Source of the DNA: Halosolutus halophilus
GTDB lineage: Archaea; Halobacteriota; Halobacteria; Halobacteriales; Natrialbaceae
Assembly: GCF_022869805.1 (NCBI RefSeq)
Contig: NZ_CP094974.1
Location: 3,286,001-3,350,000, forward strand
Reading direction: 5' to 3'
DNA length: 64,000 nucleotides
In this document: positions 1 to 64,000 of the stretch, one piece after another
How positions within the stretch are numbered: the first letter of the stretch is position 1
Layout: the number at the start of each line of letters is the position of its first letter
The notes under the pieces: model-generated
Seen by the model: only the letters and a program-made list of their open reading frames with translations
Told to the model about the DNA's origin: nothing
Databases searched by the model: none
Position numbers and translations under genes: made by a program

Positions 1-19
1 GGGTGACCCCGCCGCGGTG

Positions 20-304
20 CTAGATGACGTCGTCGGGTTCGTGGGCGTCCGCCATTCGCCGGGCTTCCGCCGCGTACTGCTCCTGCAGGGCAGGATCGTC
101 GGTCGTGCCGAGGTTGTCGAGGTCGGCGTCGACGGCAGCGGTCGTCTCGCGCGCGTCGGTAAACGACGTGAGCGCTCGTTCCTTGCGGAAGTACCGGTCG
201 CCATCCGTCGTGGCGTAGGTGAGGATGATCAGGTTCTGCTCGTCGTCGGAGTACGTTCGCTCGACGAGCCACACGCGTACGCTGTCGTCCGGTGAGTTCG
301 ACAT
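20..304 (-). CDS. conserved haloarchaeal small protein, unknown function
   Basis: A 94-residue soluble acidic protein that I cannot assign to a named family. The first half (about residues 8-55) reads like a small beta-rich domain (VRVWLVERTYSDDEQNLIIL, then TYATTDGDRYFRKERAL), and the second half is helical with many Ala, Asp and Glu. There is no signal peptide, membrane segment or Cys/His metal motif. The stop lies right at the left window edge, so its downstream neighbour is unseen. It is divergent from the lipoprotein gene at 539, with 234 bp between them. Codon use is typical of the window, so it is probably a real gene. Confidence 0.6.
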   Translation of the reverse strand: MSNSPDDSVRVWLVERTYSDDEQNLIILTYATTDGDRYFRKERALTSFTDARETTAAVDADLDNLGTTDDPALQEQYAAEARRMADAHEPDDVI

Positions 305-538
305 GGTAGACAGTCCGCTGCCCGGACGGAAGAATGTGGACGTGATCAGTCCGATCGACCGCGTGGCTTCGAACGTACCGATCGCGATCGGAGAGGCCGG
401 ACGCGACCGTCCAGATCAGACGGTGCTCTCGGCGCGACGCGGACCGGAATCCGTACCCATCAAATCGCCGGGACCCCCGCTGAAGGCCCTCTTTTAGCTT
501 GGAGAACGCCTTTACCGATATCGATCCGTGGGATTCGT

Positions 539-1306
539 ATGCACCGGCGCACGGCCCTCACGACGGCAGGCGGTACGCTGGCGGTCGCGCTCGCCGGCTG
601 TCTGACCGATGCCGACGGTCTCGATACGGGAACGGGCGACGAACCCGGTGAAAACGACACGAGAGACGACGACCCCGGGAGTGACGGGAGCAAAGACGAC
701 GGCGACGAGTGGAACGACGAGTACCTCGGCGAACACATGGCGACGACGCCGTCGCTCGAGTTCAGTACGATTCCTGATGCACGACTGGCGGGCGTCCCGC
801 TTGAGAGCGACGATGGCACCGCCGACGGCAAAGTCGACCGCGTCGAATCGGACCCCCACGTCGACGAACCGCCACACGAAATCACGGTGCCGGACGAGGC
901 GACCACCGACGCCGACCCGGACGGCGAGTTCCGGGTCAGACTACTGGAAACCCCGGCCGAGCGCGACGACGTCCTCGAGACGGAGGACGTCGAGGAGGCG
1001 ACTCGCGATCGGCTCCGGGCAGTCGACTTCGACGACGCCGTCCTGGTGGTCGTCGAATCCGGGTACGGCTCCAGTTCTGTCGTCCATCGCTGGGCGCGCG
1101 TCAAGGACGTCGACGACGGCGTCCACCTCCACGGGTACTACGCGATGCCGTACGAACGACTCGCCGATATGAACACCCGACTGTCCGTCCTCGAAGTCGA
1201 GCGCCCCGACGGCGGGACGTCCCTGGCTCGCGTGAGCTTCACCGTCAGTCCGGACCACCGCGTTCACTTCGATTCGACCGAGAGTATCGTCTCGATCGGT
1301 GACTGA
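539..1306 (+). CDS. secreted lipoprotein, unknown function
   Basis: A 255-residue predicted lipoprotein. The N-terminus MHRRTALTTAGG has a twin-arginine-like start, a short hydrophobic stretch and the lipobox ALAGC, so Cys21 should be lipidated and the protein anchored outside the membrane after Tat export. A low-complexity Asp/Gly-rich linker follows (about residues 23-60), typical of haloarchaeal surface proteins. The globular part (about residues 80-255) matches no family I recognise. A TATA-like TTTACCGATA lies about 27 nt before the ATG, which fits a leaderless transcript. It is transcribed alone, and the next gene starts 300 bp downstream. Confidence 0.75.
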   Translation: MHRRTALTTAGGTLAVALAGCLTDADGLDTGTGDEPGENDTRDDDPGSDGSKDDGDEWNDEYLGEHMATTPSLEFSTIPDARLAGVPLESDDGTADGKVDRVESDPHVDEPPHEITVPDEATTDADPDGEFRVRLLETPAERDDVLETEDVEEATRDRLRAVDFDDAVLVVVESGYGSSSVVHRWARVKDVDDGVHLHGYYAMPYERLADMNTRLSVLEVERPDGGTSLARVSFTVSPDHRVHFDSTESIVSIGD

Positions 1307-1606
1307 CGGCCGGACGGCCGCGGACACGGTCCCGCTCGCCGGCGGAACCGCCCCCTCGATCGGGTCCGGTTGCCGGACGGTGCCGAGATTTCGTATAGCG
1401 GTACCGGATATCCGGCCGCCGGAATCGATCGATCGGGGGCCTGCCGGTGTTGACGGGAACGGGAGCGCCGCGTGTCGACCCGCTCACCTCCTCACCGCAG
1501 TCACAGCCGCCGAGTAGCGCCGCGGAAACGGGTCTCTCCGGCAGGATCGTACCCTCGCGACGAGACGACAGGTACTCACGGACGGATCGACTCAGTCCCG
1601 ACAAGA

Positions 1607-3247
1607 ATGGGAGGACGGGATATTTCGACGTACCGACCCACGAAACCCGAACTCGCCGTCCTGGTCTCGGGGATCACCAGCATGGGCCTCGAGATCCTCG
1701 CGGTGCGGATCGTCGCGCCGCAGTTCGGGAGCCACATCTACACCGTCGGCGGCATCCTGACGGTCTTTCTCGGGGCCCTGAGCCTGGGCTACTGGCAGGG
1801 CGGCAAGCGATCGGCACTGGCGACGAACCGCGAGATGGCCTGGATCATGCTCGCGACGGCGTTGTACGTCGCCGTCGTGGTCTACGGGAGCGACCTGTTG
1901 CTCACCGCTACGTCGACGCTGGCGTTGCCGCCGCGGTACGCCTCGCTGCCGGCCGTGATCGTCCTGTTCGGTCCGCCGACGTACCTGCTGGGCTTCATCA
2001 GCCCCTACGCGGCCGAACTCTCCTGGAAGGACGGGACGGGCGAAGCGTCCGGACACGTCTACGCGCTGGGAACGATCGGAAGCATTCTCGGCTCGGCCGC
2101 GACCACGTTCGTCCTCGTTCCGGCCCTGACGATCCCGCAGATCGGCGTCCTCTTCGGGTTCGCCCTCGTCGGGACGGCAATCGCGCTGACGCTGCCGTCG
2201 CTCCCGCGAAAGCCAGCCGTCGCGAGCGTGCTCGTCGCGCTCTTGCTCGTCGGCGCCGCAGGCGGCGGCCCGGTCGCGTACGACTACCGCGGTGACGTCG
2301 TCTACGAGACCCAGACGCCCTACCAGCAACTCGAGGTCGTCGACGACGGGGACGTCCGGACGATGTACCTCGACGCGGCCCGCCACAGCGCGATCGATCT
2401 CGAGGACCCCGATCGCCACGTCTTCACCTACACGAAGTACTTCCACCTGCCGATGCTGCTGACCGACGATCCCGACGACGTCGATCGAGTCCTGTTCGTC
2501 GGCGGCGGCGGCTACACCGGCCCGCAGGACTTCGCAGACCACTACGACGCGACCGTCGACGTCGTCGAGATCGATCCCGACGTGACCGACGCGGCCGAGA
2601 CGTACTTCGGACTCGATCGCGGGGAGGTAAACGTCCACACCGAGGACGGCAGACAGTTCCTCCAGCGGACCGACGAGACCTACGACCTGATCGTCCTCGA
2701 CGCCTTCAAGAAAGAGCAGGTCCCGTTTCACCTGACCACCGTCGAGTTCATGGAACTGCTCACCGAGCGATTGAGCGAGGACGGGATGGTACACGCGAAC
2801 GTGATCTCCTCCCCGAGCGGACCGGCCGCCGAGTTTTATCACGCCCAGTACAAGACGATGGACGAGGTCTTCCCCTCCGTGTACAGTTTCCGCACGTCGG
2901 ACTCGAACTCGGTCCAGAACATCCAGCTCGTGGCCACGAAAGACGAGACCGAACTCTCGCAGGCCGAACTCGCCGATCGGAACGCCGCGCGAGAGACGAG
3001 CGTCGACCTCGAAAACGCGATCGACAACCGGATGTCCGACCCCGATACCGACGACGCACCGCTGCTGACGGACGATCGCGGCGAGGTCAACAGTCTGCTC
3101 GATCCGATGCTGGGACAGCGCTACGTCATCGAGGAGACGGACGAGACCGGGTCGGATCCGAGTACCGCGGACGGGTCACCGGCCACAGTGTCGCCGCGCG
3201 CTCCCGGACGAGCGGACGCGTTCGCGGCCCGGTCCGCCCCGTCGTAA
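1607..3247 (+). CDS. membrane-bound spermidine-synthase-like (SpeE family) protein
   Basis: About 546 residues with two parts. The N-terminal half (about residues 10-215) holds six or seven membrane helices starting with the family-typical TSMGLEILAVRIVAPQFGS. The C-terminal half is a Rossmann aminopropyltransferase/methyltransferase fold: VLFVGGGGYTGP is the nucleotide-binding loop, VDVVEIDPDV the acidic strand, EDGRQFL and YDLIVLDAF the active-site region. The family is annotated as spermidine synthase-like, but the true substrate of the membrane-fused form is not established. I chose the ATG at 1607 because the preceding in-frame residues from 1472 are low-complexity and Arg-rich, whereas conserved sequence begins at this Met. 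The C-terminal 35 residues are a disordered tail. Confidence 0.85.
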   Translation: MGGRDISTYRPTKPELAVLVSGITSMGLEILAVRIVAPQFGSHIYTVGGILTVFLGALSLGYWQGGKRSALATNREMAWIMLATALYVAVVVYGSDLLLTATSTLALPPRYASLPAVIVLFGPPTYLLGFISPYAAELSWKDGTGEASGHVYALGTIGSILGSAATTFVLVPALTIPQIGVLFGFALVGTAIALTLPSLPRKPAVASVLVALLLVGAAGGGPVAYDYRGDVVYETQTPYQQLEVVDDGDVRTMYLDAARHSAIDLEDPDRHVFTYTKYFHLPMLLTDDPDDVDRVLFVGGGGYTGPQDFADHYDATVDVVEIDPDVTDAAETYFGLDRGEVNVHTEDGRQFLQRTDETYDLIVLDAFKKEQVPFHLTTVEFMELLTERLSEDGMVHANVISSPSGPAAEFYHAQYKTMDEVFPSVYSFRTSDSNSVQNIQLVATKDETELSQAELADRNAARETSVDLENAIDNRMSDPDTDDAPLLTDDRGEVNSLLDPMLGQRYVIEETDETGSDPSTADGSPATVSPRAPGRADAFAARSAPS

Positions 3248-3299
3248 GTCCGCCTTCGAAAGGCGGGCCCCCGGAGTTACCGATCGCGATCGCGGTCCG

Positions 3300-3860
3300 T
3301 CAGTTCTGCCACTCCTCCCGGAGCAGTCCGTACTGGATCGTGTCCCGGTATTCGCCGTCGACGAATCGATCCATTCGGATGCGGCCTTCCTCCGTGAATC
3401 CGAGCGACTCCAGCAGCCCGCGCGACGCGTCGTTGAAATCGTAGGCCACCGCCCCGACGCCAGGCGTGTCGTGAACCCGAAACACGTACTCGACGACCAG
3501 CGAAACGGCCTCCCGTCCGTACCCCTCGCCGTGGACCTCGGGAACCAGCCAGTACGTCAGTTCGGGACGACGCCAGTCGGCGTCTTCGACCGAGACGACG
3601 CCGATCGGACGCTCGTTGGTGGTCGTTCCGTCCGATCGGGGCTGTCCCGGCACGTCACGGTCCCCGTCGAGACAGACGAGAAACTGCTCGCCGTCGTAGT
3701 CCGCGAGCCACTCCTCGATCTGGGACTGGGTCTTGACCGGTGAGCCGAGCGGGTATCGAATCGCCGGATCGGCGTGGGCGCGCTGAAGGAACGGAACGTC
3801 CTCCCGCTCGACCGTCCGGAGCGTGACACGGTCACCGTCCTGGATGCGGGCACCCGGCAT
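3300..3860 (-). CDS. GNAT family N-acetyltransferase (RimJ/RimL type)
   Basis: A 186-residue acetyltransferase. Residues 8-30 (VTLRTVEREDVPFLQRAHAD) are the usual N-terminal strand and helix. ELTYWLVPEVHGEGYGREAV gives the acetyl-CoA-binding (Q/R)-x-x-G-x-G/A motif, and AYDFNDASRGLLESLGFTEEG is the C-terminal N-x-x-S-x-x-x-x-x-x-GF motif of RimJ/RimL-type enzymes. Members acetylate ribosomal protein N-termini or small amines; the substrate here cannot be told from sequence. It converges with the spermidine-synthase-like gene and is followed on the same strand by an SDR gene's 3' end 59 bp away. Confidence 0.85.
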   Translation of the reverse strand: MPGARIQDGDRVTLRTVEREDVPFLQRAHADPAIRYPLGSPVKTQSQIEEWLADYDGEQFLVCLDGDRDVPGQPRSDGTTTNERPIGVVSVEDADWRRPELTYWLVPEVHGEGYGREAVSLVVEYVFRVHDTPGVGAVAYDFNDASRGLLESLGFTEEGRIRMDRFVDGEYRDTIQYGLLREEWQN

Positions 3861-3919
3861 GTGTTCGCCGAGCCTGTCGACCTGTATATATTTTCTGTCC
3901 GATCGACCCGGTGGAGGCG

Positions 3920-4783
3920 TTACTCGGGACGGCTGTAGTCGGGATCGAACATCTGTGCCGACATCGGGGCCGGGTCTCCCTCGGTCAGGTTGTACCGCGA
4001 GAAGTCCTCGACGCCGGCCTCCCGGAGGAAGTCCTCGTCGTAGACGGCGTTGCCCGTGAACTCGGCCGGATCGCGGCCGAGGATCTCGAGGACCGTGTCC
4101 GCGACGATGTCGGGCGTCCGCCAGTCGTCTTCGGTCCCCAGCCCGAAGTACCGCGTCGCGCGGGTGTCGATCGCCGTGACGGGCCAGAACGCGTTACAGC
4201 CGACGTCGTCCCCGCTCAGTTCGGTGGCGAGCGAGAGCGTCAGGAACGTCATCCCGAGTTTCGACCACGCGTAGGGGGCCTCGCCGGGTGCCCGATCGAC
4301 CGTCACCGGCGGCGCGTTGGCGAGCAGCCACGCGTTCTCGACGTCGGCGAGGTGGTCGACGAACGCTCGCGAGGTGAGGTACGTGCCCCGGACGTTGACG
4401 TCGGTCAGCAGGTCGAACCGGTTCGGCGGCAGGTCCGCGACGGTCGCCAACTGAATCGCACTCGCGTTGTTGATGACGATGTTGACCTCGCCGAACTCGT
4501 CGATCGCGCGATCGGCGGCCGCCTCGACGTTCGCCTCGTCGCGGACGTTTAGCTGGATCGGGAGCGCCTCGACGCCGTGATCGCGAGCCTGGCGGGCCGT
4601 CTCCTCGATCGAGCCCTCGAGGTCGCCGTCTTCGTAGTCGTCGTCCTCCTCGCTGGTCTTGCCGGTCGAGACGATATTACAGCCCCGTTCGGCGAGCGCG
4701 AGCGCGATCGCCTTGCCGATTCCGCGGGTCGTTCCGGTGATGAAGGCGGTCTGGCCCGACAGATCCGGTTTCTCCAGTGACAT
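3920..4783 (-). CDS. short-chain dehydrogenase/reductase (HSDL2-like)
   Basis: A 287-residue Rossmann oxidoreductase. TGTTRGIGKAIALALAERG (about residues 14-32) is the TGxxxGxG cofactor loop, INNASAI the NNAG-type motif, and YAWSKLG the catalytic YxxxK. A charged insert after the second strand (EEDDDYEDGDLEGSIEETA) and the PP step after strand 5 resemble the HSDL2 / SDR-with-insert subgroup. The usual catalytic Ser after strand 5 appears replaced by Ala (LLANAPPVTV where relatives have NISPP), so activity may be altered. The start at 4783 is the Met just before conserved sequence; an in-frame extension further upstream overlaps the divergent DUF21 gene and is not credible. Confidence 0.85.
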   Translation of the reverse strand: MSLEKPDLSGQTAFITGTTRGIGKAIALALAERGCNIVSTGKTSEEDDDYEDGDLEGSIEETARQARDHGVEALPIQLNVRDEANVEAAADRAIDEFGEVNIVINNASAIQLATVADLPPNRFDLLTDVNVRGTYLTSRAFVDHLADVENAWLLANAPPVTVDRAPGEAPYAWSKLGMTFLTLSLATELSGDDVGCNAFWPVTAIDTRATRYFGLGTEDDWRTPDIVADTVLEILGRDPAEFTGNAVYDEDFLREAGVEDFSRYNLTEGDPAPMSAQMFDPDYSRPE

Positions 4784-4904
4784 ACCCCAGTATTCGCGAC
4801 CGCGCGTATAATTGTCGGGGTCGGTCGCTGGTAGCGGCCCGCGACCGTGGCTCGCAGCCCGATCGACGCGTGGCTTTTTGTCCCGGGTGGCCCAACGACC
4901 GTCG

Positions 4905-5495
4905 ATGACTGACTTCGGACTCCTCCCCGCGGGGATCGTCGCGGTTTGTGTGCTGCTGGGGATCAGCGCCTTCTTTTCGAGCAGCGAAATCGCGATCTTC
5001 TCGCTGCGACCCGAGTGGATAGCGTCGAAGACGGCGACCGGCGACGCCGACGCGACGACGCTCGCCGCGCTGGCCGAGAACAGCCACCGACTGCTCGTGA
5101 CCCTGCTCGTGGGGAACAACGTCGTCAACGTCGCGATCTCGAGCATCACGACCGTCCTCGCGGTCACCTACCTGCCTCCGACGCAGGCGACCGTCGTAGC
5201 GACGGTCGTCGCCAGTTCCCTCGTGTTGATCGTCGGCGAGATCCTCCCCAAGTCCTACGGCCTGGGTCACGCCGAGACGTGGAGTCTCCGGATCGCTCGA
5301 CCGCTGGCCGCGATCCAGCGATTCCTCTATCCGCTCGTGCTCGTCTTCGATCTCCTCACGCGCGGTCTGAGCGAACTCCTCGGCGGCGATCCGGAACTCG
5401 AGCGGCCCTACGAAGGCCCCGAGGCGGCGGTCGGGGCCGACCCGGGGAGCGAGGAGACGCCCGCGGTGACCGATCGCGCCCGCGGCGGGCGATGA
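4905..5495 (+). CDS. DUF21 (CNNM transmembrane) protein lacking CBS domains
   Basis: A 196-residue membrane protein matching only the DUF21/CNNM transmembrane module. Helix 1 (about residues 5-27, ending FFSSSEIAIFSL) carries the family SSSEIA motif, LLVTLLVGNNVVNVAISSI and VLIVGEILPKSYGL are the next conserved blocks, and a C-terminal helix (FLYPLVLVFDLLTRGLSELL) follows. Relatives (CNNM, CorB/CorC) export Mg2+ or other divalent cations and normally carry cytosolic CBS domains; here the protein ends in a short disordered tail instead. Start 4905 matches the conserved N-terminus. It is divergent from the SDR gene. Confidence 0.8.
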   Translation: MTDFGLLPAGIVAVCVLLGISAFFSSSEIAIFSLRPEWIASKTATGDADATTLAALAENSHRLLVTLLVGNNVVNVAISSITTVLAVTYLPPTQATVVATVVASSLVLIVGEILPKSYGLGHAETWSLRIARPLAAIQRFLYPLVLVFDLLTRGLSELLGGDPELERPYEGPEAAVGADPGSEETPAVTDRARGGR

Positions 5496-5561
5496 ACCGC
5501 CGCTCGCCGGGTTCGGACCGATCGACCGAAAATCGAACGCCGGTGGCCGACCGACGCGTCC

Positions 5562-6173
5562 TCAGACGCCGGCACCGGTCGGCGCGTCCGGCAAGTCGTG
5601 TTTCTCGACCTCGATATCCAGTTCCTCGAGTGCGGCCTCGAGGTGGCGTTCTTCGGCGAAGTCGACGCCGTCTTCCTCGCGGAGTCGCTGGGCCGTCGCC
5701 AGCACTTCACCGCGGCGATCGTCCGGAATCGAGAACTTGTCGGTGGCGAGTTCGATCGTGAGCCCGTTGTGGTCGCGGGTGTACAGCGAGTGGAAGATGC
5801 CGCGATCGAACTCGTTGTAGCCGCGGCCGGCGTCCTCGAGCGCCTCCTTCGTCTCGACGAACCGCTCGGGATCGACCGAGAACGAGAGGTGGTGGACAGA
5901 GCCGATCTGGTGCTGGAGCGGACGCGGATTCGAGCCTCGATCGTCGCTGACGAAGAGGGTGAGAATCCGGCCGTCACCCGTGTCGAAGAACAGGTGCGTC
6001 GAGTCCGGATCGTCGAGGTTGGGCTGTCTGAGCACCAGGGGCATCCCCAGCAGGTCGCGGTAGAACGCGATCGTGTCTTCCTCGTTACTGCCGATCAGCG
6101 TGATGTGGTCGGTTCCGGAGAGTCGAATCGGACTTTCGGGCGGGTCTGCGGTGACGTCAGGATCGTCCGTCAT
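5562..6173 (-). CDS. VOC-family (glyoxalase/bleomycin resistance/dioxygenase) protein
   Basis: 203 residues with the paired beta-alpha-beta-beta-beta modules of the vicinal oxygen chelate fold. DHITLIGSNEEDTIAFYRDLLGMPLVLRQPN begins module 1 (about residue 22), VHHLSFSVDPERFVETKEAL begins module 2 (about residue 92), and GLTIELATD supplies the late Glu. His in DHITL, His in HHLSF and Glu in TIELA are the expected metal ligands. The family includes glyoxalases, ring-cleaving dioxygenases and fosfomycin-type resistance proteins; the substrate cannot be predicted. The C-terminal 45 residues are a helical tail. It stands alone between the DUF21 gene (convergent) and the UspA gene. Confidence 0.8.
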   Translation of the reverse strand: MTDDPDVTADPPESPIRLSGTDHITLIGSNEEDTIAFYRDLLGMPLVLRQPNLDDPDSTHLFFDTGDGRILTLFVSDDRGSNPRPLQHQIGSVHHLSFSVDPERFVETKEALEDAGRGYNEFDRGIFHSLYTRDHNGLTIELATDKFSIPDDRRGEVLATAQRLREEDGVDFAEERHLEAALEELDIEVEKHDLPDAPTGAGV

Positions 6174-6266
6174 GTCCCGGAGTAGGGTATCGAACCCTAA
6201 ATCACTGCCCCAGGACGGAGAGCGAACCGGTTCGCATCGTCCGGGCGTTCGTGGCCTCGATTCCGG

Positions 6267-6689
6267 TCAGTCGGCTTCCGCACCCGTCACGACGACCGGT
6301 CGATCGGTGTTGAGAATGACCGATTGCGTAACGCTTCCGAACACGGCCTTGCCGACCGGGGACCGCTTCCGGCCGCCGAGGACGATGGCGTCGACGTCGT
6401 ATTCCTCGGCCCAGTCGAGGATGTCGTCTTCCGTGTCACCGCTGTCTTCGAGGATCGTCACGTCGACGTCGTGGTCCTCGAGGTGTTCCTGTGCCGTCCG
6501 GACGGATCCGATCCGAGAGGCGGATTTGAACTGCTCGAACTCCTTGGGCAGGTCCTCGCCCTCGTCGGTGAAGACGAACAGGACGTACGCCTCGACGGAC
6601 TCGTCGGCGTCGGGCAACGACGCGACGTACCGGGCCTGTGCACGTGCTCGCTCTTCGGTCGTGTCGACGGGTATCAGCACGCGGTACAT
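6267..6689 (-). CDS. UspA-domain universal stress protein
   Basis: A 140-residue single-domain universal stress protein. [20 protein letters not shown] is the first strand and helix. The ATP-binding-type loop near the C-terminus is [20 protein letters not shown], close to the G-2x-G-9x-G-(S/T) signature of ATP-binding Usp proteins, and [10 protein letters not shown] is the last strand. The start at 6689 gives the canonical N-terminus and sits about 22 nt downstream of a clear TATA box, so a leaderless mRNA is likely. It is downstream of the acyl-CoA synthetase on the same strand but has its own promoter. Confidence 0.88.
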
Positions 6690-6710
6690 ACCGAACAGTT
6701 CGCATGGTCG

Positions 6711-6720
6711 ACCTATAAAA
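6711..6720 (-). promoter_or_regulatory. TATA box of the uspA gene
   Basis: On the minus strand the sequence reads TTTTATAGGT, a strong haloarchaeal TATA element, centred about 26 nt upstream of the ATG at 6689. This spacing predicts transcription starting at or within a few nt of the start codon. Confidence 0.6.
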
Positions 6721-6809
6721 CCGCTAGTGAGTTCCGGACGAGTTACAATTCCCGAGTCGGGCGAACCGGCAGTGTGCACCCGTCGACGAGCGATCGGACC
6801 GTCCCCCGC

Positions 6810-8474
6810 TCACTCGTCGGCGACGCCCTCGCGTTCGCGCAGCGATCGGCGCCGGATCTTGCCGGTCGTGGTCGTCGGCAGTTCGTCGACGAACTCGATG
6901 GCTCTGGGGTACTCGTACTCGGCGAGTCGATCGCGGACCAGGTCGCGGATCTCTTCGCGGACCGTCTCCGGGTCGTACTCGTCCGTTGCGGGCTGGACGA
7001 ACGCCGTGATCGCCTCCCCGCGGGTCTCGTCGGGGACGCCGACGACGCCCGCCTGTTCGGCGAGCGGGTGGTGGAGGATCGCCTCCTCGACCTCCATCGG
7101 TCCGACGCGGTAGCCGCTGGTGAGGATCACGTCGTCGGTCCGGGAGACGAACCACAGGTAGCCGTCCGCGTCCCGCTCGACCAGATCACCCGTCAGGAAC
7201 CATCCCTCCGCCGTCCGCTTCGCCGCCGTCTTCTCCGGCAGTCCCCAGTACTCGTCGAAGAAGACGCGTCGATCGGCCGGCTTCACCGCGAGTTCGCCCA
7301 CCTCGCCGGTCGGCACCTCGTCTCGCGTGTCCGGGTCGAGGATCGCGACCTCGTAGCCGGGGAACGGCTTACCCATGCTGCCGGGACGGGTGTCGAACCA
7401 GGCCTCGGAGTTGCCGACGACGAGATTCAACTCCGTCTGCCCGTAGAAGTCGTTGATCGCGACGTCCGTGAACGTCCCGTCCACCCAGTCGACGACCTCC
7501 GAGGTGAGCGGTTCGCCGGCTGATGCGAACGTCTCGAGTTCGAGGTCGTACTCGCGCTCGGGGTCCTCGACCGACGTTAGCATCCGGAGTGCCGTGGGCG
7601 GCATGAACGAGTGGGTGACGCCGTGGCGTTCCAGCAGATCGAACACGTCCTCGGGGTCGAAGTCGTCACGCGGCCAGCCGACGACCGCACAGCCGTGGTG
7701 CCACGCCGCAAAGAGGGTCCCGCCGAGCGCAGCGCCCCACGCCCAGTCGGCCGGCGTCCAGAGGATCGCCTCGCCCTCGACGAGCCCCCGATCGAAGTAA
7801 TTGTACGCCGCCGCGGCCCGGCCGAGCCACAGCGCGTGGCTGTGGAGGACCCCCTTCGGCGGACCCGTCGAGCCGCTGGTGTACATGATCGCCGTCGGCG
7901 TCTCCGGCGTCGCGTCGTAGACGTCGATTCCCGGCTCGTAGCTCCCGAGAAGATCGTCGAAGGCGTGTGCGTCACCGTCGACCGCGTCGCCGTCGCCGAG
8001 TTCGATCACGTGCTCCAGCGCCGGACAGTCGTCGCGGATCTCGTCGATCGCCTCCCGGACGCCCGGATCGACGACGACCGCCGTCGCCCCGCTGTCCTCG
8101 AGGCGGTACTGGAGGGCGTCGCGGCCGAACAGGACCGTCAGCGGGACCGAGATCGCACCGCGCTTCCAGTTCGCGAGGTGGGTGATCGGGTTCGCCGGTT
8201 TCTGGGGGACGACGACGCCGACGCGATCGCCCGCCTCGACCCCCAGATCCGCCAGCGCGGCGGCGATGCGGTCCGATCGATCGTCGAGATCGTCGAACGT
8301 GGACGTCTCGACGTCGCCGCGCTCGGGCCGTTCGTATCGCAGCGCGACCCGGCTGGTGTCGTCGTGTTTCCGGAGGAAATCGACGGCGGGATTGAACTCG
8401 TCCGGGAGGTCCCACGCGAACGCCTCGCGGGCCCGATCGTAGTCCTCGAAGGTCGGCATGACCGTCCAGCTCAT
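6810..8474 (-). CDS. AMP-forming acyl-CoA (acetyl-CoA-type) synthetase
   Basis: A 554-residue member of the ANL superfamily (acyl-CoA synthetases). YTSGSTGPPKGVLHSH (about residues 193-208) is the AMP-binding P-loop-like motif, INDFYGQTELN the adenine-binding A5 motif, WFLTGDLVERDADGYLWFVSRTDD the hinge, and TTTGKIRRRSLRERE contains the C-terminal catalytic Lys. The sequence style is that of medium-chain or acetyl/propionyl synthetases that activate short acids to acyl-CoA in the cytosol. The alternative start MPTFEDYDRA is five codons in. It is divergent from the E1-alpha gene at 8606, so both may serve acyl-CoA metabolism, but that link is inference. Confidence 0.85.
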   Translation of the reverse strand: MSWTVMPTFEDYDRAREAFAWDLPDEFNPAVDFLRKHDDTSRVALRYERPERGDVETSTFDDLDDRSDRIAAALADLGVEAGDRVGVVVPQKPANPITHLANWKRGAISVPLTVLFGRDALQYRLEDSGATAVVVDPGVREAIDEIRDDCPALEHVIELGDGDAVDGDAHAFDDLLGSYEPGIDVYDATPETPTAIMYTSGSTGPPKGVLHSHALWLGRAAAAYNYFDRGLVEGEAILWTPADWAWGAALGGTLFAAWHHGCAVVGWPRDDFDPEDVFDLLERHGVTHSFMPPTALRMLTSVEDPEREYDLELETFASAGEPLTSEVVDWVDGTFTDVAINDFYGQTELNLVVGNSEAWFDTRPGSMGKPFPGYEVAILDPDTRDEVPTGEVGELAVKPADRRVFFDEYWGLPEKTAAKRTAEGWFLTGDLVERDADGYLWFVSRTDDVILTSGYRVGPMEVEEAILHHPLAEQAGVVGVPDETRGEAITAFVQPATDEYDPETVREEIRDLVRDRLAEYEYPRAIEFVDELPTTTTGKIRRRSLREREGVADE

Positions 8475-8605
8475 GTGCGGACGTTCCGCGGCCAGCGCAT
8501 AGCGTTTTTCGACACGTCGACGCGATGACTCGCGTCGGTCGGTCCCGGCTACTGCCCGCCTGCCATCGCAATACTGTTATGGGGACCCGGTGCCACGGTG
8601 GGGAC

Positions 8606-9733
8606 ATGTCACGAAACGTGTCCGCCCGGGACGTCCTCGATCGAGCGCCGGACGATCGGGTGCAGGTCCTCGACACGGACGGGACCGTCGTCGACCCGGC
8701 GCTGGAACCGGACCTCGAACCGGCGACGCTGCGATCGATGTACCGCGATATGCGCTTCTGTCGACGCTTCGACGAGCGGATGATCAGCCTCCAGCGGCAG
8801 GGTCGGCTCGGGACCTACGCGTCCCTGGCCGGTCAGGAGGGCTCCCAGATCGGGTCGACGTACGCGCTGGCCGACGACGATATGCTCTCCTACCAGTACC
8901 GCGAACACGGCGCGCTCGTCGCCCGGGATCTCCCGTGGGAGTACCTGCTGTACTGGATGGGCCACGAGGACGGGAACGCGGCACTTGCGGACGTCGACGT
9001 CTTCCCGCTGAACATCTCGATCGGCGGGCACCTTCCCCACGCCGTCGGCTGGTCGTGGGCGGCGAAGTTGAACGACGACGAGCGCGTCTCCGTCGTTCAC
9101 TTCGGCGACGGGTCGACCTCCGAAGGCGACTTCCACGAGGCGATGAACTTCGCCGGGGTCTACGACGCGCCGACGGTGTTCTTCTGTAACAACAACCAGT
9201 GGGCCATCTCGGTGCCGCGGGAGACTCAGACTGCGAGTGCGACGCTCGCCCAGAAGGCTCACGCCTACGGCTTCGAGGGCGTCCAGGTCGACGGGATGGA
9301 TCCGCTCGCGACCTACGTCGTAACGCGGGCCGCCCGGGAGAAGGCCCTCGACGCCGGCGACGATCGGCGCCGACCGACGCTGATCGAGGCGATCCAGTAC
9401 CGCTACGGGGCGCACACGACGGCGGACGATCCGGACGTCTACCGGGACGAGGCCGAGGTCGATCGCTGGCGACGGCGCGACCCTATCGACCGGTTCGAGG
9501 CGTACCTCCGGGATCGCAGCGTGCTCGGGGACGACCTGATCCGGGAGATCGACGCGGAGATCGAGGACACGCTCGAAACGATCGTCGATCGGACCGAGGA
9601 CGTCGACGCCGATCCGCGCGAGATGTTCGAGTTCACGTACGAGGACCCGACGCCGCGGCTCGACGAACAGCGCGAGTACCTCGAGGATCTCCGCGACAGT
9701 CACGGCGACCACGAATTACTCGATCTCGAATAG
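8606..9733 (+). CDS. pdhA: thiamine-diphosphate E1 component alpha subunit (pyruvate/2-oxoacid dehydrogenase type)
   Basis: 375 residues. The fold is E1-alpha: MYRDMRFCRRFDERMISLQRQG, then GTYASLAGQEGSQIGS, and the ThDP motif GDGSTSEGDFHEAMNFAGVY followed by CNNNQWAIS (the GDG...NN motif, about residues 170-205). The C-terminal region includes YRYGAHTTADDP, the phosphorylation-loop-like segment conserved in the family. E1-alpha normally pairs with an E1-beta gene (plus E2 and E3) immediately downstream; here the next gene encodes an unrelated small membrane protein, so this subunit is an orphan. In haloarchaea such paralogues often act on branched 2-oxoacids; the substrate is not decidable here. 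Start 8606 gives the conserved length. Confidence 0.85.
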   Translation: MSRNVSARDVLDRAPDDRVQVLDTDGTVVDPALEPDLEPATLRSMYRDMRFCRRFDERMISLQRQGRLGTYASLAGQEGSQIGSTYALADDDMLSYQYREHGALVARDLPWEYLLYWMGHEDGNAALADVDVFPLNISIGGHLPHAVGWSWAAKLNDDERVSVVHFGDGSTSEGDFHEAMNFAGVYDAPTVFFCNNNQWAISVPRETQTASATLAQKAHAYGFEGVQVDGMDPLATYVVTRAAREKALDAGDDRRRPTLIEAIQYRYGAHTTADDPDVYRDEAEVDRWRRRDPIDRFEAYLRDRSVLGDDLIREIDAEIEDTLETIVDRTEDVDADPREMFEFTYEDPTPRLDEQREYLEDLRDSHGDHELLDLE

Positions 9734-9807
9734 AAGTCCCCACACCCGCTTAAAGCGGCGAATCGGACACGGAAAAGACTACGAGACCGTCGTCACGATG
9801 CGCCGGC

Positions 9808-10305
9808 ATGCAACTCGAACAGCCGACCCAGGACGCGACCTGGTCCGGCACGGTTCCGAACGCGTTCGACGGGCGCGTCCTCGGCCTCGTGGTCGTGATC
9901 GCGGCGCTCGCGGCGTCGCTGAACGTCCCCTACGGCGGCCTCCTGATGGCTGGCGTCGCGTTCGCCCTCCTCGCGATCGGCGGCGGCGTCGTCCACCTGC
10001 TGGGCGAGCGAAAACTCAGACGGATCACGGACGGCCTCGTCGAGCGGTGGCTCGACGCCGGCGCGCAGATCACCGACGTCACCCGCTCCTCGAAGGGAAT
10101 GCGAACCGAGTGGACCGTCCACACGCCCGACGGCGAGATCACCATCGGCGGCGTCGCGCTCGTCCCAATCTCGCGACTCGCCGTCGAGTGGCAGGGCGTC
10201 GGCGACGGGATGGACGCGAGCGAGGCCGAAGCGAACCTCGATCGGGTCGCCGAGAGCCTTTTCGAGGAAATCTTCGAGATCGGCGACGCACCACAGCAGC
10301 CCTGA
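9808..10305 (+). CDS. conserved haloarchaeal membrane-anchored protein, unknown function
   Basis: 165 residues. After about 24 soluble residues come two adjacent hydrophobic segments (LGLVVVIAALAASLNVPYG and LLMAGVAFALLAIGGGVVHLL, about residues 25-66), so it is a hairpin membrane protein with a cytosolic C-terminal domain. That domain (about residues 70-165) has strands such as RTEWTVHTPDGEITIGGVAL and ends in an acidic helix. I recognise no named family. It lies 75 bp after the E1-alpha gene and 113 bp before the radical SAM gene, each with room for its own promoter. Confidence 0.65.
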   Translation: MQLEQPTQDATWSGTVPNAFDGRVLGLVVVIAALAASLNVPYGGLLMAGVAFALLAIGGGVVHLLGERKLRRITDGLVERWLDAGAQITDVTRSSKGMRTEWTVHTPDGEITIGGVALVPISRLAVEWQGVGDGMDASEAEANLDRVAESLFEEIFEIGDAPQQP

Positions 10306-10418
10306 AGCGGAGGTTTCGGGGATTTCGATCGACGAGTGAGCGGGTAGCCGTCCCGGACGGTCGTGGTATATGATGCCTTGCAACACAGCTTTGCCGATCG
10401 GTCGCCATCACACGCGAC

Positions 10419-11393
10419 ATGAGCATCGGCACGCCGGATACGACGCCGAACTACCGCACACTCGGGGGCGAGGAATTCGAGCGACGGATCGCGGACCTCT
10501 GGGACCGGTACGAAGACTGCGACCTCTGTGCGTACGACTGCGGGGTCGATCGGACCGCAGGAAACGTCGGCACCTGCCAGGTCGACGACACCGCGTACGT
10601 CTCGTCGTACTTCCCACACTTCGGCGAGGAAGACTGCCTGAAGGGGCACAACGGTAGCGGGACCATCTCCCTCGCCAACTGCAACATGAAGTGCGTCTTC
10701 TGCCAGAACTTCGAGACCAGCCACGAGGCGAAGGGGGAGCCAGCGACGCCCGTGGAGATCGCCGAGATGGCTCTCGAACTCGAGTCGAAGGGCTGTCACA
10801 ACGTCAACTTCGTCTCGCCGACCCACCACTCGCCGCACCTCGTCGAGGCCGTCAAGATCGCGAAGGATGGCGGTCTGGACCTCCCGGTCGTCTGGAACTG
10901 CGGGGGGTACGAACGACCCGAGATCCTCACGAAACTGGACGGGATCGTCGACGTCTACATGCCCGACGTGAAGTGGGGCGACGACGCGGCCGCGGCGACG
11001 TACTCGAAAGCGCCCAATTACTGGTCGAACGTCACCGACTCGCTGCGGGAGATGCACCGGCAGGTCGGCGACCTGGAACTCGCCGACACCGGACTCGCGA
11101 CCGGCGGCCTCCTCGTGCGCCACCTCGTGATGCCGAACCACGTCGAGAGCGCGAAACGGGTACTAACGTTCGTCGCCGAGGAGATTTCCGAGGCGACGTT
11201 CGTCGACGTGATGGCCCAGTACCGGCCGTACTACAAGGCCAAAGACGAGGAGTTCTACGAGGAGATCAGCCGGCCGATCACCGCCGAGGAATACGACGAG
11301 GTGGTCGATCACGCCCGCGAGGTGGGCCTCGAACGGCTCACGCTCGATCGATCGATGCTCGCCGATCGGGGCGACTCGATCGGGCTGTTCTGA
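10419..11393 (+). CDS. radical SAM protein (PflA-like, COG1313 type)
   Basis: 324 residues. SLANCNMKCVFCQNFE (about residues 86-101) contains the radical SAM CxxxCxxC cluster motif. An N-terminal Cys-rich lead (CDLCAYDCGVDRTAGNVGTC, about residues 30-49) is typical of the 'putative pyruvate formate-lyase activating enzyme' group that accompanies Memo/AMMECR1-like proteins in other prokaryotes. FVSPTHHSPHLVEAVKIA, VVWNCGGYERPEIL and DVYMPDVKW are the following barrel motifs of this subgroup. The enzyme should cleave S-adenosylmethionine reductively in the cytosol; the target is unknown. No partner gene of that system is adjacent. Confidence 0.85.
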   Translation: MSIGTPDTTPNYRTLGGEEFERRIADLWDRYEDCDLCAYDCGVDRTAGNVGTCQVDDTAYVSSYFPHFGEEDCLKGHNGSGTISLANCNMKCVFCQNFETSHEAKGEPATPVEIAEMALELESKGCHNVNFVSPTHHSPHLVEAVKIAKDGGLDLPVVWNCGGYERPEILTKLDGIVDVYMPDVKWGDDAAAATYSKAPNYWSNVTDSLREMHRQVGDLELADTGLATGGLLVRHLVMPNHVESAKRVLTFVAEEISEATFVDVMAQYRPYYKAKDEEFYEEISRPITAEEYDEVVDHAREVGLERLTLDRSMLADRGDSIGLF

Positions 11394-11439
11394 CTGGGGC
11401 ACCGAACCCCGCCTGCGGGCCGCTCGAGGCCCTGATCGG

Positions 11440-11985
11440 CTACGAGAACAGGTCCTCGTGGCGCTGAGCCAGGTTCGTGTACTCGCCCGAGGAGAACTCC
11501 TCGAAGATCGCCTCGGGATCGATCCCCGTCTCGGAGAGCGGCGTGATCTCTGCGGGAACGCCACGGGCGAACGACTCCGGCGGGATGTCGTACTCGTCGG
11601 GGATCACCGTCCCCGCGGCGACGATACTTCGCTCGCCGATCGTGGCGTCGGTGTTGCCCGTCGTGTTGAACCCGACCAGCGCGCGCTCCTCGACGGTGAC
11701 CTCGTTGAGGACGGCCCCGTGACCGACCATCACTTCCGGTTCGAGCGTCGACGCGTGAATCGTCGCGTTATCGCCGACGTGTGCCTGACGACCGACGCGA
11801 ACCGGAGCGATGTCACCCCGCAAGACGACGCCCGGCCAGACGCTCGCGTCCGCTGCGACCTCGACGTCACCCACCAACACCGCATCGCGACTCACGTGCG
11901 CCGCATCGTCGATGGTGGGGCTGGCACCCTCGAACTCGTAGGTTCGGCTGTCGACCATACCGGATTCGACCACGACGCCGCTCAT
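11440..11985 (-). CDS. gamma-carbonic-anhydrase-like left-handed beta-helix protein
   Basis: 181 residues with hexapeptide repeats from about residue 22 (IDDAAHVSRDAVLVGDVEV through TIGERSIVAAGTVIP), the left-handed beta-helix of gamma-class carbonic anhydrases and related acyltransferases. RGD (Arg and Asp of the active site) and the first ligand in NATIHAS are present, and so is His in MVGHGAVLN. The third zinc ligand, normally His in a GHxAxLH context, is Asn here, and the active-site Gln is not evident. It may therefore be a non-catalytic or differently metallated homologue. A shorter start at MVDSRTYEFEG is possible. It converges with the radical SAM gene. Confidence 0.8.
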   Translation of the reverse strand: MSGVVVESGMVDSRTYEFEGASPTIDDAAHVSRDAVLVGDVEVAADASVWPGVVLRGDIAPVRVGRQAHVGDNATIHASTLEPEVMVGHGAVLNEVTVEERALVGFNTTGNTDATIGERSIVAAGTVIPDEYDIPPESFARGVPAEITPLSETGIDPEAIFEEFSSGEYTNLAQRHEDLFS

Positions 11986-12100
11986 AAGCGTTCGTTGGCG
12001 AAATCGTGACCGTCACGGTCCGGAAATCGTCCGCGACTCCAGCGACCGTGTCGACGCGATACGCCCCTCGAACCTCGATCACTCGGATTCCGCCCGGGCG

Positions 12101-12388
12101 TTACGATTCGATCTTCTCGACGATTTCTCGCGCCTGTTCTTCCGCCTTGTCCTCGCCGACGTTCTTGCTGATGAGGACGCTGGTCACCTCCCAGTCGTCC
12201 TCGCCTTCGACCTTGCCGGTTCGCACTTCGCTCCCCTCGGAGACCGATTCCGCCGGGTTCTCCGCCCAGTCGGGCGTTCGAATCTCGTCGTACCGGTCCG
12301 GATCGCGAAATCGGACGTGAATGTAGTCGTCTTCGGTCTCGACGTTGTCGACGCCGGGTATGGTAGCCATGTACTGGGGTACCGCCAT
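12101..12388 (-). CDS. conserved haloarchaeal small acidic protein, unknown function
   Basis: About 95 residues, starting MAVPQYMATIPGVDNVET; the internal Met at 12370 is an equally plausible start and would give 89 residues. DYIHVRFRDPDRYDEIRTPDWAE looks like a strand and loop region, EDDWEVTSVLISKNVG a second strand pair, and the C-terminus an acidic helix (EDKAEEQAREIVEKIES). There is no membrane segment or metal motif. The small size, acidity and downstream direction next to other short genes fit a conserved haloarchaeal protein. It is divergent from the metallophosphoesterase gene, whose ATG is 146 bp away. Confidence 0.6.
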   Translation of the reverse strand: MAVPQYMATIPGVDNVETEDDYIHVRFRDPDRYDEIRTPDWAENPAESVSEGSEVRTGKVEGEDDWEVTSVLISKNVGEDKAEEQAREIVEKIES

Positions 12389-12533
12389 GGCTGCCCTAAA
12401 TCCTGACCCTGAACCTGCCCGCACCGAATCGATCTCGTCGTGGGCCGCGGCGCAACTCATCGCGCCGCGATCGGGCGAACGCGCACGTGTCAGCAGGAGG
12501 TGTTTCCGTCTCGGTCGCAAAGCGACGCTCGGC

Positions 12534-13172
12534 ATGCTCGTCCTCGGCGACGCCCACGCGTCCGATTCGGACCGCCGCGAGACGCTGCTCGCGTACTATC
12601 GAGCCATAGATCCCGACCGCGTGCTGCAGGTCGGCGACCTCGAACACTACGACCTCCCTGCACCGACGTGGTTCGTCGCGGGCAACAACGAGGACCTGAA
12701 CGTGATCGACGCGCTCCGGGCGGGCGAGGACCCCGACGGAACGCGAAACGTCCACCTCCTCGCGAGTACGGCGGCCACGATCGACGGCCTCCGCGTAGGT
12801 GGACTCTCCGGGAATCACGCTCCGACGAAGTACGACCTGTCACGGGCGGCGCTGTCGGGCGATCGCCGGCGGCACTTCACCCACGAAGACGTCGATCGGG
12901 CGGCCGAACTCTCGGATATCGACGTCTTCCTCACCCACGAGGCCCCGACCGGCCTGCTCTGGTACGGCTACGATCCCGGCTGCGAGCACGTGACCGACCT
13001 GCTCGAAACCGTCTCACCAGACCTCTGTCTGGTAGGGCACCACCACCAGCACCGGGCGGCGGAGATAGCGGGTACCCGCGTCGTGAGCCTCGCACCGGCG
13101 TGGGAGCGGTACTACACGCTCGATCCGGAGACGCTCCAACTGACGGCCCACGATCGGGACTCGATCGAGTGA
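12534..13172 (+). CDS. calcineurin-like metallophosphoesterase
   Basis: 212 residues. The dimetal phosphoesterase motifs occur in order: GDAH at about residues 5-8 (D-x-H), QVGDLEHYD (GD), WFVAGNNEDLN (GNxE in place of GNHD), HEAPTG, and LVGHHHQHR (GHxH) near residue 170. Relatives hydrolyse phosphodiesters or nucleotides; the substrate is unknown. I placed the start at 12534 because the motif-bearing first strand begins immediately after (MLVLGDAHAS), while the in-frame upstream extension from 12345 is antisense to the preceding minus-strand gene. The gene converges with an alpha/beta hydrolase gene on the minus strand. Confidence 0.8.
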   Translation: MLVLGDAHASDSDRRETLLAYYRAIDPDRVLQVGDLEHYDLPAPTWFVAGNNEDLNVIDALRAGEDPDGTRNVHLLASTAATIDGLRVGGLSGNHAPTKYDLSRAALSGDRRRHFTHEDVDRAAELSDIDVFLTHEAPTGLLWYGYDPGCEHVTDLLETVSPDLCLVGHHHQHRAAEIAGTRVVSLAPAWERYYTLDPETLQLTAHDRDSIE

Positions 13173-13195
13173 GGCCACGAGCCTCGAACCGGGAG

Positions 13196-13843
13196 TCACC
13201 CGAGGTGCGTCGTGAACCAGTCCGCGGCGTGATCGGCGACCGCTTCGAGTTCGCCCTCGCCCTCGAAGAGGTGGCCAGCACCCTCGATCACGCGGAGGCC
13301 CTTCTGGCACGACAGCGCGTCGTGGACCGCCCGGTTCAACTCCAGCACCGACTCGTCCTCGCCGCCGACGATCAGCAGCGTCGACGCCGTGACGTCGTCG
13401 ATCGCGTCCTCGGCCATGTCCACGCGGCCGCCCCGCGAGACGACCGCGTCGACGTCCGTCTCCGGCCGGGCCGCTCCGCGCAGTGCCGCCGCAGCGCCCG
13501 TACTCGAGCCGAAGTAGCCGATCGAGGTGTCGTCCCCGATCTGGCTTCGATTGCGGGCCCACGTCGTCGTCGCGACGAGCCGATCGGTCAGCAGTGGGAT
13601 GTCGAAGCGGTTCTCCCGATAGCGATCCTCCTCCTCGGTCAGCAGATCGAACAGCAGGGTTCCGAGTCCGCGCTTGCGCAGCGTCTCCGCGACGAAGTTG
13701 TTTCGCGGGCTGTGCCGGCTGCTGCCGCTTCCGTGAGCGAAGACGACCAGTCCGCCGGCGTCGGCGGGCACGGCGAGTTCGCCCTCGAGCGTCGCGTCAC
13801 CGACGGGAATGTCGGCCACGGTGTGCAGTTCGTCGATCGCCAT
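13196..13843 (-). CDS. alpha/beta hydrolase (dienelactone-hydrolase-like)
   Basis: 215 residues. LVVFAHGSGSSRHSPRN (about residues 31-47) is the oxyanion-hole strand, IGYFGSSTGAAAALRGAA gives the nucleophile elbow G-x-S-x-G (GSSTG), LLIVGGEDESVLELN holds the acid, and IEGAGHLFEGEGELEAV the catalytic His. This subgroup is often annotated as dienelactone hydrolase-family or phosphoribosyltransferase-linked hydrolase; the true substrate is not known. Start 13843 (MAIDELHTV) is preferred to a Met seven codons upstream because it begins the conserved N-terminal strand. It shares orientation with the next hydrolase at 13917-14711, with 73 bp between them. Confidence 0.8.
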   Translation of the reverse strand: MAIDELHTVADIPVGDATLEGELAVPADAGGLVVFAHGSGSSRHSPRNNFVAETLRKRGLGTLLFDLLTEEEDRYRENRFDIPLLTDRLVATTTWARNRSQIGDDTSIGYFGSSTGAAAALRGAARPETDVDAVVSRGGRVDMAEDAIDDVTASTLLIVGGEDESVLELNRAVHDALSCQKGLRVIEGAGHLFEGEGELEAVADHAADWFTTHLG

Positions 13844-13916
13844 GTTCGAGACTCCGCCGGCCACGTAGTTGACGGTTTTGGGGGCCGAGAGACCGATCGC
13901 AGCCGTCAGGCCCCGC

Positions 13917-14711
13917 TCACCGCTGTGGAACCCGGCGTTGCACGAAGTTGCGGACGCGAGACGAGTACGTCTCCGGCCGGTGGAGATTGCAGATGTGGCC
14001 GACGTCCGAGAGGACTTCGATGCGGCCGTCCTGTGCGGCCGCCGCGTGCGCCTGCTCGCCGCGGCGCATGAGCGTGTCGTTCTCGCCGTTGAGGATCAGG
14101 GTCGAACCGGGGTACGTCGAGAGCGCGTCTCGGAAGTCCCGCCCGGCGATTTCCGGACCCGCTTCACCGAACTGCTTCGGATAGAAGCCGGATTCGACGA
14201 TCGCCGTCTCGATGTCCGGCGGGAGATCGCGGTTGCGGACCCACCGCGTCGCGAGTCGTTCGACCGCGCGTTTGCCGACGTCGGGTTTCGTGAGGAGCCG
14301 GGCTATCCCGCCGGTCGCCCGCGTGAGAAGTTCCAACCCGCGGACCGGGTTGGCGCTACTGCCGGACAGGACCAGTCCATCCACGTCCCCGGGATAGCGG
14401 TGGGCGTACTCCGTCGCGGCGTAGCCACCGAGCGAGAGGCCGACGAGTACCGCACTCCCGTCCGTCTCCGCGTCGATCACCCGTCGTAGCCGTTCGATCG
14501 CAGCCCCCATTCGGAACGGTTCGTCGCCGAACACCCCGTGACCGGGGAGATCGGGAGCCACGACGTGGTATCCGTCGGCGAGCGCCCGCTGCTGGGGGAG
14601 CCACATCGTTCGCGTGAACATCGCGCCGTGGACGAACACGATCGACTGCGCGTCCCGGGGGCCCGCGACGTCGACGCCGCTCGGACCGCCGTTTCCCTCG
14701 TGCAGTGCCAT
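13917..14711 (-). CDS. alpha/beta hydrolase
   Basis: 264 residues. SIVFVHGAMFTRTMWLPQQ (about residues 23-41) is the HG oxyanion motif, VAPDLPGHGVFG the following loop, LVGLSLGGYAATEYAHRYP the nucleophile elbow GLSLGG, LILNGENDTLM the acid strand, and SDVGHICNLHRPE the catalytic His. A helical cap sits between about residues 120 and 190. It resembles esterases and haloperoxidase-like hydrolases; no substrate can be assigned. Start 14711 (MALHEGNGG) lies directly before the conserved core; the in-frame region upstream is low-complexity. Confidence 0.82.
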   Translation of the reverse strand: MALHEGNGGPSGVDVAGPRDAQSIVFVHGAMFTRTMWLPQQRALADGYHVVAPDLPGHGVFGDEPFRMGAAIERLRRVIDAETDGSAVLVGLSLGGYAATEYAHRYPGDVDGLVLSGSSANPVRGLELLTRATGGIARLLTKPDVGKRAVERLATRWVRNRDLPPDIETAIVESGFYPKQFGEAGPEIAGRDFRDALSTYPGSTLILNGENDTLMRRGEQAHAAAAQDGRIEVLSDVGHICNLHRPETYSSRVRNFVQRRVPQR

Positions 14712-15167
14712 AGCTACCCGACGTATCACCGCGAGAGGTTTAGTGGTCCGGCCGGCGAGTGCGATCGGTCGCGACGGAATCGACGCGAGATCCGCCGACG
14801 GAGCGTTCGAAACGCAGGAGAGGGTTTTTCGAGCCGGATTTCTCCGGATCTCGATCGAGCCGTCGGGTCCGTGCTCGCTGCCGATAAATCGCATACCAGT
14901 AGCGAATTGCGGCGGTCCGTTCCCGTCGCGTCTCTCGATTGTCCCTCCCGGTCCGATCGCCGCCCGCGTTCTCGACGGGCTTGCCGACGTCAGCCGTGAA
15001 CGTCGGACTCGTACGCGAGGGTCAGTACGCGAGGGTCATCGGGCCGCGACACGCGTGGGCTCCTGTGCGGGTGACAGCGGTTCCATCGAATGTGGGGGTG
15101 ACGGTGGTTCCAGCGAGTGTGCGGACGACAGGCAGACTCATGTGCGTCTGGGTGGGACTGGCCAGTG
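14712..15167. other. intergenic region with short tandem repeats
   Basis: No convincing gene in 456 bp between divergent genes. It holds a perfect tandem duplication of the 14-mer GTACGCGAGGGTCA at 15011-15038 and two diverged 27-bp units at 15070-15095 and 15097-15124 that both contain GGTGAC...GGTTCCA.CGA.TGTG. These lie just before the methyltransferase start. Confidence 0.5.
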
Positions 15168-15737
15168 ATGCCGGAGGAGAACGGATCGTGGACCGACGAC
15201 GGACGACGAGCCACGCGGTGGCCGGGAGACGAGTCCACGCTCACGGAAGCGATCGCCGACGACCTGCCGGGCGGCCGTGCACTCGACCTCGCGACCGGCG
15301 AAGGGCGAGTCGCGAGCGTGCTCGCCGACCGCGGCTGGTCGGTCGACGCCGTCGACATCTCGCGCGCGATGCTCGATCGGGCCCGCGATCGGCGGGACGA
15401 GCGATCGGCGGCAGCCGGGCGTTCGGGATCGATCGACTGGATCCTCGCCGACGTCGACAGCTACTGTTTTCCCGAGTCCGTCTACGACGTCGTGGCGATC
15501 CGGTTCTTCGACGCCCGCGATCGGCTGGACGCCGTCAAATCCGCCCTCGCGCCCGGAGGCGCCCTCGTCTACGAACACCACCTCCAGTCGGAGTCGGCGG
15601 CGAGCGGCCCCGGCAACCAGTATCGGTTCGAATCGAACGAATTGCTCGACGCCTGCGCGGACCTGACCGTCAGGTACTACGCCGAGGATCCCGACCGATC
15701 GCTGGTCCGACTCGTCGCGTACGCCGACACAGACTGA
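15168..15737 (+). CDS. class I SAM-dependent methyltransferase
   Basis: 189 residues. RALDLATGEGRVASVLADRG (about residues 37-56) is motif I (usually E/DxGxGxG; here DLATGEG), VDAVDISRAMLDRARDR motif II, SIDWILADVDSYCFPES with VYDVVAIRFF the post-I region, and LAPGGALVYEHH motif III. It most resembles TehB/Methyltransf_11-type small-molecule methylases; the substrate is unknown. The start at 15168 follows the repeat-bearing intergenic stretch. It converges with a second, unrelated methyltransferase on the minus strand 21 bp away. Confidence 0.8.
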   Translation: MPEENGSWTDDGRRATRWPGDESTLTEAIADDLPGGRALDLATGEGRVASVLADRGWSVDAVDISRAMLDRARDRRDERSAAAGRSGSIDWILADVDSYCFPESVYDVVAIRFFDARDRLDAVKSALAPGGALVYEHHLQSESAASGPGNQYRFESNELLDACADLTVRYYAEDPDRSLVRLVAYADTD

Positions 15738-15758
15738 GGGATCGAAGGGGGACCCGGC

Positions 15759-16397
15759 TCACCGGTCCGTCGATCGAAACGCCCTGACAGTGACCCGGTC
15801 GAGGTCGATCGAACGGAGTTCGACGAATCCGGACTCGGCAACCACGCGATCCCAGCGGCGTTTGTACAGGGGGATTCCGTCGACGGTCGTCTCGTGAATC
15901 CCGTCGGCCGGTTGCGCCCGAGCGGCGTCGGCCTCGTCGGGTTCGACTTCGGCGGTGACGAGCAACTCGGCCGTCACCCGATCGAGGTCGTCGACCAGCC
16001 AGTCACAGGACGGATGCAGGTGCTGGAGCGTCTCGATCGAGTAGACGACGTCGAACTGGTCGTCGTCGAACGAGGGAACGACGGACTCGATCGCACCGTG
16101 GTGAAACGTGCCCGTGGCCGCGAGGTCGGGATAGGCCCGTTCCATCACGTCGAACGCGTCGTCGTTGACGTCGATGCCGGTGAGATTCGCGTAGCCGTGC
16201 TCGGCGAGGTGTGCGAGGTGTCGACCCGAACTACAGCCGAGTTCGAGCACGGCCGCATCTCGATCAACCCGCTCGTCGAGCACGGTACGGAGCCGCTCGC
16301 TCCGCTCGTCGGGTCCGTAGTACGCGTAGTACTCGGGCGAGTAGGCCCGCGATCGATCCGCCCATCGACGCCGAACGTCGTCTGCATCCTGAGTCAT
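15759..16397 (-). CDS. class I SAM-dependent methyltransferase
   Basis: 212 residues. The N-terminal helix (DDVRRRWADRSRAYSPEYYAY) precedes motif I AVLELGCSSGRHLAHLAEHG (about residues 50-69), motif II LTGIDVNDDAFDVMERAYPD, and VVYSIETLQHLHP (post-I). The C-terminal quarter contains strands and the end VTVRAFRSTD. The motif style is that of SAM-dependent methyltransferases acting on small molecules or lipids; no specific substrate. The two neighbouring methyltransferases share only fold-level similarity, so this is not a tandem duplication. Confidence 0.82.
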   Translation of the reverse strand: MTQDADDVRRRWADRSRAYSPEYYAYYGPDERSERLRTVLDERVDRDAAVLELGCSSGRHLAHLAEHGYANLTGIDVNDDAFDVMERAYPDLAATGTFHHGAIESVVPSFDDDQFDVVYSIETLQHLHPSCDWLVDDLDRVTAELLVTAEVEPDEADAARAQPADGIHETTVDGIPLYKRRWDRVVAESGFVELRSIDLDRVTVRAFRSTDR

Positions 16398-16607
16398 GTG
16401 GTGAGAACTGCTGGAACTGCCGGGTCGCCAATCGTGGCGCTACGCCCGATCGGGGGCGGCAGTCGAACCGCTCCTCGGCCGGCCTCAGTGCCGATTCGTC
16501 CGTCCTGCTCGCCGTCTATCGGGCCGCCGAATGGTCGGTGTATCGAGCGAGCGACTCGGGGCGCGACTGGACGTCTCGACCGCTCTCGAATCGCCGTCGA
16601 GTCGCCG

Positions 16608-16802
16608 CTAGAGGCGTTCGAGGTTGGTCGCTCGTGGCCCCTTGTCCGCTTGTTCGATCTCGAACTCAACTTCCTGTCCTTCCTCGAGGTCGGGACCGCC
16701 GACGTCTTCCATGTGGAAGAAGACGTCGTCGTCGATCTCGTCCGTCTCGATGAAGCCGTAGCCGCCTGTGTCGTTGAAAAACGCGACCGTACCGGTTGGC
16801 AT
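16608..16802 (-). CDS. cspA: cold shock domain protein (CspA family)
   Basis: A 64-residue single cold shock domain. MPTGTVAFFNDTGGYGFIET contains RNP1 (GYGFI) and DDVFFHMEDV contains RNP2 (VFFH). The protein ends QADKGPRATNLERL, the standard last strand. It binds single-stranded nucleic acid, acting as an RNA chaperone. It has an unusual leader for a haloarchaeon: a Shine-Dalgarno GGAGG eight nt before the ATG and TATA-like sequences at about 16839-16849 and 16866-16877, implying a 5' UTR of roughly 15-45 nt. It is transcribed alone. Confidence 0.93.
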   Translation of the reverse strand: MPTGTVAFFNDTGGYGFIETDEIDDDVFFHMEDVGGPDLEEGQEVEFEIEQADKGPRATNLERL

Positions 16803-16810
16803 TGCAGGTT

Positions 16811-16815
16811 CCTCC
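16811..16815 (-). promoter_or_regulatory. Shine-Dalgarno site of cspA
   Basis: Minus strand GGAGG, eight nt before the ATG at 16802. Most genes here appear leaderless, so a strong ribosome-binding site in an untranslated leader stands out and may relate to temperature-dependent translation. Confidence 0.55.
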
Positions 16816-16996
16816 ACCTCGTGGGAACAGTCCCGCGCTGATATACCTGCATGTGGCACGTGCTACGAATATATAACGGGGCGGACGTCCGACCGCGAAT
16901 CCGTCGCCGGTCACGGACGCCGATCGACACCGGGGGCCGATCGATACGAGCGCGGAGACAAGCACGAGCGGGGTGCCCGGCGTGTGAATCGGACCG

Positions 16997-17179
16997 TCAC
17001 CCGCTCCACTCGCCAGCGAGGTCGCCGCTGAGATTGCCCCGCCACTGGTCGAAGCTGGTTTCGCAGGTCGCGTTCTCGTCGATGTGATCGATGAACCCCA
17101 CGCCGGGGCTGGACAGTTCGTCGCCGCAGAACGGACAGGTGCCGGGGTCGGACCAGTTCGTCGTCGTGTTCACGGACAT
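16997..17179 (-). CDS. small two-Cys-pair protein (haloarchaeal DUF7501-like)
   Basis: 60 residues. TCPFCGDELSS supplies a CPxCG zinc-knuckle half and IDENATCETSF a single further Cys, with a His in GFIDHIDE; a C-x2-C...H...C site is therefore plausible (about residues 14, 17, 31, 38). Haloarchaea carry many tiny CPxCG proteins, often regulators or adaptors. The start at 17179 is supported by a TATA box 25-33 nt upstream. A longer in-frame start at 17206 would run through that box and is rejected. A perfect 9-bp-arm palindrome lies about 60 nt upstream. Confidence 0.75.
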   Translation of the reverse strand: MSVNTTTNWSDPGTCPFCGDELSSPGVGFIDHIDENATCETSFDQWRGNLSGDLAGEWSG

Positions 17180-17203
17180 CGTACGTCGAAAGACCGGAAA
17201 CAA

Positions 17204-17212
17204 CAATATAAA
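17204..17212 (-). promoter_or_regulatory. TATA box of the small CPxCG protein gene
   Basis: Minus strand TTTATATTG, 25-33 nt before the ATG at 17179, the spacing expected for a leaderless haloarchaeal transcript. Confidence 0.55.
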
Positions 17213-17239
17213 CCTAACCGGTAAACATACAATATACCT

Positions 17240-17262
17240 ATTATGCCATTATGTGGCATAAT
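17240..17262. promoter_or_regulatory. perfect 9-bp-arm palindrome, probable operator
   Basis: Arms ATTATGCCA and TGGCATAAT match exactly around a 5-nt spacer TTATG. The site is upstream of the TATA box of the small CPxCG protein gene and in the intergenic space shared with the deaminase gene at 17434. Dimeric helix-turn-helix repressors bind sites of this geometry; the regulator is not known. Confidence 0.5.
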
Positions 17263-17433
17263 CATTCAGTGAGTTTCGGATCGAGCACTCCGGAGCGAAC
17301 CGAACACTCCGACGGATCGACCGCCGCGATCGATCGAGAGGTCTCCGTCCCGGGACCTGTTCGCCGCCACCGATGACCGCCGCCGAACCGTCGACGACCG
17401 CGGTTTCTTGCCAGTCCAGGGAGACGTTCGGAC

Positions 17434-17898
17434 GTGACCACAGCACAGTTCGACCGTTTCGATCACGAATCGCACATGCGCCGGGCCTTCGAACTCGCCC
17501 GATCGGCCGTCGAGCGGGGCGATCGGCCGTTCGGATCCGTGCTCGTTCGCGACGACGCGGTCGTCATGGAAGCCTCGAATCGCGTCCTGACCGAGAACGA
17601 CGTTCGCCGTCACCCGGAACTGCACCTCGCCTATCGCGCTCGCCGGGAACTCGATCCGGAAGCGCGTGCCGAGACCGCGATGTACACCAGCACCGAACCG
17701 TGTCCGATGTGTGCCGGCGGCCTCCGCTACGCCGGACTCGGTCGCATCGTCTACAGCGTCGGGGGCGACGAGATCGGCGAATTCGCGGGCCAGGAGACGC
17801 CGGTCCGATCGGCCACCGTCCTCGAAGGCGTCAGCGAGGTCGTCGGGCCCGTACTGAACGACGAGGGGCGGGCGCTCCACGAGGCGTTCGACTGGTGA
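17434..17898 (+). CDS. nucleoside/nucleobase deaminase (cytidine deaminase-like fold)
   Basis: 154 residues from a GTG start. RSAVERGDRPFGSVLVRDDAVV is the N-terminal block of guanine deaminase/TadA-like enzymes. RRHPELHLAYRA gives the zinc His and proton-shuttle Glu (HPE, in place of the common HAE), and STEPCPMCAGGLRYAGLGRIVY the PCxxC zinc ligands. The C-terminus continues as in bacterial/archaeal guanine or tRNA-adenosine deaminases; the substrate base cannot be fixed. The GTG lies at the beginning of the conserved N-terminus. It is followed by a convergent DUF5518-like gene. Confidence 0.85.
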   Translation: MTTAQFDRFDHESHMRRAFELARSAVERGDRPFGSVLVRDDAVVMEASNRVLTENDVRRHPELHLAYRARRELDPEARAETAMYTSTEPCPMCAGGLRYAGLGRIVYSVGGDEIGEFAGQETPVRSATVLEGVSEVVGPVLNDEGRALHEAFDW

Positions 17899-17974
17899 CC
17901 GGAAGACGTTCGACTCGTGACTGAATCGAGTCGTGCGCGGCCGTCGACCGGACCGTGACGCCCGCCGCAAGACC

Positions 17975-18367
17975 TCAGCGGTTCTCCGCGAGGGCGACGC
18001 CGAGAACGGCACCGAGCGCGCTCAATCCGACGGTGAACGCCGCAGCGAACAGCACCACGACGATGGCCATCACCCCGAACCCGGGCGGGCTACCGCCGAG
18101 ACCGAGCATGAACAAAATCACGAAGGCGAACAGCGCGTACGGGACGACCATCACCAGCCCGGCGATCGCTCCGACCGTCAGCCCGTCGCTCGCCTCGCCG
18201 CCCTCGAGGTAGCCGGCGATCGCGCCGCCGGCGACCGTCGAGACGAACGGCACGAACGAGAGGACGACACCGACGATTCCGCCGATCAGTCCGTTGAGGA
18301 CGATGCCGAAGCCGTCGTCGGACGCAGGGCGATCGTCCGTCGAGAGGGACGCGGTATCGGGAACCAT
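17975..18367 (-). CDS. DUF5518-like four-helix membrane protein
   Basis: About 130 residues. After a soluble Asp/Ser-rich lead come glycine-rich helices: FGIVLNGLIGGIVGVVLSFVP, VSTVAGGAIAGYLEGGEASDG (loop), LTVGAIAGLVMVVPYALFAFV and FGVMAIVVVLFAAAFTVGLSA. The GGAIAGYLEGG segment followed by a glycine-rich second pair is the hallmark of the haloarchaeal DUF5518 family. The ATG at 18367 is preferred over a GTG two codons upstream. Function is unknown; it is convergent with the deaminase gene. Confidence 0.75.
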   Translation of the reverse strand: MVPDTASLSTDDRPASDDGFGIVLNGLIGGIVGVVLSFVPFVSTVAGGAIAGYLEGGEASDGLTVGAIAGLVMVVPYALFAFVILFMLGLGGSPPGFGVMAIVVVLFAAAFTVGLSALGAVLGVALAENR

Positions 18368-18439
18368 ACGCACAACTACTGGTCACCGAGCTAAAAAGTG
18401 TTGAGACGTGTCACCCGATGGCGTCACGTGCCGCGACGG

Positions 18440-18907
18440 TCACTCGATCACCGTCCCGTGTTCGTCGATCTCACCCTGAACGATCCGCGTCGAGGATATG
18501 CGTTCGCCGTCGTCGGCGAGCACGTACGGTGCTACGATTCCCGTAAGCGGGTCGAACCCGTGGTCCCTCCGTGCCTCGTTGATCGCCTCGAGTTCGTCCG
18601 CGGTCTCGGGCGAGACGACCAGCGCGTCGATCGCCGGGTCGTCCGTCACGATCTCGTGGGGGTCGGTGAGCGTCCTGATCGTCACCTCGCGGTCCCACTC
18701 GTCGATCGCCGCGAATTCCGCCGCGACCGATCGCTCGCGGTCCTCGTAGGGAGGAACCGGCCGCGGGACGTGGCGCGTCTCGGTGGCGAGGTCGTCGCCG
18801 GTCAGCCCGACGATGACGCCGTCCTCGCCGAACCGGAGCGCGTGCTCGAACAACAGGCGGTGGCCGTCGTGAATCGGTCCGAAGGTGCCGGCGACTGCGA
18901 CGAGCAT
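18440..18907 (-). CDS. coaD: archaeal phosphopantetheine adenylyltransferase
   Basis: 155 residues. GTFGPIHDGHRLLFEHAL carries the nucleotidyltransferase HxGH motif (residues 13-16), GLTGDDLATETRH the following loop, and ISSTRIVQGEIDEHG the ISSTxI signature near the C-terminus. The enzyme transfers AMP from ATP to 4'-phosphopantetheine, giving dephospho-CoA in coenzyme A synthesis. The archaeal/eukaryotic type (as in human COASY) is implied by the ETRHVPRPVPPYEDR region. Start 18907 begins the conserved first strand MLVAVAGTFGP; an in-frame extension to 19126 is not supported. It is transcribed alone. Confidence 0.88.
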   Translation of the reverse strand: MLVAVAGTFGPIHDGHRLLFEHALRFGEDGVIVGLTGDDLATETRHVPRPVPPYEDRERSVAAEFAAIDEWDREVTIRTLTDPHEIVTDDPAIDALVVSPETADELEAINEARRDHGFDPLTGIVAPYVLADDGERISSTRIVQGEIDEHGTVIE

Positions 18908-19522
18908 GCGCTGTACCGACGGCGTCCAGTCACAAGAAAAGGGGGGCAGAGCGGAGCGTCGAGAGCGGGACGTGTTGGGGGACGGTCCGTGCTGGACCTC
19001 CGTGCCGTTCACGTGGGTTCCCGGCCCGTCGAATCGCCGGTCGACCAGGTGGCGACTGCCCAAAACTCGACCGCCGTGGACGCGGCTGACCCGGCGCGGT
19101 GGCTCTCGGTTCGTGGTGAAAAACATCCGGACGAAGCCACGATCTGGAGCCGAACGGGAGCGCTCTTCTACGATCCGTCAGCCCTGGTTTGGTTCGCGAA
19201 TCTCACTCGCGCGAGATCCGGTACTGGGCTGTGACACCGATCCACGACGTGGATCGATGGTGGACCGCGTGCAACTCCGTCGAGGGGAGACCTCGGTTCC
19301 GCGTGACCGGAGCGTCGGTTGTCCCTCGCACTCGATTCGAAATGATCGAACCGAGTCGTTCGGTGTCTCCTCGTGGCTTCGCCCGTTACACTATGTGGTA
19401 CGTTATCAACCAACATAACGCTTGCCCAGGTCGCGATTTCGACAGGTCCGGATCGCTGACAGCGACCGCGAAGGTGGTCGCCGAAGGACGGTGCTTATCA
19501 CCGTGACAGCCGGACGAGCCGT
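18908..19522. other. intergenic region without a convincing gene
   Basis: 615 bp between divergent coaD and the aldo/keto reductase. Open frames here lack haloarchaeal amino-acid bias and any recognisable motif. The only structure seen is a 20-nt inverted repeat, CGTTAT-N8-ATAACG, at 19401-19420, about 100 nt before the reductase start. The stretch may be degraded coding sequence, but no homology can be named. Confidence 0.45.
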
Positions 19523-20287
19523 ATGCACCTCCCACCGATCGGTCTCGGCACGATGGGCATCGACGACCCCGGGGCCGTCGAGACGTCCCTCGACGTCGGC
19601 TACCGGCACCTCGACACGGCCAGGATCTACGACAACGAGCGCGTCGTCGGCGCGGGGCTCGCCGCGAGCGACGTCCCCCGCGAGGACGTGACCGTCGCGA
19701 CGAAGCTCTGGGTCGACGACCTCGCCCCCGACCGAGTCCGACCAGCGACCGAGGAGAGCCTCGATCGCCTCGGACTCGATCGGCTCGACCTCCTGTACGT
19801 CCACCGTCCGCGTGGCCCGTACGACCCGTCGGCGACGCTGCCGGCGCTCGACGCCCTCGTCGACGACGGACTCGTCTCGAACGTCGGCCTCTCGAACTTC
19901 ACGGTCGACCAGGCGGCGAGGGCCCGAGATCACCTCGACGCGCCCGTCGCGGCCCACCAGGTCGAACGCCACCCGCTGTTCGCACGGAACGACCTCCTCG
20001 CCGACGCGCGGGCCAACGACTACCCGCTCGTCGCGTACTCGCCGCTGGCCGGCGGTCGCGTCGGGGAGTTGCCCGAGGTACGGGCAGTCGCCAACGAACA
20101 CGACGTCGCGCCCGAATCGGTCGCGATCGCCTGGCTCGTCGGCACCGACGGCGTCGTCACGGTCCCGAAAGCCTCCTCGCGTGCGCACCTCGAGTCGAAT
20201 TTCGCCGCCGGTGATATCGACCTGGACGCCGACGATCGCGCACGCATCGCCTCGATCGATCGAGAGCAGGAGCTGTTTCCGGAGTAA
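19523..20287 (+). CDS. aldo/keto reductase
   Basis: 254 residues of the NADPH-dependent AKR TIM barrel, a compact form relative to the usual 270-320. The tetrad is visible: Asp and Tyr in DTARIYDNE (about residues 33-41), Lys in VATKLWVDD and His in LLYVHRPRG. NVGLSNFTVDQAARARDHL, then AYSPLAGGRVGELPEVRAV and VTVPKASSRAHLESNF give the cofactor-binding C-terminal motifs (PKASS with Arg). It resembles haloarchaeal glyoxal/2,5-diketogluconate-type reductases; the physiological carbonyl is unknown. It is transcribed alone, with 234 bp upstream region shared with nothing. Confidence 0.88.
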   Translation: MHLPPIGLGTMGIDDPGAVETSLDVGYRHLDTARIYDNERVVGAGLAASDVPREDVTVATKLWVDDLAPDRVRPATEESLDRLGLDRLDLLYVHRPRGPYDPSATLPALDALVDDGLVSNVGLSNFTVDQAARARDHLDAPVAAHQVERHPLFARNDLLADARANDYPLVAYSPLAGGRVGELPEVRAVANEHDVAPESVAIAWLVGTDGVVTVPKASSRAHLESNFAAGDIDLDADDRARIASIDREQELFPE

Positions 20288-20429
20288 GGACCGCGAGCAA
20301 GGCACGACGAACCGTGCTACTCGACCACTGATCGGGGAGGAGGGAGACAGAAATTCGGGAACACGCACCCATTAGATCGGTAACGAAGGAAACACTAATA
20401 CGATCGTTCGAACTGTTCTCGGATAATGC

Positions 20430-21333
20430 ATGACAATCGCTAACAAGACCATCTGTCAGCTCACTCGCGAGACGGTCAAGAAGGGACTCCACCCGGTAAT
20501 CGATCGGCTCGGCATCGAGACGGCTATTCGCGTCACGACGCCCGTTTCCGTGTCGGACGCCGAAGCGGCGCTCCGCGAGGAGCTCGCCGAGGAGGGGGTC
20601 GAGGTGCTTGCGGACGTGGACGTCCAGGCCATCCACCACCACTACAACCTCGAGTATCCCGAGTTCACGATCCTCTGTGTGGGCAACCGACGAGAGCTGG
20701 AGGCGGAGATGGCGATCGATCCGGGACTCGGCGCGTTCGTCCCGCTGTCGGTGATTCTCTACGACCTCGACGGCGAGACCCGGGTGAGCGCGGTGCGACC
20801 GACCACGCTGCTGGCCCTGTTCACCGACGACGACCTCCAGCGAGCCATCCAGGAGACAGAGGGGGTGCTCTGGCGGGTTCTCACGGAAGGGATCCCCGCC
20901 GCCGAGGTACTCAGCGAGGAGCCGCCGCTGATGCCCGGCGAAGAATCCACCCGAACGCGGATCAAGAAGGCGCTCAACCTCGTGCTCACGCTGGTCGACG
21001 CCGAGTACAGCATCCACGTCTCGAGTCCGCTCCCGTGAGCGCAGGTCGAAGCCGACGTGCGTGACGCCCTCGATCGCCGCGGGCAGAAGGTCCTCGGCGA
21101 GGTCGGCGACACGTTGCTGGTCGGGAACCCCGGTCAGGCGCACAAGGCCCTCGCGATCGAACCGGACGTCGCCGTCTTCGTCCCGCTCTCGGTGACGATA
21201 TCTGAAGAGGGCGACGAGACGCACGTCCGAACCGTTCGGCCCTCCACGCTGCTTGCGTTCTACGGCGATCCCGACCTCCGGGATATCCTCCAGGAGATGG
21301 AGTTGCTCCTCTGGAACGCGCTCGTCGACGGTG
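20430..21333 (+). pseudogene. tandem DUF302 protein gene interrupted by an in-frame stop
   Basis: The first part (20430-21038, 202 residues) has a DUF302-type domain (about residues 28-155: VSVSDAEAALREELAEEGVEVL, then CVGNRRELEAEMAIDPGLGAFVPLSVIL and VRPTTLLALF). A TGA at 21036-21038 ends it, yet the next codons in the same frame continue a second, shortened copy (AQVEADVRDALDRRGQKVLGEV, LLVGNPGQAHKALAIEPDVAVFVPLSV, VRPSTLLAFYGD) up to about 21333. The second copy has lost roughly 17 residues of the middle. The original gene was therefore a two-domain protein. Whether the first domain is still made is open; the second is almost surely dead, as HxlR-family sequence follows abruptly. Confidence 0.7.
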
Positions 21334-21483
21334 TGCCTCGACGAGTTGACCGAGAAAGGGCTGATCGAGCGACGGAGCTTCGACGAGATTCCGCCGCGAG
21401 TCGAGTACTCGCTGACGCCTCGCGGTCGGGAACTCGAGACGCGGATCCAGCCGTTGCTAGAATGGGCGGCAGAAGAAGGGTAA
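21334..21483 (+). pseudogene. 3' remnant of an HxlR-family regulator gene
   Basis: In a different frame from the DUF302 relic, about 49 codons read CLDELTEKGLIERRSFDE, then PPRVEYSLTPRGREL and a closing helix EWAAEEG with a stop at 21481-21483. This is the wing and C-terminal dimer helix of HxlR/MarR-like winged-helix regulators (LxxLxxxGLIxRxxFxxxPPRVEYxLTxxG). The first half, including the recognition helix, is missing. The join to DUF302 sequence at about 21333 marks a deletion or recombination scar. Confidence 0.75.
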
Positions 21484-21586
21484 TCCACGGGGCAGGTCGG
21501 AGGAGACGGACGAACGCGTACGCGATCGAGATGCCGCCCGTAACGGACACCCGCCGGCTCCGGGGGGAAACGAGCACCGACCCGTA

Positions 21587-21646
21587 CCCTGCCTGCGAAG
21601 AGGTGCACCCTGCTCGGGAAGAGATGCGCCCTGCGAAGAAACCGCG
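21587..21646. repeat. degenerate 21-bp tandem repeat
   Basis: Three head-to-tail units begin CCCTGC at 21587, 21608 and 21629 and share a GAAGA core (CCTGCCTGCGAAGAGGTGC, CCTGCTCGGGAAGAGATGC, CCTGCGAAGAAACCGCG). The last is shortened. They lie in the 260-bp gap before the cation exchanger's 3' end. No function is apparent. Confidence 0.5.
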
Positions 21647-21743
21647 AACGCGATTGGAACCACCGCGTCCGTATTCGGTAGCCCGATCGAGAGCAGCCGA
21701 CGGTGACGACCACCACTGACGAGGACCCGGTTTGCGTGTCGGC

Positions 21744-23132
21744 TCAGTCGTCGGCACTGTGCGATCGACCCTCGCCGATCGACATCGCGTCACCCACCGT
21801 GCCCGCGGCTCGCCGGACGAGTCGGGAGAACGCCCGTCGCCGGCGGACGAACAATACCGTCCCGAGGACGACGTAGACGACGCTGTAGGCGATCAGGACG
21901 TCGGTACTCGAGATCGGTATCGTGACGAACTCCCGGATAATGGCGAACTCGAGCAGGACCTGTGAGAGAAAGAGTACGAGCAGCGTCACCGCCTCCTTCA
22001 CGGAGATTTCGAATCTGATCAGAAGCGAGATGGCGAAAAACGACTGCGCGGCGGTCAGCCAGATCTCGGCCGCCTGTTTGTAGTCGAACGCGAGGACGCC
22101 GTACCGGGCGAGCGCGATCGAATGAACGATGACGAGCGTCCCGATGAGCAGCGTCCACTGGTTGAGCTTCGACGAGATGAGCGCGTTGAATCCCGCCGTC
22201 GAGCGCGCCTTGTTCACCAGATAGACGACGACGATCAACTCCGGCGCTTCGGAGGCCAGCGGTGCGATCCACTGGATCATGAAAAAGGACGGGATGCCGA
22301 CTCCTTCGCCGAGACGCTCGAGTCCGTGTGCGAAGGGTTCGACGGCCGTGAAGATCATCACGCCGGAGTAGGCGAACAGCAGGAGGATGGTGGCGATCCG
22401 GCGCCGCTTCGGGAAGTGCTGGAGATACGCCGGAACGCCGACGTGGTCCATGTCGGGTTCGACATCGCCCCGGAGGATGACCGCGATGTAGCAGACGTAC
22501 AGCCCGACCAGGAACAGCATATCGAAGACGTCGATACCGCCGTTGAGCGGCACGAGGAACGCCCAGAGCGTTGCGATCAACAGGAACACGATCTCGAGGC
22601 CGATCTCCCGATCGAGGACGACCACGTCGGCGAGGAAGCCGGGTCGGGTTTCGACCGCGGGGTCTGACGACGCGCCCCGGCGGAAGATCGTAAAGAGGGC
22701 GACGCCGGCCCAGCCGATGCCGATCAGGATACGGTTCGCACCGGTCATGTTGGCCACGGCGAGGTTACCCGCCTCGATCCCGCGCGGAGTCCCCGCGAAC
22801 TGGCCCGCGTTCCACGCGTAGAGTGCGTCGACGGCGTACTCGGGCGCGACCGCTAGCACCGCCAGTACTGCGATCGCGAACGCCTGGGGGACGTCCTTCT
22901 CGGCGGTTTCGGCGGCCCACGCGAGCAGAAATGCGGCCCCGAGGACGGCGAGACCAGTCACAATCACCGTCCCGAGCGTCGACGGACGGAACACAGCCGG
23001 TGCTTCGTACCCACCGCCCGGGAGTACGGCCCCCGTGAGCCGGGGGAGTAGATCGGCGGCCCCCCACACGACGACCCAGGGAAGTGTCAGTGCGAACGCG
23101 GCCGAAATCGCGCCGAGCGCTCGTCGTCTCAT
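21744..23132 (-). CDS. Ca2+/cation antiporter (CaCA family) membrane protein
   Basis: 462 residues with about 11 membrane helices. Both alpha repeats of the Na+/Ca2+ exchanger superfamily are visible: GNLAVANMTGANRILIGIGW in the N-terminal half (about residues 122-141; the family pattern is G-N-x-x-G-S/A-N) and APLASEAPELIVVVYLVNKA then ALISSKLNQWTLLIG in the C-terminal half (about residues 287-325). The first repeat also has a preceding VAPEYAVDALYAW. These proteins exchange Na+ or H+ for Ca2+ across the cytoplasmic membrane. The length is larger than YrbG-type exchangers. It is transcribed alone from an upstream region that also contains a regulator pseudogene. Confidence 0.82.
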   Translation of the reverse strand: MRRRALGAISAAFALTLPWVVVWGAADLLPRLTGAVLPGGGYEAPAVFRPSTLGTVIVTGLAVLGAAFLLAWAAETAEKDVPQAFAIAVLAVLAVAPEYAVDALYAWNAGQFAGTPRGIEAGNLAVANMTGANRILIGIGWAGVALFTIFRRGASSDPAVETRPGFLADVVVLDREIGLEIVFLLIATLWAFLVPLNGGIDVFDMLFLVGLYVCYIAVILRGDVEPDMDHVGVPAYLQHFPKRRRIATILLLFAYSGVMIFTAVEPFAHGLERLGEGVGIPSFFMIQWIAPLASEAPELIVVVYLVNKARSTAGFNALISSKLNQWTLLIGTLVIVHSIALARYGVLAFDYKQAAEIWLTAAQSFFAISLLIRFEISVKEAVTLLVLFLSQVLLEFAIIREFVTIPISSTDVLIAYSVVYVVLGTVLFVRRRRAFSRLVRRAAGTVGDAMSIGEGRSHSADD

Positions 23133-23417
23133 GGAAATCGTATCGAAACCCGCCTCGATCGAATCAACGTACGCACCGCATCGAAATGCTCATCGTGCCT
23201 GCGACTGCCGCGGGTTGCGATCCCCGAACGGTCGGACGACACCGGTTTCGAAAGACGCATTCTCGAAGAGTGATGTGATCGTGGGAGTTAGCATTTCGAT
23301 GAGGGCACCAAGCCCCGTGGCAGGAATCCGTGCTATTCGACAGGACGTGGAGACGGAGATTCGCCGCGGACGCGATGGATTACGGGTGATCCGGAGGGAC
23401 CATAGCTATACACCGGC
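23133..23417. other. upstream region of the cation exchanger, no gene seen
   Basis: 285 bp between the exchanger start and a regulator pseudogene. Open frames here do not resemble haloarchaeal proteins. It probably holds the exchanger promoter on the minus strand and, at its right end, AGCTATACACC, a TATA-like element ahead of the dead regulator. Confidence 0.4.
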
Positions 23418-23780
23418 ATGCGTACGGATACCGTGTTATCGTGTGTCGAAGGATCTCCGCTCGACGACATCGTGTTCCTCGCGCGGTCGGATCACCGCGC
23501 TCGACGCATTGGCTATGCGTCCCCGGGAGGCCAGGCCGACCTCCGGAAACCGACCGGCGTGTCGTAGTCCGCGGTCGGGCGGACGCTCCGCGAGTTCGAG
23601 GACCGACACTGGATCAGGCAGGAACGGACGCCAGTACGAGGCGACACAGCTGGGTGCGTTCGTCACGTCGGGAATGCAGGGTCTGGTCGACCGATTCGAG
23701 ACCGAGCAAACGCTCTGCCAGCTACGAGCCGTTCTGCCGGCTATCGTCGCGAGACGTGCTGCCGACTATCGTCGGTAGTC
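23418..23780 (+). pseudogene. broken winged-helix transcriptional regulator (N-terminal part)
   Basis: The reading starts MRTDTVLSCVEGSPLDDIVF and LARSDHRA in frame, typical of a haloarchaeal HTH regulator N-terminus. It then needs a shift at about 23497 for LDALAMRPREA, another near 23533 for ADLRKPTGVS, a TAG at 23565-23567, continues SAVGRTLREFEDRHWI, and a third shift near 23625 gives GRQYEATQLGAFVTSGMQ and LVDRFETEQTLCQLRAVL. All pieces are one winged-helix domain of the kind followed by a FilR1/DUF1724-type ligand domain in haloarchaea; that second domain is gone. Three frameshifts plus a stop make it clearly dead. Confidence 0.75.
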
Positions 23781-23893
23781 GGGTCGACGGACGGTCCCTG
23801 GCCCTGGCGACGATCCCAGTAGCGACCGGGTCGCCCGCTTGCAACCGATGACCCTGATGCAGCCGTTGCACGGAAAGCAACGGGTGCACGGAA

Positions 23894-23914
23894 ATCACTA
23901 GATGCCTACACTAT
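23894..23914 (+). promoter_or_regulatory. shared upstream element, copy 1
   Basis: ATCACTAGaTGCCTACAcTA starts 59 nt before the ATG of the DUF1059 gene. An 18-of-21 match occurs 58 nt before the FAD oxidase gene at 24939. A GTTGC-N7-GCAAC inverted repeat (23865-23881) lies just upstream, and a Shine-Dalgarno GGAGG (23941-23945) just before the start. The constant spacing suggests a promoter or regulator site controlling both. Confidence 0.6.
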
Positions 23915-23952
23915 CCCCCGTCTCGTAGCGTCTCTCGCTGGGAGGCGAAACC

Positions 23953-24168
23953 ATGACAAACGACCTGCAATCGGAAGAAGACAGCACGATGGCACTACAG
24001 GTAGCGTGCGACACAGCCGTTTCGGGGTGCGTCTTCCTCATGCGTACCGAGGAGAACGACAAGGAACGACTGGTGGAGATCGCGCGCGAGCACGTCAAAG
24101 AACAGCACGGGAAGGAATTCACACGCGACGAAATCGAAGCCCGTCACGTGGAAACGGTCGAGGTCTAA
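23953..24168 (+). CDS. DUF1059 family small protein
   Basis: 71 residues. The core MALQVACDTAVSGCVFLMRTEE followed by EIAREHVKEQHGKEFTRDEI matches DUF1059: a Cys pair (C-x6-C spacing at about residues 19 and 26), an amphipathic helix and a His-rich EH...EQHG stretch. These proteins are common and widely conserved in haloarchaea, with unknown function; Cys/His placement suggests a small metal site. The ATG has a GGAGG ribosome-binding site seven nt upstream. The following membrane-protein gene begins 17 bp after its stop, so they are probably one operon. Confidence 0.8.
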   Translation: MTNDLQSEEDSTMALQVACDTAVSGCVFLMRTEENDKERLVEIAREHVKEQHGKEFTRDEIEARHVETVEV

Positions 24169-24185
24169 CTCGGAGGACTGGAACG

Positions 24186-24716
24186 ATGAGTCTGGATCAA
24201 GCGACAGGTTCACGACACCGGACCGAGCACGAACTCGATCGGGGAGTACGGATCGGCTCACTCCTGATGGCGCTCGCGGGCGTCGCCTTCGTCGGCTACG
24301 GAGTCGTCTTCCTCGCCAGAACGTTCTTCGGCACCGGCTTCGAACTCGGTGTCGCGACTCTGAACGGGGTCACGCCGGCGGAACTCGAAGCGATCGACCC
24401 GGCCATCATGAGCTACATCAATCACCTCCACGTTGCCACTGCGGCGTTTATCATCGCCACCGGGATCGCCATCACGGCGCTCGCGTGGTACGGTGTCCGA
24501 AGTGAGCAACTGTGGGCGTGGACGACGGCGGTCGTCGCCGCCGTGGTCGGGCTGGCCATCGCACTCCCGATGCACTACGCCGACCTCTTCGCCCACGACT
24601 GGGTGACGCACCTCGGCCCCATCTACCTCGCAACGATCGTGTTCGTGGTGGGTGCCGTACTCGCGTACCCGGGATCCCGATCGGAATCGCAAATTACAGA
24701 GACGGAGGACGTCTGA
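24186..24716 (+). CDS. four-helix membrane protein, unknown function
   Basis: 176 residues. After a 22-residue soluble start (TGSRHRTEHELDRGVRIG) come four helices: LLMALAGVAFVGYGVVFLAR, VATAAFIIATGIAITALAWYG, LWAWTTAVVAAVVGLAIALP and PIYLATIVFVVGAVLAYPG. A loop holds NGVTPAELEAIDPAIMSYINHLHV, and HYADLFAHDWVTHLGP follows helix 3, so several His lie at one membrane face. No named family is recognised. It follows the DUF1059 gene with 17 bp spacing, suggesting co-transcription. Confidence 0.7.
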   Translation: MSLDQATGSRHRTEHELDRGVRIGSLLMALAGVAFVGYGVVFLARTFFGTGFELGVATLNGVTPAELEAIDPAIMSYINHLHVATAAFIIATGIAITALAWYGVRSEQLWAWTTAVVAAVVGLAIALPMHYADLFAHDWVTHLGPIYLATIVFVVGAVLAYPGSRSESQITETEDV

Positions 24717-24938
24717 CGTCCTCCACCGGCGTTCGTCGAGACCCATGTCCGGAACCACTTGCTCGAAACGCCAGCATGACGAGTAGAGGAACTCCCCGTC
24801 CAGGCGTATTAGACGAGAGCACCGAACTATCGGAGACTGCAGGTCCCTGCGAATTCTTCGGCCTCGTCGATCGGGTCACGAACTTGCACCACGTGCTCAT
24901 CGGTCATCCACTGCAAGGGAATTACTGCCCGGGCAAAT
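24717..24938. other. intergenic region before the FAD oxidase
   Basis: 222 bp with no convincing gene. It carries CTGCAAGGGAATTACTGCCC at its right end, the counterpart of the sequence upstream of copy 1 of the shared element. It is probably regulatory. Confidence 0.35.
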
Positions 24939-24959
24939 ATCACTAGCTGCCTACATTAG
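24939..24959 (+). promoter_or_regulatory. shared upstream element, copy 2
   Basis: ATCACTAGcTGCCTACAtTA starts 58 nt before the ATG of the FAD oxidase. It aligns with copy 1 at 23894 over 21 positions with three differences, and a GAGGCGA ribosome-binding-like sequence lies at the matching place in both leaders. Confidence 0.6.
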
Positions 24960-24996
24960 TTCGTCCGGTGTACCCCGACGTGAGGCGAGTTAGCAG

Positions 24997-26388
24997 ATGG
25001 CAACCACTACGAGAGACGATGCGGAGGCAGCGATCGAACGACTACAGGCGGACTTCCGGGGCGACCTGATCCACCCTGACGATCCGGCGTACGACGAGGC
25101 GCGCACGATCTACAACGCGATGATCGACAAGCGGCCGGGAGTGATCGCCCGGTGTACCGACGTCGCGGACGTGATCGCAGCCGTGACCGCCGCCCGCGAG
25201 CACGACCTCGAGATCGCGATCCGCAGCGGCGGTCACAACGGTCCCGGACTGGCGCTGGTGGACGACGGACTGGTCGTCGACCTGTCCGACATGACGGGGG
25301 TTCACGTCGATCCCGACGCGAAGACGGTGCACGTCGAACCCGGCTGCACCTGGGGCGACGTCGATCACGCGACCCACGCCTTCGGCCTGGCGACGGTCAG
25401 CGGGGTCATCTCTACGACCGGCGTCGGGGGCCTGACCCTCGGCGGCGGACACGGCTATCTGAGCCGCAAGTACGGACTGACGATTGACAATCTGGTGAGC
25501 GCGGACGTCGTGCTGGCCGATGGTCGCCTGGTTCACGCGAGCGAGGACGAAAACGAGGACCTGTTCTGGGCACTGCGCGGCGGCGGCGGCAACTTCGGTG
25601 TCGTCACCTCGTTCGAGTTCCAGTTGCATCCGGTCGAGACGGTTGTCGCCGGGCCGCTGTTCTGGCCGATCGACGACCTCGAAGACACGATGCGCTGGTA
25701 CCGCGAGTGGCTGCCCGAAGCGCCCGATGACGTCTCCGCTTTTTATCTGATCCACGAGGTGCCAGGTGACCCCTTCCCCGAAGAGATCCACGGCGAACAG
25801 GTCTGCGGCCTGATGTGGTGTTATCTCGGGCCGGAGGACCAGGCCGAGGAGGTGATCCAACCAGCCCGTGATGTTGCCGAGCCGCTGTTCGAACACGTCG
25901 AACCGATGCCCTATCCGGCACTCCAGAGCATGTTCGACGATCTCTACCCGGAAGGCGACCAGTGGTACTGGAAGGGCGACTTCGTGGACGATCTGACCGA
26001 CGACGCGATCGCCGAGCACGAGCGCTTCGCCGACGTGCCGACGCCACAGTCGGGAATGCACCTCTATCCCATCGACGGCGCCGTCCACGACGTGGACGCG
26101 GACGAAACCGCCTGGAGTCATCGCGACGTCACCTGGTCGATGGTCATCTTCGGCGTCGATCGGGATCCGGAGAACCGCGACCTGATCGTCGACTGGACCC
26201 GCGACTACTGGGACGCGCTCCACCCGCATTCGGCCGGTGCGGCGTACGTCAACTTCATGATGGAGGAGGGAGACGAGCGGGTTCGGGCCACCTACGGCGA
26301 CAACTACGAGCGCCTGCAGGAGATCAAGGCGAGGTACGATCCAGACAACGTCTTCCACGTGAACCAGAACGTCGAACCGGCACCGTGA
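24997..26388 (+). CDS. FAD-binding oxidase (berberine-bridge-enzyme-like, PCMH type)
   Basis: 463 residues. RPGVIARCTDVADVIAAVTAA begins the FAD-binding PCMH domain at about residue 47; IAIRSGGHNGPGLALVDDGL carries the SGGH motif whose His usually binds FAD covalently. GVGGLTLGGGHGYLSRKYGL and RGGGGNFGVVTSFEFQLHPV complete the domain. The second covalent link (Cys) of classical berberine-bridge enzymes is not evident, because the expected position reads ATVSGVIS. The C-terminal BBE helix is present (AAYVNFMMEEGDERV, YERLQEIKARYDPDNVFHVN). Relatives oxidise sugars, alcohols or alkaloid-like substrates with O2. Promoter and leader resemble those of the DUF1059 gene. Confidence 0.85.
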   Translation: MATTTRDDAEAAIERLQADFRGDLIHPDDPAYDEARTIYNAMIDKRPGVIARCTDVADVIAAVTAAREHDLEIAIRSGGHNGPGLALVDDGLVVDLSDMTGVHVDPDAKTVHVEPGCTWGDVDHATHAFGLATVSGVISTTGVGGLTLGGGHGYLSRKYGLTIDNLVSADVVLADGRLVHASEDENEDLFWALRGGGGNFGVVTSFEFQLHPVETVVAGPLFWPIDDLEDTMRWYREWLPEAPDDVSAFYLIHEVPGDPFPEEIHGEQVCGLMWCYLGPEDQAEEVIQPARDVAEPLFEHVEPMPYPALQSMFDDLYPEGDQWYWKGDFVDDLTDDAIAEHERFADVPTPQSGMHLYPIDGAVHDVDADETAWSHRDVTWSMVIFGVDRDPENRDLIVDWTRDYWDALHPHSAGAAYVNFMMEEGDERVRATYGDNYERLQEIKARYDPDNVFHVNQNVEPAP

Positions 26389-26438
26389 GTAGCGTCGAGC
26401 AAGCTACCGAAGGGCCGGAACGGGGTGACTGCCGATCG

Positions 26439-26774
26439 TCACCGGGAGTACGTCTCGAGTGTCCCGATCCGATCGTCCTCGAATTCGAAGAAGTCGGCGA
26501 ACTCGAACAGGGACCGATCCGCGGCCTCGTCCACCACGCGGCCGCGGGCCGCCACCCCCTGTTCGTCCGTAACGATCGCGACCAGTTCGTGACGGGTGTC
26601 GGGGTTCGGCCGCTCGTCGCGCATGAACTCGACGAAGTCCTCGCGGCTCTCGAAGGTCCGATCGGGCCGGCGCTGGACGAAGTCGGGCGCGAGCACGTCC
26701 TCGAGTCGTCCGTACTCGTGGTCGTCGAGTGCGTCGTAGTACCGTCGGACGACCCGCGCTGCGTCGGTGGCCAT
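26439..26774 (-). CDS. SnoaL-like / nuclear-transport-factor-2 fold protein
   Basis: 111 residues. VVRRYYDALDDHEYGRLEDVLAPDFVQRRP, then FESREDFVEFMRDERPNPDTRHELV and FADFFEFEDDRIGTLETYSR trace the cone-shaped alpha+beta NTF2 fold of SnoaL, ketosteroid isomerase and Ea4-like proteins. The family includes polyketide cyclases, isomerases and dehydratases, and many function-unknown proteins; a catalytic Asp or His pair cannot be assigned with confidence. It stands between the FAD oxidase (convergent) and the Rieske gene (divergent), which hints at oxidative small-molecule metabolism but does not prove it. Confidence 0.75.
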   Translation of the reverse strand: MATDAARVVRRYYDALDDHEYGRLEDVLAPDFVQRRPDRTFESREDFVEFMRDERPNPDTRHELVAIVTDEQGVAARGRVVDEAADRSLFEFADFFEFEDDRIGTLETYSR

Positions 26775-26913
26775 ACCGGACTGTTCGTCGCCGCCGGGAA
26801 AAGTGTGTGACGGTGACTGTGCGACTCGGTGACGAGATCGGGCGAACGGTCAACGAAGTAACGTAACGCGTCTTCAGCGAATCTTTACACGGTAGTGTGG
26901 CAACGTCACGCAT

Positions 26914-28728
26914 ATGGCTACGACGGATGCGCTTCACGAACTCGCACCACTCTCCGAACTCGAGGCGGCGGGCCGAACACAGGTCACGATCGACGGGACG
27001 CCGCTGGCCGCGTTCTACCACGAGGGCGAGGTCCGGGTCGTCGACAACCGCTGTCCGCACATGGGGTTCCCGCTCTCCGAGGGGACCGTCGACGACGGGA
27101 TCCTCACCTGTCACTGGCACCACGCGCGATTCGAACTCTCCTGTGGCGACACGTTCGATCCGTGGGCCGACGACGTCCGGACCTACCCGACGGAGATCCG
27201 GGATGGCACCGTCTACGTGGACCCGAATCCGGACCGCGAACGCCCGCCCGACGAGCACTGGGCCGATCGTCTCGAGACCGGTCTCGAGGAAAACCTCCGT
27301 CTCGTCGCCGCGAAGTCGTCGATCGGCCTCCTCGACGCCGGCGTCGACTACCGGGAGCCGATGGCCACGACGCTCGAATTCGGTACCCGGTACCGGGACT
27401 CCGGCTGGGGGCCCGGACTGACGATCCTCGGGTGCACGGCGAACGTGATGGACGATCTCGATTCCGACGATCGAATGCGGGCGCTGTACACCGGGGTTCG
27501 CCACGTCGCCGACGACTGCGCGAACGAGCCACCGAACTTCGACCAGCCGTCGTTCTCGACGAGCGAGGTCGAGTTCGATCGCCTGCGGTCGTGGTTCCGG
27601 GACTGCGTCGATGTTCGTGACGCCGACGGGGCCGAACGGTGTCTTCGCACCGCCGTCACGTCGGGCTATTCGGAGTCCGAGGTCGCCGAACTGCTGGTCA
27701 CCGCGGCGACCGACCACCCGTACCTCTCGAACGGGCACGTGCTCGACTTCGCGAACAAGGCCGTCGAGAGCCTCGACCACGTGGGCTGGACGCATGCGGA
27801 CGAGACGCTGGCGGCACTGGTCGAGCCGCTGGTCACGGCGACCCGCAGCGACGAGCAGTCCTCGTGGCGACAGCCGATCGACCTCGTCGCGCTACTCGAA
27901 GACGTCTACGGCGGCGACGTGACGGAGACGAGCGGACTCGCGGAACTCGCAGCCGAGGGTGGTGCCGAGGGCGATCGGGATGCCTGGACGCCCCCCGTCG
28001 ACCTCCAGGAGACCCTGCTCGGGGACGACCCCGGGGCGATCGTCGACGCGCTCGCGGACGCGATCCGATCGGGGGCGACGACCGAGGCCCTCGCCGCCGA
28101 GGTCGCCCACGCCGCCGCGACCCGCGTCGCCCAGTTCGGGACGGCCAACGAGTTCTCGGACTGGAACACCGTCCATCACACGTTCACCTACGCGAACGCG
28201 GTCCACGGGTTTGCCCGACGGACGGACGCCGTCGCGTGCTATCGCGGCGTCTTCGACGCCGCGCTCAGCGTCTACCTCGATCGGTTCCTCAACACGCCGC
28301 CAGCGCCCGTTCCGGAACCCGGCGAGCACGGAACCGATCGCGATCCCGACGACGTGCTCGACCACCTCCTCGAGACGTTCGACAGGGAGGGTGCGGTGAA
28401 CGAGGCCGGCCGGTTCGTGGCGGAGTTCTTCGACTGCGGCGGCGACCCGGCAGCCCTCAAGCGGACGCTCGGTCGCGGCCTGCTGCGCGAGGACGCCGGC
28501 TTCCACACGCTCCAGAACGTCGAGGCGGCGTTCCGGCAGTTCGAACTGGCAGACACGCTGGCATCCCGCCGGGAGGATGCCTCGATCGACCTCGAGCGCC
28601 GCCGACGAGTGCCGTTGATCGCGACCGCCCGTTACATGGCCGCCCACTTCCCGACCCGACGCGAAGCGGACCAGACGTTTGCGATCGCTCAGCGGCTCAA
28701 CCGTGGTGAAACGATCCACGAGGAGTAA
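26914..28728 (+). CDS. Rieske [2Fe-2S] protein with a long helical C-terminal domain
   Basis: 604 residues. An N-terminal Rieske ferredoxin domain (about residues 8-110) has CPHMGFPLSEG (C47, H49) and CHWHHARFELS (C66, H69), the C-x-H and C-x2-H iron ligands. The remaining 490 residues are not the catalytic domain of ring-hydroxylating oxygenases: they are helical, Asp/Glu-rich, with His-containing stretches VTAATDHPYLSNGHVLDFAN and WNTVHHTFTYANAVHGFAR, then ALKRTLGRGLLREDAGFHTL. The second domain may bind metal or an organic substrate, with the Rieske centre as electron entry; this is inference. A run of Ts follows the stop. Confidence 0.75.
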   Translation: MATTDALHELAPLSELEAAGRTQVTIDGTPLAAFYHEGEVRVVDNRCPHMGFPLSEGTVDDGILTCHWHHARFELSCGDTFDPWADDVRTYPTEIRDGTVYVDPNPDRERPPDEHWADRLETGLEENLRLVAAKSSIGLLDAGVDYREPMATTLEFGTRYRDSGWGPGLTILGCTANVMDDLDSDDRMRALYTGVRHVADDCANEPPNFDQPSFSTSEVEFDRLRSWFRDCVDVRDADGAERCLRTAVTSGYSESEVAELLVTAATDHPYLSNGHVLDFANKAVESLDHVGWTHADETLAALVEPLVTATRSDEQSSWRQPIDLVALLEDVYGGDVTETSGLAELAAEGGAEGDRDAWTPPVDLQETLLGDDPGAIVDALADAIRSGATTEALAAEVAHAAATRVAQFGTANEFSDWNTVHHTFTYANAVHGFARRTDAVACYRGVFDAALSVYLDRFLNTPPAPVPEPGEHGTDRDPDDVLDHLLETFDREGAVNEAGRFVAEFFDCGGDPAALKRTLGRGLLREDAGFHTLQNVEAAFRQFELADTLASRREDASIDLERRRRVPLIATARYMAAHFPTRREADQTFAIAQRLNRGETIHEE

Positions 28729-28742
28729 TCGGATCGACTGTC

Positions 28743-28748
28743 TTTTTT
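28743..28748 (+). terminator. poly-T terminator after the Rieske gene
   Basis: Six T residues follow about 15 nt after the Rieske stop codon and before the Tsr3 GTG. Archaeal RNA polymerase terminates at T-runs, so this fits a terminator, though no hairpin is seen. Confidence 0.35.
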
Positions 28749-28770
28749 CGTCCCCGATCGTAGGTCAGGT

Positions 28771-29271
28771 GTGGAGTGTCACGTCTACTACGAGGGTGAC
28801 GACGACCCCGACAAATGCACCGCGCGGCGCCTCGAGAAGTTCGACGAGGCGATCCTCCACCGCAAGATGGACCGGGTGCCCTACGGCGTCGTCCTCAACC
28901 CCCACGCCGAGCAGGCGCTCTCGCCGGCCGACGCCGAAGAGGGGTTCGGTACGCTGGTCGCACTGGATTGCTCGTGGGAGTCCGCGGGAGAAGCCGCCTT
29001 CCGAATGCGCGGCGTTCACCGGGCACTGCCCTTCCTCGTCGCCGCGAACCCGGTCAACTACGGCCGTCCGTTCCGGCTCACCACCGTCGAGGCGCTCGCC
29101 GCCGCCTGCTGCATCTTCGGCGAGCGCGAGCGCGCCGAGGAACTTCTCGAACCGTTCCGCTGGGGCGAGACCTTTCTGACGCTCAACGAGGAACCGCTCC
29201 GACGCTACAGCGAGTGTGCCGACTCGAGCGAGGTCGTCGCCGTCCAGGACGACTATCTCGCCGACGAGTGA
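28771..29271 (+). CDS. tsr3: rRNA aminocarboxypropyltransferase Tsr3 (DUF367)
   Basis: 166 residues from a GTG start. [21 protein letters not shown] matches the N-terminus of Tsr3 (DCDPKKCSGKKL-like), [15 protein letters not shown] and LDCSWE the SAM-pocket blocks, and [17 protein letters not shown] then [16 protein letters not shown] the conserved core ([13 protein letters not shown]). Tsr3 transfers the aminocarboxypropyl group of SAM to a modified uridine in small-subunit rRNA helix 31, during ribosome assembly in the cytosol. It is followed directly by ribosomal protein L40e, a consistent translation context. Confidence 0.92.
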
Positions 29272-29332
29272 CCACTTTCGGGGGTTATCCCGGACCACAG
29301 CGGTTATATGCACCACGGGCCAACCGAGGGGT

Positions 29333-29482
29333 ATGCCCAAGTTCGACGCTGCCGAGAAGCGCTCCCTCGAGAAGATGATCTGTATGCGCTGTAACGCCCG
29401 CAACCCGAAGCGAGCCGATAACTGCCGGAAGTGCGGCTACGGGAACCTTCGCCCCAAGGCGAAGGAACCCCGCGCAGCCTAA
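29333..29482 (+). CDS. rpl40e: 50S ribosomal protein L40e
   Basis: 49 residues. [20 protein letters not shown], then [20 protein letters not shown]: the C-x2-C...C-x2-C zinc ribbon (CMRC and CRKC) is complete. Unlike most proteins here it is basic, as expected for a ribosomal protein. Archaeal L40e lacks the ubiquitin fusion of eukaryotes. The start gives the exact family length. It lies 61 bp after Tsr3, probably with its own or a shared promoter (GGTTATATGC about 30 nt before the ATG). Confidence 0.95.
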
Positions 29483-29662
29483 TTCTCGCCCGACTGCCTC
29501 GCAGGACCGCCTCGCCGGCCTGCCGATCGGGCCGTCGTTCGATCGCGGTCCCCGCTCGATCGATTTTCGATCCCAGCCCCGGCTTCGACCCCGGCCCGAT
29601 CGGTCCCGTCGCTCGTTGCACGAACGGCAACGATTTTGCCCGCGGTCGCCCGTAGATCCGGT

Positions 29663-30313
29663 GTGAACGTTACGATTATCGACTACGGCGTGGGTAACCT
29701 CCGCAGCCTCAGGCGCGGGCTCGAACGGGCCGGCGCCACGGTCACGGTCTCCGACGATCCCGACGATATCGTCGCCGCCGAGGCGCTCGTCCTCCCCGGC
29801 GTCGGCGCATTCGAGGAGTGTATGCGGAACTCGCGGCCGTTCCACGACGTGCTGGTCGAGGCCGCCGAGGACACGCCGATCCTCGGCATCTGCGTCGGAC
29901 TGCAGCTGTTGTTCGCCGAGAGCGAGGAAGGCGCGCCCGAGGGCGAGACGATCGAGGGACTCGGCCTGATTCCCGGTCGCGTCGTCCGGCTTCCCCGGAG
30001 TGAGGTGAAGGTCCCCCACATGGGCTGGAACGAACTCGCGATCGAACGCGAGCACCCGCTGGTCGCGTCCATCGCGGACGACGACTTCGCCTACTTCGTC
30101 CACTCCTACTGCACCGCGGCGGACGATCACACGATCGCCGCCTGTGACTACGGGTTCGAGTTCGCGGCCGTCGCCGCGAACGAGGCGGGGAACGTGATGG
30201 GAACGCAGTTCCACCCCGAGAAGAGCGGGGAGACGGGGTTACAACTCCTCGAGAACTTCGTGGAGTACGCGCGCGACTACCACGCCGACGACCTGCCGGC
30301 GACGGCCGACTGA
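29663..30313 (+). CDS. hisH: imidazole glycerol phosphate synthase glutaminase subunit (paralogue 1)
   Basis: 216 residues from GTG 29663. IIDYGVGNLRSLRRGLERAG is the N-terminus, LVLPGVGAFEECMRN the oxyanion loop, LGICVGLQLLFAESEEG the nucleophile elbow (Cys in GICVG), VKVPHMGWNEL the interface with HisF, YFVHSYC a core block and GTQFHPEKSGETGLQLL the catalytic His and Glu. HisH makes ammonia from glutamine for HisF in histidine synthesis. A second complete hisH is at 37861. The two differ enough (GICVG vs GICLGMQ, different tails) to be old paralogues. This one does not sit in a histidine operon here. Confidence 0.85.
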   Translation: MNVTIIDYGVGNLRSLRRGLERAGATVTVSDDPDDIVAAEALVLPGVGAFEECMRNSRPFHDVLVEAAEDTPILGICVGLQLLFAESEEGAPEGETIEGLGLIPGRVVRLPRSEVKVPHMGWNELAIEREHPLVASIADDDFAYFVHSYCTAADDHTIAACDYGFEFAAVAANEAGNVMGTQFHPEKSGETGLQLLENFVEYARDYHADDLPATAD

Positions 30314-30360
30314 CCGCCCACCTCGATTCCGCCTCGGGAACGGCGCGGTACTCCGGCGCG

Positions 30361-30972
30361 CTACTCGTCCGGGTACTTCGGCTCGCGCTTCTCGGCCCGC
30401 TCCAGCGCCGTCTCCACCACGTCGCGCACGTCGCCGTGGAAGACGCCGCCGTGGCCCGCGTACATGTGTTCGACGCCCTCCGGCATGCGATCGAGCAGGT
30501 CCTCGACGCTCTCGATGAGTCGCTCGCGGGACTGGCCGGCCATGTCCGTGCGGCCGAAGCTGCCGTAGTCGAAGGCCCCGTCGTCGTGGACGACCACGTC
30601 ACCGGAGAATAGCGTCGTCTCGGAGACGAAGGAGACGTGGTCGTCCGCGTGGCCCGGCGTGTAGACCACGTCGAACTCCTCGTCGCCGATCGCGACCGTG
30701 TCCCCGTCGTCGATCGCGTGGGTGCGCGTCGGGTGGTCGGCGTAGGCGTAGACGTCGGGATCGAACGCCTCGACTGCGGCTTCGAGCTGCGCGACGTGGT
30801 CGCCGTGCTGGTGGGTCAGCACCACGTCGTCCACGTCGTCGGTGTGGCTGCGGATCTCGTCGACGATCCCGTCCCACGCGCCGGCGTCGACGAGCGTCGT
30901 TCGATCGCCGACTGCCAGGAACGCGTTACAGGTGAACGTCTCCGCGTCGTCGGTGACGTGATAGATCTCCAT
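30361..30972 (-). CDS. MBL-fold metallo-hydrolase
   Basis: 203 residues. VVLTHQHGDHVAQLEAAVEA has the HxHxDH signature (about residues 53-58), TPGHADDHVSF and LFSGDVVVHDD the later His and Asp ligands, and HMYAGHGGVFHGDVR a final His. It is a single-domain glyoxalase II / hydroxyacylglutathione-hydrolase-like protein with two zinc ions; its thioester or other substrate is unknown. Start 30972 begins the conserved first strand MEIYHVTDDAETF; the extension to 31065 is not supported. It converges with the hisH gene. Confidence 0.88.
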   Translation of the reverse strand: MEIYHVTDDAETFTCNAFLAVGDRTTLVDAGAWDGIVDEIRSHTDDVDDVVLTHQHGDHVAQLEAAVEAFDPDVYAYADHPTRTHAIDDGDTVAIGDEEFDVVYTPGHADDHVSFVSETTLFSGDVVVHDDGAFDYGSFGRTDMAGQSRERLIESVEDLLDRMPEGVEHMYAGHGGVFHGDVRDVVETALERAEKREPKYPDE

Positions 30973-31180
30973 ACCCTGCCCGTCGTGAGCCGACGGCAAA
31001 ACGGTACCGTCCGATCGACGGCGGCGATCGAGCCGAATCGAGACGCCGTACCGTATTGCTGTCATTCTACACCGGCAGCTACGTCCCCCGTTTCGATGGA
31101 GAACGTATCGAATATCGACAATACTGTCGGTAACTCGTAACCACGAAATTTTTCTATCGCAAGCCCCAAGGGATACACGT

Positions 31181-31354
31181 ATGGGATTCGGGAGCTACGA
31201 CGAATCCGAGCAACAGGAGGTCGACGCTGATTTTGACGACGACGACGCGGTACAATCCTCGGAGAACAGTCACGAAGGCACGATCGAATTCGAGAACGGC
31301 GCGTCCAGCGACGAACTCCTCGATCGGCTCAAGGAGATCAAAGACGACGGTTGA
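31181..31354 (+). CDS. DUF5786 small acidic protein
   Basis: 57 residues: MGFGSYDESEQQEVDADFDD at the N-terminus, a very acidic middle, and TIEFENGASSDELLDRLKEI near the end. The MGFGSYDESEQ start with a C-terminal helix (SSDELLDRLKEIKDD) identifies the haloarchaeal DUF5786 family. No function is known. The ATG follows AATTTTTCTATCGC about 30 nt upstream, probably TATA-like. The DUF99 gene begins 6 bp after its stop, so the two are likely one transcript. Confidence 0.8.
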   Translation: MGFGSYDESEQQEVDADFDDDDAVQSSENSHEGTIEFENGASSDELLDRLKEIKDDG

Positions 31355-31360
31355 GTCCGG

Positions 31361-31936
31361 ATGAAATCCGGGGTGCGGGCGCTGGGCGTCGCGGAATCGT
31401 TTCGCGGTGACGACGCGAGTGTCGATCGAAGCACGCTCGCGGGTGCCGTCGTCCGTCGCGATCGCGTCGTCGATGGGCTGGGGTACGCGGCGTGTACCGT
31501 CGGTGGAACCGACGCGACGGCTGCGGTCGAATCGCTCGTCGACGACGTCGCGCGGCCGGACGTCCGGTACGTCCTGCTCGGCGCAGTCGCCCCCGCGTGG
31601 TACAACCTGCTCGATCTTTCGCGGATCCACGAGGCCGCCGAGCGGCCGGTTCTCGCCGTGACCTTCGAGGCGAGCGACGGCCTCGAGGCTGGCCTCAGAG
31701 ATGCGTTTTCCGGACCCGAACTCCAGCAACGACTGGAGACGTACCGATCGCTCCCCGATCGTCGCGACGTGTCGGTCAACGACGAGACCGTCTACGTCAG
31801 ACACCTCGGCTGCGACGCCGACGAGGCCCGCGAGATCGTTCGCGCCTTTACACCCGACGGGGGTCGCCCGGAACCGCTCCGGGTTGCCCGGCTGGCGGCG
31901 CGGGCGGCGAACGCGTATCTCGGTGATCGGGAGTGA
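31361..31936 (+). CDS. DUF99 family protein (UPF0215)
   Basis: 191 residues. MKSGVRALGVAESFRGDDAS, VVRRDRVVDGLGYAACTVGG, DVRYVLLGAVAPAWYNLLDL and RPVLAVTFEAS are the blocks of the archaeal DUF99 family, distantly related to endonuclease V (nucleases of the RNase H-like fold, inferred from structure-based groupings). The acidic residues after strand 1 (ESF.GDD) fit a metal site. The biological role is unknown; DNA or RNA repair is possible. It lies 6 bp downstream of the DUF5786 gene. A T-rich, repeat-bearing region starts after its stop. Confidence 0.82.
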   Translation: MKSGVRALGVAESFRGDDASVDRSTLAGAVVRRDRVVDGLGYAACTVGGTDATAAVESLVDDVARPDVRYVLLGAVAPAWYNLLDLSRIHEAAERPVLAVTFEASDGLEAGLRDAFSGPELQQRLETYRSLPDRRDVSVNDETVYVRHLGCDADEAREIVRAFTPDGGRPEPLRVARLAARAANAYLGDRE

Positions 31937-32019
31937 GATCGTCGATCCGTTTCGACGAACGGACGGCTACCGGTATCACTGGCGGACGAGGACCTCTCTC
32001 GTTCTCATCAAAAACAGCG

Positions 32020-32033
32020 TGCTGAATACGGCG
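32020..32033 (+). repeat. transposon-end-like repeat, isolated copy
   Basis: TGCTGAATACGGCG, nearly identical to the outer end of the element starting at 32960 (TGCTGAATACAGCG) and to the ends at 33540 and 34096 on the opposite strand. It is likely a scar of the same kind of mobile element. Confidence 0.45.
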
Positions 32034-32115
32034 GGGTAGTCAGCATGTGGTTTCTAGTAGCTTCTGCGGATTTCAACGGAGCCGGGGATTTCGGATGTTG
32101 CGCGGCGTAACGCTA

Positions 32116-32769
32116 CTATCCAGGTCCAAAGGCCGCGATATCGGCTCCCACTGTCGCCAGTGCGTCGGCGGGGTTCGGGTCGCTGTCGGCCAGATGCGTG
32201 TACTGGTGTTCCGGAATGCGCGACAGTGCTGTCGTGACGGCCTCGCTGTATGTCTCGACGCCCGGTTCCGTCGGGTCATTGCCACCCCAGACGTCTCGGA
32301 TGACCGTCATTGAATCGATGCGCACGTCCAGCCTGCGTGGCTCGTAGCGAGCCAACAGTTCGGAGAGTCCGAGTTGGAGGGCGACGTATTCGGCGGTGTT
32401 GTTCCCCGTTCGGGAGCCGACGGGTCGGCCGAGACGGACGAGTTGGTCCTCCGCAGCGTCCGTGATGACAGCGCCCGCACCCGCGGGGCCGGGGTTGCCG
32501 CGTGAACTGCCATCGACGTAGAGGACGAACGTGTCGCTCGTCGGTTCGGGGACGGATGGTCGGGTGAGTCCCGACGCGAGGAGGCTTTCGAGCGCGCGAC
32601 GCAACTCGGGCGGGGTGGTTGCGGGGTCGAACAGACCGCCGTAGCCGGGGACAGCATCGTCGATGGCGTCGGTGGCGGCCGCCACCTCGTAGCCGACACC
32701 TGCGAGTACCTCGTCAACGAGCGTGGCGAGCGGCGAGAGATGTTCGGCCGGGAGAGGGTCGTCGGTCAC
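32116..32769 (-). CDS. RNase H family protein (RNase HI-like)
   Basis: 217 residues from GTG 32769 (VTDDPLPAEHLSPLATL); a longer ATG start at 32889 would add 40 less typical residues. A helical N-terminal domain (about residues 1-85) precedes the RNase H fold: FVLYVDGSSRGNPGPAGAGA (first Asp), GNNTAEYVALQLGLSELLA (Glu), LDVRIDSMTVIRDVWGG (second Asp) and SDPNPADALATVGADIAA (last Asp). It should cleave RNA of RNA-DNA hybrids; the helical extension is an unusual addition. It lies between two transposon-end-like repeats (32020 and 32960). Confidence 0.8.
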   Translation of the reverse strand: MTDDPLPAEHLSPLATLVDEVLAGVGYEVAAATDAIDDAVPGYGGLFDPATTPPELRRALESLLASGLTRPSVPEPTSDTFVLYVDGSSRGNPGPAGAGAVITDAAEDQLVRLGRPVGSRTGNNTAEYVALQLGLSELLARYEPRRLDVRIDSMTVIRDVWGGNDPTEPGVETYSEAVTTALSRIPEHQYTHLADSDPNPADALATVGADIAAFGPG

Positions 32770-32959
32770 GTCACTTGTCCCTTCGGGCTTCGGTTCCTGG
32801 CCCTCACACTCTCGTTCCCGGCCGATCTCGTTGGCTGGTCGCACCACTGCATATAGATCCTCGGTGGTCAAGCGGGATAATCTCTTCACGTGGCACCGGC
32901 GGCAGACCGTTTTGGATCAGTCGGCCCCTTGAACTCCTCGGTGGCTGGCACAAATGGCC

Positions 32960-33237
32960 TGCTGAATACAGCGGATGGGCCTTGTTTAGACGCTAGTGAG
33001 AGCGGTGCTGTGGCTCAATTCTGATCTTCCAGACGAGACCTCGTCGAGAGTTTTGCCCCTCGACCGAGGTGATGGTGTTGCTCCAATCTCGATAAAACGG
33101 CTGCAGAACCGAAATTGTAGAGTCCAGTTCCACGATGGCGATTCCATTTCCAACACCTATATATCTACTTTCGGTCTGTGGACCTCGTTACCCTCGAATT
33201 TTCGCGTCTAAACACGGCCCAGAGGATGAATTCAGCA
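32960..33237. mobile_element. 278-bp MITE-like element with 34-bp imperfect terminal inverted repeats
   Basis: The left end (32960-32993: TGCTGAATACAGCG, then TGGGCC, then TGTTTAGACGC) and the reverse complement of the right end (33204-33237) match at 28 of 34 positions. No transposase fits inside. The core is AT-richer than the rest of the window, and an open frame at 32996-33211 has no recognisable domain. No clear target-site duplication was found. It is best read as a non-autonomous element or the remains of an insertion sequence. Confidence 0.55.
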
Positions 33238-33317
33238 GATCGGTAACGATAGGGTACAGCGTTAACGGTAGGATTCGTGGCCTACAATAACAAGCTGTGA
33301 CCTTGTTACTTCATTCC

Positions 33318-33488
33318 ATGGTTAAATGTACTCGATGCGGCCGTGATGTGGATGATCTTCAAAGCATCACGCCAGATGTTATCACGAAAGAACTAATCGA
33401 CTCAGTCGATCGCGGCGAAGAAGACCTTGCCGGGGAGGATGATATGAGAGTTTGCGCCGAGTGTATGGATGAACTGAAGGGAGACTGA
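33318..33488 (+). CDS. small zinc-ribbon protein
   Basis: 56 residues beginning MVKCTRCGRDVDDLQSITPD. C-x2-C near the N-terminus (residues 4 and 7) pairs with C-x2-C near the C-terminus (RVCAECMDELKGD), giving a four-Cys zinc site, with an acidic helical middle (LIDSVDRGEEDLAGEDDM). The start at 33318 begins the conserved metal half; the seven upstream in-frame residues are hydrophobic and unlikely. The surrounding DNA is AT-richer than the window average and flanked by transposon-like repeats, which suggests recent transfer. Function is unknown. Confidence 0.65.
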   Translation: MVKCTRCGRDVDDLQSITPDVITKELIDSVDRGEEDLAGEDDMRVCAECMDELKGD

Positions 33489-33539
33489 AAACGAAACGGG
33501 TATCATTACTGACGATTTCAGCACGATCTGGATTATAAG

Positions 33540-33560
33540 ATTCGCGCCCTCTATTCAGCA
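33540..33560 (-). repeat. 21-bp repeat, copy D
   Basis: ATTCGCGCCCTcTATTCAGC plus a final A. A copy with one mismatch occurs at 34096-34116 in the same orientation. Read on the minus strand it begins TGCTGAATA, as do the ends of the 32960 element. Confidence 0.6.
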
Positions 33561-33786
33561 GGGGTTGACCAACTCACCGAGATGTTGTCAGAAAAGGCGT
33601 GCTGGCTACGAGGTTATATGCAGCACGGCAACCTCGGTTATTTCGCCCCTTGATTCTGGATTCCCGGTAGAGAACCCGCGAATTGAGCATTGCGACGTCC
33701 GTGGCTATAGACGAAATTCACAATTCAAAAGTACACACATTCTTTCAAAAGGAATACTTTTTCCCAGGTCCTGGTCGATTGAGAGT

Positions 33787-34005
33787 ATGAGTTACGGAAT
33801 ACCCTCTCTGCAAGTGGCGACGGGCGTTGTATTTGCTTACGTAATGCACTTCGTGGCAACTGCCTTGCACGACTTCTTCGGCTTCCTGTTCTCTGGCATG
33901 TTGACCGTCTTTGGTCTGTACATAGCCGCTCACGGGCTATTTACTGGTATCGAGGTAGCTGTGAATGGACCGTCAACCGACAATAATTCGGCTGAAACAC
34001 GATAG
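33787..34005 (+). CDS. small membrane protein, unknown function
   Basis: 72 residues with two hydrophobic helices, LQVATGVVFAYVMHFVATAL (about residues 8-27) and LFSGMLTVFGLYIAAHGLFTG (about residues 34-54), separated by HDFFGF. No family is recognised. A TATA-like TACTTTTTCC lies about 30 nt before the ATG at 33787. The gene sits between the two 21-bp repeats in AT-richer DNA, so it may have been carried in with them. Confidence 0.5.
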   Translation: MSYGIPSLQVATGVVFAYVMHFVATALHDFFGFLFSGMLTVFGLYIAAHGLFTGIEVAVNGPSTDNNSAETR

Positions 34006-34095
34006 CTGAGTGGCTCAATTGCACTTATCTCTGTGAATTACACACGCTGTGGTGAACAACTACCAGCCCACGTGATCGGCCCCTACTCGTGCCAC

Positions 34096-34116
34096 ATTCG
34101 CGCCCTGTATTCAGCA
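34096..34116 (-). repeat. 21-bp repeat, copy E
   Basis: ATTCGCGCCCTgTATTCAGC plus a final A, differing at one position from copy D (33540). It lies 119 bp before the uracil-DNA glycosylase start. Confidence 0.6.
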
Positions 34117-34234
34117 CAACTCGATCGACGTCGTCCGGGCCTGACAGATTCTCGAGCGATCGCGTCCGAAGTAGATTGCATCGCGACTGCCACGACTCGA
34201 AAGAGGTAGGAGGCGGCCGCGTGTCCTGCCGGCC

Positions 34235-34837
34235 ATGGGAGAGATGGAAGATCTCCGGGTCACCGCCTGCACCCGGTGTCCGGACCTCGTCGACTGTCGG
34301 AGTCGGATCGTCAACGGCACCGGCCCAGAGGACGCCGACGTGCTGTTCGTCGGCGAGGGGCCGGGTGCGAACGAGGACGAGCAGGGCGAACCGTTCGTCG
34401 GTCGCAGCGGCACCGTTCTGGACGACGCGCTCCGAACCGTCGGGCTCGATCGGGAGACCGTCCGCATCACGAACTGCGTGCGCTGTCGGCCGCCCGAGAA
34501 CCGCGACCCGACGACCGAGGAACTCGAGAACTGCCGGGAGTACCTGGAGCGGGAGATCGACCTGCTCGACCCGGACGCGATCGTCACGCTGGGGAAGGTG
34601 CCCAGCGAACACCTGCTCGATCGATCGGTCGCCGTGACGAAGGAAGCCGGCGACGTCGCCGACGTGCGGATCGAGGGGACGCCGCGGCGAGTGTTGATCT
34701 GCGTCCACCCGGCGGCGACGCTTTACGATCGGAGCCAGGAGGAGACCTTCGAGACGACCCTCCAGCGGGCGGCGGACCTCGCTGGCGTCGACGGCAGCGA
34801 CAACGGGAGCGGACAGACCCGACTCGACGGGTTTTGA
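34235..34837 (+). CDS. udg: uracil-DNA glycosylase, family 4 type ([4Fe-4S])
   Basis: 200 residues. Cluster ligands are C12, C15 (ACTRC), C84 and C100 (CRPPENRDPTTEELENC, C-x15-C). LFVGEGPGANEDEQGEPFVG is motif 1 (GEGPGxxEDxxGxPFVG) and ICVHPAATL the leucine-loop/HPA motif. The enzyme excises uracil from DNA in base-excision repair. The last seven residues, QTRLDGF, resemble a PCNA-interacting peptide (Q-x2-L-x2-F) often found in archaeal repair enzymes; the second aromatic is missing. A second start, MEDLRV, lies three codons inside. A 21-bp repeat (copy E) is just upstream. Confidence 0.9.
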   Translation: MGEMEDLRVTACTRCPDLVDCRSRIVNGTGPEDADVLFVGEGPGANEDEQGEPFVGRSGTVLDDALRTVGLDRETVRITNCVRCRPPENRDPTTEELENCREYLEREIDLLDPDAIVTLGKVPSEHLLDRSVAVTKEAGDVADVRIEGTPRRVLICVHPAATLYDRSQEETFETTLQRAADLAGVDGSDNGSGQTRLDGF

Positions 34838-35047
34838 GCGCGACAGGGACGCAAGATGCCCGGATCTCGGCCCGATTCCCCGGTTCGACCCGGAAACTAT
34901 TGCCGATATGTATGACGCGACTGGAACGTCCGTCGAGCAAGCAGGACGGAGCGGTACCGCGTCTTCGGGGGCGAGACCGTCTCGACGGCGTCGTGACTGC
35001 TGGTCGTACTTACCGTGACCAAACCGGGAAAGTAGCCGTCGGCCCGA

Positions 35048-36076
35048 GTGAGGGTAGTGATTGACGACTCGATTTCTCTCTCACGACGGGAGTATCTCGC
35101 GGGAACGAGCGCTGTCGGAACGGCGGCCGTCGCCGGCTGCTTCGGGAGCCGATCGAACGAACTCACGATCGCGCACATGCCGATCTTTCCCGATCTGCAG
35201 TACTTCGTGATGGAGTCCGAGGGATTCCTCTCGGAGATCGACGCCGAGATCGACAGCCGGGAGTTCACCGACGGCCCGGCCATCGTCCAGGCGTACGGTG
35301 GCGGCGAAATCGACATCGCGATGTTCGGCATCGTGCCCGCGATGATCGTCATCGACCGTGGGATTCCGGCGACGGTGACCGCGACGAATATCAAAGAACC
35401 GATGGCGATCATGGCCCACGAGGAGTTCCAGACGCTGTGGGACGACCACGGCGCCGACGCCTTCGAGGTCTGGAAAGACGACCGCGGGGAGACGTTCCGA
35501 TTCGGAACGTTCCCGCAGGGGTCGGTCCCCGACGTCTTGCTCCGGTACTGGCTCCGCGAGGAGGTCGGCGTCGATCCCGACGAGGCCGTCGATATCATCG
35601 AGATCGGCGGTGCGAACGCGGTGTTCCAGGCGATCGCGAACGACGAAATCGACGGCACGTCGATCATGGAACCGGTGCCCACTCGCGCCGAGTCGGAGGG
35701 CCTTCCGGTCCAGCTTTTCCGGACGTCGGCCGAAATCATGCCCGGACAACCCGCCGCCGTCACGCTGATGCACGACGAGGTCCGCGACTCGGACGTTGCG
35801 TCGCAGTTCCTCGAACAGCACGTCCGTGCGACGGATTTCATCCACGAGAACCCGGCGGAGACGGCCGACATCGTCGAGGACGGGATCGGTATGCCGGCCG
35901 AGCAGGCCCGACGGGCGCTCGACGGACCGCTCGCGAATTTCGTCACCGATCCGCGCGAGATCGAGAACGGGACGGAGATCTTCGCGTCGTTCGCACACGA
36001 GAACGGCCAGATCGACGACGAACTGTCGACCGAGGACGTCTTCGACTACGACCTCTACGATGGAGTCACATCGTGA
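35048..36076 (+). CDS. ABC transporter substrate-binding lipoprotein (NitT/SsuA/TauA type)
   Basis: 342 residues. SRREYLAGTSAVGTAAVAGC is a twin-arginine signal ending in a lipobox (AGC), so Cys31 would be the lipid anchor. The mature part is NMT1/SsuA-like: LTIAHMPIFPDLQYFVMESEG, then VQAYGGGEIDIAMFGIVPAM and ANAVFQAIANDEIDGTSIMEP. The family binds nitrate, sulfonates, taurine or pyrimidine precursors outside the cell. The GTG at 35048 fits; GTG at 35057 is an alternative. The permease starts 19 bp after its stop and the ATPase overlaps the permease, so it is a clear three-gene operon. No adjacent gene identifies the ligand. Confidence 0.85.
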   Translation: MRVVIDDSISLSRREYLAGTSAVGTAAVAGCFGSRSNELTIAHMPIFPDLQYFVMESEGFLSEIDAEIDSREFTDGPAIVQAYGGGEIDIAMFGIVPAMIVIDRGIPATVTATNIKEPMAIMAHEEFQTLWDDHGADAFEVWKDDRGETFRFGTFPQGSVPDVLLRYWLREEVGVDPDEAVDIIEIGGANAVFQAIANDEIDGTSIMEPVPTRAESEGLPVQLFRTSAEIMPGQPAAVTLMHDEVRDSDVASQFLEQHVRATDFIHENPAETADIVEDGIGMPAEQARRALDGPLANFVTDPREIENGTEIFASFAHENGQIDDELSTEDVFDYDLYDGVTS

Positions 36077-36095
36077 CGACGGAGGGAACCGACCG

Positions 36096-36902
36096 ATGGC
36101 AACCGACGTAACACAGGAGATCGACCGGCCGAACGCGACGAGCAGGCTCCCGTTCGTTGACGTCGACCTCCGACGGCTCCTGTTCGGTGCCGGGGGAATC
36201 GCCGCGTTCGTCGCGCTCTGGTGGCTCGGCTCGCTCGTCCAGCCGTCGTACGTTCTTCCGTCGCCGATCGCCGTCGCCGAGACGTTCGCCGCCGAGGCCG
36301 CGAGCGGGGACCTGACCGCGGCGCTGGGACAGAGCGTCCGTCACTGGCTCCCGGGTGCCGTCGTCGGGACGGGCCTCGGAATCGGCGTCGGCATCGCACT
36401 GGCGTGGAGTTCGGTCCTCGACGACGTCTCGTCGCCGGTCGTTCGCGTGCTCCGACCGGTGCCGCCGCTCGCGCTGGTCGGCTTCGCGATCGCGTGGTTC
36501 GGCATCAACCACGCCGGCGCGGCGTTCATCATCGCCGTCGGCGCGTTCTGGATCAACTTCTACGCCGCCTACGGCGCCGTCGAGGGGGTGTCGGAGGACC
36601 TGCTGGACGTCGCTCGCAGTCTCGGCGTCAAGGGCAACCTCGAACTCGTCCGATCGGTGGTCGTGCCGGCCGCGTCGCCGGAACTCATGACCGGCATCCG
36701 GACCGGGATCGGTCGATCGTGGATGCTCGTCGTCGCCGCCGAACTCTTCGGCGTTCCCGGAATCGGCCGTGAAATTCTGCGGGCGTCGAACAACCTGCAG
36801 GTCGACGCGGTGATCACGTACATCCTCGCGTTGAGTCTCGTGTTCCTCGTCGTCGATACCGCGTTCCGCGCGGCCCAGCGGAGGGTTCTGGCGTGGCGGT
36901 AG
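36096..36902 (+). CDS. ABC transporter permease (NitT/SsuC type)
   Basis: 268 residues, about six membrane helices: FGAGGIAAFVALWWLGSLV, then GAVVGTGLGIGVGIALAWSS, VLRPVPPLALVGFAIAWFGI, AAFIIAVGAFWINFYAAYG and VITYILALSLVFLVVDTAF. The EAA loop reads GVSEDLLDVARSLGVKGNLE, the permease-ATPase contact. It is the membrane partner of the substrate-binding protein upstream. The ATG at 36096 is favoured by GGAGG ten nt upstream; an in-frame ATG at 36060 would overlap the preceding gene. Confidence 0.85.
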   Translation: MATDVTQEIDRPNATSRLPFVDVDLRRLLFGAGGIAAFVALWWLGSLVQPSYVLPSPIAVAETFAAEAASGDLTAALGQSVRHWLPGAVVGTGLGIGVGIALAWSSVLDDVSSPVVRVLRPVPPLALVGFAIAWFGINHAGAAFIIAVGAFWINFYAAYGAVEGVSEDLLDVARSLGVKGNLELVRSVVVPAASPELMTGIRTGIGRSWMLVVAAELFGVPGIGREILRASNNLQVDAVITYILALSLVFLVVDTAFRAAQRRVLAWR

Positions 36903-37657
36903 ACGATACCGACGCTTCCCGCGTCCGGGTCGACGGCGTCGGGAAGCAGTACGCCACCGAACAGGGCCCGGTGCAGGCACTCGAAGACGTCTCGTTCGAG
37001 GTCGAACCCGGCGAATTCGTCTGTCTCGTCGGCCCCTCCGGATCCGGAAAGACGACGCTGTTTCGCGTCGTCGCCGGCCTCGAATCGCCGACGTCGGGGT
37101 CCGTCTCCCTCGACGGGACGCCGGTCAGGGAACCGAACCCCGACATGGGAATCGTGTTCCAGGAGTACCACCTGTTCCCGTGGCGGACCGTCCGTGGGAA
37201 TATCGCCTTCGGGCTGGAGCGGACGGACGTCTCGACGGACGACCGGGAACGGCGCGTCCAGCACCTCGTCGACCTCGTCGGACTGGACGGGTTCGAGGAC
37301 AGTTATCCGAAGGCACTCTCCGGCGGGATGAAACAGCGCGTCGCACTCGCACGGGCGCTGGCCGTCGATCCCGCGCTCCTCCTGATGGACGAACCGTTCG
37401 GTGCCGTCGACGCGCAGACGAAGGAACGGCTCCAGACCGAACTCCTCGAGATCTGGGATCAGACGGGCAAGACCATCCTGTTCGTCACGCACGACGTCGA
37501 GGAAGCCGTGAAACTCGCGGACCGGATCGTCGTGATGGCGAAAGACCCGGGTCGAGTTCGCGAAATCGTCGAGATCGATCTTCCGCGCCCCCGATCGCGC
37601 GCCGACGAGGCGTTCGGCGAGTACTACGAGCGCGTTCTCGATCTCATCCGCGCCTGA
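36893..37657 (+). CDS. ABC transporter ATP-binding protein (NitT/SsuB type)
   Basis: 254 residues from GTG 36893, overlapping the permease by 10 nt. Walker A GPSGSGKTTLFRVVAGLE, Q-loop VFQEYHLFPWRTV, signature LSGGMKQRVALARALAVDP, Walker B LLLMDEPFGAVDAQTKE and the switch THDVEEAVKLADRIVV are all intact. It belongs to the nitrate/sulfonate/thiamine-precursor ATPases (PFGAVD with AQTKE). It energises import by the upstream permease. The overlap indicates translational coupling. Confidence 0.92.
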   Translation: MAVDDTDASRVRVDGVGKQYATEQGPVQALEDVSFEVEPGEFVCLVGPSGSGKTTLFRVVAGLESPTSGSVSLDGTPVREPNPDMGIVFQEYHLFPWRTVRGNIAFGLERTDVSTDDRERRVQHLVDLVGLDGFEDSYPKALSGGMKQRVALARALAVDPALLLMDEPFGAVDAQTKERLQTELLEIWDQTGKTILFVTHDVEEAVKLADRIVVMAKDPGRVREIVEIDLPRPRSRADEAFGEYYERVLDLIRA

Positions 37658-37860
37658 CCGACTTGTCACTTCGTGTTGACCGTCACCGATCGGATTCTCG
37701 CGTCGAGTCGATCGTCACCGATCGGTTTGTGACCCCATTTCGAATCCGTCCGATCGGGCCGGGGCCAAGCGAACTGCCAGTCGCCGTCGCGTTCGGCCCG
37801 TGCGCACCAGGTGATTGCTCGAAAGGTAATACACTTCAACGCGCCGCGCCGAGTGGGCGT

Positions 37861-38523
37861 ATGAGCAGCGTCTCGTCCGCACAGGAGCAGTCGCTCGCCT
37901 CCGTGGTCGTCGTCGACTACGGACTCGGCAATCTGCGTAGCGTCACCCGCGGACTGGAGCGTGCGGGTGCCGACGTGGAGATCACCGACGATCCCGAGGC
38001 CTTCCACGCGGCCGACGGCGTCGTCCTCCCCGGCGTCGGTGCGTTCCGCGAGGGCGTCGAGAACGCCGATCCCCTCCGCGAGGATCTCCTCGAAGTCGCG
38101 GAGACCGGAACCCCACTCTTCGGCATCTGTCTCGGAATGCAGATGCTACTCACGACGAGCGAGGAAGGCGAAAACGAGGGCGAGTCCGCGGTGCAGGGCC
38201 TCGACCTGATCCCCGGCACCAACGTCCGGTTCGCGGAGGGCCAGAAGGTCCCCCACATGGGCTGGAACGAGCTCTCCGTCGATCGCGATCACCCGCTGGT
38301 CGAGGGTGTGGATGGAGAGTACGCCTACTTCGTCCACTCCTACTACGCGGTGCCGGACGACGAAATCGCGACCGTCGCGACCACCGACTACGAGATCGAG
38401 TTCCCTTCGATCGTCGCCAGCGAGGACGGCACCGTCTTCGGGACGCAGTTCCACCCCGAAAAGAGCGGCGAGACGGGCCTGCAGATTCTGCGGAACTTCG
38501 TCGAAATTTGCGCCAGCGAGTGA
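37861..38523 (+). CDS. hisH: imidazole glycerol phosphate synthase glutaminase subunit (paralogue 2)
   Basis: 220 residues. SVVVVDYGLGNLRSVTRGLE, VVLPGVGAFREGVEN, FGICLGMQMLLTTSEEG (nucleophile Cys), QKVPHMGWNELSVDRDHPL, YAYFVHSYYAVPDDE and GTQFHPEKSGETGLQILRNF (His, Glu) are complete. This copy is closer to the common haloarchaeal HisH (GICLGMQ and TNVRFAEGQ) than the one at 29663. It has a 12-residue Ser-rich N-terminal extension (MSSVSSAQEQSL). It is a lone gene with a TATA-like GGTAATACAC about 30 nt upstream. Confidence 0.88.
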   Translation: MSSVSSAQEQSLASVVVVDYGLGNLRSVTRGLERAGADVEITDDPEAFHAADGVVLPGVGAFREGVENADPLREDLLEVAETGTPLFGICLGMQMLLTTSEEGENEGESAVQGLDLIPGTNVRFAEGQKVPHMGWNELSVDRDHPLVEGVDGEYAYFVHSYYAVPDDEIATVATTDYEIEFPSIVASEDGTVFGTQFHPEKSGETGLQILRNFVEICASE

Positions 38524-39035
38524 GGGTGTCGTAGAACTCTTCCCACGGTGTTGATTCCACCTATTTCGATGGTGAATGCACGCTCTGTACTTCTCGAATT
38601 AGGGTGCACGCATAGTAGGAGAGTGTCGACCGCGATCGGACTCGGCTTCGTCGCTTGAGGCGAACGGCACCGCCCGTTTTCGGGTAGGAGACCGCTCGTC
38701 CGTTCTCGAGTGGGAGTCTTCTGGTTCCGGGTTGGTAGTGGTGTCTGTGCCCACTACTGCTGGCACCGGTTACGTCGCGATCCCGGCCTCCGTACCGATA
38801 CGACGGACCCAGATACTCCCCGATCGACCACCGTTTCGAGTCGACACATTCCATCACATCCTTACAGCGGCACCACGGGGTGTGTACCCCCCGATACAGC
38901 GGCACTCCGGAGTGGAAATCAACCGAATACGCATCTATCGTGGCATTTTTGACCTGATTCAGCGGAACTCCGGTGCCCGTTCCGTGGATCGAACAACGGC
39001 CGTGAATGTTTCTCCTCGGCCGTAATTGCCTCCTC
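38524..39035. other. convergent intergenic region with three repeated motifs
   Basis: 512 bp between hisH and the SWIM gene (both 3' ends). No gene was found. Three related motifs, described separately, occur at 38864-38977. Confidence 0.5.
38864..38977 (+). repeat. three copies of a CAGCGGCACnnCGG motif
   Basis: ACAGCGGCACCACGGGGTG (38864-38882), ACAGCGGCACTCCGGAGTG (38896-38914) and TCAGCGGAACTCCGGTGCC (38959-38977) share a CAGCGG.AC..CGG core in the same orientation. Copy 1 resembles the G-tailed origin recognition boxes of haloarchaea, but no Orc1/Cdc6 gene is present in the window, so an origin is not claimed. Confidence 0.4.
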
Positions 39036-39392
39036 TCAGAGCAGTTCGCGCACGTCCGAGTACCACATGTCGTGGTAGTCGACGTAGCCGACCCGGCGAG
39101 CGATCGCGACGGCGATCGCGTGCCAGCAGAGGTCGGTCGGATCGTCGGCGTCGAGGTTGTACTCGCTGTCCTTGCAGGTACAGCCGCCGTCCTCGACGAT
39201 GTACTCGTCCTCGTAGCCGACGACGATCGTGAAATCGCGGTAGGCCTTCACCCGGTTCTCGCTGACGGCTTCGATGGCACGGGCTCCGCGATCGCCGTGC
39301 AACTGTGTGATCCGCTCGACGATCGCCGGCGTCAACTCGCCCGCCTCCTCGAGGGCGGCCTGCCAGCGATCGACGGGTGTGGCCTCCGACAC
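39036..39392 (-). CDS. SWIM zinc-finger protein
   Basis: 118 residues. DGGCTCKDSEYNLDADDPTD followed by LCWHAIAVAIARR is the SWIM motif C-x-C-x(n)-C-x-H with a 15-residue spacer. It is preceded by a helical lead (ALEEAGELTPAIVERITQL) and strands ENRVKAYRDFTIVVGYED. SWIM domains mediate DNA or protein contacts; archaeal stand-alone SWIM proteins are often considered partners of RadA-type recombinases or MuDR-like factors, which is family knowledge not shown here. The gene converges with hisH. Confidence 0.85.
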   Translation of the reverse strand: MSEATPVDRWQAALEEAGELTPAIVERITQLHGDRGARAIEAVSENRVKAYRDFTIVVGYEDEYIVEDGGCTCKDSEYNLDADDPTDLCWHAIAVAIARRVGYVDYHDMWYSDVRELL

Positions 39393-39590
39393 GTGCGGAA
39401 CTGTGCACCGAACTGTAAAATTGGTTTGGTTGTGTCGCCGTCAGGGCGGGCCGAACGACGCCTCGAAGCGTGATTTCCGGCGAGTCGGGCGGGAACGGGT
39501 ATCGCTGCTGATCCCCGTCCGACACGTCGCATCACCTGCTTGACCGGATGCACCGGGAAAGAACGAAATTCGGCCTCCCTGACGCCTAGC

Positions 39591-40819
39591 GTGACCCAAA
39601 AATGGGTTCAGCGTCGAGGAGTACTGAAGGTTCGCTGGCGCCGAAGTACGGCTGTTGCCGGAGGACGGGGTGCTGTCGTCGCCCTTGGCCTGCTGTACGT
39701 CGTCCTCGCAGTCGGGTGGGCGATCGGACAACTGACCGCTGGCAAACCGGTTTCGAACGTGGCGCTCGTCGCCTGTTTTATCGGCATCCCCGGTCTGATC
39801 CTCCTGTACGGCGGCTATCGGTTGCCGCGAACCGACGTCCGGCCCGAGTTCTACCCCACGGTCGCGAACTGGTGTCTTGGTGGGGTCGGGCTGCTGCTCG
39901 GAATCCTCGCCCTCTACCAGTTCGAGCCCGCCGCGAGCGTGACCGATCCGTTCCGGGCGGTGCCCGTGCTCACCGTGTTCGGGAGCGTCGCCGGCTTCGG
40001 CGTCGGCGTCAACGACGCACTGGCCAAAACACGAGCCGCCGAAATCAGGTGTCGCAATCGGGAACTACAGCGGATCAAGGACCGGTTCGACGAGACGGTA
40101 GCTCGACTCGAGGTGGCCAATCGGGAATTCGAGGAATCGAACGAGCGTCTCGAGCAGTTCGCCTACGCGGCCTCCCACGACCTGCAGGAGCCCCTGCGGA
40201 TGATCACGAGTTACCTCACGCTCATCGAGAACCGGTACGCCGACGAACTCGACGACGACGACGAGGAGTTCATCGAGTACGCCGTCGACGGGGGGGATCG
40301 GATGCGCGCGATGATCGACGGCCTGCTCGAGTACTCCGCGTCGAAACGCAGGGCGAGCCGTTCGAACCGGTCGAACTCGATGACGTGTTCGCGAACGTGC
40401 GGAAGGATCTCGAAGTGCAACTCGCCGAAAGCGACGCCACCGTGGATACCGAAGCGTTGCCCCGCGTCGAGGGCGACCGCAACCAGTTACGCCAACTGTT
40501 CCAGAACCTGCTCTCGAACGCGATCGAGTACAGCGGCGACGAACCGCCACGGGTGCACGTCACTGCCGAGCGAAACGGATCGAACTGTACGGTGTCGGTC
40601 GCGGACGAGGGAATCGGTATCGATCCGGCCGATTCCGATCGGGTCTTCGAGGTGTTCCGACGACTTCACGGCCGCGAGGAGTACGAGGGAACGGGGATCG
40701 GGCTCGCACTGTGTAAACGGATCGTCGAACGCCACGGCGGCGAGATCTGGGTGGACTCCGAACCCGGCGAGGGCTCGACGTTCTCGTTTACCCTGCCGGC
40801 CGCCGACCGGGGCGAGTGA
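39591..40819 (+). pseudogene. membrane sensor histidine kinase with a one-base frameshift
   Basis: From GTG 39591 the first frame gives about four membrane helices ([53 protein letters not shown] and [15 protein letters not shown]), a coiled-coil (about residues 145-190) and the DHp helix [20 protein letters not shown] with the phospho-His. After LLEYS (40337) the frame changes. From 40340 the second frame continues [17 protein letters not shown], then N-box [17 protein letters not shown]1 [10 protein letters not shown] and G2 [18 protein letters not shown], ending 40819. A missing C near 40336-40338 (CC where CCC is expected) explains it. Either a sequencing error or a real knockout. Confidence 0.85.
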
Positions 40820-40907
40820 CGCCGCGGGAGAGGCGGTCCGAAGGAATTCGTCGGCGCGGTCCGGACGAGGTCACGACGGTTTTCGACCGCCACCGTTCAG
40901 CGGGAGT

Positions 40908-41090
40908 ATGCGCGTCACCGGGAACAGCGCCGAACTCGAGGGTCCCGGGAGCACTCTGAGGGCGTCGAGGAGGCGCTACAATCCGCGACAGAATCGAATC
41001 AGGACCCGAATTGCGGGCCACGGGGACGGGACCTGCCTCGATACGATTACTGCCAGCGGGGTCTTCCTGTCCGTGCGACGGCTATGTGAC
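40908..41090 (+). pseudogene. decayed copy of the trm1 5' end
   Basis: From an ATG at 40908 the DNA aligns, with many substitutions and indels, to the first 200 bp of the intact trm1 at 41760. Both begin ATGCGCGTCACCG and share AACTCGAGG, GGGCGTCGAGGAGGCG, TACAA.CCGCGACAG, TACCTCGA-like CCTCGATACGAT and ACTGCCAGCGG. Even the preceding leader is similar (TTTTCGA.C..C..C..G). The frame is destroyed, and the sequence stops resembling trm1 after about 41090. Confidence 0.7.
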
Positions 41091-41136
41091 CCGTTCAGTT
41101 GTCTTCGTCTTCGGTGTCGCCTTCGTCCATGCCGTT

Positions 41137-41574
41137 CTAGTTTGCGTCGTCGGAATCTCCCGATGCACCTTCGAGGACGATCGTGACTTCTTCGTCCGTC
41201 TCCTCCTCGACCGTGACCGACTCTTCGACGGTCTCGAACTCGTCGTCGAGACTCTCGACGGTGATCGTGTGGTCGCCGGTGTGGACGAGCGTCGAGACCA
41301 CGATCTGGCCGTTCTGGATCTCCTGACCGTAGTGGAGGGTGGTATCTTCCTCGTCGTGAGCGATCGTCACTTCGACGCCCGTCGAGATAGGGTCTCCGTC
41401 CTCGTTCTCCAGGTTGATCGTGAGTTCGCCCGGATTGTCTAGTTCGAACTCGTCGTTCTCGTCGCTGTCGTTCTCGTCGTCCGCAGTTTCGTCGGAACAG
41501 CCTGCGAGTGCGACCGTCGTCAGGGAGGCTATCGTGGAACCAAATCGGCGGCGGGAGAGCGATTTTTGGACCAT
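41137..41574 (-). CDS. secreted lipoprotein with Tat signal, beta-rich
   Basis: 145 residues. [22 protein letters not shown] is a twin-arginine signal (RRRFG) with lipobox ALAGC; Cys26 would be lipidated. An acidic linker (about residues 27-48) leads to a domain of strands: [60 protein letters not shown] and [20 protein letters not shown]. This resembles carboxypeptidase-regulatory or Ig-like surface folds. Function is unknown. It is divergent from trm1 by about 185 bp and lies between the trm1 fragment and trm1. Confidence 0.75.
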
Positions 41575-41759
41575 ATCGGAGCGTGCCGGTACGCCCGTAT
41601 AAGCTTTCAGATTTCTTTAACTATCGTTCGGTGGTACCACTCACCACACGAGCGTGGACGATCGGTCGGCGAGCCAGCCGATCTGCCGATGCTGAAGAAC
41701 GTCGGAGTCCCGTCGGCCGAGACCACGCCGTTTTTCGATCTCCGCCGACGAGAACGGGT

Positions 41760-42875
41760 ATGCGCGTCACCGAGGGCGGCGTCGAACTCGAGGTACCCGG
41801 CGAGCAGACCGAGGGCGTCGAGGAGGCGGTGTTCTACAACCCGCGACAGGAGTTGAACCGGGACCTGACGATCGCGACGCTGCGGGCCTTCCGCGATCGG
41901 GAACCGCGAGCGGAATCGTACCTCGACGCGATGACCGCCAGCGGCATCCGGGGCGTGCGTGCCGCCGTCGACGGCTGGGACGTCACCTGCTGTGACGTCG
42001 ACGAGGAGGCGGTCGACCTCGCCCGAGAGAACCTCGGGCGCAACGACCTGGAGGCGACGGTCGAACACCGCAACGTCAACGGTCTGATGCACGACGAGGT
42101 GTTTGACGTGATCGACCTCGACCCCTACGGGACGCCGATGCCGTTCGCCGACGCCGCCTTCGCGAACTGCCGCGACCTCGTCTGCGTCACCGCGACCGAC
42201 ACCGCGCCGCTGTGCGGGGCCCACTTCGACAGCGGCGTCCGCTCGTACTCCGCCGTGCCGCGGAACACGGACTACCACCCCGAGATGGGCGTCCGGATCC
42301 TCCTCTCCGCGCTCGCCCGTAGCGCCGCCCGGTTCGACGTCGGCGTCGAACCGATCCTGACCCACGCGACCAGCCACTACGTCCGGACCTACCTCGAACT
42401 CGATCACCGGGCGACGTCGGCCGACGCCGCGATCGACGAGTTGGGGCACGTCTACCACTGCGAGGACTGTCTCTACCGCGAGCACGACCCCGGGCTGATC
42501 GCCGACCCGATCGAGACCTGTCCCCACTGCGGGGACGATCGGATGCTCGCGGCGGGGCCGGTCTGGCTCGGCCCGGTGCACGATCACGACTTCGTCGAGG
42601 CCGTTCGTGCGGCGGTGCCGGACGCGTTCGGCACCGCGGAGAAGGCGCGAGAACTCTGCGAGACGCTCGCCGCCGAACTCGACACGCCGACCCACTACGA
42701 TCAGCACAAACTCTGTCGGAACTGGGGGCTGCCCGCCAACGCGATGGACGATTTTCTCGCCGACCTTCGCGACGCGGGCCACGCGGCCTCGCGGGCCCAC
42801 TACGGCGGAACGACGTTCAAGACGGACGCGAGCGTCGGCGAGATCCGTGCGGCGACCGAGGACAATCTCGACTGA
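41760..42875 (+). CDS. trm1: tRNA (guanine26-N2)-dimethyltransferase Trm1
   Basis: 371 residues. [20 protein letters not shown], then [20 protein letters not shown] (SAM motif I), [18 protein letters not shown] (motif II), [19 protein letters not shown] (motif IV, DPYG) and [20 protein letters not shown] trace the Trm1 methyltransferase. A zinc site is formed by [11 protein letters not shown] and [11 protein letters not shown] (C-x2-C...C-x2-C, about residues 238-265). The enzyme dimethylates G26 of tRNA. The ATG at 41760 gives the conserved start; in-frame upstream sequence to 41508 is unrelated. Confidence 0.93.
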
Positions 42876-43141
42876 TCGGGCGGCGACGCCGTGTCGATCG
42901 GCCGCCCGAGAAGCCGTGACTCGCGATCGTAAAGTCCGTGGCCCGCGGCCGTAAGTACCGGTTGCCTCCGAGTAATGCGGGTACGTGGGAGCAGAACGCC
43001 CGGTAGACGGGGAGAGAAACACCCGAGAGACGAAACCGCCGGGACGCGGGCAGCACGATCGCCGGAAATGGTCGATTATTTGGGAACGATATGCATACGT
43101 TATGCTGTTGCGTAGCGTACGAGTGGACGGTGAAATACGCC
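42876..43141. other. intergenic region after trm1
   Basis: 266 bp with no gene seen. TTATTTGGGAACGATATGCA at about 43077-43096 is AT-rich and likely contains the TATA element of the DUF2892 gene (start 43142). Confidence 0.35.
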
Positions 43142-43423
43142 ATGGAAAAGAACGTCGGCGGATACGACCGCGGAATTCGGTTCATCGTTGGGCCGGTACT
43201 GCTGATCGTCGGTATCGCCGCAGTTGCTGGGCTGCTCTCGATCGCTGCCGGGGCCGTCGGCGCGGCCCTCGCCGTGCTCGCGCTCGTCGTCGGTGCGGTG
43301 CTGACGACCACCGCGATCACGCAGAAGTGTCCCATGAACTCGTTGCTCGGTGTCAACACCTACAAGGGAATGGCCCGCTCAGAGTCGGAGACCGGCGACC
43401 CGCAGGCTGGTCGACCCAGCTGA
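43142..43423 (+). CDS. DUF2892 small membrane protein (YgaP-like)
   Basis: 93 residues. MEKNVGGYDRGIRFIVGPVL matches the N-terminus of DUF2892 (N-V-G-x-x-D-R-x-x-R). Two hydrophobic helices follow (LLIVGIAAVAGLLSIAAGAV and ALAVLALVVGAVLTTTAITQ), then CPMNSLLGVNTYK, the family's C-P-x-N/Y-x-x-L-G-x-N-T end with a conserved Cys. The family is found fused to rhodanese domains in bacteria (YgaP) and alone in archaea; its role is unknown but linked to sulfur or redox chemistry. Start 43142 fits. Confidence 0.88.
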   Translation: MEKNVGGYDRGIRFIVGPVLLIVGIAAVAGLLSIAAGAVGAALAVLALVVGAVLTTTAITQKCPMNSLLGVNTYKGMARSESETGDPQAGRPS

Positions 43424-43676
43424 ACCCGATTTTTGCGACGGCGTTGCACTGCTCGATTTGGGCGTGCCGTATCCGACTCGTGGCACGAGCGAAGCGCCGA
43501 GTCGTCCGGAAACCGGAGACTACGGCGCTCGGATCGGCCGGTGTGGGCGATCTGGATCGGGGACGCGTTCGACGAACAACTATCGTCTCTCCGGGAGAGT
43601 CGGTACCCGTCACTGCTCCCCTGCAAGCCTCTGCTACACGATCGCATATTTGGCCCCATCCCGCATAGAGAGACGT

Positions 43677-45044
43677 GTGATCGACTACAGACAGGGACTC
43701 GCGTTCACGCGTCGACTCGCCGGCCTCGCGAAACGCGAGCAACTGACGCTGCTCGCGGCCGGGGTCGCGTTCTACGGGTTCATTTCGCTCGTCCCGCTCG
43801 CGCTGCTGACGGTCGCGCTCGCGGCTTCGATCGGCGGGGAAGCACTCGCAATCCGACTCTCGACCGCCGCCAGTGACGTGCTCACGCCGTCGGCACAGGA
43901 ACTGCTCGCGGAGACGATCGTCGACGAAACCGGCCGTACGGGGGCGACCATCGTGGGGATCCTCGGCCTGCTCTGGGGATCGAGCCGGGTCCTGTGGGGA
44001 CTCGATCGGGCCTTCTCGCTGGTGTACGGTACCGGGGGCACGAAGTCGCTGCTGGACACGATCTGGGACGCCACGATCGTTTTCGCCGTGATCGCGCTCG
44101 GACTCGCGTTCGTCGGCGCGCTCGAGATCGGGATCCGCGTGTTTCCGTTCGCCGGCGTCTTCGTCGTCGGTCAACTGTTCGTCCTGCTGGGCCTGGTCGC
44201 GACCTTCCTGCCGCTGTACGTGGTGTTTCCGGACGTCGACGTCGGATTTCGCGAGGCCCTTCCCGGGACCGTTTTCGCCGCGATCGGCTGGTACGTCCTG
44301 AGCCGGACGTTCTCGCTGTACGCGGGTCTCGCCGGCGACTACGCCGTCTACGGCGCACTCGGAGCCGTCTTTCTCGTCCTCGTCTGGCTGTACGCCGGGG
44401 CGATCGTCCTCGTGTTCGGAGCCCTCCTCAACGCGGTCCTCGCCACCCGTGAAGTGGATCGGCAGCTACAAAGTCCCCGCGCCCGACAGTTTTCCACAGA
44501 AGCGATGACCGACGACGCCACGGGTGCCGACGAGGGCGAGGGCGGCGGCCACGACGAGAGCGCCGGGGCGGGCGGTGAACCCGATCACGACGAGGGGGCC
44601 AGTATCGATCGCGAACCCGGCGACGAGCCCACGGGCCAGCGATCGCGGACGACCGCTCGCACGCGCGACCGATCGGCCGACCCCGAAGCGCTCCGGGAGG
44701 AGATCGAACGGCTGCGCGATCGGATCGACGACTTCGAGACGGACGTCGAGGATCGGACGGTCAAGAAGGAGTCGATCGAGAGCGAACTCAAACGCTACGT
44801 CCGCCGCCGGGTCCGCCGCGGGCACGCCCACGGCTGGGGGCCCTACATCGTGCTCCTGTACGGGACGGCGATGGCCATCGCCGCGTTTTACTTCCTCTCG
44901 GGCGGCTGGGCGATCCTCGCGATGTTCGTCGTCTGGACGTCCACGCTCGGCGTCTACGTGCTGATGGTGCTGTTCGGGTTCGGCCTCTCGCTGCTCGGCG
45001 CACCCGGCCGCCTGCGCGATCGGATCGGCGACTGGCGGTCCTGA
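43677..45044 (+). CDS. YihY/BrkB (RNase BN-like) membrane protein with a C-terminal extension
   Basis: 455 residues from GTG 43677. The first 270 residues are a six-helix YihY/BrkB domain (VAFYGFISLVPLALLTVALA, GRTGATIVGILGLLWGSSRVL with GxxxxLWG-S, and FLPLYVVFPDVDVGFREALPGTVFAA). Then comes a Gly/Asp-rich linker (about residues 285-340), a coiled-coil (ALREEIERLRDRIDDFETDV, about 345-385) and two further helices (YIVLLYGTAMAIAAFYFLSG and MFVVWTSTLGVYVLMVLFGF). The family was once called ribonuclease BN but is a membrane protein of unknown transport or lipid role. The extension with coiled-coil is unusual. Confidence 0.85.
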   Translation: MIDYRQGLAFTRRLAGLAKREQLTLLAAGVAFYGFISLVPLALLTVALAASIGGEALAIRLSTAASDVLTPSAQELLAETIVDETGRTGATIVGILGLLWGSSRVLWGLDRAFSLVYGTGGTKSLLDTIWDATIVFAVIALGLAFVGALEIGIRVFPFAGVFVVGQLFVLLGLVATFLPLYVVFPDVDVGFREALPGTVFAAIGWYVLSRTFSLYAGLAGDYAVYGALGAVFLVLVWLYAGAIVLVFGALLNAVLATREVDRQLQSPRARQFSTEAMTDDATGADEGEGGGHDESAGAGGEPDHDEGASIDREPGDEPTGQRSRTTARTRDRSADPEALREEIERLRDRIDDFETDVEDRTVKKESIESELKRYVRRRVRRGHAHGWGPYIVLLYGTAMAIAAFYFLSGGWAILAMFVVWTSTLGVYVLMVLFGFGLSLLGAPGRLRDRIGDWRS

Positions 45045-45217
45045 CGGCCGTCGAACGGCGCCCCCTCGATCGGTAACGACAGACCCCGGTCCTCGAACCG
45101 CCGGTACGATGCGGTTCGAATCGACGCCGACGGCTCCCGTGGAGCCGATGTCGCGGGATACGAGAACGGGAACAAAACGCGAACCGCAACCGAACCGGAT
45201 TCGGGGTGATGCGCCGG

Positions 45218-46573
45218 TTAGAACGTCTCGAGGTAGCGATCGAGTTCCCACTGAGAGACGTCGACGAGGTACTCCTCGAACTCCTGGCGCTTGGCCTCGA
45301 CGAACTTGGGTGCGACGTGGTCGCCGAGCGCCTCGTAGATGGCCTCGTCTTCCTCGAGGGCGTCGACGGCCGCGCCCAGGTTCGACGGCAGCGTCTCGAT
45401 GCCGTACTCCTCGCGTTTCTGTTCGTCGAACTCGTAGATGTTCTCGCGGACCGGATCGGGGGCCTCGAGGTCCTTCTCGATGCCGTCCAGTCCGGCGTGG
45501 ATCATGACGGCGATGGCGAGGTAGGGGTTACAGGACGGATCGGGCGAGCGGAGTTCGATCCGGGAGGCCGCCGGGACGCGGGCGGCCGGCTTCCGGATCA
45601 GCGCCGATCGGTTCCGGTCGGACCAGGCGACGTAGACGGGTGCCTCGTAGCCCGGCACCAGGCGCTTGTAGCTGTTGACCGTCGGGTTCGCGACCGCGGT
45701 GATCGCCGGTGCGTGTTCGAGGATGCCCGCGAGGAACGAGTGAGCGGTCTCGCTCAGGTTGAACTCGTCGTCATCGTCGTGGAACGCGTTCTCACCGTCC
45801 TCCGTGAACAGCGAGAGGTGGGTGTGCATCCCCGAGCCGTTGATCTTCGGAATCGGCTTGGGCATGAACGTCGCGTGGTAGTCGTGCTGGGCGGCGATGG
45901 CACGGACGACGGTGCGGAAGGTACCGACGTTGTCCGCCGTCGCGAGCGCGTCGTCGTAGGTGAAGTTGATCTCGTGTTGCCCCTGGGCGACCTCGTGGTG
46001 GCTGGCCTCGACTTCGAATCCCATATCCTCGAGCCCGTAGATGATATCGCGGCGAACGTCTGAGGCGAGGTCTTTCGGGGCGAGATCGAAGTATCCGCCG
46101 GCGTCGTTGGTCTCGGTGGTCGCACGACCCTCCTCGTCCTCCTCGAACAGGAAGAACTCCGGTTCGGGCGCGGCGTTGACCGTGTAGCCCATCTCGTGGG
46201 CGCGATCGAGCGCCTGTTTGAGCACGTAGCGCGGATCGCCCTCGAAGGGGTCGCCCGTCGAGGTGTCGTAGACGTCACAGATCATCCGGGCCGAAGCCCC
46301 GTCTTCTTTCTGCCGCCAGGGGAGAATCGCGAAGGTGTCCGGGTCCGGCACGAGGCGCATGTCCGATTCCTGAATGCGCACGAAGCCTTCGATCGAAGAG
46401 CCGTCGAAGTAGATGCCCTCGGTAAATGCCTTCTCGGCCTGGCGGGCCGGCACCGAGACGTTCTTGACCGTCCCCAGAATGTCGGTAAACTGCAGTCGGA
46501 GGAAACTGATATCTTTTTCCTCGATTTCGTCCAGTACGGCCCGCTCGGCCCCAGTGATGTTTCCGCTTGTCAT
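45218..46573 (-). CDS. glnA: glutamine synthetase, type I
   Basis: 451 residues. [20 protein letters not shown] is the beta-grasp/active-site entrance, [15 protein letters not shown], then [20 protein letters not shown] (metal Glu residues), [40 protein letters not shown] (RLVPGYEAP) and [20 protein letters not shown] are the family blocks. It makes glutamine from glutamate, ammonia and ATP. The start at 46573 ([12 protein letters not shown]) is preferred over the TTG seven codons upstream. It is divergent from the Lrp-family regulator at 46700, a pairing known in haloarchaea where Lrp controls glnA. Confidence 0.95.
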
Positions 46574-46699
46574 CTTTCTCGTCGGCGTATCCAAGTATCT
46601 CTGCTACTAAAACCCTGCTGCTCCGAGCAATTCTTCGGTCTCCCGGATGGAATTGGATATTCGTAAACTTCTAAAGGCTAGAGTGAGAGGGTAAACGTG
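46574..46699. promoter_or_regulatory. glnA/lrp divergent promoter region
   Basis: 126 bp that must hold both promoters. ACTAAAACC and CTTCTAAAGG are AT-rich patches near the regulator side. An Lrp-binding palindrome could not be fixed by eye. Confidence 0.4.
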
Positions 46700-47161
46700 A
46701 TGACGTACGAAAATCTCGACGCAAAGCTAGTGAATGCACTCCTTGGCGACGGCCGAGCGAGCCTCCGCAGCCTCGCCGAGGAGCTCGACGTGTCCGTGAC
46801 GACGGTCTCGAACCACCTCTCGGATCTCGAGGAACAGGGCGTAATCGAAGGGTACACGCCGCGTGTGGACTACGACGCCGTCGGTTACGACGTGACCGCC
46901 GTCATCCAGCTCCAGGTCGAAGGGAACGCTCTGCCGGACATCACGGATACGCTCCGCGAGCACCGACAGATGACCAGCGTCTACGAGGTGACCGGCGACT
47001 ACGACGTGATCGCGATCGGTAAGTTCAGGGACACCGACGGAATGAACGATCAGATCAAACAGTTGCTGACCGACCCGGATATCAAGGCCTCGAACACCAG
47101 CGTCGTCCTCAACGCGGTCAGTGAAAACGAACAGTTCGAACTCGACGTCGAAGAGACCTGA
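46700..47161 (+). CDS. lrp: Lrp/AsnC family transcriptional regulator
   Basis: 153 residues. An N-terminal helix-turn-helix ([20 protein letters not shown], then [20 protein letters not shown] with [12 protein letters not shown] as the recognition helix) leads to the RAM domain ([40 protein letters not shown]). RAM domains bind amino acids and set the oligomer state. The position divergent from glnA suggests regulation of nitrogen assimilation, as reported for the Halobacterium Lrp. Start: ATG at 46700, preceded by GTG at 46697, so it could also begin one codon earlier. Confidence 0.92.
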
Positions 47162-47203
47162 TCGGCGGGGCTCCTGCACGCGAGTCCCCGGCCTTCGCAC
47201 CCC

Positions 47204-49129
47204 TCAGCCGGAGCCGTCTACGAGCGTCTCGGCCGCCGTCTCCCGATCGCCCGCCTGTGCACGCCACAGCTGTGCGTAGCGGCCGTCGGCGGCCAGCAGC
47301 GTCTCGTGATCCCCGCGTTCGACGACCGCTCCGTCTTCCAGCACGAGGATCGCGTCGGCGTCTTTGACCGTCGAGAGCCGGTGGGCGATCGCCAGCGTCG
47401 TGCGATCGTCGGTCAGGCGATCGATCGACTGCTGGATCCGGAGTTCGGTCTTCGTGTCGACCGCACTCGTCGCCTCGTCGAGGATCAACACCTCGGGATC
47501 GGCGAGAACGGCCCGGGAGAGGGCGATTCGCTGGCGCTGCCCGCCGGAAAGCTTGACGCCGCGTTCGCCGACGCGCGTGTCGTAGCCGTCCGGGAGATCG
47601 GCGACGAACTCGTGGGCCTGGGCGGCCGTCGCGGCCTCGCGCACCGCCTCGTCGGACGCGTCGAAGTGCCCGTACCGGACGTTGTCGGCGATCGTCCCGT
47701 CGAAGAGGAACGTGTCCTGGCTGACGTAGCCGACGGCCGACCGGAGATCCGACAGCGCCACGTCGCGAACGTCGTGGCCGTCGATCCGGATCGAACCGTC
47801 CCGGACGTCGTACAGTCTGAGCAGGAGTTTGCACAGCGTGGACTTCCCCGCCCCGGTCGGTCCGACGAACGCTATCGTCTCGCCAGGTGCGGCCTCGAAG
47901 GAGACGTCGTCGACGACGGATTCGTCGAACGCCGCGTCCGCCCCGTCGTCCACGCGGCCCTCGCTCTCCGCGTAGCTGAAGGAGACGTCGTCGTACGTGA
48001 CCCGCCCCTCGACGGGCGTGACGTCGACCGGGTCGTCGGGATCATCGACGTGGGCCGGGACGTCCATCAACCCGAAAACGCGCTCGCTCGAGGCGTTGGC
48101 GTTCTCGTACTGGTCGACGATGGTCGAGACTTCGGCGAGCGGGTCGACGATCCGCTGGGTCAGGAAGAGAAAGACGACGAAGTCGCCGACCGACAGCTCG
48201 CCGGTGAGCGGTCCCGGCGCGGTCCCCGTCGCGAGCCAGAGGCCGCCGACGAGGAAGGTCGCGGCGAAGGCGAGCCCCGCGAGCAGTTCCATACCGGGCC
48301 GATAGACGTACGAGAGCCGGAGAATGGCCATCGTGTCCTCGTAGAGCCGCCGCGAGGCCTGGCGTACGCGACCGATCTCGTGGGCCTCGCTGTTGGTCGT
48401 CTTCGTCAGCGAGACGCCCGAGATGCTGTTCTCGAGGCGGGTGTTGAGCGCCCCCACTGCGGCGCGCTGGCGGACGTACCGGGGTTCGACGGCGCGCATG
48501 AACCAGACCGTAAACGCGGCCATCGCCGGCACGGCGACGAGGGCGACGACGGCGAGGTGCCAGTTGAGATACATCAGTACCCCGGCGATGCCCCCGACCA
48601 TCACCAGCAAGCGCGCGGAGTTCATGAGCGCGTCGTCGAGGAATCGCTCCAGATTCTGGGTGTCGTTGTTGAGAACGGCCATGACCTCCCCGGTCTCCTT
48701 GTCGTCGAAGAAGGTCATGTCCAGGCGCTGCATCTTCTCGAAGCAGTCGACCCGCACCGCGTGCATCACGCCGTGGGCGAACAGGTTCGCGGTGACCCCG
48801 TAGATCCAGGTACAGAGCGCGACGACGAGGAACGACCCCGCGATCGCGACGATGGTGAACCAGAACTGGGCCATCCGGGCCGTTGGGAGCCACCCGCCGG
48901 GCACGAGTGGCAGTTCGAACGCCCCCTCGCCGACGAAGATGGCGTCGATGGCAACCCCGAGCAACAGCGGCGGCACGAGACTCGCCATCCGTGCGACGAA
49001 GTTGGCGACCATCCCCGACGCGAACCAGCCGAGGCGACCGGGCCCGTACTCGCGGAAGAGTCGCGTGAGCGGTCGATCGACGGCCTCGCGGTAGGCGTCG
49101 AACGGGGTCTCGTCATCGTGCGTACTCAC
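47204..49129 (-). CDS. ABC exporter (transmembrane + ATPase half-transporter)
   Basis: 641 residues from GTG 49129. Six transmembrane helices occupy about residues 30-330 (for example SLVPPLLLGVAIDAIFVGEG, FTIVAIAGSFLVVALCTWIY, LLVMVGGIAGVLMYLNWHLA and AGLAFAATFLVGGLWLATG). The nucleotide-binding domain has Walker A GPTGAGKSTLCKLLLRLYD, Q-loop VGYVSQDTFLFDG, signature LSGGQRQRIALSRAVLADP, Walker B VLILDEATSAVDTKTE and IAHRLSTVKDADAIL. It is of the MsbA/lipid or multidrug type; the cargo is unknown. A typical dimer would be homodimeric. It ends 42 bp beyond the lrp stop, convergent with it. Confidence 0.92.
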   Translation of the reverse strand: MSTHDDETPFDAYREAVDRPLTRLFREYGPGRLGWFASGMVANFVARMASLVPPLLLGVAIDAIFVGEGAFELPLVPGGWLPTARMAQFWFTIVAIAGSFLVVALCTWIYGVTANLFAHGVMHAVRVDCFEKMQRLDMTFFDDKETGEVMAVLNNDTQNLERFLDDALMNSARLLVMVGGIAGVLMYLNWHLAVVALVAVPAMAAFTVWFMRAVEPRYVRQRAAVGALNTRLENSISGVSLTKTTNSEAHEIGRVRQASRRLYEDTMAILRLSYVYRPGMELLAGLAFAATFLVGGLWLATGTAPGPLTGELSVGDFVVFLFLTQRIVDPLAEVSTIVDQYENANASSERVFGLMDVPAHVDDPDDPVDVTPVEGRVTYDDVSFSYAESEGRVDDGADAAFDESVVDDVSFEAAPGETIAFVGPTGAGKSTLCKLLLRLYDVRDGSIRIDGHDVRDVALSDLRSAVGYVSQDTFLFDGTIADNVRYGHFDASDEAVREAATAAQAHEFVADLPDGYDTRVGERGVKLSGGQRQRIALSRAVLADPEVLILDEATSAVDTKTELRIQQSIDRLTDDRTTLAIAHRLSTVKDADAILVLEDGAVVERGDHETLLAADGRYAQLWRAQAGDRETAAETLVDGSG

Positions 49130-49206
49130 TGGCGACTCGCTACTGTTTCGATTCGTAAACCTACACCGATTTCGCTCATCGCGGACGCGGATCGCGCGCC
49201 AAACCC

Positions 49207-49347
49207 TCAGCGAACGTATAGGAACACCGCGCCGAGCGCGAGGAGCAGGAGCCCCCACCAGAGCGAATCGCCGGGGAGCACTTTCAGGACGAGCGTGACG
49301 ATACCGGAGGTGAACAGCGACCAGCCGATCGTCGTCTGGTAGGCCAT
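49207..49347 (-). CDS. 46-residue membrane protein
   Basis: MAYQTTIGWSLFTSGIVTLV followed by a second hydrophobic segment DSLWWGLLLLALGAVFLYVR. Two short helices or one hairpin, no charged domain. It is divergent from nothing and lies 77 bp before the ABC exporter GTG on the same strand, so it may be cotranscribed. The ATG, the reading-frame length and hydrophobic spacing are convincing, but no family is recognised. Confidence 0.6.
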   Translation of the reverse strand: MAYQTTIGWSLFTSGIVTLVLKVLPGDSLWWGLLLLALGAVFLYVR

Positions 49348-49526
49348 ACCGACCGTACCTGCCCGGGGGCAATAATTCGCCGGCCTGCCAGTTGCGGGGC
49401 GACGGTCCTGCTCGACTCCCGAGCAGTCGCTACCGACAACCTGAAAAATGGAAGAATCGCGATCGATCGACGGCCGGTTCGAGTGTGGCGCGAGGTCGGC
49501 AGTGGGAAGCAGTCAGGGAACCGACG

Positions 49527-51191
49527 TTACATCATGCCGCCCATGCCGCCACCCATGCCGCCGCCCATGCCGCCGGGGGCGCCGCCTTCTTCGTCGTCGC
49601 CCTTGTCCGTCGACAGGTCGCCGGCGGAGATGATGTCGTCGATCTTGAGGACGAGGTTCGCGGCCTCGGCAGCGGAGGTGACGGCCTGCTCCTTGGCGTG
49701 GGCCGGTTCGACGACGCCGGCCTCGTAGGTGTCCTCGACGTCGCCGGAGAAGACGTTCAGGCCGGCCGTCACGTCGTTCTCGTCGTGGGCCGCACGCAGG
49801 TCGACGAGCGTATCGATCGAGTCGAGGCCGGCGTTCTCGGCGAGCACGCGCGGGACGAGTTCGAGCGAGTCGGCGAAGGCCTCGACGGCCAGCTGCTCGC
49901 GGCCGGAGACGGAGTCGGCGTAGTCGCGCAGGCGCGAGGCGAGTTCGACCTCGATCGCACCGCCGCCGGCGAGGACGCGGCCGTCGGAGACGGTCTGGGC
50001 GACGACGTCGAGCGCGTCGTTGACGCCGCGCTCGAGTTCGTCGACGACGTGGTCGGTCGAGCCGCGCAGCAGGAGGGTGACGCCGTGGGCGTCCTCGCCC
50101 TCGACGTAGAACAGTTCGTCCTCCTCGTCGCGGGTGACGTCACCGAAGCCGAGGTCGTCCTCGGTCGCGCCCTCGAGGTCGGAGACGATGTTCGCGCCGA
50201 CGACCTCCTTCAGGAACTCGAGGTCGGACTTCTTGGCGCGGCGGACGGCGAGGACGCCCTCCTTGGCGAGGTAGTGCTGGGCGAGGTCGTCGATGCCTTT
50301 CTGGCAGAAGACGACGTCCGCGCCGAGATCGGCGATCTTGTCGACCTTCTCGCGAAGCTGCTGTTCCTCGCGGTCGAGGAACTTCTGGAGCTGGTCCGGA
50401 TCCGTCACGGAGACTTCGGTGTCGACGTCGGTCTCTTCGACCTCGATCGCGGAGTTCAGCAGCAGAATGTCGGCGTCCTCGGCCGCGGTGGGCATGTTGT
50501 CGTGGACGGGGTCCTTGTCCACGATGCCGCCCTCGAGGAGGTCGGATTCGCCGGCGCTGCGACCGGTCTGGGTCTCGATGTTGAGGAACTCGAGGTCGAC
50601 GACGTTCTCGCCCTCCTCGTCCTCGACGGTGACCTGACGGATGGCCTCGACGATGAGTTCCGCGAGGTACTCCTTGTTGACCTCGGTGCCCTTGCCGGTC
50701 ATCGAGGTCTCGGCGACCGAGCGCAGGAGGTCCTCGTCCTCGGAGTCGACGACCTCGGCGATGTCGTCGATCTCCTCGCGGGCCTGCTCGCTGGCGAGGT
50801 GGAAGCCCTTGATGATCGCCGTCGGGTGGATGTCCTGCTCGAGGAGGTCCTCGGCGTTCTTGAGGAGTTCGCCGGCGATCGCGACGGCCGTCGTGGTGCC
50901 GTCACCGGCCTCGTCTTCCTGGGTCTCGGCGACCTCGATGATCATCTCGGCCGTCGGGTTGTCGATGTCCATCTCCTGAAGGATGGTGACGCCGTCGTTG
51001 GTGATGGTGACCGACCCCATCGAGTCGACGAGCATCTTGTCCATCCCTTTCGGGCCGAGCGTGGAGCGGACGGCTTCAGCGACCGCACGCGCGGCACTGA
51101 TGTTGTAGTCCTGCGCGTCCTTGTCCTTGACGCGCTGGGAGTCCTCGCTCATTACGATCATCGGCTGTCCCTGCTGCATTCGCTGGCTCAT
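49527..51191 (-). CDS. thsA: thermosome (group II chaperonin) subunit
   Basis: 554 residues. It starts [20 protein letters not shown] and has [20 protein letters not shown] (equatorial nucleotide-binding), [20 protein letters not shown], then [20 protein letters not shown] (GDGTT) and the apical domain, and [20 protein letters not shown] (GGGAxE). It ends in a Gly/Met-rich tail ([15 protein letters not shown]), typical of chaperonin cavities. It folds proteins in an ATP-driven hetero- or homo-oligomeric double ring. A TATA box is 30 nt upstream. Haloarchaea have two or three paralogues; which one this is cannot be said. Confidence 0.95.
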
Positions 51192-51220
51192 AGTCGAGCG
51201 AGTGATTGTTTGTGGTTCCA

Positions 51221-51226
51221 AATAAA
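51221..51226 (-). promoter_or_regulatory. TATA box of the thermosome gene
   Basis: Minus strand TTTATT, 30 nt upstream of the thermosome ATG (51191), within ACATTTATTTGG, the usual AT-rich element of haloarchaeal heat-shock promoters. Confidence 0.5.
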
Positions 51227-51593
51227 TGTTCCGATGCTCGACTCGATCCGATCGGGCGTGGCTCGGCGATCGGTCGTCGAAAACCGCACCAGTGCGGAAC
51301 GATCGTCGGCGTCCGATCCGAGACGCGACGTTCGGTGTTCGCATCGTGTCGATCGTCCACACGGTGCTTTTATATGTCTGCGGACTGGCTCGCGGATCCG
51401 GAACGGCCGGCGGCACGCGAGAGGACGCGAGTCCGCCGATCGATCGGCTCCCGACGCCGGCGTGACCGAAATCGTCGCCATCGCCTGGTCGACCGTCGAC
51501 GGCGATCTCACTGCCTCGTCGTCCGTCGACAGCGATCGGTTTTCCGGGTGAAAATTCCTCCGAGAGTCACCGAAGTCCCGATTCCGTGGAGTT

Positions 51594-51607
51594 TTAGGTG
51601 GGCTTAA
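51594..51607. promoter_or_regulatory. metal-repressor palindrome (operator 1, imperfect)
   Basis: TTAGGTGGGCTTAA, 26-39 nt before the ATG of the flippase gene. One half matches the TTAGG/CCTAA consensus seen at the four other sites; the other half reads GCTTAA instead of GCCTAA. The site coincides with the expected TATA position. Confidence 0.5.
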
Positions 51608-51632
51608 ATATCTGGGGTCGCAGCCTTCGAGC

Positions 51633-52874
51633 ATGAGCGGCGAGCGGGGGTCCCCGCGGATCGACGGCGAGCAGTCTGCCGTGCGGGAGAGGGGGGACGG
51701 GTCGGGAACGGGAGACGCCGACGGAGATGGGGCGACGTCGGGAGAGGTCGACGGAAATGGGGCGACGAACGGCGGCATCGCAGCGACGCTGACCCGACGC
51801 CGGGTGACGATCGCGGGCACGGTGCTCGTGGTCCTCGGCCTGGCCGTCGCTGTGCGAGAACTCGACGTCCGCGCGGTCACAGCGGAGGTCGCGACGGCCG
51901 ACCCGCTCGTGCTGGTCGCCGCGATCGCCGTCTACGCCGTCTCGTGGCCGGTCCGGGGTCGTCGCTACGGGTCGATCCTCGGATCGATCGGCCACCCGGC
52001 CGGGACGACGTTTCTCACGCTGGCCGTCTTCGTCAGCCAGACGGCCAACCTCGCGATCCCGGCGCGGGCGGGCGACGCGGTACGCGCGTCCGTCGTCAAT
52101 ACCTACCGGGACGTCCCCTACGCGTCGGGATTTGCCTCGCTGACTGTCGAGCGGGTCTTCGACCTGGCGTCGATCGCCGTCCTCGCCGGCGTCGCGATGG
52201 GGTGGCTGGCGATCGGTGGGGACACCGGCCCGCTCCAGATCGTCGCGGAGACCGGCGGCGCGCGAACCGCGTTCGTCGCCGCGGCGATCGTGAGCGCTGC
52301 GACCCTCGGGGTCGGGGCCGTCGTCGTGACGTCGGCCCGATCCAACTACGGGTACGGCGGGCGGCTCCGAGCGCGAATCCGCGGCGAGCCGCGGCTCGAA
52401 GGGGCGCTCGAGGCCGCCCTCCAGTTCGTGGCGGACGTCCAGATCGTCGCCCGCCAGCCGCGGGCGCTCGTCGCGATCGGCGGCGCGAGCCTGGCCGTGT
52501 GGACGCTGGACGTGCTCACAGCGGTGCTCGTCCTCGCGGCGCTCGATAGCGGCTTGCCCACCGGCACGCTGCTGGCGGTCGGCACCCTCGCGGTCAGCGT
52601 CGGGAACCTCGCGAAGGTCCTGCCGCTCTCCCAGGGCGGGATCGGCCTCTACGAAGCGGCGTTTACGGCCCTCGTCGTCGGCCTCACTCCCGTCGGCGCG
52701 AGCACGGCGCTGGCGGCCGCACTCGTCGATCACGCCCTGAAGAACGCGGTGACGCTGGTCGGCGGCACCGGCGCGGTCGCGTCGCTGGGCGTTTCCCTAT
52801 CGTCCGCCGCCGAGGAGTCCCGATCGAGCCGATCGGCGGAGACCGGCAACTTTTTAGGTTCACCTAAAAAATAG
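51633..52874 (+). CDS. UPF0104 / LPG-synthase-TM-like flippase protein
   Basis: 413 residues. After a 45-residue Gly/Asp-rich lead come about eight helices. LAVFVSQTANLAIPARAGDA is the TMH pair with the family motif N-x-x-x-P-x-R-x-G-D, and VGNLAKVLPLSQGGIGLYEA then DHALKNAVTLVGGTGA are the C-terminal blocks of LPG_synthase_TM (PF03706). Archaeal members, including the C-terminal half of AglD in Haloferax, are linked to dolichol-phosphate sugar handling or flipping. The last codons (NFLGSPKK) run across operator 2, so the downstream promoter lies inside this gene. Confidence 0.82.
   Translation: MSGERGSPRIDGEQSAVRERGDGSGTGDADGDGATSGEVDGNGATNGGIAATLTRRRVTIAGTVLVVLGLAVAVRELDVRAVTAEVATADPLVLVAAIAVYAVSWPVRGRRYGSILGSIGHPAGTTFLTLAVFVSQTANLAIPARAGDAVRASVVNTYRDVPYASGFASLTVERVFDLASIAVLAGVAMGWLAIGGDTGPLQIVAETGGARTAFVAAAIVSAATLGVGAVVVTSARSNYGYGGRLRARIRGEPRLEGALEAALQFVADVQIVARQPRALVAIGGASLAVWTLDVLTAVLVLAALDSGLPTGTLLAVGTLAVSVGNLAKVLPLSQGGIGLYEAAFTALVVGLTPVGASTALAAALVDHALKNAVTLVGGTGAVASLGVSLSSAAEESRSSRSAETGNFLGSPKK
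52851..52870. promoter_or_regulatory. metal-repressor palindrome (operator 2)
   Basis: TTTTTAGGTTCACCTAAAAA: 9-bp arms TTTTTAGGT and ACCTAAAAA around a 2-nt centre, 12-31 nt before the ATG of the GT75-like gene. It overlaps the expected TATA box and the last codons of the flippase gene. Confidence 0.75.
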
Positions 52875-52881
52875 GGCGGCA

Positions 52882-54105
52882 ATGAGTCAGGACATCTGCG
52901 TTATCGTGCCGACGATACGGGAGTACGAGTGCCTGCGTTCGTACTTCGAGAACGCCCGCGAGCACGGGTTCGACCTCTCGCGACTCCACGTCGTGCTCGT
53001 CACGGAGGATTTCTGCGAAACCGGGGAGATGGAAGCGATGCTCGCGGAGGAGGGCGTCTCCGGCGAGGTTTTCGACGGAACGCGCCGCGAGGAGTGGTAC
53101 GTCGACCACGGCGTCGCGGGGTACGGCCACGTCGTCCCGGCGGCGAGTCACGCCGAGACGAGTTTCGGGTTGCTCTACATGTGGGCCCACGACGAGTTCG
53201 ACTACGGCTTCTTCATCGACGACGACACGCTGCCCCACGAGGACGTGGACTTCTTCGGCACGCACATGCAAAATCTCGCGTTCGAGGGCGAGATCGAGGC
53301 GGTCTCCTCGGACGAGCGGTGGGTGAACGTCCTCTACCAGAACGCCGACGAACACGGACTCTATCCCCGAGGGTACCCCTACTCGGCGATGGACGAAACG
53401 ATCGAGACGGACACGACCGCGATCGCGTCCGGCGAGGTCGTCGCCTCGCAGGGGCTGTGGACCAACGTCCCGGACCTCGATGCCGTCCGTATTCTCATGG
53501 ACGGCGACCTCGAGGGGCAGGCCCAGACCCGGACGACTCGGGAGGACTTCGGCGAGGACTTCGTCGCCGCGCGGGGCAACTACCTCACCGTCTGCTCGAT
53601 GAACCTCGCGTTCCGCCGCGAAGTGATCCCCGCGTTCTACCAGCTGCCGATGGACGACAACGAGTGGAACGTCGGCCGCTTCGACGACATCTGGAGCGGC
53701 GTCTTCCTCAAGCGGGCCTGCGACGTACTCGGCAAGCGGATCTACAACGGAGCGCCGCTGTGTGAACACAACAAAGCCCCGCGCAGCACGTTCGACGATC
53801 TCAACAACGAAGTGCCGGGGCTCGAACTCAACGAACACCTCTGGCGCGTCGTCGACGACGTGGAACCGGAAGTTCCACGTGACGGTCGGACGGCGTCGCC
53901 GTCCGACGACGTGGGCGTCGACGCGGACTCCTACGCTGCCGTCTTCGAGGCGATGGGGAGCGAACTCGCACGCGGGGACTGGTCCGAGTACACCAACGGC
54001 GCGTTCTTCAACCACGTCGGCGAGTACATGCTCGACTGGCTGGACTGCCTCTACGCGCTCGATCGGCCGACGTCCCGTGCGGCGGAATCGACGGTTATAA
54101 GTTAG
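52882..54105 (+). CDS. reversibly glycosylated polypeptide-like (GT75) protein
   Basis: 407 residues. ICVIVPTIREYECLRSYFEN starts the fold, DYGFFIDDDTLPHEDVDFFG holds the metal-binding DDD, and YPRGYPYSAMDETIET is close to the plant RGP block (LFPRGYPYSLR). TVCSMNLAFRREVIPAFYQL and GRFDDIWSGVFLKRACDVLG continue PF03214. Plant members are UDP-arabinopyranose mutases and self-glycosylating proteins; archaeal members are often labelled 'alpha-1,4-glucan-protein synthase'. It is cytosolic, without signal peptide. Possible roles are UDP-sugar ring isomerisation or priming of a glycan. Expression is probably controlled by operator 2. Confidence 0.82.
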   Translation: MSQDICVIVPTIREYECLRSYFENAREHGFDLSRLHVVLVTEDFCETGEMEAMLAEEGVSGEVFDGTRREEWYVDHGVAGYGHVVPAASHAETSFGLLYMWAHDEFDYGFFIDDDTLPHEDVDFFGTHMQNLAFEGEIEAVSSDERWVNVLYQNADEHGLYPRGYPYSAMDETIETDTTAIASGEVVASQGLWTNVPDLDAVRILMDGDLEGQAQTRTTREDFGEDFVAARGNYLTVCSMNLAFRREVIPAFYQLPMDDNEWNVGRFDDIWSGVFLKRACDVLGKRIYNGAPLCEHNKAPRSTFDDLNNEVPGLELNEHLWRVVDDVEPEVPRDGRTASPSDDVGVDADSYAAVFEAMGSELARGDWSEYTNGAFFNHVGEYMLDWLDCLYALDRPTSRAAESTVIS

Positions 54106-54121
54106 TTTAGGCGAGCCTAAA
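54095..54121. promoter_or_regulatory. TATA box and metal-repressor palindrome (operator 3)
   Basis: TTATAA at 54095-54100 is a TATA box 26-31 nt upstream of the ATG. TTTAGGCGAGCCTAAA at 54106-54121 is a perfect palindrome with 7-bp arms around GA. It lies between TATA and the start codon of the iron-binding lipoprotein gene, in position to block polymerase. Confidence 0.75.
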
Positions 54122-54125
54122 AGAT

Positions 54126-55247
54126 ATGACGCGACACGACGGTTCGGTGGGCCGCCGGGCATTCCTCGCCGGTTCGGCCGCACTCGGTACGGCAGGAACG
54201 GCCGGTTGCCTCGGCCTGATCGGCAGCGAAGACGACGACGGCGAGAACGTCTTCGGCCAGATCGGTTCCGGCCGCGCGGGTCGGCCGGAACCCGGCGGTA
54301 CGCCGGTCGAGGAGTTACCGGATCTCGAGGGGGAACTCACCGTCTACTCCGGGCGCAGCGAGTTCCTCGTCGGTAGCCTCGTCGACGACTTAGAGGAGTA
54401 CTACGACGACTTCTCGATCGACCCCCGCTACGGCGACTCGTCGGACCTCGTCAACCAGATCCGCGAGGAAGGATCGGGAACGCCGGCGGACGTCTTCTAC
54501 ACGGTCGATGCGGCCGCACTCGGTGATCTCGCCGACAACGGACGGGCGAGCACGCTCTCCGACGACCTCCTGGAGATGGTCCGCTCGGAGTTCCGGACCG
54601 ACCAGTGGATCGGAACCTCGGGTCGCGCGCGGGCGATCCCGTACAACACGGACGCGCTCTCCGAGGACGACATGCCCGACAGCATCGACGCCTACGCGAC
54701 GGACTTCGACGGCGATCTCGGCTGGGCGCCATCCTACGGTTCCTGCCAGTCCTTCGTCACCGCGATGCGACTCCTCGAGGGCGAAGACGCCACCCGCGAG
54801 TGGCTCGAAGGCGTCGTCGACTCGGGTATCACCGACTACAACGACGAGTACGCGGTCTGCGAGGCGATCGCCAACGGCGAGATCGACGCCGGCTTCACGA
54901 ACCACTACTACGTCCAGCGGGTCCGCGACGGGTCAGACGACGCGCCGATCGCAACTTCGTTCACCGAGGGCGACGCGGGGTCGATCTTCGACGTCGCCGG
55001 TGCTGCCGTCACCGACGCGGCGGACGATCCGGACCTCGCGGAGAACTTCGTCCGCCACCTGCTCTCCTCGCAGGCCCAGGAGTACTTCGCCACCTCGACG
55101 TTCGAGTACCCGCTGATCCCGGGCGTGGAGCCGGTCGGCGACCTGCCGACGATTGACGAACTGGACGTCCCGGACCTCGATCTGTCCCGGCTGTCGGACC
55201 GTCAGCCGACGATCGACCTCATGCGCGAGGTCGGTATCAACACCTGA
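54126..55247 (+). CDS. ferric-iron-type ABC substrate-binding lipoprotein
   Basis: 373 residues. GRRAFLAGSAALGTAGTAGC is a Tat signal with lipobox; Cys29 would be lipid-anchored. The mature part has ELTVYSGRSEFLVGSLVDDL (YSGR of FbpA/IdiA proteins), LVNQIREEGSGTPADVFYTV, GTSGRARAIPYNTDALSEDD, LGWAPSYGSCQSFVTAMRLL and IDAGFTNHYYVQR (Tyr pair of the iron site). Such proteins bind Fe3+ and pass it to a two-domain permease. The permease likely to serve it is 6.6 kb downstream (61883), under operator 5. An ATPase is not in the window. Operator 3 overlaps its promoter. Confidence 0.88.
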   Translation: MTRHDGSVGRRAFLAGSAALGTAGTAGCLGLIGSEDDDGENVFGQIGSGRAGRPEPGGTPVEELPDLEGELTVYSGRSEFLVGSLVDDLEEYYDDFSIDPRYGDSSDLVNQIREEGSGTPADVFYTVDAAALGDLADNGRASTLSDDLLEMVRSEFRTDQWIGTSGRARAIPYNTDALSEDDMPDSIDAYATDFDGDLGWAPSYGSCQSFVTAMRLLEGEDATREWLEGVVDSGITDYNDEYAVCEAIANGEIDAGFTNHYYVQRVRDGSDDAPIATSFTEGDAGSIFDVAGAAVTDAADDPDLAENFVRHLLSSQAQEYFATSTFEYPLIPGVEPVGDLPTIDELDVPDLDLSRLSDRQPTIDLMREVGINT

Positions 55248-55299
55248 GCGCCCGCGAACGGTCACAGCACCCTGGTCAGTCACCCACTCTCGTCACTCC

Positions 55300-57582
55300 G
55301 TGATTCCCGATCCCCGCCGTTGGCTCTCCTCGTCGTCGTCCGTCGCGACTCGCCTCGCCGCCGTTCGCGGGCTCGCGGGCCGCGCTCGCTCGATCCTGCA
55401 CGGCCGCGTCCGCGACGGCGCCGATCGTGACCCCCTCTACGCGCTCTGTATCGCCGTCCTCGCGGGACTCGCCGTGTTCGCGCTCGCAACGGAACTGTTT
55501 CCGTACCACTCCAGTAACGACGACGAGGCCGTCTACCTGCTGCAGGCGGCCATGCTCCTCGAGGGGCAACTCGAACTCCACGCGGGCGATCTCGCCGGCG
55601 CGTTCCGACCGTGGTTCTTCGTCGAGGACGGAGGCCGACTCTACCCGAAGTACTCGCCCGTTCCGGCCGCGATGTACGCCGTGTCGATGGCGTTTTTCGA
55701 CGAGCCGCGCGTGACGCTGGCGGCCGTCGCGGCCGGCAACGCTGCGCTGACCTACGTCCTCGGTTCGATGGTGTTCGATCGACGGGTCGGCGCCGTCGCC
55801 GCGGCCGTCTTCGCCGCTTCGCCGATGGCCCTGCTCACGTCGTCGGTGTTCCTGCCGTACGCGCCGACGACGCTCCTGAATCTGGTATTCGCCGTCGCGT
55901 ACCTCCGCGGCGACCGTGACGGCCGCCTTCGCGACGCCGTCCTCGCGGGCGTTGCGATCGGCCTCGCCTTCTTCGCCCGTCCGTACACCGCCGTCCTGTT
56001 CGCCGCGCCGTTCATCTGTCACGCGTGCTGGTCGATCCTGCGGTCGGTGCGACGCGCCGAGGGACGGCCGCGAAGGCTCCGATCGCTCCCGAATCCGGCC
56101 CGGCGGAACGCGCTGACCGCCGCCGTCGGACTGGCGTTCGTCGGCGTCACGCTCGCGTACAACGCCCGGATCACAGGCTCGCCGCTGGTGTTCCCCTACG
56201 AGGCGTTCGCACCGCGTGACGGACCCGGCTTCGGGACCCGCGAAATCCTCGATCACTCGATCGAGTACACGCCGGCGCTGGCCCTCGAGACCAACGGCTA
56301 CGCCCTCTGGTACCTCACGACGCGCTGGTTCACCGCGGGCCCGATCGGGTCGATCGCCGCGCTCGCGGGACTCGGTCTCGCGCTGTGGCGGTGGCAGCCC
56401 GTCCCGCTCGATCGGTGGCGCGGGAGCGCCCCCTCCGCCGATTCGGCGTCCGTCGATTCGTCGGACGGTCGGACGGCGGGGCTCCTTCTCGCCGGCCTGC
56501 TGGTGACCGTTCCGCTCGGCAACCTCGCGTTCTGGGGGAACTTCAACGTGCTCGCGGGGATGACCGATCCCACGACTGGGCTCGTCTCCAGGTTCGGCCC
56601 CTTCTATCACTTCGACGTGCTCGTCCCCCTGTCGATCTTCGCTGGATTCGGCCTCGTGGCCGGCTGGCGGCGACTCCGCGACGGGGCGATTCGCGATCGG
56701 TTCGCCGCGTCGCGCTCGCCCCGCACGGTCCGTAGCGTCGTCCTCGCGGCGCTGGTAGCGAGCACGCTCGTCGTCGGCGTGGCCACCGTCGCTCTCCTCT
56801 CCGCGCCGATCGAGCGCAACGCGGCCCACACCGATCGGTTCGAGTCGGCCTACGAGCCGTTCGAGGAGCGCGACCTCGAGAACGCGCTCGTGTTCCAGCC
56901 GACGCCGTACGGCCAGTGGCAAAATCACCCGTTCCAGTCGCTGCGGAACGACCCCGATCTCGACGGTGCGGTGGTCTACGCGCTGGACGGCCCGCCAGAA
57001 CGGGACTTCGCGGTGCTCGACGCCTACTCCGACCGCGAGTACTACCGCTACACGTATCGCGGCGAGTGGACGGCCGTTCCCGACGATCCCGTCGTGCCGA
57101 AACTCGAACCGCTGTCGATTCGCCAGGGCGAGTCGCTCGCGGGCGAGACGGTCGTCGGCGTTCCCGATCGGGTCGATCGAGCGGTAGTTCGCCTCGAAAA
57201 CGAGAGCGGCGCGACGGCCACCTCCCGGATCGACGATCCGGGGAACTCGATCGCGGTCGAGTGGGCGCTCGAATCCGGTGCCGACGAGAGCACCGCCACA
57301 GCACGGCTGGCGGCCACCGAGAACGCGACGATCCCGCTCGACCCGACCGACGAAGTCGTACTGGAGATCACGCTGGTCCAGTTCGACGGCGCGACGTTCA
57401 CGTACCGGCAGGCAGCGCCCGTCCGGGCGACCGACGACGGGATCAGGGTCGTCTGGCCGCCCGAGCGGACGAGCTGTGCGCTGGTCACGGACTGCGATCG
57501 CGAGGGAACCTATCTTCCCGACCGCCCGGACACCCACCGCGAGTGGGAATCGTTCGAGACGCGGCTCGAGCCGCGAGGGTAA
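55300..57582 (+). CDS. GT-C type membrane glycosyltransferase-like protein
   Basis: 760 residues from GTG 55300. The first luminal loop has HSSNDDEAVYLLQAAMLLEG, with an acidic DDE near the end of helix 1 as in GT39/ArnT/DUF-type dolichol-phosphate-dependent enzymes, followed by about 11-12 helices (for example VAAAVFAASPMALLTSSVFL, LAGVAIGLAFFARPYTAVLF and AVGLAFVGVTLAYNARITGS). A C-terminal soluble domain (about residues 515-760) is outside. It would transfer a lipid-linked sugar to an acceptor; the sugar and acceptor are unknown. It begins 52 bp after the iron-binding lipoprotein gene without its own operator, so it is probably in the same transcript. Confidence 0.75.
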   Translation: MIPDPRRWLSSSSSVATRLAAVRGLAGRARSILHGRVRDGADRDPLYALCIAVLAGLAVFALATELFPYHSSNDDEAVYLLQAAMLLEGQLELHAGDLAGAFRPWFFVEDGGRLYPKYSPVPAAMYAVSMAFFDEPRVTLAAVAAGNAALTYVLGSMVFDRRVGAVAAAVFAASPMALLTSSVFLPYAPTTLLNLVFAVAYLRGDRDGRLRDAVLAGVAIGLAFFARPYTAVLFAAPFICHACWSILRSVRRAEGRPRRLRSLPNPARRNALTAAVGLAFVGVTLAYNARITGSPLVFPYEAFAPRDGPGFGTREILDHSIEYTPALALETNGYALWYLTTRWFTAGPIGSIAALAGLGLALWRWQPVPLDRWRGSAPSADSASVDSSDGRTAGLLLAGLLVTVPLGNLAFWGNFNVLAGMTDPTTGLVSRFGPFYHFDVLVPLSIFAGFGLVAGWRRLRDGAIRDRFAASRSPRTVRSVVLAALVASTLVVGVATVALLSAPIERNAAHTDRFESAYEPFEERDLENALVFQPTPYGQWQNHPFQSLRNDPDLDGAVVYALDGPPERDFAVLDAYSDREYYRYTYRGEWTAVPDDPVVPKLEPLSIRQGESLAGETVVGVPDRVDRAVVRLENESGATATSRIDDPGNSIAVEWALESGADESTATARLAATENATIPLDPTDEVVLEITLVQFDGATFTYRQAAPVRATDDGIRVVWPPERTSCALVTDCDREGTYLPDRPDTHREWESFETRLEPRG

Positions 57583-57673
57583 TGTGCGACACGGAAGACG
57601 AATCGTGCGTTCTCGGCCACTCGTCGCACAGTTCAGGCACCACCGTTAGGAATCGGCTGCCGGTACGAACCGT

Positions 57674-58717
57674 ATGTCCGACGATCGCTGCGGCCACGTC
57701 GCGAACATCAGCGGTATCGGCGACAAGGGATCAGTCTGTTGCTGGCGATCCGTGTGGCGCGAGACCGATCGGTGCATCTGGCACACGGACAGCACGGTTC
57801 CGGCGCCGGCCTACGAGCAAAATCGTCCGAAAGCGGGCGAACGACTCGACGGCGCGAACTTGCGTCAGGCGCCGCTGAGCGGGTCGGACGTTCTGGCCGA
57901 CTGCTCGCTCGTCGACGCCGACTTCACGGGTGCGACGCTGGACCGCGCCGATCTCTCCGAGACCGACCTCCGTCGGGCGACGTTCCGGGACGTCGACGCT
58001 CACGGGACTTCCTTTCGGGACGCGAACCTCCACGACGCGGTGTTCGTCTTCGCCGACCTCCGCAGTGCCGATTTCCGCGGTGCGAGACTCTACCGCGCGG
58101 GGCTGACCGACGTCCGACTCAACCTCGAGACGGCGTTCGACGAGCGGCCGGTCTACGAGGACGAACTCTCCGGGGAACCGTCCACGGACGAGATCACCGA
58201 ACGGGCCGAATCCGCACGGTGGGTCTACCGGGAACTCCAGCGCCTCTACGAGGAAAACGCGTTTTCCGAGCGCGCTATCGACTACTACGTTCGGGAGATG
58301 GACCTGCGGCGGCGACAGGCGTGGCGTGTCAGGAACTATCTGGTCGCGCTCAAATTCGCCGGCTCCCGCTGGATCATGCGCTACGGGACGAGTCCCTGGC
58401 GGGTCGTGACGGCGTCGATCCTCTTGATCCTCTTCTGTGCGGGCCTGTTCCCGCTCACGGGCGGTATCCAGGAGGTGGGGGCCGACACCGCCGTGACCTA
58501 CCGGGTCGAGGATCCGACCGAGACGCCCGGCGGGGTCCTTCTCCGGGCCTTCTTCAAGAGCCTCTACTTCAGCGTTATCACCTTCGCCACGCTCGGGTAC
58601 GGTGACATCCAGCCGGTCGGAAGCTGGGCGCGGGCGATCGCCGGGGTCGAGACGATGCTCGGCTCGCTGCTGATGGCGCTGCTGGTGTTCGTCCTCACTC
58701 GCAGCGTCCGCTTCTAG
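57674..58717 (+). CDS. pentapeptide-repeat protein fused to a K+ channel pore
   Basis: 347 residues. Residues 55-150 form pentapeptide repeats (GANLRQAPLSGSDVLADCSL, then DADFTGATLDRADLSETDLR and RDANLHDAVFVFADLRSADF), a right-handed beta-helix. A helical linker (about residues 165-225) leads to a two-helix pore: VVTASILLILFCAGLFPLTG, P-loop YFSVITFATLGYGDIQPVGS with selectivity filter TLGYGD, and TMLGSLLMALLVFVLTRSVR. The N-terminus has a Cys/His cluster (CGHVAN, CCW, CIWH). Gating by something sensed through the beta-helix or Cys cluster is inference. It lies 92 bp after the GT-C gene, perhaps cotranscribed. Confidence 0.85.
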   Translation: MSDDRCGHVANISGIGDKGSVCCWRSVWRETDRCIWHTDSTVPAPAYEQNRPKAGERLDGANLRQAPLSGSDVLADCSLVDADFTGATLDRADLSETDLRRATFRDVDAHGTSFRDANLHDAVFVFADLRSADFRGARLYRAGLTDVRLNLETAFDERPVYEDELSGEPSTDEITERAESARWVYRELQRLYEENAFSERAIDYYVREMDLRRRQAWRVRNYLVALKFAGSRWIMRYGTSPWRVVTASILLILFCAGLFPLTGGIQEVGADTAVTYRVEDPTETPGGVLLRAFFKSLYFSVITFATLGYGDIQPVGSWARAIAGVETMLGSLLMALLVFVLTRSVRF

Positions 58718-58721
58718 GGGC

Positions 58722-59480
58722 TCACCGGAACCGCTCCTCGAGACAGACTTTGACGATCGACTTCGCGATGGCGGCGCCGCCCTGTACGGGGTCAAGTTTG
58801 GTCTCGCCGGCGCGTTCGCGGTACTCGATCGGGCGCTCGCGGACGTCGTAGCCCCGCATCAGCGGCCGAATGAGGAGTTCCGCGGAGAGGCCGGTGTTCT
58901 CGGTCCACTCGATCGACTCGACCACGTCGCGGCGGTACGCGCGCATCCCGGTCGTCGTGTCGTGCACCCGGGTGCCCATCAGGACGCTCGCGATGGCGGC
59001 GAAGGCGTGGTTGCCGAATCGGTTGAAGGCGGGCATCGCCTCCGCGCCGTGGTAGAGACGATCGCCGCTGACGACGTCGTAACCATCGTTGATCAACTCG
59101 AGGAACTCCGGGAGCTGTTCCATCGGATAGGTGTCGTCGCAGTCGGTCGTGACGACGATCGGTCGGTCCGGTTCGAGGATCGCCGCGCGGACCGCGACGC
59201 CGTATCCCTGGGGTCGCTGCGTGACGACCGTCGCCCCGTGTTCGCGGGCGATCTCCGGCGTGCGGTCCGAGGAGCCGTCGACGCAGACGACCTCCGCCTT
59301 CCCGTCGGTGATCGCTTCGATGTCCGAGAGCACCGTGCCGATCGCTTCCTCCTCGTCGTACGTTCCCATCACGACGCTGACGTCCTCGAAGGTGTAGGCG
59401 TCCCCGTCGGCGTCCTGGCCCCCCGTCGTGGTCTCCGTGTCGTCCGCGTCGTCTCCGACGCGCCCGTCTGCGCGACTCAT
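58722..59480 (-). CDS. GT2 glycosyltransferase, dolichol-phosphate sugar type
   Basis: 252 residues. FEDVSVVMGTYDEEEAIGTV is the first strand, EVVCVDGSSDRTPEIAREHG the second, IVVTTDCDDTYPMEQLPEFL gives the DxD (DCDD), and DTTTGMRAYRRDVVESIEW then ERPIEYRERAGETKLDPVQG are typical of archaeal Dpm1/AglD-like enzymes. They make dolichol-phosphate-hexose at the cytoplasmic face. An acidic 30-residue start precedes the domain. Operator 4 sits 31-48 nt upstream of the ATG (59480). It converges with the channel gene. Confidence 0.88.
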   Translation of the reverse strand: MSRADGRVGDDADDTETTTGGQDADGDAYTFEDVSVVMGTYDEEEAIGTVLSDIEAITDGKAEVVCVDGSSDRTPEIAREHGATVVTQRPQGYGVAVRAAILEPDRPIVVTTDCDDTYPMEQLPEFLELINDGYDVVSGDRLYHGAEAMPAFNRFGNHAFAAIASVLMGTRVHDTTTGMRAYRRDVVESIEWTENTGLSAELLIRPLMRGYDVRERPIEYRERAGETKLDPVQGGAAIAKSIVKVCLEERFR

Positions 59481-59504
59481 TGACGGTACTCTCTGCCCGG
59501 CGCA

Positions 59505-59528
59505 CTTATATTTTAGGTTCGCCTAAAA
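59505..59528. promoter_or_regulatory. metal-repressor palindrome (operator 4) with TATA
   Basis: TTTTAGGTTCGCCTAAAA at 59511-59528 has 7-bp arms TTTTAGG and CCTAAAA. On the minus strand it directly precedes and overlaps AAATATAAG (TATA, 25-33 nt from the GT2 ATG). Confidence 0.75.
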
Positions 59529-59543
59529 CGACGAGTGTGACGA

Positions 59544-61193
59544 TCAGAGCGCGTCGAGAACGTGATCCGCGGCCTTCAGCGCGAGCGCGGCGATCGTCAG
59601 CGTCGGGTTCATCGCGCCGGCGGTCGGGAAGACGCTGCTGGAGGCGATCCAGCAGTTCTCGAGGTCGTGCGTCCGGAGACCCGGGCCGACGACGCTCTCC
59701 TCCTGGTCCGACCCCATCCGGGTCGTTCCCATGTGGTGGTACGCCGGCCCGGTGTCGTCGGGGCCCGCTCGCCAGGTGATCTCCGCGCCGAGTTCCTCGA
59801 GGATCCGCTCCTGGACCTCGTTCGCCCGTTCGATCGTCCGCAGCGCCCGATCGCCGACGGTCCAGTGGACGTCGGGGACGGGATTGCCGCGGTCGTCTGT
59901 CCGATCGGGATCGAGCGCGACGTAGCTGTCCTCGCGGGGGAGTTGCTCGACGAGCGCGCCCAGGCCCACGTGGGTGCCGTACTCCCCGCGAAGCCGATCG
60001 AGGAGATCGTCGCCCCAGTCGTCGCCGGTGAGTGCCGTCTCGACCGGCGAGGGGCCGGCGTAGTTGAAGAACTCGAGTTTGAACGGGCCGACCTCCGCGT
60101 CGGCGTCGTCGTAGAACTGGTGGCACTCGCTGGTCAGGAAACCCACGTGATTCTGGCGCGTCGGTTCCTCGAGCGTGCCGCCCATCCCCGCGAACAGGTG
60201 GTCCATGAAGAACTGGCCGACGAGACCGCTCGAGTTAGCCAGCCCGTCGGGGTAGTGGCTCGAATCCGACAGTAACAGGAGCCGCGGGGTCTCGACGCCG
60301 CCACAGGCGATCACGAAGGCGTCGGCTTCCTGGCGGTGCTCCTGATCGTCCGGGGTGGCGTAGACGGCCGCCTCGATCGCGTCGGGCCCGTGCTCGAGAC
60401 GCTGGACGGGCGCGCGATCGATCACCGTCGCGCCCCGCCCCTCGGCGCGCTCGACGTGGACGGTCGCGTCGTACTTCGCGCCGGAGGGGCAGACCGGCTG
60501 ACAGGTCCCGTAACCGACGCAGGCGCTTCGACCGTCGTAGCTCTCCGAGTTGCGCGCGTTCGGCACCGAGTGCATCGCGATCTCGAGTTCCTCGCAGGCC
60601 TCCGCGAACAGCCCGTCGCTGTAGGAGGGCGGGAAGGCGGGCATCGGATGGGGGTTCTGGCGGGGCGGCGCGAAGGGGTTGTCGTCGGCCCCCGCCACGC
60701 CCAGTTCCCGTTCCGCCTCGGCGTAGTACGGTCGGAGATCCTCGTAGTCGATCGGCCAATCCGTTCCGACTCCGCGGGCGCTCCGGGACTCGAAGTCGTC
60801 CTCGTGGAGGCGCATTACCATCCCCTGCCAGTGCAGCGTCGACCCGCCGACGCCCTTGACACGGGTGTGGTTCAGCGGGTAGAACCAGTCGCCGCTCGCC
60901 GAGTGGGCGTCACGCTCCGGGTCGCCGTCCCAGACGGCCGGGCGATCGTAGGCGGGCCGGATCGCCCGCTCCTGGCGCGCGAGGCGATCACCGGGATCGA
61001 ACCGCGGCCCGGCCTCCAGGATCACCACCTCGAGTCCGGCCGCGACCAGTCGATCGGCGACCAGTCCGCCGGCCGGCCCGGCACCGACGACGCAGACGTC
61101 GGCGTCTTCGACCGGCGTCCGATCGACGTCGTCGGCGTCGCTCTCCGCGTCCGCCGGACCCGCGCTCTCGGCGGGCGGCCGATCGGCGCTCAC
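59544..61193 (-). CDS. GMC-family oxidoreductase (gluconate dehydrogenase large-subunit-like)
   Basis: 549 residues from GTG 61193. DVCVVGAGPAGGLVADRLVA is the FAD-binding GxGxxG, then GVGGSTLHWQGMVMRLHEDD, and SACVGYGTCQPVCPSGAKYD has the C-x5-C-x3-C block of membrane gluconate/sorbitol-type dehydrogenases, perhaps an iron-sulfur site. YHHMGTTRMGSDQEESVVGP with NCWIASSSVFPTAGAMNPTL is the catalytic His region (H...N). It overlaps the stop of the upstream small subunit (GTGA), so it is translationally coupled. It lacks a signal and probably exits by the Tat system with the small subunit. Substrate unknown. Confidence 0.88.
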   Translation of the reverse strand: MSADRPPAESAGPADAESDADDVDRTPVEDADVCVVGAGPAGGLVADRLVAAGLEVVILEAGPRFDPGDRLARQERAIRPAYDRPAVWDGDPERDAHSASGDWFYPLNHTRVKGVGGSTLHWQGMVMRLHEDDFESRSARGVGTDWPIDYEDLRPYYAEAERELGVAGADDNPFAPPRQNPHPMPAFPPSYSDGLFAEACEELEIAMHSVPNARNSESYDGRSACVGYGTCQPVCPSGAKYDATVHVERAEGRGATVIDRAPVQRLEHGPDAIEAAVYATPDDQEHRQEADAFVIACGGVETPRLLLLSDSSHYPDGLANSSGLVGQFFMDHLFAGMGGTLEEPTRQNHVGFLTSECHQFYDDADAEVGPFKLEFFNYAGPSPVETALTGDDWGDDLLDRLRGEYGTHVGLGALVEQLPREDSYVALDPDRTDDRGNPVPDVHWTVGDRALRTIERANEVQERILEELGAEITWRAGPDDTGPAYHHMGTTRMGSDQEESVVGPGLRTHDLENCWIASSSVFPTAGAMNPTLTIAALALKAADHVLDAL

Positions 61194-61720
61194 GGCTCCG
61201 GCCCCCGCTGGTAGGTGTCGACCCCGCCGGCGTGGCCCTGTGGGTTCTCGATGCCGACCAGTTCGCCGCCCGTCGGCGACGCGTACAGCGCCAGCAGGAG
61301 TTCGTTGACGACGTAGTAGCGCACCCGCTCGGCGGTCGTGCCGTCGGGATCCTCGTCGGCGGTGTCCGACCCGACCTCGCGCAACAGCGAGTCGCGATCG
61401 GCCGCGGAGAGATCGGCGACGGCGTCGCCGTACCACTCCGCCGACAGCCGTTCGAGGTCGGCGACCGCCTCGCGCAGTCCCCGAGCGTGTCCGGGGTCGT
61501 CCAGTCGTCCCTCGAGGAACGCCTCGACGAACGTCGCCGTCCCGGTCACCGCGTCGGGGTAGACGACTTCGGCGACGGCGACCAGCGTTTCGCGGACCTG
61601 CCCGTCGTCGACCGTGGGCGCATCCGCCGATCGACGGGACCGACGGAGGCCGACCGCGGCCGCGCCGCCGGCACCGAGCGCGGCCAGCGCGGCGGTCGCG
61701 TCTCGCCTGGTCAACTCCAT
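61190..61720 (-). CDS. gluconate 2-dehydrogenase subunit 3-like protein
   Basis: 176 residues. MELTRRDATAALAALGAGGA is a Tat-type signal (TRRDA). The mature part (VDDGQVRETLVAVAEVVYPD, then VTGTATFVEAFLEGRLDDPG, ERLSAEWYGDAVADLSAADR and RVRYYVVNELLLALYASPTG) matches PF13618, the small subunit needed for export and activity of the GMC-type large subunit. It overlaps the large subunit gene by four nt. Operator 5 separates its start from a TATA on the minus strand. Confidence 0.82.
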   Translation of the reverse strand: MELTRRDATAALAALGAGGAAAVGLRRSRRSADAPTVDDGQVRETLVAVAEVVYPDAVTGTATFVEAFLEGRLDDPGHARGLREAVADLERLSAEWYGDAVADLSAADRDSLLREVGSDTADEDPDGTTAERVRYYVVNELLLALYASPTGGELVGIENPQGHAGGVDTYQRGPEP

Positions 61721-61728
61721 ATCGCGGA

Positions 61729-61750
61729 TTAGGCAAACCTAAACCTTATA
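61729..61750. promoter_or_regulatory. metal-repressor palindrome (operator 5) in a divergent promoter
   Basis: TTAGGCAAACCTAA at 61729-61742 lies between the small-subunit ATG (61720, minus) and TATAAGGTTT (minus-strand TATA, 61741-61750). It also stands upstream of the Fe3+ permease gene on the plus strand, so one operator may control both transcripts. Confidence 0.7.
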
Positions 61751-61882
61751 CCCGTTGGAACGAGTCCGTCGAAATACGGACCCGTAACGGTGGCGCAGCG
61801 TTCGGCGATCGCGGTACCGGATTCCGGGACGAACCGATCGACACTTGCCGTTCACGGACCGAGAGTCGACAACTCGAGATAC

Positions 61883-63508
61883 ATGAAATCGCTTGCTCCG
61901 CTTCGGCGGTTCGACGCAGCCGACGACGTGCCGCTCGGGCTGGCGCTGTTGTCCGGCGCGATCGCCGCGAGCATGATCCTTCCGCTGACCTGGCTGCTCT
62001 TCGAGGCGAGACGGGTGGACCCCGCCCGTGCCCGGGAGATGCTCGTCCGCCCGGAGACGGTGGACATCATCACCAACAGCCTCCTGCTGATGGCGTCGGT
62101 GACCGTCCTGTCGGTGCTGATCGGCGTGCCACTGGCGTGGCTGACCGTCCAGACGGATCTCCCGTTCCGACGCTTCTGGTCGATCGTCGTCGCGTTGCCG
62201 CTCGTGGTCCCGAGCTACATCGGGGCGTTCGCGTTCGTCTCCGCGTTCGGCCCGCGAGGCGAGTTCCAGTCGATCCTCCAGCCGTTCGGGATCGAACAGT
62301 TGCCGGAGATCTACGGGCTCCCCGGTACGACGCTGGTTATCACGCTCTACACCTATCCCTACGTCTACCTCACGACCCGCGCGGCCCTGCTGTCGTTCGA
62401 CACGACGCTGCTCGATGCCGCTCGAACGCTCAACCACGACGAGTGGGACGCGTTCCGCCGGGTGACGCTCCCGCAGATCCGCCCGGCGATCGTCGCGGGT
62501 GCCCTGCTCGCGGCGCTGTACGGCGTCTCGGACTTCGGGACCCCGGCGATCATGCAGTTCCCGGTGTTCACGCGACAGATCTTCGTCGAGTACAACAACG
62601 GCGGACTGGACTACGCGTCGTTGCTCTCCCTGCAGTTGCTCGCGATCGTCCTCGTCGTGCTGGCCCTCGAGTGGTGGGTGCGGCCCGATCGAACGATCCG
62701 GGGCGACGGTGCGGAGGGATCACACGAACCCGTGGTCTCGCTGGGCGTCTGGCGCTGGCCGGCGGCGGCGTTCCCTGCGGCGGTCACGACCCTCGCGCTC
62801 GCCGTCCCGATCTGGATCCTCGGGCTCTGGATGGTCACCGCCGATCCGTACGCGCGACAGACGCTGGCGTTCGAATTCAGCTACGCGCTGAACTCGGTGC
62901 TGGTCGCCACGGCGGCCGCGATCGTCGCCGTCCTCGCGGCGTTGCCGGTCGCGTACTTCGCGGCGCGATACGAGTCGCTGGTGGCGGTGGTGTTCGAGCG
63001 AGCGACGTACGTCGGCTTCGCCGTGCCGGGGATCGTCCTGGGGCTCGCGCTCGTCTACTTCGCGACGGGCTACGACTCGCTCGACCTCGCCTACGCCCCC
63101 GCGCTCTACCAGACGCTTCCGCTGCTCGTGTTCGCGTACGTCGTCCGCTTCATGCCCCAGGCCGTCGGCTCGATCCGGACGACCACGCTCCAGGTCGATC
63201 CGCAACTGGTCGAAGCCGCGCGGACGCTCGGCGAGACGCCGCTGCGGACCTTCCGGAAGATCACGCTCCCGCTCGTCACGCCGGGCGTGACCGCTGGCGC
63301 CGCGCTCGTGTTCCTGACGACCATGAAAGAGCTTCCGGTGACCCTGATCCTCCGTCCGAGCGGGTTCGAAACCCTCGTGACGATCATCTGGCGAGCCCAG
63401 GAAGCCGCCTACTTCCAGTACACCGCGATTCCGGCGTTCCTCCTGCTCGCCGTCTCCGGACTCTCGATGCTCGTGCTCCTCTCGCAGGGCGGGCGCGAGG
63501 GGCTGTAG
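61883..63508 (+). CDS. Fe3+-type ABC transporter permease (fused two-domain)
   Basis: 541 residues from ATG 61883; a GTG at 61790 would add 31 poorly conserved residues. About 12 helices in two repeated permease units, as in FbpB/AfuB. EAA loops are DAARTLNHDEWDAFRRVTLPQ (first) and EAARTLGETPLRTFRKITLP (second); PSYIGAFAFVSAFGPRGEFQ and FSYALNSVLVATAAAIVAVL are other landmarks. It imports iron delivered by the lipoprotein at 54126. The ATPase that should accompany it is missing in the following 490 bp, where an unrelated SRAP gene converges. Operator 5 is upstream. Confidence 0.88.
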   Translation: MKSLAPLRRFDAADDVPLGLALLSGAIAASMILPLTWLLFEARRVDPARAREMLVRPETVDIITNSLLLMASVTVLSVLIGVPLAWLTVQTDLPFRRFWSIVVALPLVVPSYIGAFAFVSAFGPRGEFQSILQPFGIEQLPEIYGLPGTTLVITLYTYPYVYLTTRAALLSFDTTLLDAARTLNHDEWDAFRRVTLPQIRPAIVAGALLAALYGVSDFGTPAIMQFPVFTRQIFVEYNNGGLDYASLLSLQLLAIVLVVLALEWWVRPDRTIRGDGAEGSHEPVVSLGVWRWPAAAFPAAVTTLALAVPIWILGLWMVTADPYARQTLAFEFSYALNSVLVATAAAIVAVLAALPVAYFAARYESLVAVVFERATYVGFAVPGIVLGLALVYFATGYDSLDLAYAPALYQTLPLLVFAYVVRFMPQAVGSIRTTTLQVDPQLVEAARTLGETPLRTFRKITLPLVTPGVTAGAALVFLTTMKELPVTLILRPSGFETLVTIIWRAQEAAYFQYTAIPAFLLLAVSGLSMLVLLSQGGREGL

Positions 63509-63536
63509 GCTCCGGCGATCGACGCCGTCGGCTCGA

Positions 63537-64000
63537 TCACTCGATCTCGATCGGCTCGATCAGCGAGGGCTCGTCGATCGACGGATCGTTGACCGCAGTC
63601 GAGACCGGATACGCCCGTAGCTCGTCGGCCGGATACGGCTCGAGGAGGTCCCGCGGATCGGTCGCCGTCAACCACGCTCGCTCGCGATCGCGAGGGAGGA
63701 CGACCGCCATCCGGTGGTGCAGATCCGCGACCAGGTCGTTCGGTTCGGTGGTGACGATCGTGAACGTCTCCAGCGCCCCGCCCTCGTCCGTCTCGTCCTC
63801 GACGCCACCGCCGAACGCGTCGAGCCCGGTCTGTGTCGTCTCCGGCTCCCAGCGCCCCCACAGCCCCGCCATCGCGAACGGGCGATCGTCCTCGAAGGCG
63901 ACACGGTAGGGCTGTTTTCCCGACTCCGTCTCGACCCACTCGTAGAAGCCGTCGGCAGGGACCAGACATCTGCGTCGCTCGTAGGCGTCCCGAAAACTCG
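63537..64000 (-). CDS. SRAP (YedK/HMCES) family protein, cut by the window edge
   Basis: At least 154 residues; the 5' part lies beyond position 64000. In the visible part: FRDAYERRRCLVPADGFYEW (the SRAP block with Pro-Ala-Asp-Gly-Phe-Tyr-Glu-Trp), PYRVAFEDDRPFAMAGLWGR, then FTIVTTEPNDLVADLHHRMA (with conserved Asn and His-Arg-Met) and VVLPRDRERAWL. SRAP proteins form a thiazolidine crosslink with abasic sites in single-stranded DNA through Cys2, which is not visible here. An internal Met at about 63872 is not the true start. Confidence 0.88.
   Translation of the reverse strand, partial: SFRDAYERRRCLVPADGFYEWVETESGKQPYRVAFEDDRPFAMAGLWGRWEPETTQTGLDAFGGGVEDETDEGGALETFTIVTTEPNDLVADLHHRMAVVLPRDRERAWLTATDPRDLLEPYPADELRAYPVSTAVNDPSIDEPSLIEPIEIE

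Follow-up and report, generated by a model that had tools for sequence, protein, structure and literature searches.

Why should a haloarchaeal locus place one and the same palindrome before genes for ferric iron import and before genes for building and oxidising sugars? The question arises from a 64,000-nt stretch of the Halosolutus halophilus genome (hereafter the window), in which an initial annotation, made from the sequence alone, claimed five TTAGG/CCTAA palindromes lying close before start codons at TATA boxes and controlling both kinds of gene. These palindromes (operators O1 to O5) and the genes around them are as follows.

51594..51607, + strand: operator O1, TTAGGTGGGCTTAA, one mismatch; before UPF0104 (start ATG 51633, gap 25 nt), merged with its TATA box
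51633..52874, + strand: UPF0104/LPG_synthase_TM flippase-like membrane protein (PF03706, 4e-38; TIGR00374 flippase-like, above cut-off)
52854..52867, + strand: operator O2, exact; before GT75 (start 52882, gap 14 nt)
52882..54105, + strand: GT75/RGP protein, probable NDP-pyranose mutase (PF03214; PDB MtdL 7yua/7xpr, E=1.3e-26)
54107..54120, + strand: operator O3, exact; before FbpA (start 54126, gap 5 nt)
54126..55247, + strand: FbpA, Fe3+-binding Tat lipoprotein (PDB ferric-binding protein 7w3w, 5.7e-57)
55282..57582 (start uncertain, probably GTG ~55300), + strand: GTC, GT-C fold glycosyltransferase with C-terminal DUF7846 (PMT_2 + DUF7846)
57674..58717, + strand: pentapeptide-repeat and ion-channel protein (domain matches; not a conserved member)
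58722..59480, - strand: GT2, dolichyl-phosphate hexose transferase (NF041391, 414 bits, cut-off 375; PDB Dol-P-Man synthase, 2.7e-17)
59513..59526, - strand: operator O4, exact; before GT2 (start 59480, minus strand, gap 32 nt)
59544..61202 (start probably GTG 61199), - strand: GMC flavoprotein, FAD-glucose/fructose dehydrogenase type (PDB glucose dehydrogenase, 1.1e-107)
61190..61720, - strand: GDH3, gluconate-2-dehydrogenase subunit-3-like, with Tat signal (PF13618, 6.9e-9)
61729..61742, no strand assigned: operator O5, exact; between the divergent promoters of GDH3 (start 61720, minus strand, gap 8 nt) and FbpB
61790..63508 (start possibly ATG 61883), + strand: FbpB, Fe3+ ABC permease (BPD_transp_1)

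All five palindromes are present, four of them as exact TTAGG-N4-CCTAA and one with a single mismatch; shuffled sequence is expected to hold 0.13 such sites, and none of 100 shuffles reached five. The sites first annotated are real, three of their positions having been wrong by 1-3 nt. Their placement also stands, with gaps of 5-47 nt to the start codons and TATA-like elements overlapped or adjoined by the operators, the right arm of O1 itself extending into the TATA box (CTTAAATAT). The largest gap, from O5 to FbpB, assumes a start at GTG 61790; conserved alignment suggests ATG 61883.

The palindrome is not scattered at random through the genome, an outcome that would have told against the annotated regulon. 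In the whole 5.06-Mb genome there are only 9 exact copies, compared with 1 for a reversed-pattern control, and those at iron-transport genes are promoter sites. Exact sites outside the window include the promoters of an Fbp-type ATPase and a siderophore ABC transporter, and core-promoter operators are found at the iron-uptake genes FbpA, FbpB, the Fbp-type ATPase and the siderophore ABC genes. The window operators match TTAGGNNNNCCTAA, the revised 14-bp IdeR/DtxR consensus (PMC8464063), in agreement with the DtxR-superfamily form originally ascribed to them. Two DtxR-family proteins are encoded in the genome (genes at C1:2304464 and C1:381675), each with both Pfam domains and one also with FeoA. 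At the level of sequence, membership of the locus in a DtxR/IdeR-type regulon is supported, with metal-dependent binding and repression remaining inferred. Separately, an iron-regulated small RNA at a tandem site beside dps was considered and rejected; the sites precede a conserved 55-aa DUF7331-like open reading frame on the other strand.

Other genomes share the gene order, and conservation of the locus across the order rules out a strain-specific island. The GT75 gene is present in 294 of 392 genomes of the order, and 100 GT75 neighbourhoods were inspected for operators and gene order. An exact operator precedes GT75 in 98 of these 100 loci, and an operator precedes FbpA in 91/99, GDH3 in 63/73 and UPF0104 in all 63 loci with the gene (39 as a CTTAA variant, 24 exact); before GT2 it is found with at most one mismatch in 85/86 loci and is exact in 66. 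GTC, GMC, Cct and ABC49 served as negative-control genes for operator positions: no operator was found before GTC, GMC or flanking genes in the 100 neighbourhoods inspected, and GTC had none of its own in 99 loci. The homologous loci (1.99 Mb) contain 360 exact sites, whereas 29 controls with permuted arms average 0.07, and when spacers of 0-15 were scanned there only N4 (360) and N12 (5) were found. The N4 bases differ between genera while operator positions at promoters stay fixed. We also observe co-inheritance of the genes: among the 125 genomes of the family, GT75, GTC and GT2 share one set of 57, and GMC is present in those 57 and in 3 more. In one genus GMC is separated from GT75, by 65-70 kb or by lying on a different contig, and yet has a site ~500 nt upstream. 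About half of the family genomes are without the GT75 module, which is therefore not essential for haloarchaeal life.

The import side of the locus is straightforward. FbpA has a conserved Tat motif and lipobox, and the FbpABC ferric importer is complete, with binding protein and permease here and an ATPase encoded elsewhere in the genome (C1:1155873 locus) with its own operator.

The glycan side rests on enzyme families, and the activities, the glycan and its acceptor are inferred. What had been called a GT75-like protein does belong to that family (PF03214); its function required correction, to most probably an NDP-sugar pyranose-furanose mutase and not a transferase. Residues DDD113-115, R163, D198, S239, R266, D269 and H296 are invariant in 16 homologues, and D113-115, R163 (reactive Arg), D269 (base Asp) and H296 (Mn-binding His) align with MtdL. 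The sugar-site residues of MtdL are not all kept: its D87 aligns with H90 and its Q229 with M240 of GT75, differences that would be compatible with another sugar, specificity and activity being unproven. The AlphaFold model of GTC (pLDDT 82.6) is of GT-C fold, with Foldseek matches to AglB, ALG9, ArnT and AftA/Emb that are remote (29 matches at E <= 0.001, TM-scores 0.2-0.6). For the flippase-like protein there is a suggestive parallel in Haloferax volcanii, whose UPF0104 protein HVO_1859 is 11.6-fold up under iron starvation (PMC11349517). Orthology is not established, and HVO_1859 may be a paralogue, because a candidate Haloferax-like genus (its identity is guessed) has a GT75 locus without UPF0104. 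The channel fusion, initially listed among the controlled genes, does not belong to the module: an operator precedes it in 0/8 loci carrying the gene, and the gene is missing from most loci.

Surface proteins, the importer among them, might instead be what these enzymes modify, as by O-glycosylation of the FbpA linker, with no separate iron-binding glycan. GTC stands behind FbpA (or FbpAB/ABC) in the loci inspected and lacks an operator of its own, its fold is like that of protein glycosyltransferases, and FbpA linkers are Ser/Thr-rich in some relatives. However, GT75, UPF0104, GT2 and GMC together seem too many for one protein modification, and FbpA of Halosolutus halophilus has no N-glycosylation sequon, which removes N-glycosylation of that protein from consideration. 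We keep this explanation as possible, if on balance unlikely.

The two genes annotated as a GMC-type oxidoreductase pair are both there and can be described more closely, as the large (GMC) and small (Tat-signal) subunits of an enzyme of FAD-glucose/fructose dehydrogenase type. The GMC Cys triad, C228-x5-C234-x3-C238, is invariant in 13 homologues, and all 21 GDH3 homologues translated have a twin-Arg motif, (T/S)RRDA, near the N-terminus. The pair looks like a FAD/[3Fe-4S] sugar dehydrogenase that is exported, its activity being inferred; an iron-sulfur cluster is probable in GMC, a surprising feature in an enzyme made at low iron. It is conceivable that this dehydrogenase is the centre of the system, oxidising an extracellular sugar to Fe3+-chelating acids or lactones, or passing electrons to Fe3+ (reductive mobilisation), with the glycan as substrate or accessory. 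Its closeness to glucose and fructose dehydrogenases, the [3Fe-4S]-type triad, the conserved Tat signal and the absence of CxxCH (cytochrome c subunit) from all 12 gene products examined between 47.2 and 63.9 kb would suit such a role, but FbpA-type importers take Fe3+, not Fe2+, and neither substrate nor electron acceptor is known, so that we find this doubtful.

We have good confidence, in the absence of expression or binding data, in an order-wide iron regulon locus of the DtxR family (IdeR-like) that couples the import of Fe3+ to the making and oxidation of a surface glycan containing furanose. The regulatory link between iron import and a lipid-linked glycan pathway was already proposed in the initial annotation, and is supported by genome-wide sites, order-wide conservation and enzyme families; the binding protein, iron as the signal and the direction of regulation are inferred. 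In iron-replete cells a metal-bound DtxR dimer would sit on TTAGG-N4-CCTAA at or beside each TATA box and block transcription. Iron scarcity would release the repressor, and three functions would then be made together. The first is Fe3+ import, by the FbpA lipoprotein, the FbpB permease and the separately encoded ATPase. The second is a surface or lipid-linked glycan pathway, in which GT75 would turn an NDP-pyranose into an NDP-furanose, GT2 would load hexose onto dolichyl phosphate, the UPF0104 protein would flip the lipid-linked sugar and GTC, whose gene seems to share a transcript with FbpA, would transfer sugar at the outer face. In the third, the putative Tat-exported FAD/[3Fe-4S] dehydrogenase (GMC and GDH3) would oxidise sugar outside the cell. 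The purpose, again by inference, is most likely a cell-surface glycan that helps to capture or hold Fe3+ for FbpABC. That a furanose-containing, enzymatically oxidised surface glycan or glycolipid, made under DtxR control across the order, serves as a cell-bound glycan siderophore system, binding Fe3+ on its own and passing it to FbpABC, is speculation that we would not expect to prove correct.

Iron repressors are well known, and the DtxR family also includes manganese and zinc sensors. Manganese, or both metals, might therefore be the signal, with the glycan genes serving manganese-linked or general envelope stress and not iron capture; GT75 does require Mn2+ (PMC9937993). Sites at Fe3+ and siderophore transporters and a motif equal to the consensus of the iron sensor IdeR make this very unlikely. 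Beyond these other metals, the points against an iron regulon are the probable Fe-S cluster of GMC, the half of the family without the GT75 module and a glycan product that is not known. As for palindromes arising by chance or as coding-sequence artefacts beside genes without common control, some sites do overlap long spurious open frames, but strong enrichment over shuffled, genome-wide and permuted-arm controls, the strict spacer, and fixed promoter positions with an N4 that varies across genera rule this out, leaving it next to no credence.

Because the same operator stands, order-wide, before iron-import genes and before glycan-building and oxidising genes, the proposed DtxR-family iron regulon suggests that synthesis of a sugar coat is part of low-iron coping in these haloarchaea. 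It would assign function to archaeal GT75, UPF0104, DUF7846 GT-C and GMC/GDH3, all poorly assigned in haloarchaea. A surface glycan made at low iron is also predicted, and is directly testable in the genetic model Haloferax volcanii, where an RGP (PF03214) gene is present, if that gene sits in a locus of this kind. Control by an iron regulon of conserved genes that build glycans and oxidise sugars has not been described for archaeal iron homeostasis, a statement that is provisional, the main haloarchaeal regulon studies lying outside the literature covered.

Those studies, reportedly Schmid 2011, Martinez-Pastor 2017/2024 and Leyn and Rodionov 2015, concern the haloarchaeal Idr1/Idr2, SirR, TroR and ferR regulons. 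These regulons represent DtxR-family control of iron uptake (cited in PMC11349517, PMC11218638). They and our locus are probably the same regulatory network, an operator match to Idr/SirR not being established. With the IdeR/DtxR iron regulons of Actinobacteria the locus shares the 14-bp operator (PMC8464063), its position at promoters and iron-uptake targets; by contrast, its promoters are archaeal TATA promoters, each palindrome fits one dimer and not a 19-bp double site, and its targets include a glycan pathway. The DDD motif, reactive Arg, Asp base and Mn-binding His of MtdL/Hyg20 and plant UAM/RGP (PMC9937993) are kept in the locus GT75, which differs from MtdL in being archaeal and in having H90 for D87 and M240 for Q229. 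FAD-glucose dehydrogenase and fructose dehydrogenase complexes likewise combine a GMC large subunit bearing the Cys triad with a Tat-signal small subunit, whereas the locus has no cytochrome c subunit. Finally, the Dol-P-sugar synthase GT2 and the flippase/GT-C logic recall haloarchaeal Dol-P glycosylation by AglJ, AglD and AepG (PMC9943897), but the GT2 of this locus comes from a separate family, NF041391, and lies inside an iron regulon.

A pattern search for TTAGG-N4-CCTAA bears out the initial annotation, which had described five palindromes, four of them with exact arms, close to start codons and overlapping or adjoining TATA boxes. The window sites do overlap or adjoin TATA-like elements, with gaps of 5-32 nt to the start codons of five genes of the locus, and shuffled windows averaged 0.13 sites and never reached five. 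The palindrome is also rare genome-wide, at 9 exact copies in the whole 5.06 Mb single-contig genome versus 1 for a reversed control; four of these nine lie inside 9 kb of the window.

Window and genome sites of the palindrome
51594, single mismatch, before UPF0104 (flippase-like membrane protein)
52854, exact, before GT75 (probable NDP-pyranose mutase)
54107, exact, before FbpA (Fe3+-binding lipoprotein)
59513, exact, before GT2 (dolichyl-phosphate hexose transferase)
61729, exact, between divergent GDH3 (small dehydrogenase subunit) and FbpB (Fe3+ permease)
Outside the window (L001), exact, before an Fbp-type ATPase gene
Outside the window (L008, L009), exact, before siderophore-type binding-protein/ATPase and permease genes
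G000:C1:4341024 (L007), exact, between a DUF7090/DUF7504 gene and a class I methyltransferase gene
Outside the window (L002), exact, before a small ORF beside dps

The single imperfect window site reflects the UPF0104 promoter, whose right arm is a conserved CTTAA merging into the TATA box (CTTAAATAT); 39 of 63 homologous UPF0104 loci share this variant, and the other 24 have the exact arm. The genes flanking L007 are candidate members of the iron regulon, of unknown role. Beside dps, tandem DtxR-type operators (G000:C1:1512274-1512313, L002/L180) precede a conserved 55-aa DUF7331-like ORF, a double-operator stretch kept in 98 of 125 family genomes.

Conservation of the neighbourhood beyond this strain, on which the earlier reading also depended, is extensive: GT75 occurs in 57/125 genomes of the family and 294/392 of the order (72/95 genera), with operators recurring at the same promoters. 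The gene surroundings were inspected for 20 genomes of the family and for 80 named loci, among them those of Natrinema, Halorubrum, Haloarcula, Natronomonas, Halorussus, Halonotius and Halovenus; because some species are common to both sets, counts are not fully independent. Within -200 to +20 of the gene, an operator was found at GT75 in 98/100 loci, FbpA in 91/99, GT2 in 85/86 (at most one mismatch), GDH3 in 63/73 and UPF0104 in 63/63; in the same interval of homologous loci there was none at GTC (GT-C glycosyltransferase, 0/99), GMC (large dehydrogenase subunit, 0/64) or the channel gene (0/8), nor at the control genes Cct (0/16) and ABC49 (0/32). These loci hold 360 exact sites in 1.99 Mb, versus 0.07 on average for 29 palindromes with permuted arms. 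The N4 bases vary, but the arms and the T/A directly flanking them hardly do, the pattern expected of a selected operator.

A diverged version of the locus in three genera (g2, g7 and g3; L063-L065) lacks UPF0104 and has two tandem operators before GT75, 26-30 nt apart. Comparison of window positions 54126-63508 with L052-L057, L059 and L060 reveals two FbpA/GTC lineages (about 45% versus about 70-90% identity) in the slot between conserved GT75 and GT2, and FbpB relocated beside FbpA. From the two lineages at one slot, we infer by sequence comparison that the importer has been replaced with its regulation retained.

Orthologues of GT75, GTC and GT2 share an identical 57 family genomes, and GMC occurs in those plus three more. 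This co-inheritance is due in part to linkage. In genus g2, however, GMC is separated from GT75 by 65-70 kb or sits on a different contig, yet retains a palindrome about 500 nt upstream, a gap consistent with GDH3 lying in between. This points to a common function and regulation that go further than co-location.

The best PDB match of FbpA is a ferric-binding protein (5.7e-57), and it carries a Tat motif and lipobox. In the PDB, GT75 matches a UDP-arabinopyranose mutase and MtdL (1.3e-26), the latter through entries titled only 'Transglycosylse' that we infer to be MtdL from residue numbering matching PMC9937993, our source for residues shown to matter in that enzyme. Most of these are shared (MtdL DDD 109-111 = D113-115, R159 = R163, D195 = D198, S228 = S239, R257 = R266, D260 = D269, H287 = H296), but D87 and Q229 of MtdL fall opposite H90 and M240, respectively, and the GT75 sugar may therefore differ. 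GT2 passes the NCBIfam equivalog for the haloarchaeal dolichyl-phosphate hexose transferase, and GTC (PMT_2 and DUF7846 domains) has remote matches to AglB, ALG9, ArnT and AftA/Emb by its AlphaFold model (pLDDT 82.6). Nearest to GMC are the large subunits of FAD-glucose and fructose dehydrogenase; its invariant C-x5-C-x3-C triad sits where glucose dehydrogenase holds a [3Fe-4S] cluster. GDH3 has a conserved twin-arginine motif, and among the locus genes checked no CxxCH protein is encoded nearby.

We propose that low iron would release a DtxR-type repressor, so that the importer FbpABC would be produced together with the enzymes for the lipid-linked glycan and with the exported dehydrogenase. 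In Haloferax volcanii the UPF0104 protein HVO_1859 rises 11.6-fold under iron starvation (PMC11349517), which fits such derepression, although orthology to the locus UPF0104 has not been shown and no UPF0104 gene adjoins the GT75-FbpABC-GTC operon in a candidate Haloferax-like genus. An Fe3+-capturing surface glycan is our lead for the purpose, with acceptor and purpose open; alternatively, the enzymes may glycosylate surface proteins such as FbpA, or the oxidation of sugar may serve to chelate or reduce Fe3+.

Two genome-encoded proteins have both DtxR-family Pfam domains, one of 226 aa with a FeoA domain and one of 145 aa with a Cys-rich tail; neither is assigned as the binder. A different palindrome (TTTAGGGTTAGACCGCTCTAAA) lies directly before the start codon of the 226-aa SirR-like gene (L066), perhaps autoregulation via another motif. 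The operator and regulator type are already known: it has been proposed to redefine the IdeR/DtxR target from a 19-bp palindrome to exactly TTAGGNNNNCCTAA, with one dimer (PMC8464063), and the palindrome of this locus equals that revised target. Provisionally, on a literature check without the principal haloarchaeal regulon papers, what appears undescribed is that they are coupled, in a conserved way, to a furanosyl/dolichyl glycan pathway and to a sugar dehydrogenase that is exported.

Follow-up and report, generated by a model that had tools for sequence, protein, structure and literature searches.

The window analysed here is a stretch of 64,000 nucleotides from Halosolutus halophilus. It contains a gene for a GT75/RGP (reversibly glycosylated polypeptide) protein of 407 amino acids with an ATG start, in a cluster with genes for two other glycosyltransferases, components of a ferric-iron transporter, a flippase-like membrane protein, and a GMC oxidoreductase with its partner (Table 1). 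As a sequence-only reading of this DNA had claimed, the flippase-like protein and the Fe3+-binding lipoprotein adjoin the GT75 gene. The lipoprotein has an N-terminal cysteine that we take to be part of a lipobox. A protein in which pentapeptide repeats are joined to an ion-channel domain is also encoded within the cluster (57674-58717, plus strand) and was seen in 2 of 75 related loci. The GMC/Gdh3 pair (59544-61720, minus strand) shares an operator region with the ferric permease. Outside the cluster, positions 32001-34000 have a GC content of 0.56, compared with about 0.65 on either side, and could be an inserted element. A known RNA element was considered for the region and rejected, as an Rfam search of positions 44000-64000 gave no match.

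Table 1. Genes and predicted operator sites of the GT75 cluster (window coordinates).
Feature	Position	Strand	Evidence or remark
Operator of flippase gene, imperfect	51593..51608		TTTAGGTGGGCTTAAA; 1 mismatch
LPG_synthase_TM / UPF0104-like flippase-like membrane protein	51633..52874	+	PF03706, E 4e-38; TIGR00374 above cut-off
Operator of GT75 gene	52851..52870		perfect 9+2+9 bp palindrome; core starts ~29 bp ahead of ATG
GT75/RGP gene, predicted NDP-pyranose/furanose mutase	52882..54105	+	PF03214; MtdL top in PDB by sequence and fold
Operator of ferric-binding lipoprotein operon	54106..54121		exact TTTAGGCGAGCCTAAA
FbpA-type Fe3+-binding lipoprotein (SBP) of ABC transporter	54126..55247	+	best solved relative: ferric-iron binding protein 7w3w, E 5.7e-57; Pfam SBP families
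GT-C membrane glycosyltransferase, PMT_2 + DUF7846	55300..57582	+	PF13231, PF25230; start codon uncertain
GT2, NCBIfam dolichyl-phosphate hexose transferase	58722..59480	-	NF041391, 414 bits, cut-off 375
Operator of GT2 gene	59512..59527		exact TTTAGGTTCGCCTAAA
GMC oxidoreductase, accessory in cluster	59544..61163	-	PF05199/PF00732; start uncertain
Gluconate 2-dehydrogenase subunit 3-like protein (Gdh3), GMC partner	61190..61720	-	PF13618
Operator between Gdh3 (-) and ABC permease (+)	61728..61743		ATTAGGCAAACCTAAA; 1 mismatch
ABC permease of ferric transporter	61790..63508	+	PF00528, 2 stretches

The assignment of the protein to the GT75/RGP family held. The PF03214 (RGP) profile matches with E 9.1e-17 and 61.7 bits (cut-off 23.8). 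It is the only Pfam family that the protein matches, with no match to another glycosyltransferase family or to PF03275 (Glf), and the genome has no second PF03214 match. The sequence-only reading had also looked to the plant UDP-arabinopyranose mutases. That kinship stands at the level of the family, but MtdL, a bacterial GDP-sugar mutase, is the closest characterized relative in both sequence and fold. The MtdL entries came first in a PDB sequence search (77 bits, E 1.1e-20); the score for rice UAM2 (8cid) was 23 bits. The AlphaFold (AF2) model has a mean pLDDT of 79.6 and a pTM of 0.84, and is weak (pLDDT below 50) at residues 160-169, which hold the reactive arginine, and in parts of 195-216. 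It has the GT-A domain, GT75 core and C-terminal helices of the family, and it matches MtdL with a Z score of 36.2 over 353 residues at 21% identity. The rice UAM2 fold was also matched (Z 26.6), less well than MtdL, and the next fold scored 14.8. Foldseek gave the same order, with MtdL first and 8cid second. Because MtdL and not plant UAM is the nearest characterized relative, UDP-arabinose is no default substrate. In a tree of 48 GT75 rows, all of them haloarchaeal, the window protein falls among the Natrialbaceae. We conclude that the haloarchaeal GT75 forms a new branch within a known family, and that the novelty lies in its combination with partner enzymes and an operator.

The metal motif DDD and the block YPRGYPYS, both picked out in the sequence-only reading, are present at residues 113-115 and 161-168. 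Equivalents of the MtdL residues were read from the pairwise PDB alignment and then from a 48-row GT75 alignment, which comprises the window protein and 47 of the 75 named loci (those omitted are mostly near-duplicates, together with L101, whose frame is broken, and L100, which is truncated). Identical in all 48 rows are D113-D115 (MtdL D109-D111), R163 (R159), D198 (D195), S239 (S228), D269 (D260) and the Mn ligand H296 (H287), so that the catalytic arginine and the DxD aspartates, whose absence would have spoken against the family, are invariant. R266 (MtdL R257) is present in the 47 rows that can be read there, one row having an unread residue. Ser89, the equivalent of the MtdL base-selectivity residue for GDP (Ser86), is found in all 48. 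Four positions differ from MtdL in every row: D87 is His90, Q229 is Met240, R289 is Lys298, and H292 is Arg301. Thus the sugar contacts Asp87 and Gln229 of the MtdL/Hyg20-type mutase are absent from the 48 haloarchaeal rows. The Asp-Ser pair that active plant GT75 members carry at MtdL positions 86-87 (PMC9937993) is absent as well, the alignment having Ser89-His90 instead; this pair is found in a canonical RGP of another haloarchaeon (L125). In MtdL, the substitutions R159K, D195N, D260N, D109N, R257K, Q229A, D87N and D87S each leave no activity (PMC9937993). Since MtdL loses its activity with D87N or D87S, the presence of His90, together with Met240, means that the substrate or even the activity of the haloarchaeal protein may differ. 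As judged from the alignment, the catalytic apparatus is kept and the sugar pocket is unlike both characterized types, so neither a substrate nor a nucleotide can be assigned. UDP-arabinose mutase was dropped as the default reading, given the closer match to MtdL and the missing plant Asp-Ser pair.

These residues bear on two alternatives to mutase activity. The protein might be a reversibly self-glycosylating carrier with an arginine-linked sugar and no mutase function. The same arginine is autoglycosylated in plant members, AtRGP2 transfers UDP-Glc without isomerizing it (PMC9937993), and the position of the sugar-contacting Asp87/Ser91 is occupied by His90. Most of the other MtdL mutase residues are kept, however, and the nearest characterized relative is a true mutase, which makes this alternative quite improbable. 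The second possibility is that the protein is catalytically dead and serves a structural purpose, as plant RGP5 does. The differences from MtdL at His90 and Met240 fit such a role, and some plant members, including rice UAM2, are inactive (PMC9937993). Against this, the equivalents of Arg257 and His287, whose loss has been offered to explain the inactivity of AtRGP5 (PMC9937993), are kept, and the identity of 66-86% across the fetched haloarchaeal loci argues for strong selection. We give the idea of a dead enzyme hardly any credence.

Which genes travel with GT75 was examined by comparing the window proteins with 75 named haloarchaeal GT75 loci, with 10-kb flanks. The GT-C gene was found in 73 of the loci, the SBP in 68, the permease in 65, the GT2 in 45, Gdh3 in 33, GMC in 30 and the flippase in 26. 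Of the two loci without GT-C, one (L071) ends 215 bp past the GT75 match and the other (L064) has unread bases. As it adjoins GT75 in 26 of the 75 loci, the flippase was rejected as an obligate neighbor of GT75. Five loci have GT75, GT-C and GT2 in a row and no ferric transporter; near GT75, four of these lack the operator and the fifth has a site with two mismatches. The five form one clade in the GT75 tree, which points to one evolutionary event and not five, and their retention of all three enzymes indicates that the link to iron is not essential to the enzymes. In 23 loci (e.g., L046:7667-8728), a gene for a GalE-like SDR epimerase precedes GT75 by about 2.2 kb. We rejected it as a supplier of substrate, because no operator was found at that distance and the window has a thermosome-like open reading frame there, on the other strand. 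The window SBP and Gdh3 contain no N-x-S/T sequon, so N-glycosylation of these two proteins is not suggested.

Comparison of whole genomes gave a sharper result. PF03214, PF25230 (DUF7846, in the GT-C protein) and NF041391 (the GT2) above its cut-off are each found in 57 of 125 genomes of the family, and the three sets are identical. Some match to NF041391 is present in 124 of the 125 genomes; the 57 score 388 bits or more, and no other match listed exceeds 142 bits. Nine genera are mixed for the presence of GT75, so the 57 genomes are not simply whole genera. The pairing extends beyond the family: among the order-level genomes (G126-G186), the 55 with GT75 are the 55 with DUF7846. DUF7846 occurs in 64 of 392 genomes of the phylum, all within the order to which the window belongs. 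The best 57 family genomes for the ferric lipoprotein are the same 57 (at least 336 bits, with the next at 313). This co-occurrence may be due to linkage; the SBP gene adjoins GT75, and part of it is therefore linkage. We conclude that GT75, GT-C and GT2 are a conserved three-enzyme set, co-occurring without exception in the 125 genomes compared. The functional partners proposed from the sequence alone thus need revision: the flippase does adjoin GT75 in the window, but the partners that follow it genome by genome are GT-C and GT2.

The sequence-only reading had further proposed a metal operator with 9-bp arms ahead of GT75. A perfect inverted repeat with arms of this length, TTTTTAGGT-TC-ACCTAAAAA, is indeed present, and overlaps the final codons of the upstream flippase gene. 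The pattern TTTAGGNNNNCCTAAA, with up to two mismatches, occurs at 5 sites in the 64-kb window, all within positions 51593-61743. Shuffling gives an expectation of 0.11, and 5 sites were reached in none of 100 shuffles, which rules out a chance palindrome. (A general scan for inverted repeats was swamped by GC-rich palindromes.) The site is widely conserved. Upstream of GT75, TTTAGGnnnnCCTAAA is found exactly in 56 of 74 loci, with up to one mismatch in 69, and with up to two in 70, as compared with means of 0, 0 and 0.34 in dinucleotide shuffles; the remaining locus of the 75, L100, offers no upstream DNA to search. Among the 69 loci, one of the 12 arm positions alternates between A and T and the other 11 never change, whereas the 4-bp spacer is variable, which is the pattern expected of a protein site. 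The operator is mostly 28-36 bp ahead of the GT75 start, the distance at which a haloarchaeal gene transcribed without a leader would have its core promoter. The site about 1.2 kb upstream of GT75 recurs in relatives that have the flippase.

The distribution of the operator among genes points to iron. When sites up to 250 bp upstream were counted, with no more than two mismatches, GT75 had the operator in 70 of 74 loci, the SBP in 65 of 68, the linked GT2 in 34 of 44 and Gdh3 in 28 of 31. The corresponding counts are 12 of 25 for the flippase, 15 of 65 for the permease, 0 of 73 for GT-C and 0 of 29 for GMC. Because the last three or four of these genes are mostly inside operons, they would be under operator control by position. 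The 5.06-Mb genome has 7 exact copies of the core (0 for the reversed control). Three are in the GT75 cluster, and most of the 7 are beside genes for ferric-iron or siderophore transport. Two flank a FecCD siderophore-type transporter. Another precedes a gene for a TOBE-domain ABC ATPase that is not linked to the cluster (L122:3073-4300). This protein is a candidate ATPase for the ferric transporter of the window, as none was seen in the cluster; in the Haloferax locus L070, an ABC ATPase gene is inside the operon. One more exact site (L123:3524-3539) lies between genes for a SAM methyltransferase and a DUF7090 protein, neither obviously related to iron. Two genes of the genome clearly belong to the DtxR family, and one of them encodes a FeoA domain. 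From its arms and its position at promoters of iron genes, we predict that the operator is a DtxR-type iron operator. The 70 loci, the 5 window sites and the genomic sites beside iron transport genes strongly support the metal-operator reading.

If the GT2 enzyme acts in the same pathway, its gene should have the operator even where it is outside the cluster. In the 24 genomes examined, whose GT75 locus does not show the GT2, an NF041391 member was always present. Each has the operator ahead of the NF041391 match, at a distance of no more than 250 bp; one copy is exact and the other 23 have a single mismatch. Shuffles that preserved base composition gave a mean of 0.01 at up to one mismatch. 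These sites also help to decide whether iron is the relevant metal. DtxR-family proteins include manganese regulators, which counts for an alternative in which manganese, or metals generally, would be the signal for the operator. GT75 enzymes need Mn2+ or Mg2+ (PMC9937993), and GT75 would then be controlled for its Mn2+ need, its product having no role in iron limitation. However, the operator also precedes the FbpA-type Fe3+ lipoprotein, the ABC ATPase and the FecCD siderophore transporter, and it is found at the unlinked GT2 genes as well. We therefore regard control by manganese as very unlikely.

What the two partner enzymes do is suggested by their structural relatives. A PDB sequence search with the GT-C protein gave no informative match, and its class was settled by comparison of folds. 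The AF2 model (48 rows, the window protein plus 47 of the 70 GT-C genes that could be used; mean pLDDT 89, pTM 0.88) may include about 13 residues ahead of the true start. It has a GT-C fold, matching oligosaccharyltransferase (OST), PMT and ArnT with Z scores of 20-25. Matches to the arabinofuranosyltransferases AftD, AftA and Emb are mostly at Z 14-16, with one Emb row at 10.3. In the GT-C alignment, an N-terminal NxDE motif is nearly invariant and two cysteines near the C-terminus are invariant. OST, PMT, ArnT and the Aft/Emb enzymes use sugars on lipid phosphate or lipid pyrophosphate. The nearest PDB structure to the GT2 is dolichol monophosphate mannose synthase.

Two of these observations count against a furanose pathway: the GT2 model is named for a hexose, and the GT-C is closer to OST and PMT than to the furanosyltransferase folds. 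They favor a scheme in which the furanose made by GT75 goes to another, cytoplasmic transferase (for example, for a glycolipid or an N-glycan), and GT2 and GT-C add an ordinary pyranose, supplied by a polyprenyl-phosphate-hexose, to the same glycan. The dolichyl-phosphate hexose transferase name of NF041391, its mannose synthase relative, and the higher rank of OST, PMT and ArnT folds all fit this scheme. Yet no further transferase was recognized among the annotated gene families common to at least 12 of the 75 loci, and the exceptionless co-occurrence of GT2 and GT-C with GT75 in the 125 genomes ties these two enzymes to GT75 itself. We consider the scheme with a separate pyranose somewhat unlikely.

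On balance, we favor a model of iron-repressed surface glycosylation by three enzymes, in which GT75 would make an NDP-furanose, GT2 would load it onto polyprenyl phosphate, and GT-C would transfer it outside the cell. The model builds on what was computed: the family, the fold, active-site conservation, the operator and its conservation, and the co-occurrence of the enzymes. From these we infer mutase activity, the sugar and its nucleotide, the direction of regulation, the acceptor, and an intermediate in which the furanose is carried on polyprenyl phosphate. With iron plentiful, the TTTAGGnnnnCCTAAA promoter sites would be occupied by a DtxR-type repressor and the pathway would be off. As iron falls, GT75, GT2, GT-C and the FbpA-type ferric transporter would be made together, joined in some of the species by the flippase and the GMC/Gdh3 pair. 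GT75 would interconvert NDP-pyranose and NDP-furanose, with the metal on DDD and His296 and the reaction proceeding via Arg163. The NF041391 GT2 would put the sugar onto polyprenyl phosphate, the flippase could present the lipid-linked sugar outside, and the GT-C (PMT_2/DUF7846) would move it to an extracytoplasmic acceptor. Iron-controlled sugar oxidation on the outside by GMC/Gdh3 is possible.

A wider interpretation, possible but held tentatively, is that these genes define a polyprenyl-phosphate-furanose route in which GT75 replaces the flavin mutase. The FAD-type mutase Glf (PF03275) is found in 10 of 391 genomes of the class and has no match in the genome of the window. The product could then be a surface glycan of iron limitation, maybe oxidized by GMC/Gdh3, and maybe capturing Fe3+ or serving the FbpA-type lipoprotein.

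Our analysis places a distinct GT75 branch, with partner enzymes and an iron-type switch, in haloarchaea (PF03214 is present in 305 of 391 sampled genomes of the class). It also provides function-level hypotheses for DUF7846 and for the NF041391 GT2 family and, if our reading is true, links archaeal surface glycosylation to iron supply. Haloferax volcanii, a genetically tractable species, has all three genes, GT75, GT-C and GT2, as found in control searches, and the link between iron and glycosylation is therefore directly testable. Among the proteins changed more than 10-fold in iron-starved H. volcanii, the main text of the study names no GT75, GT-C or GT2 (PMC11349517). It does give a UPF0104 protein, HVO_1859 (+11.6), a possible counterpart of the window flippase, and a GalE-family protein, HVO_0655 (+12.7). 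Among titles and the openings of abstracts, we found no description of an archaeal GT75 or of the three-enzyme module; a prior listing in archaeal DtxR regulons (Leyn and Rodionov 2015) is possible.

GT75 chemistry has been characterized in plants and in two antibiotic clusters (PMC9937993). The enzymes of the antibiotic clusters, MtdL (Marinactinospora thermotolerans) and Hyg20, are GDP-L-fucose/GDP-L-galactose pyranose-furanose mutases. The haloarchaeal protein resembles MtdL in its fold over 353 residues and in the equivalents of DDD, Arg159, Asp195, Ser228, Arg257, Asp260, His287 and Ser86. Unlike the MtdL and Hyg20 genes, its gene lies in a cluster with GT-C, GT2 and ferric transporter genes, where the operator recurs. 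With the plant RGP/UDP-arabinopyranose mutases it shares the family, DDD and the catalytic arginine, and it differs from them in its far weaker sequence match to rice UAM2 than to MtdL. A canonical plant-like RGP does occur within the class (L125:7551-8528, minus strand; 452 bits to PF03214), amid glycan genes in one genome of the order, which has a second PF03214 match. As an in-class comparator, this protein shares the CxMNLAF block with the haloarchaeal GT75, whereas its DSACRCFG block is SHAETSFG in the latter.

The closest parallel in logic is with mycobacteria. There, decaprenyl-phosphoryl-arabinofuranose is used by the GT-C transferases of the Emb/Aft type, and the furanose is made by a different route, which is not known to involve a GT75 mutase. 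The proposed haloarchaeal pathway would share the use of a lipid-phosphate furanose by a GT-C enzyme on the outside, and the AftD, AftA and EmbB folds are matched at Z 15-16. Unlike Emb and Aft, the haloarchaeal GT-C is closer to OST, PMT and ArnT. The operator also has a counterpart: its arms, TTAGG...CCTAA, are those of the Corynebacterium diphtheriae DtxR sites (PMC524172), with a spacer of 4 bp here as compared with 9 bp in the tox site.
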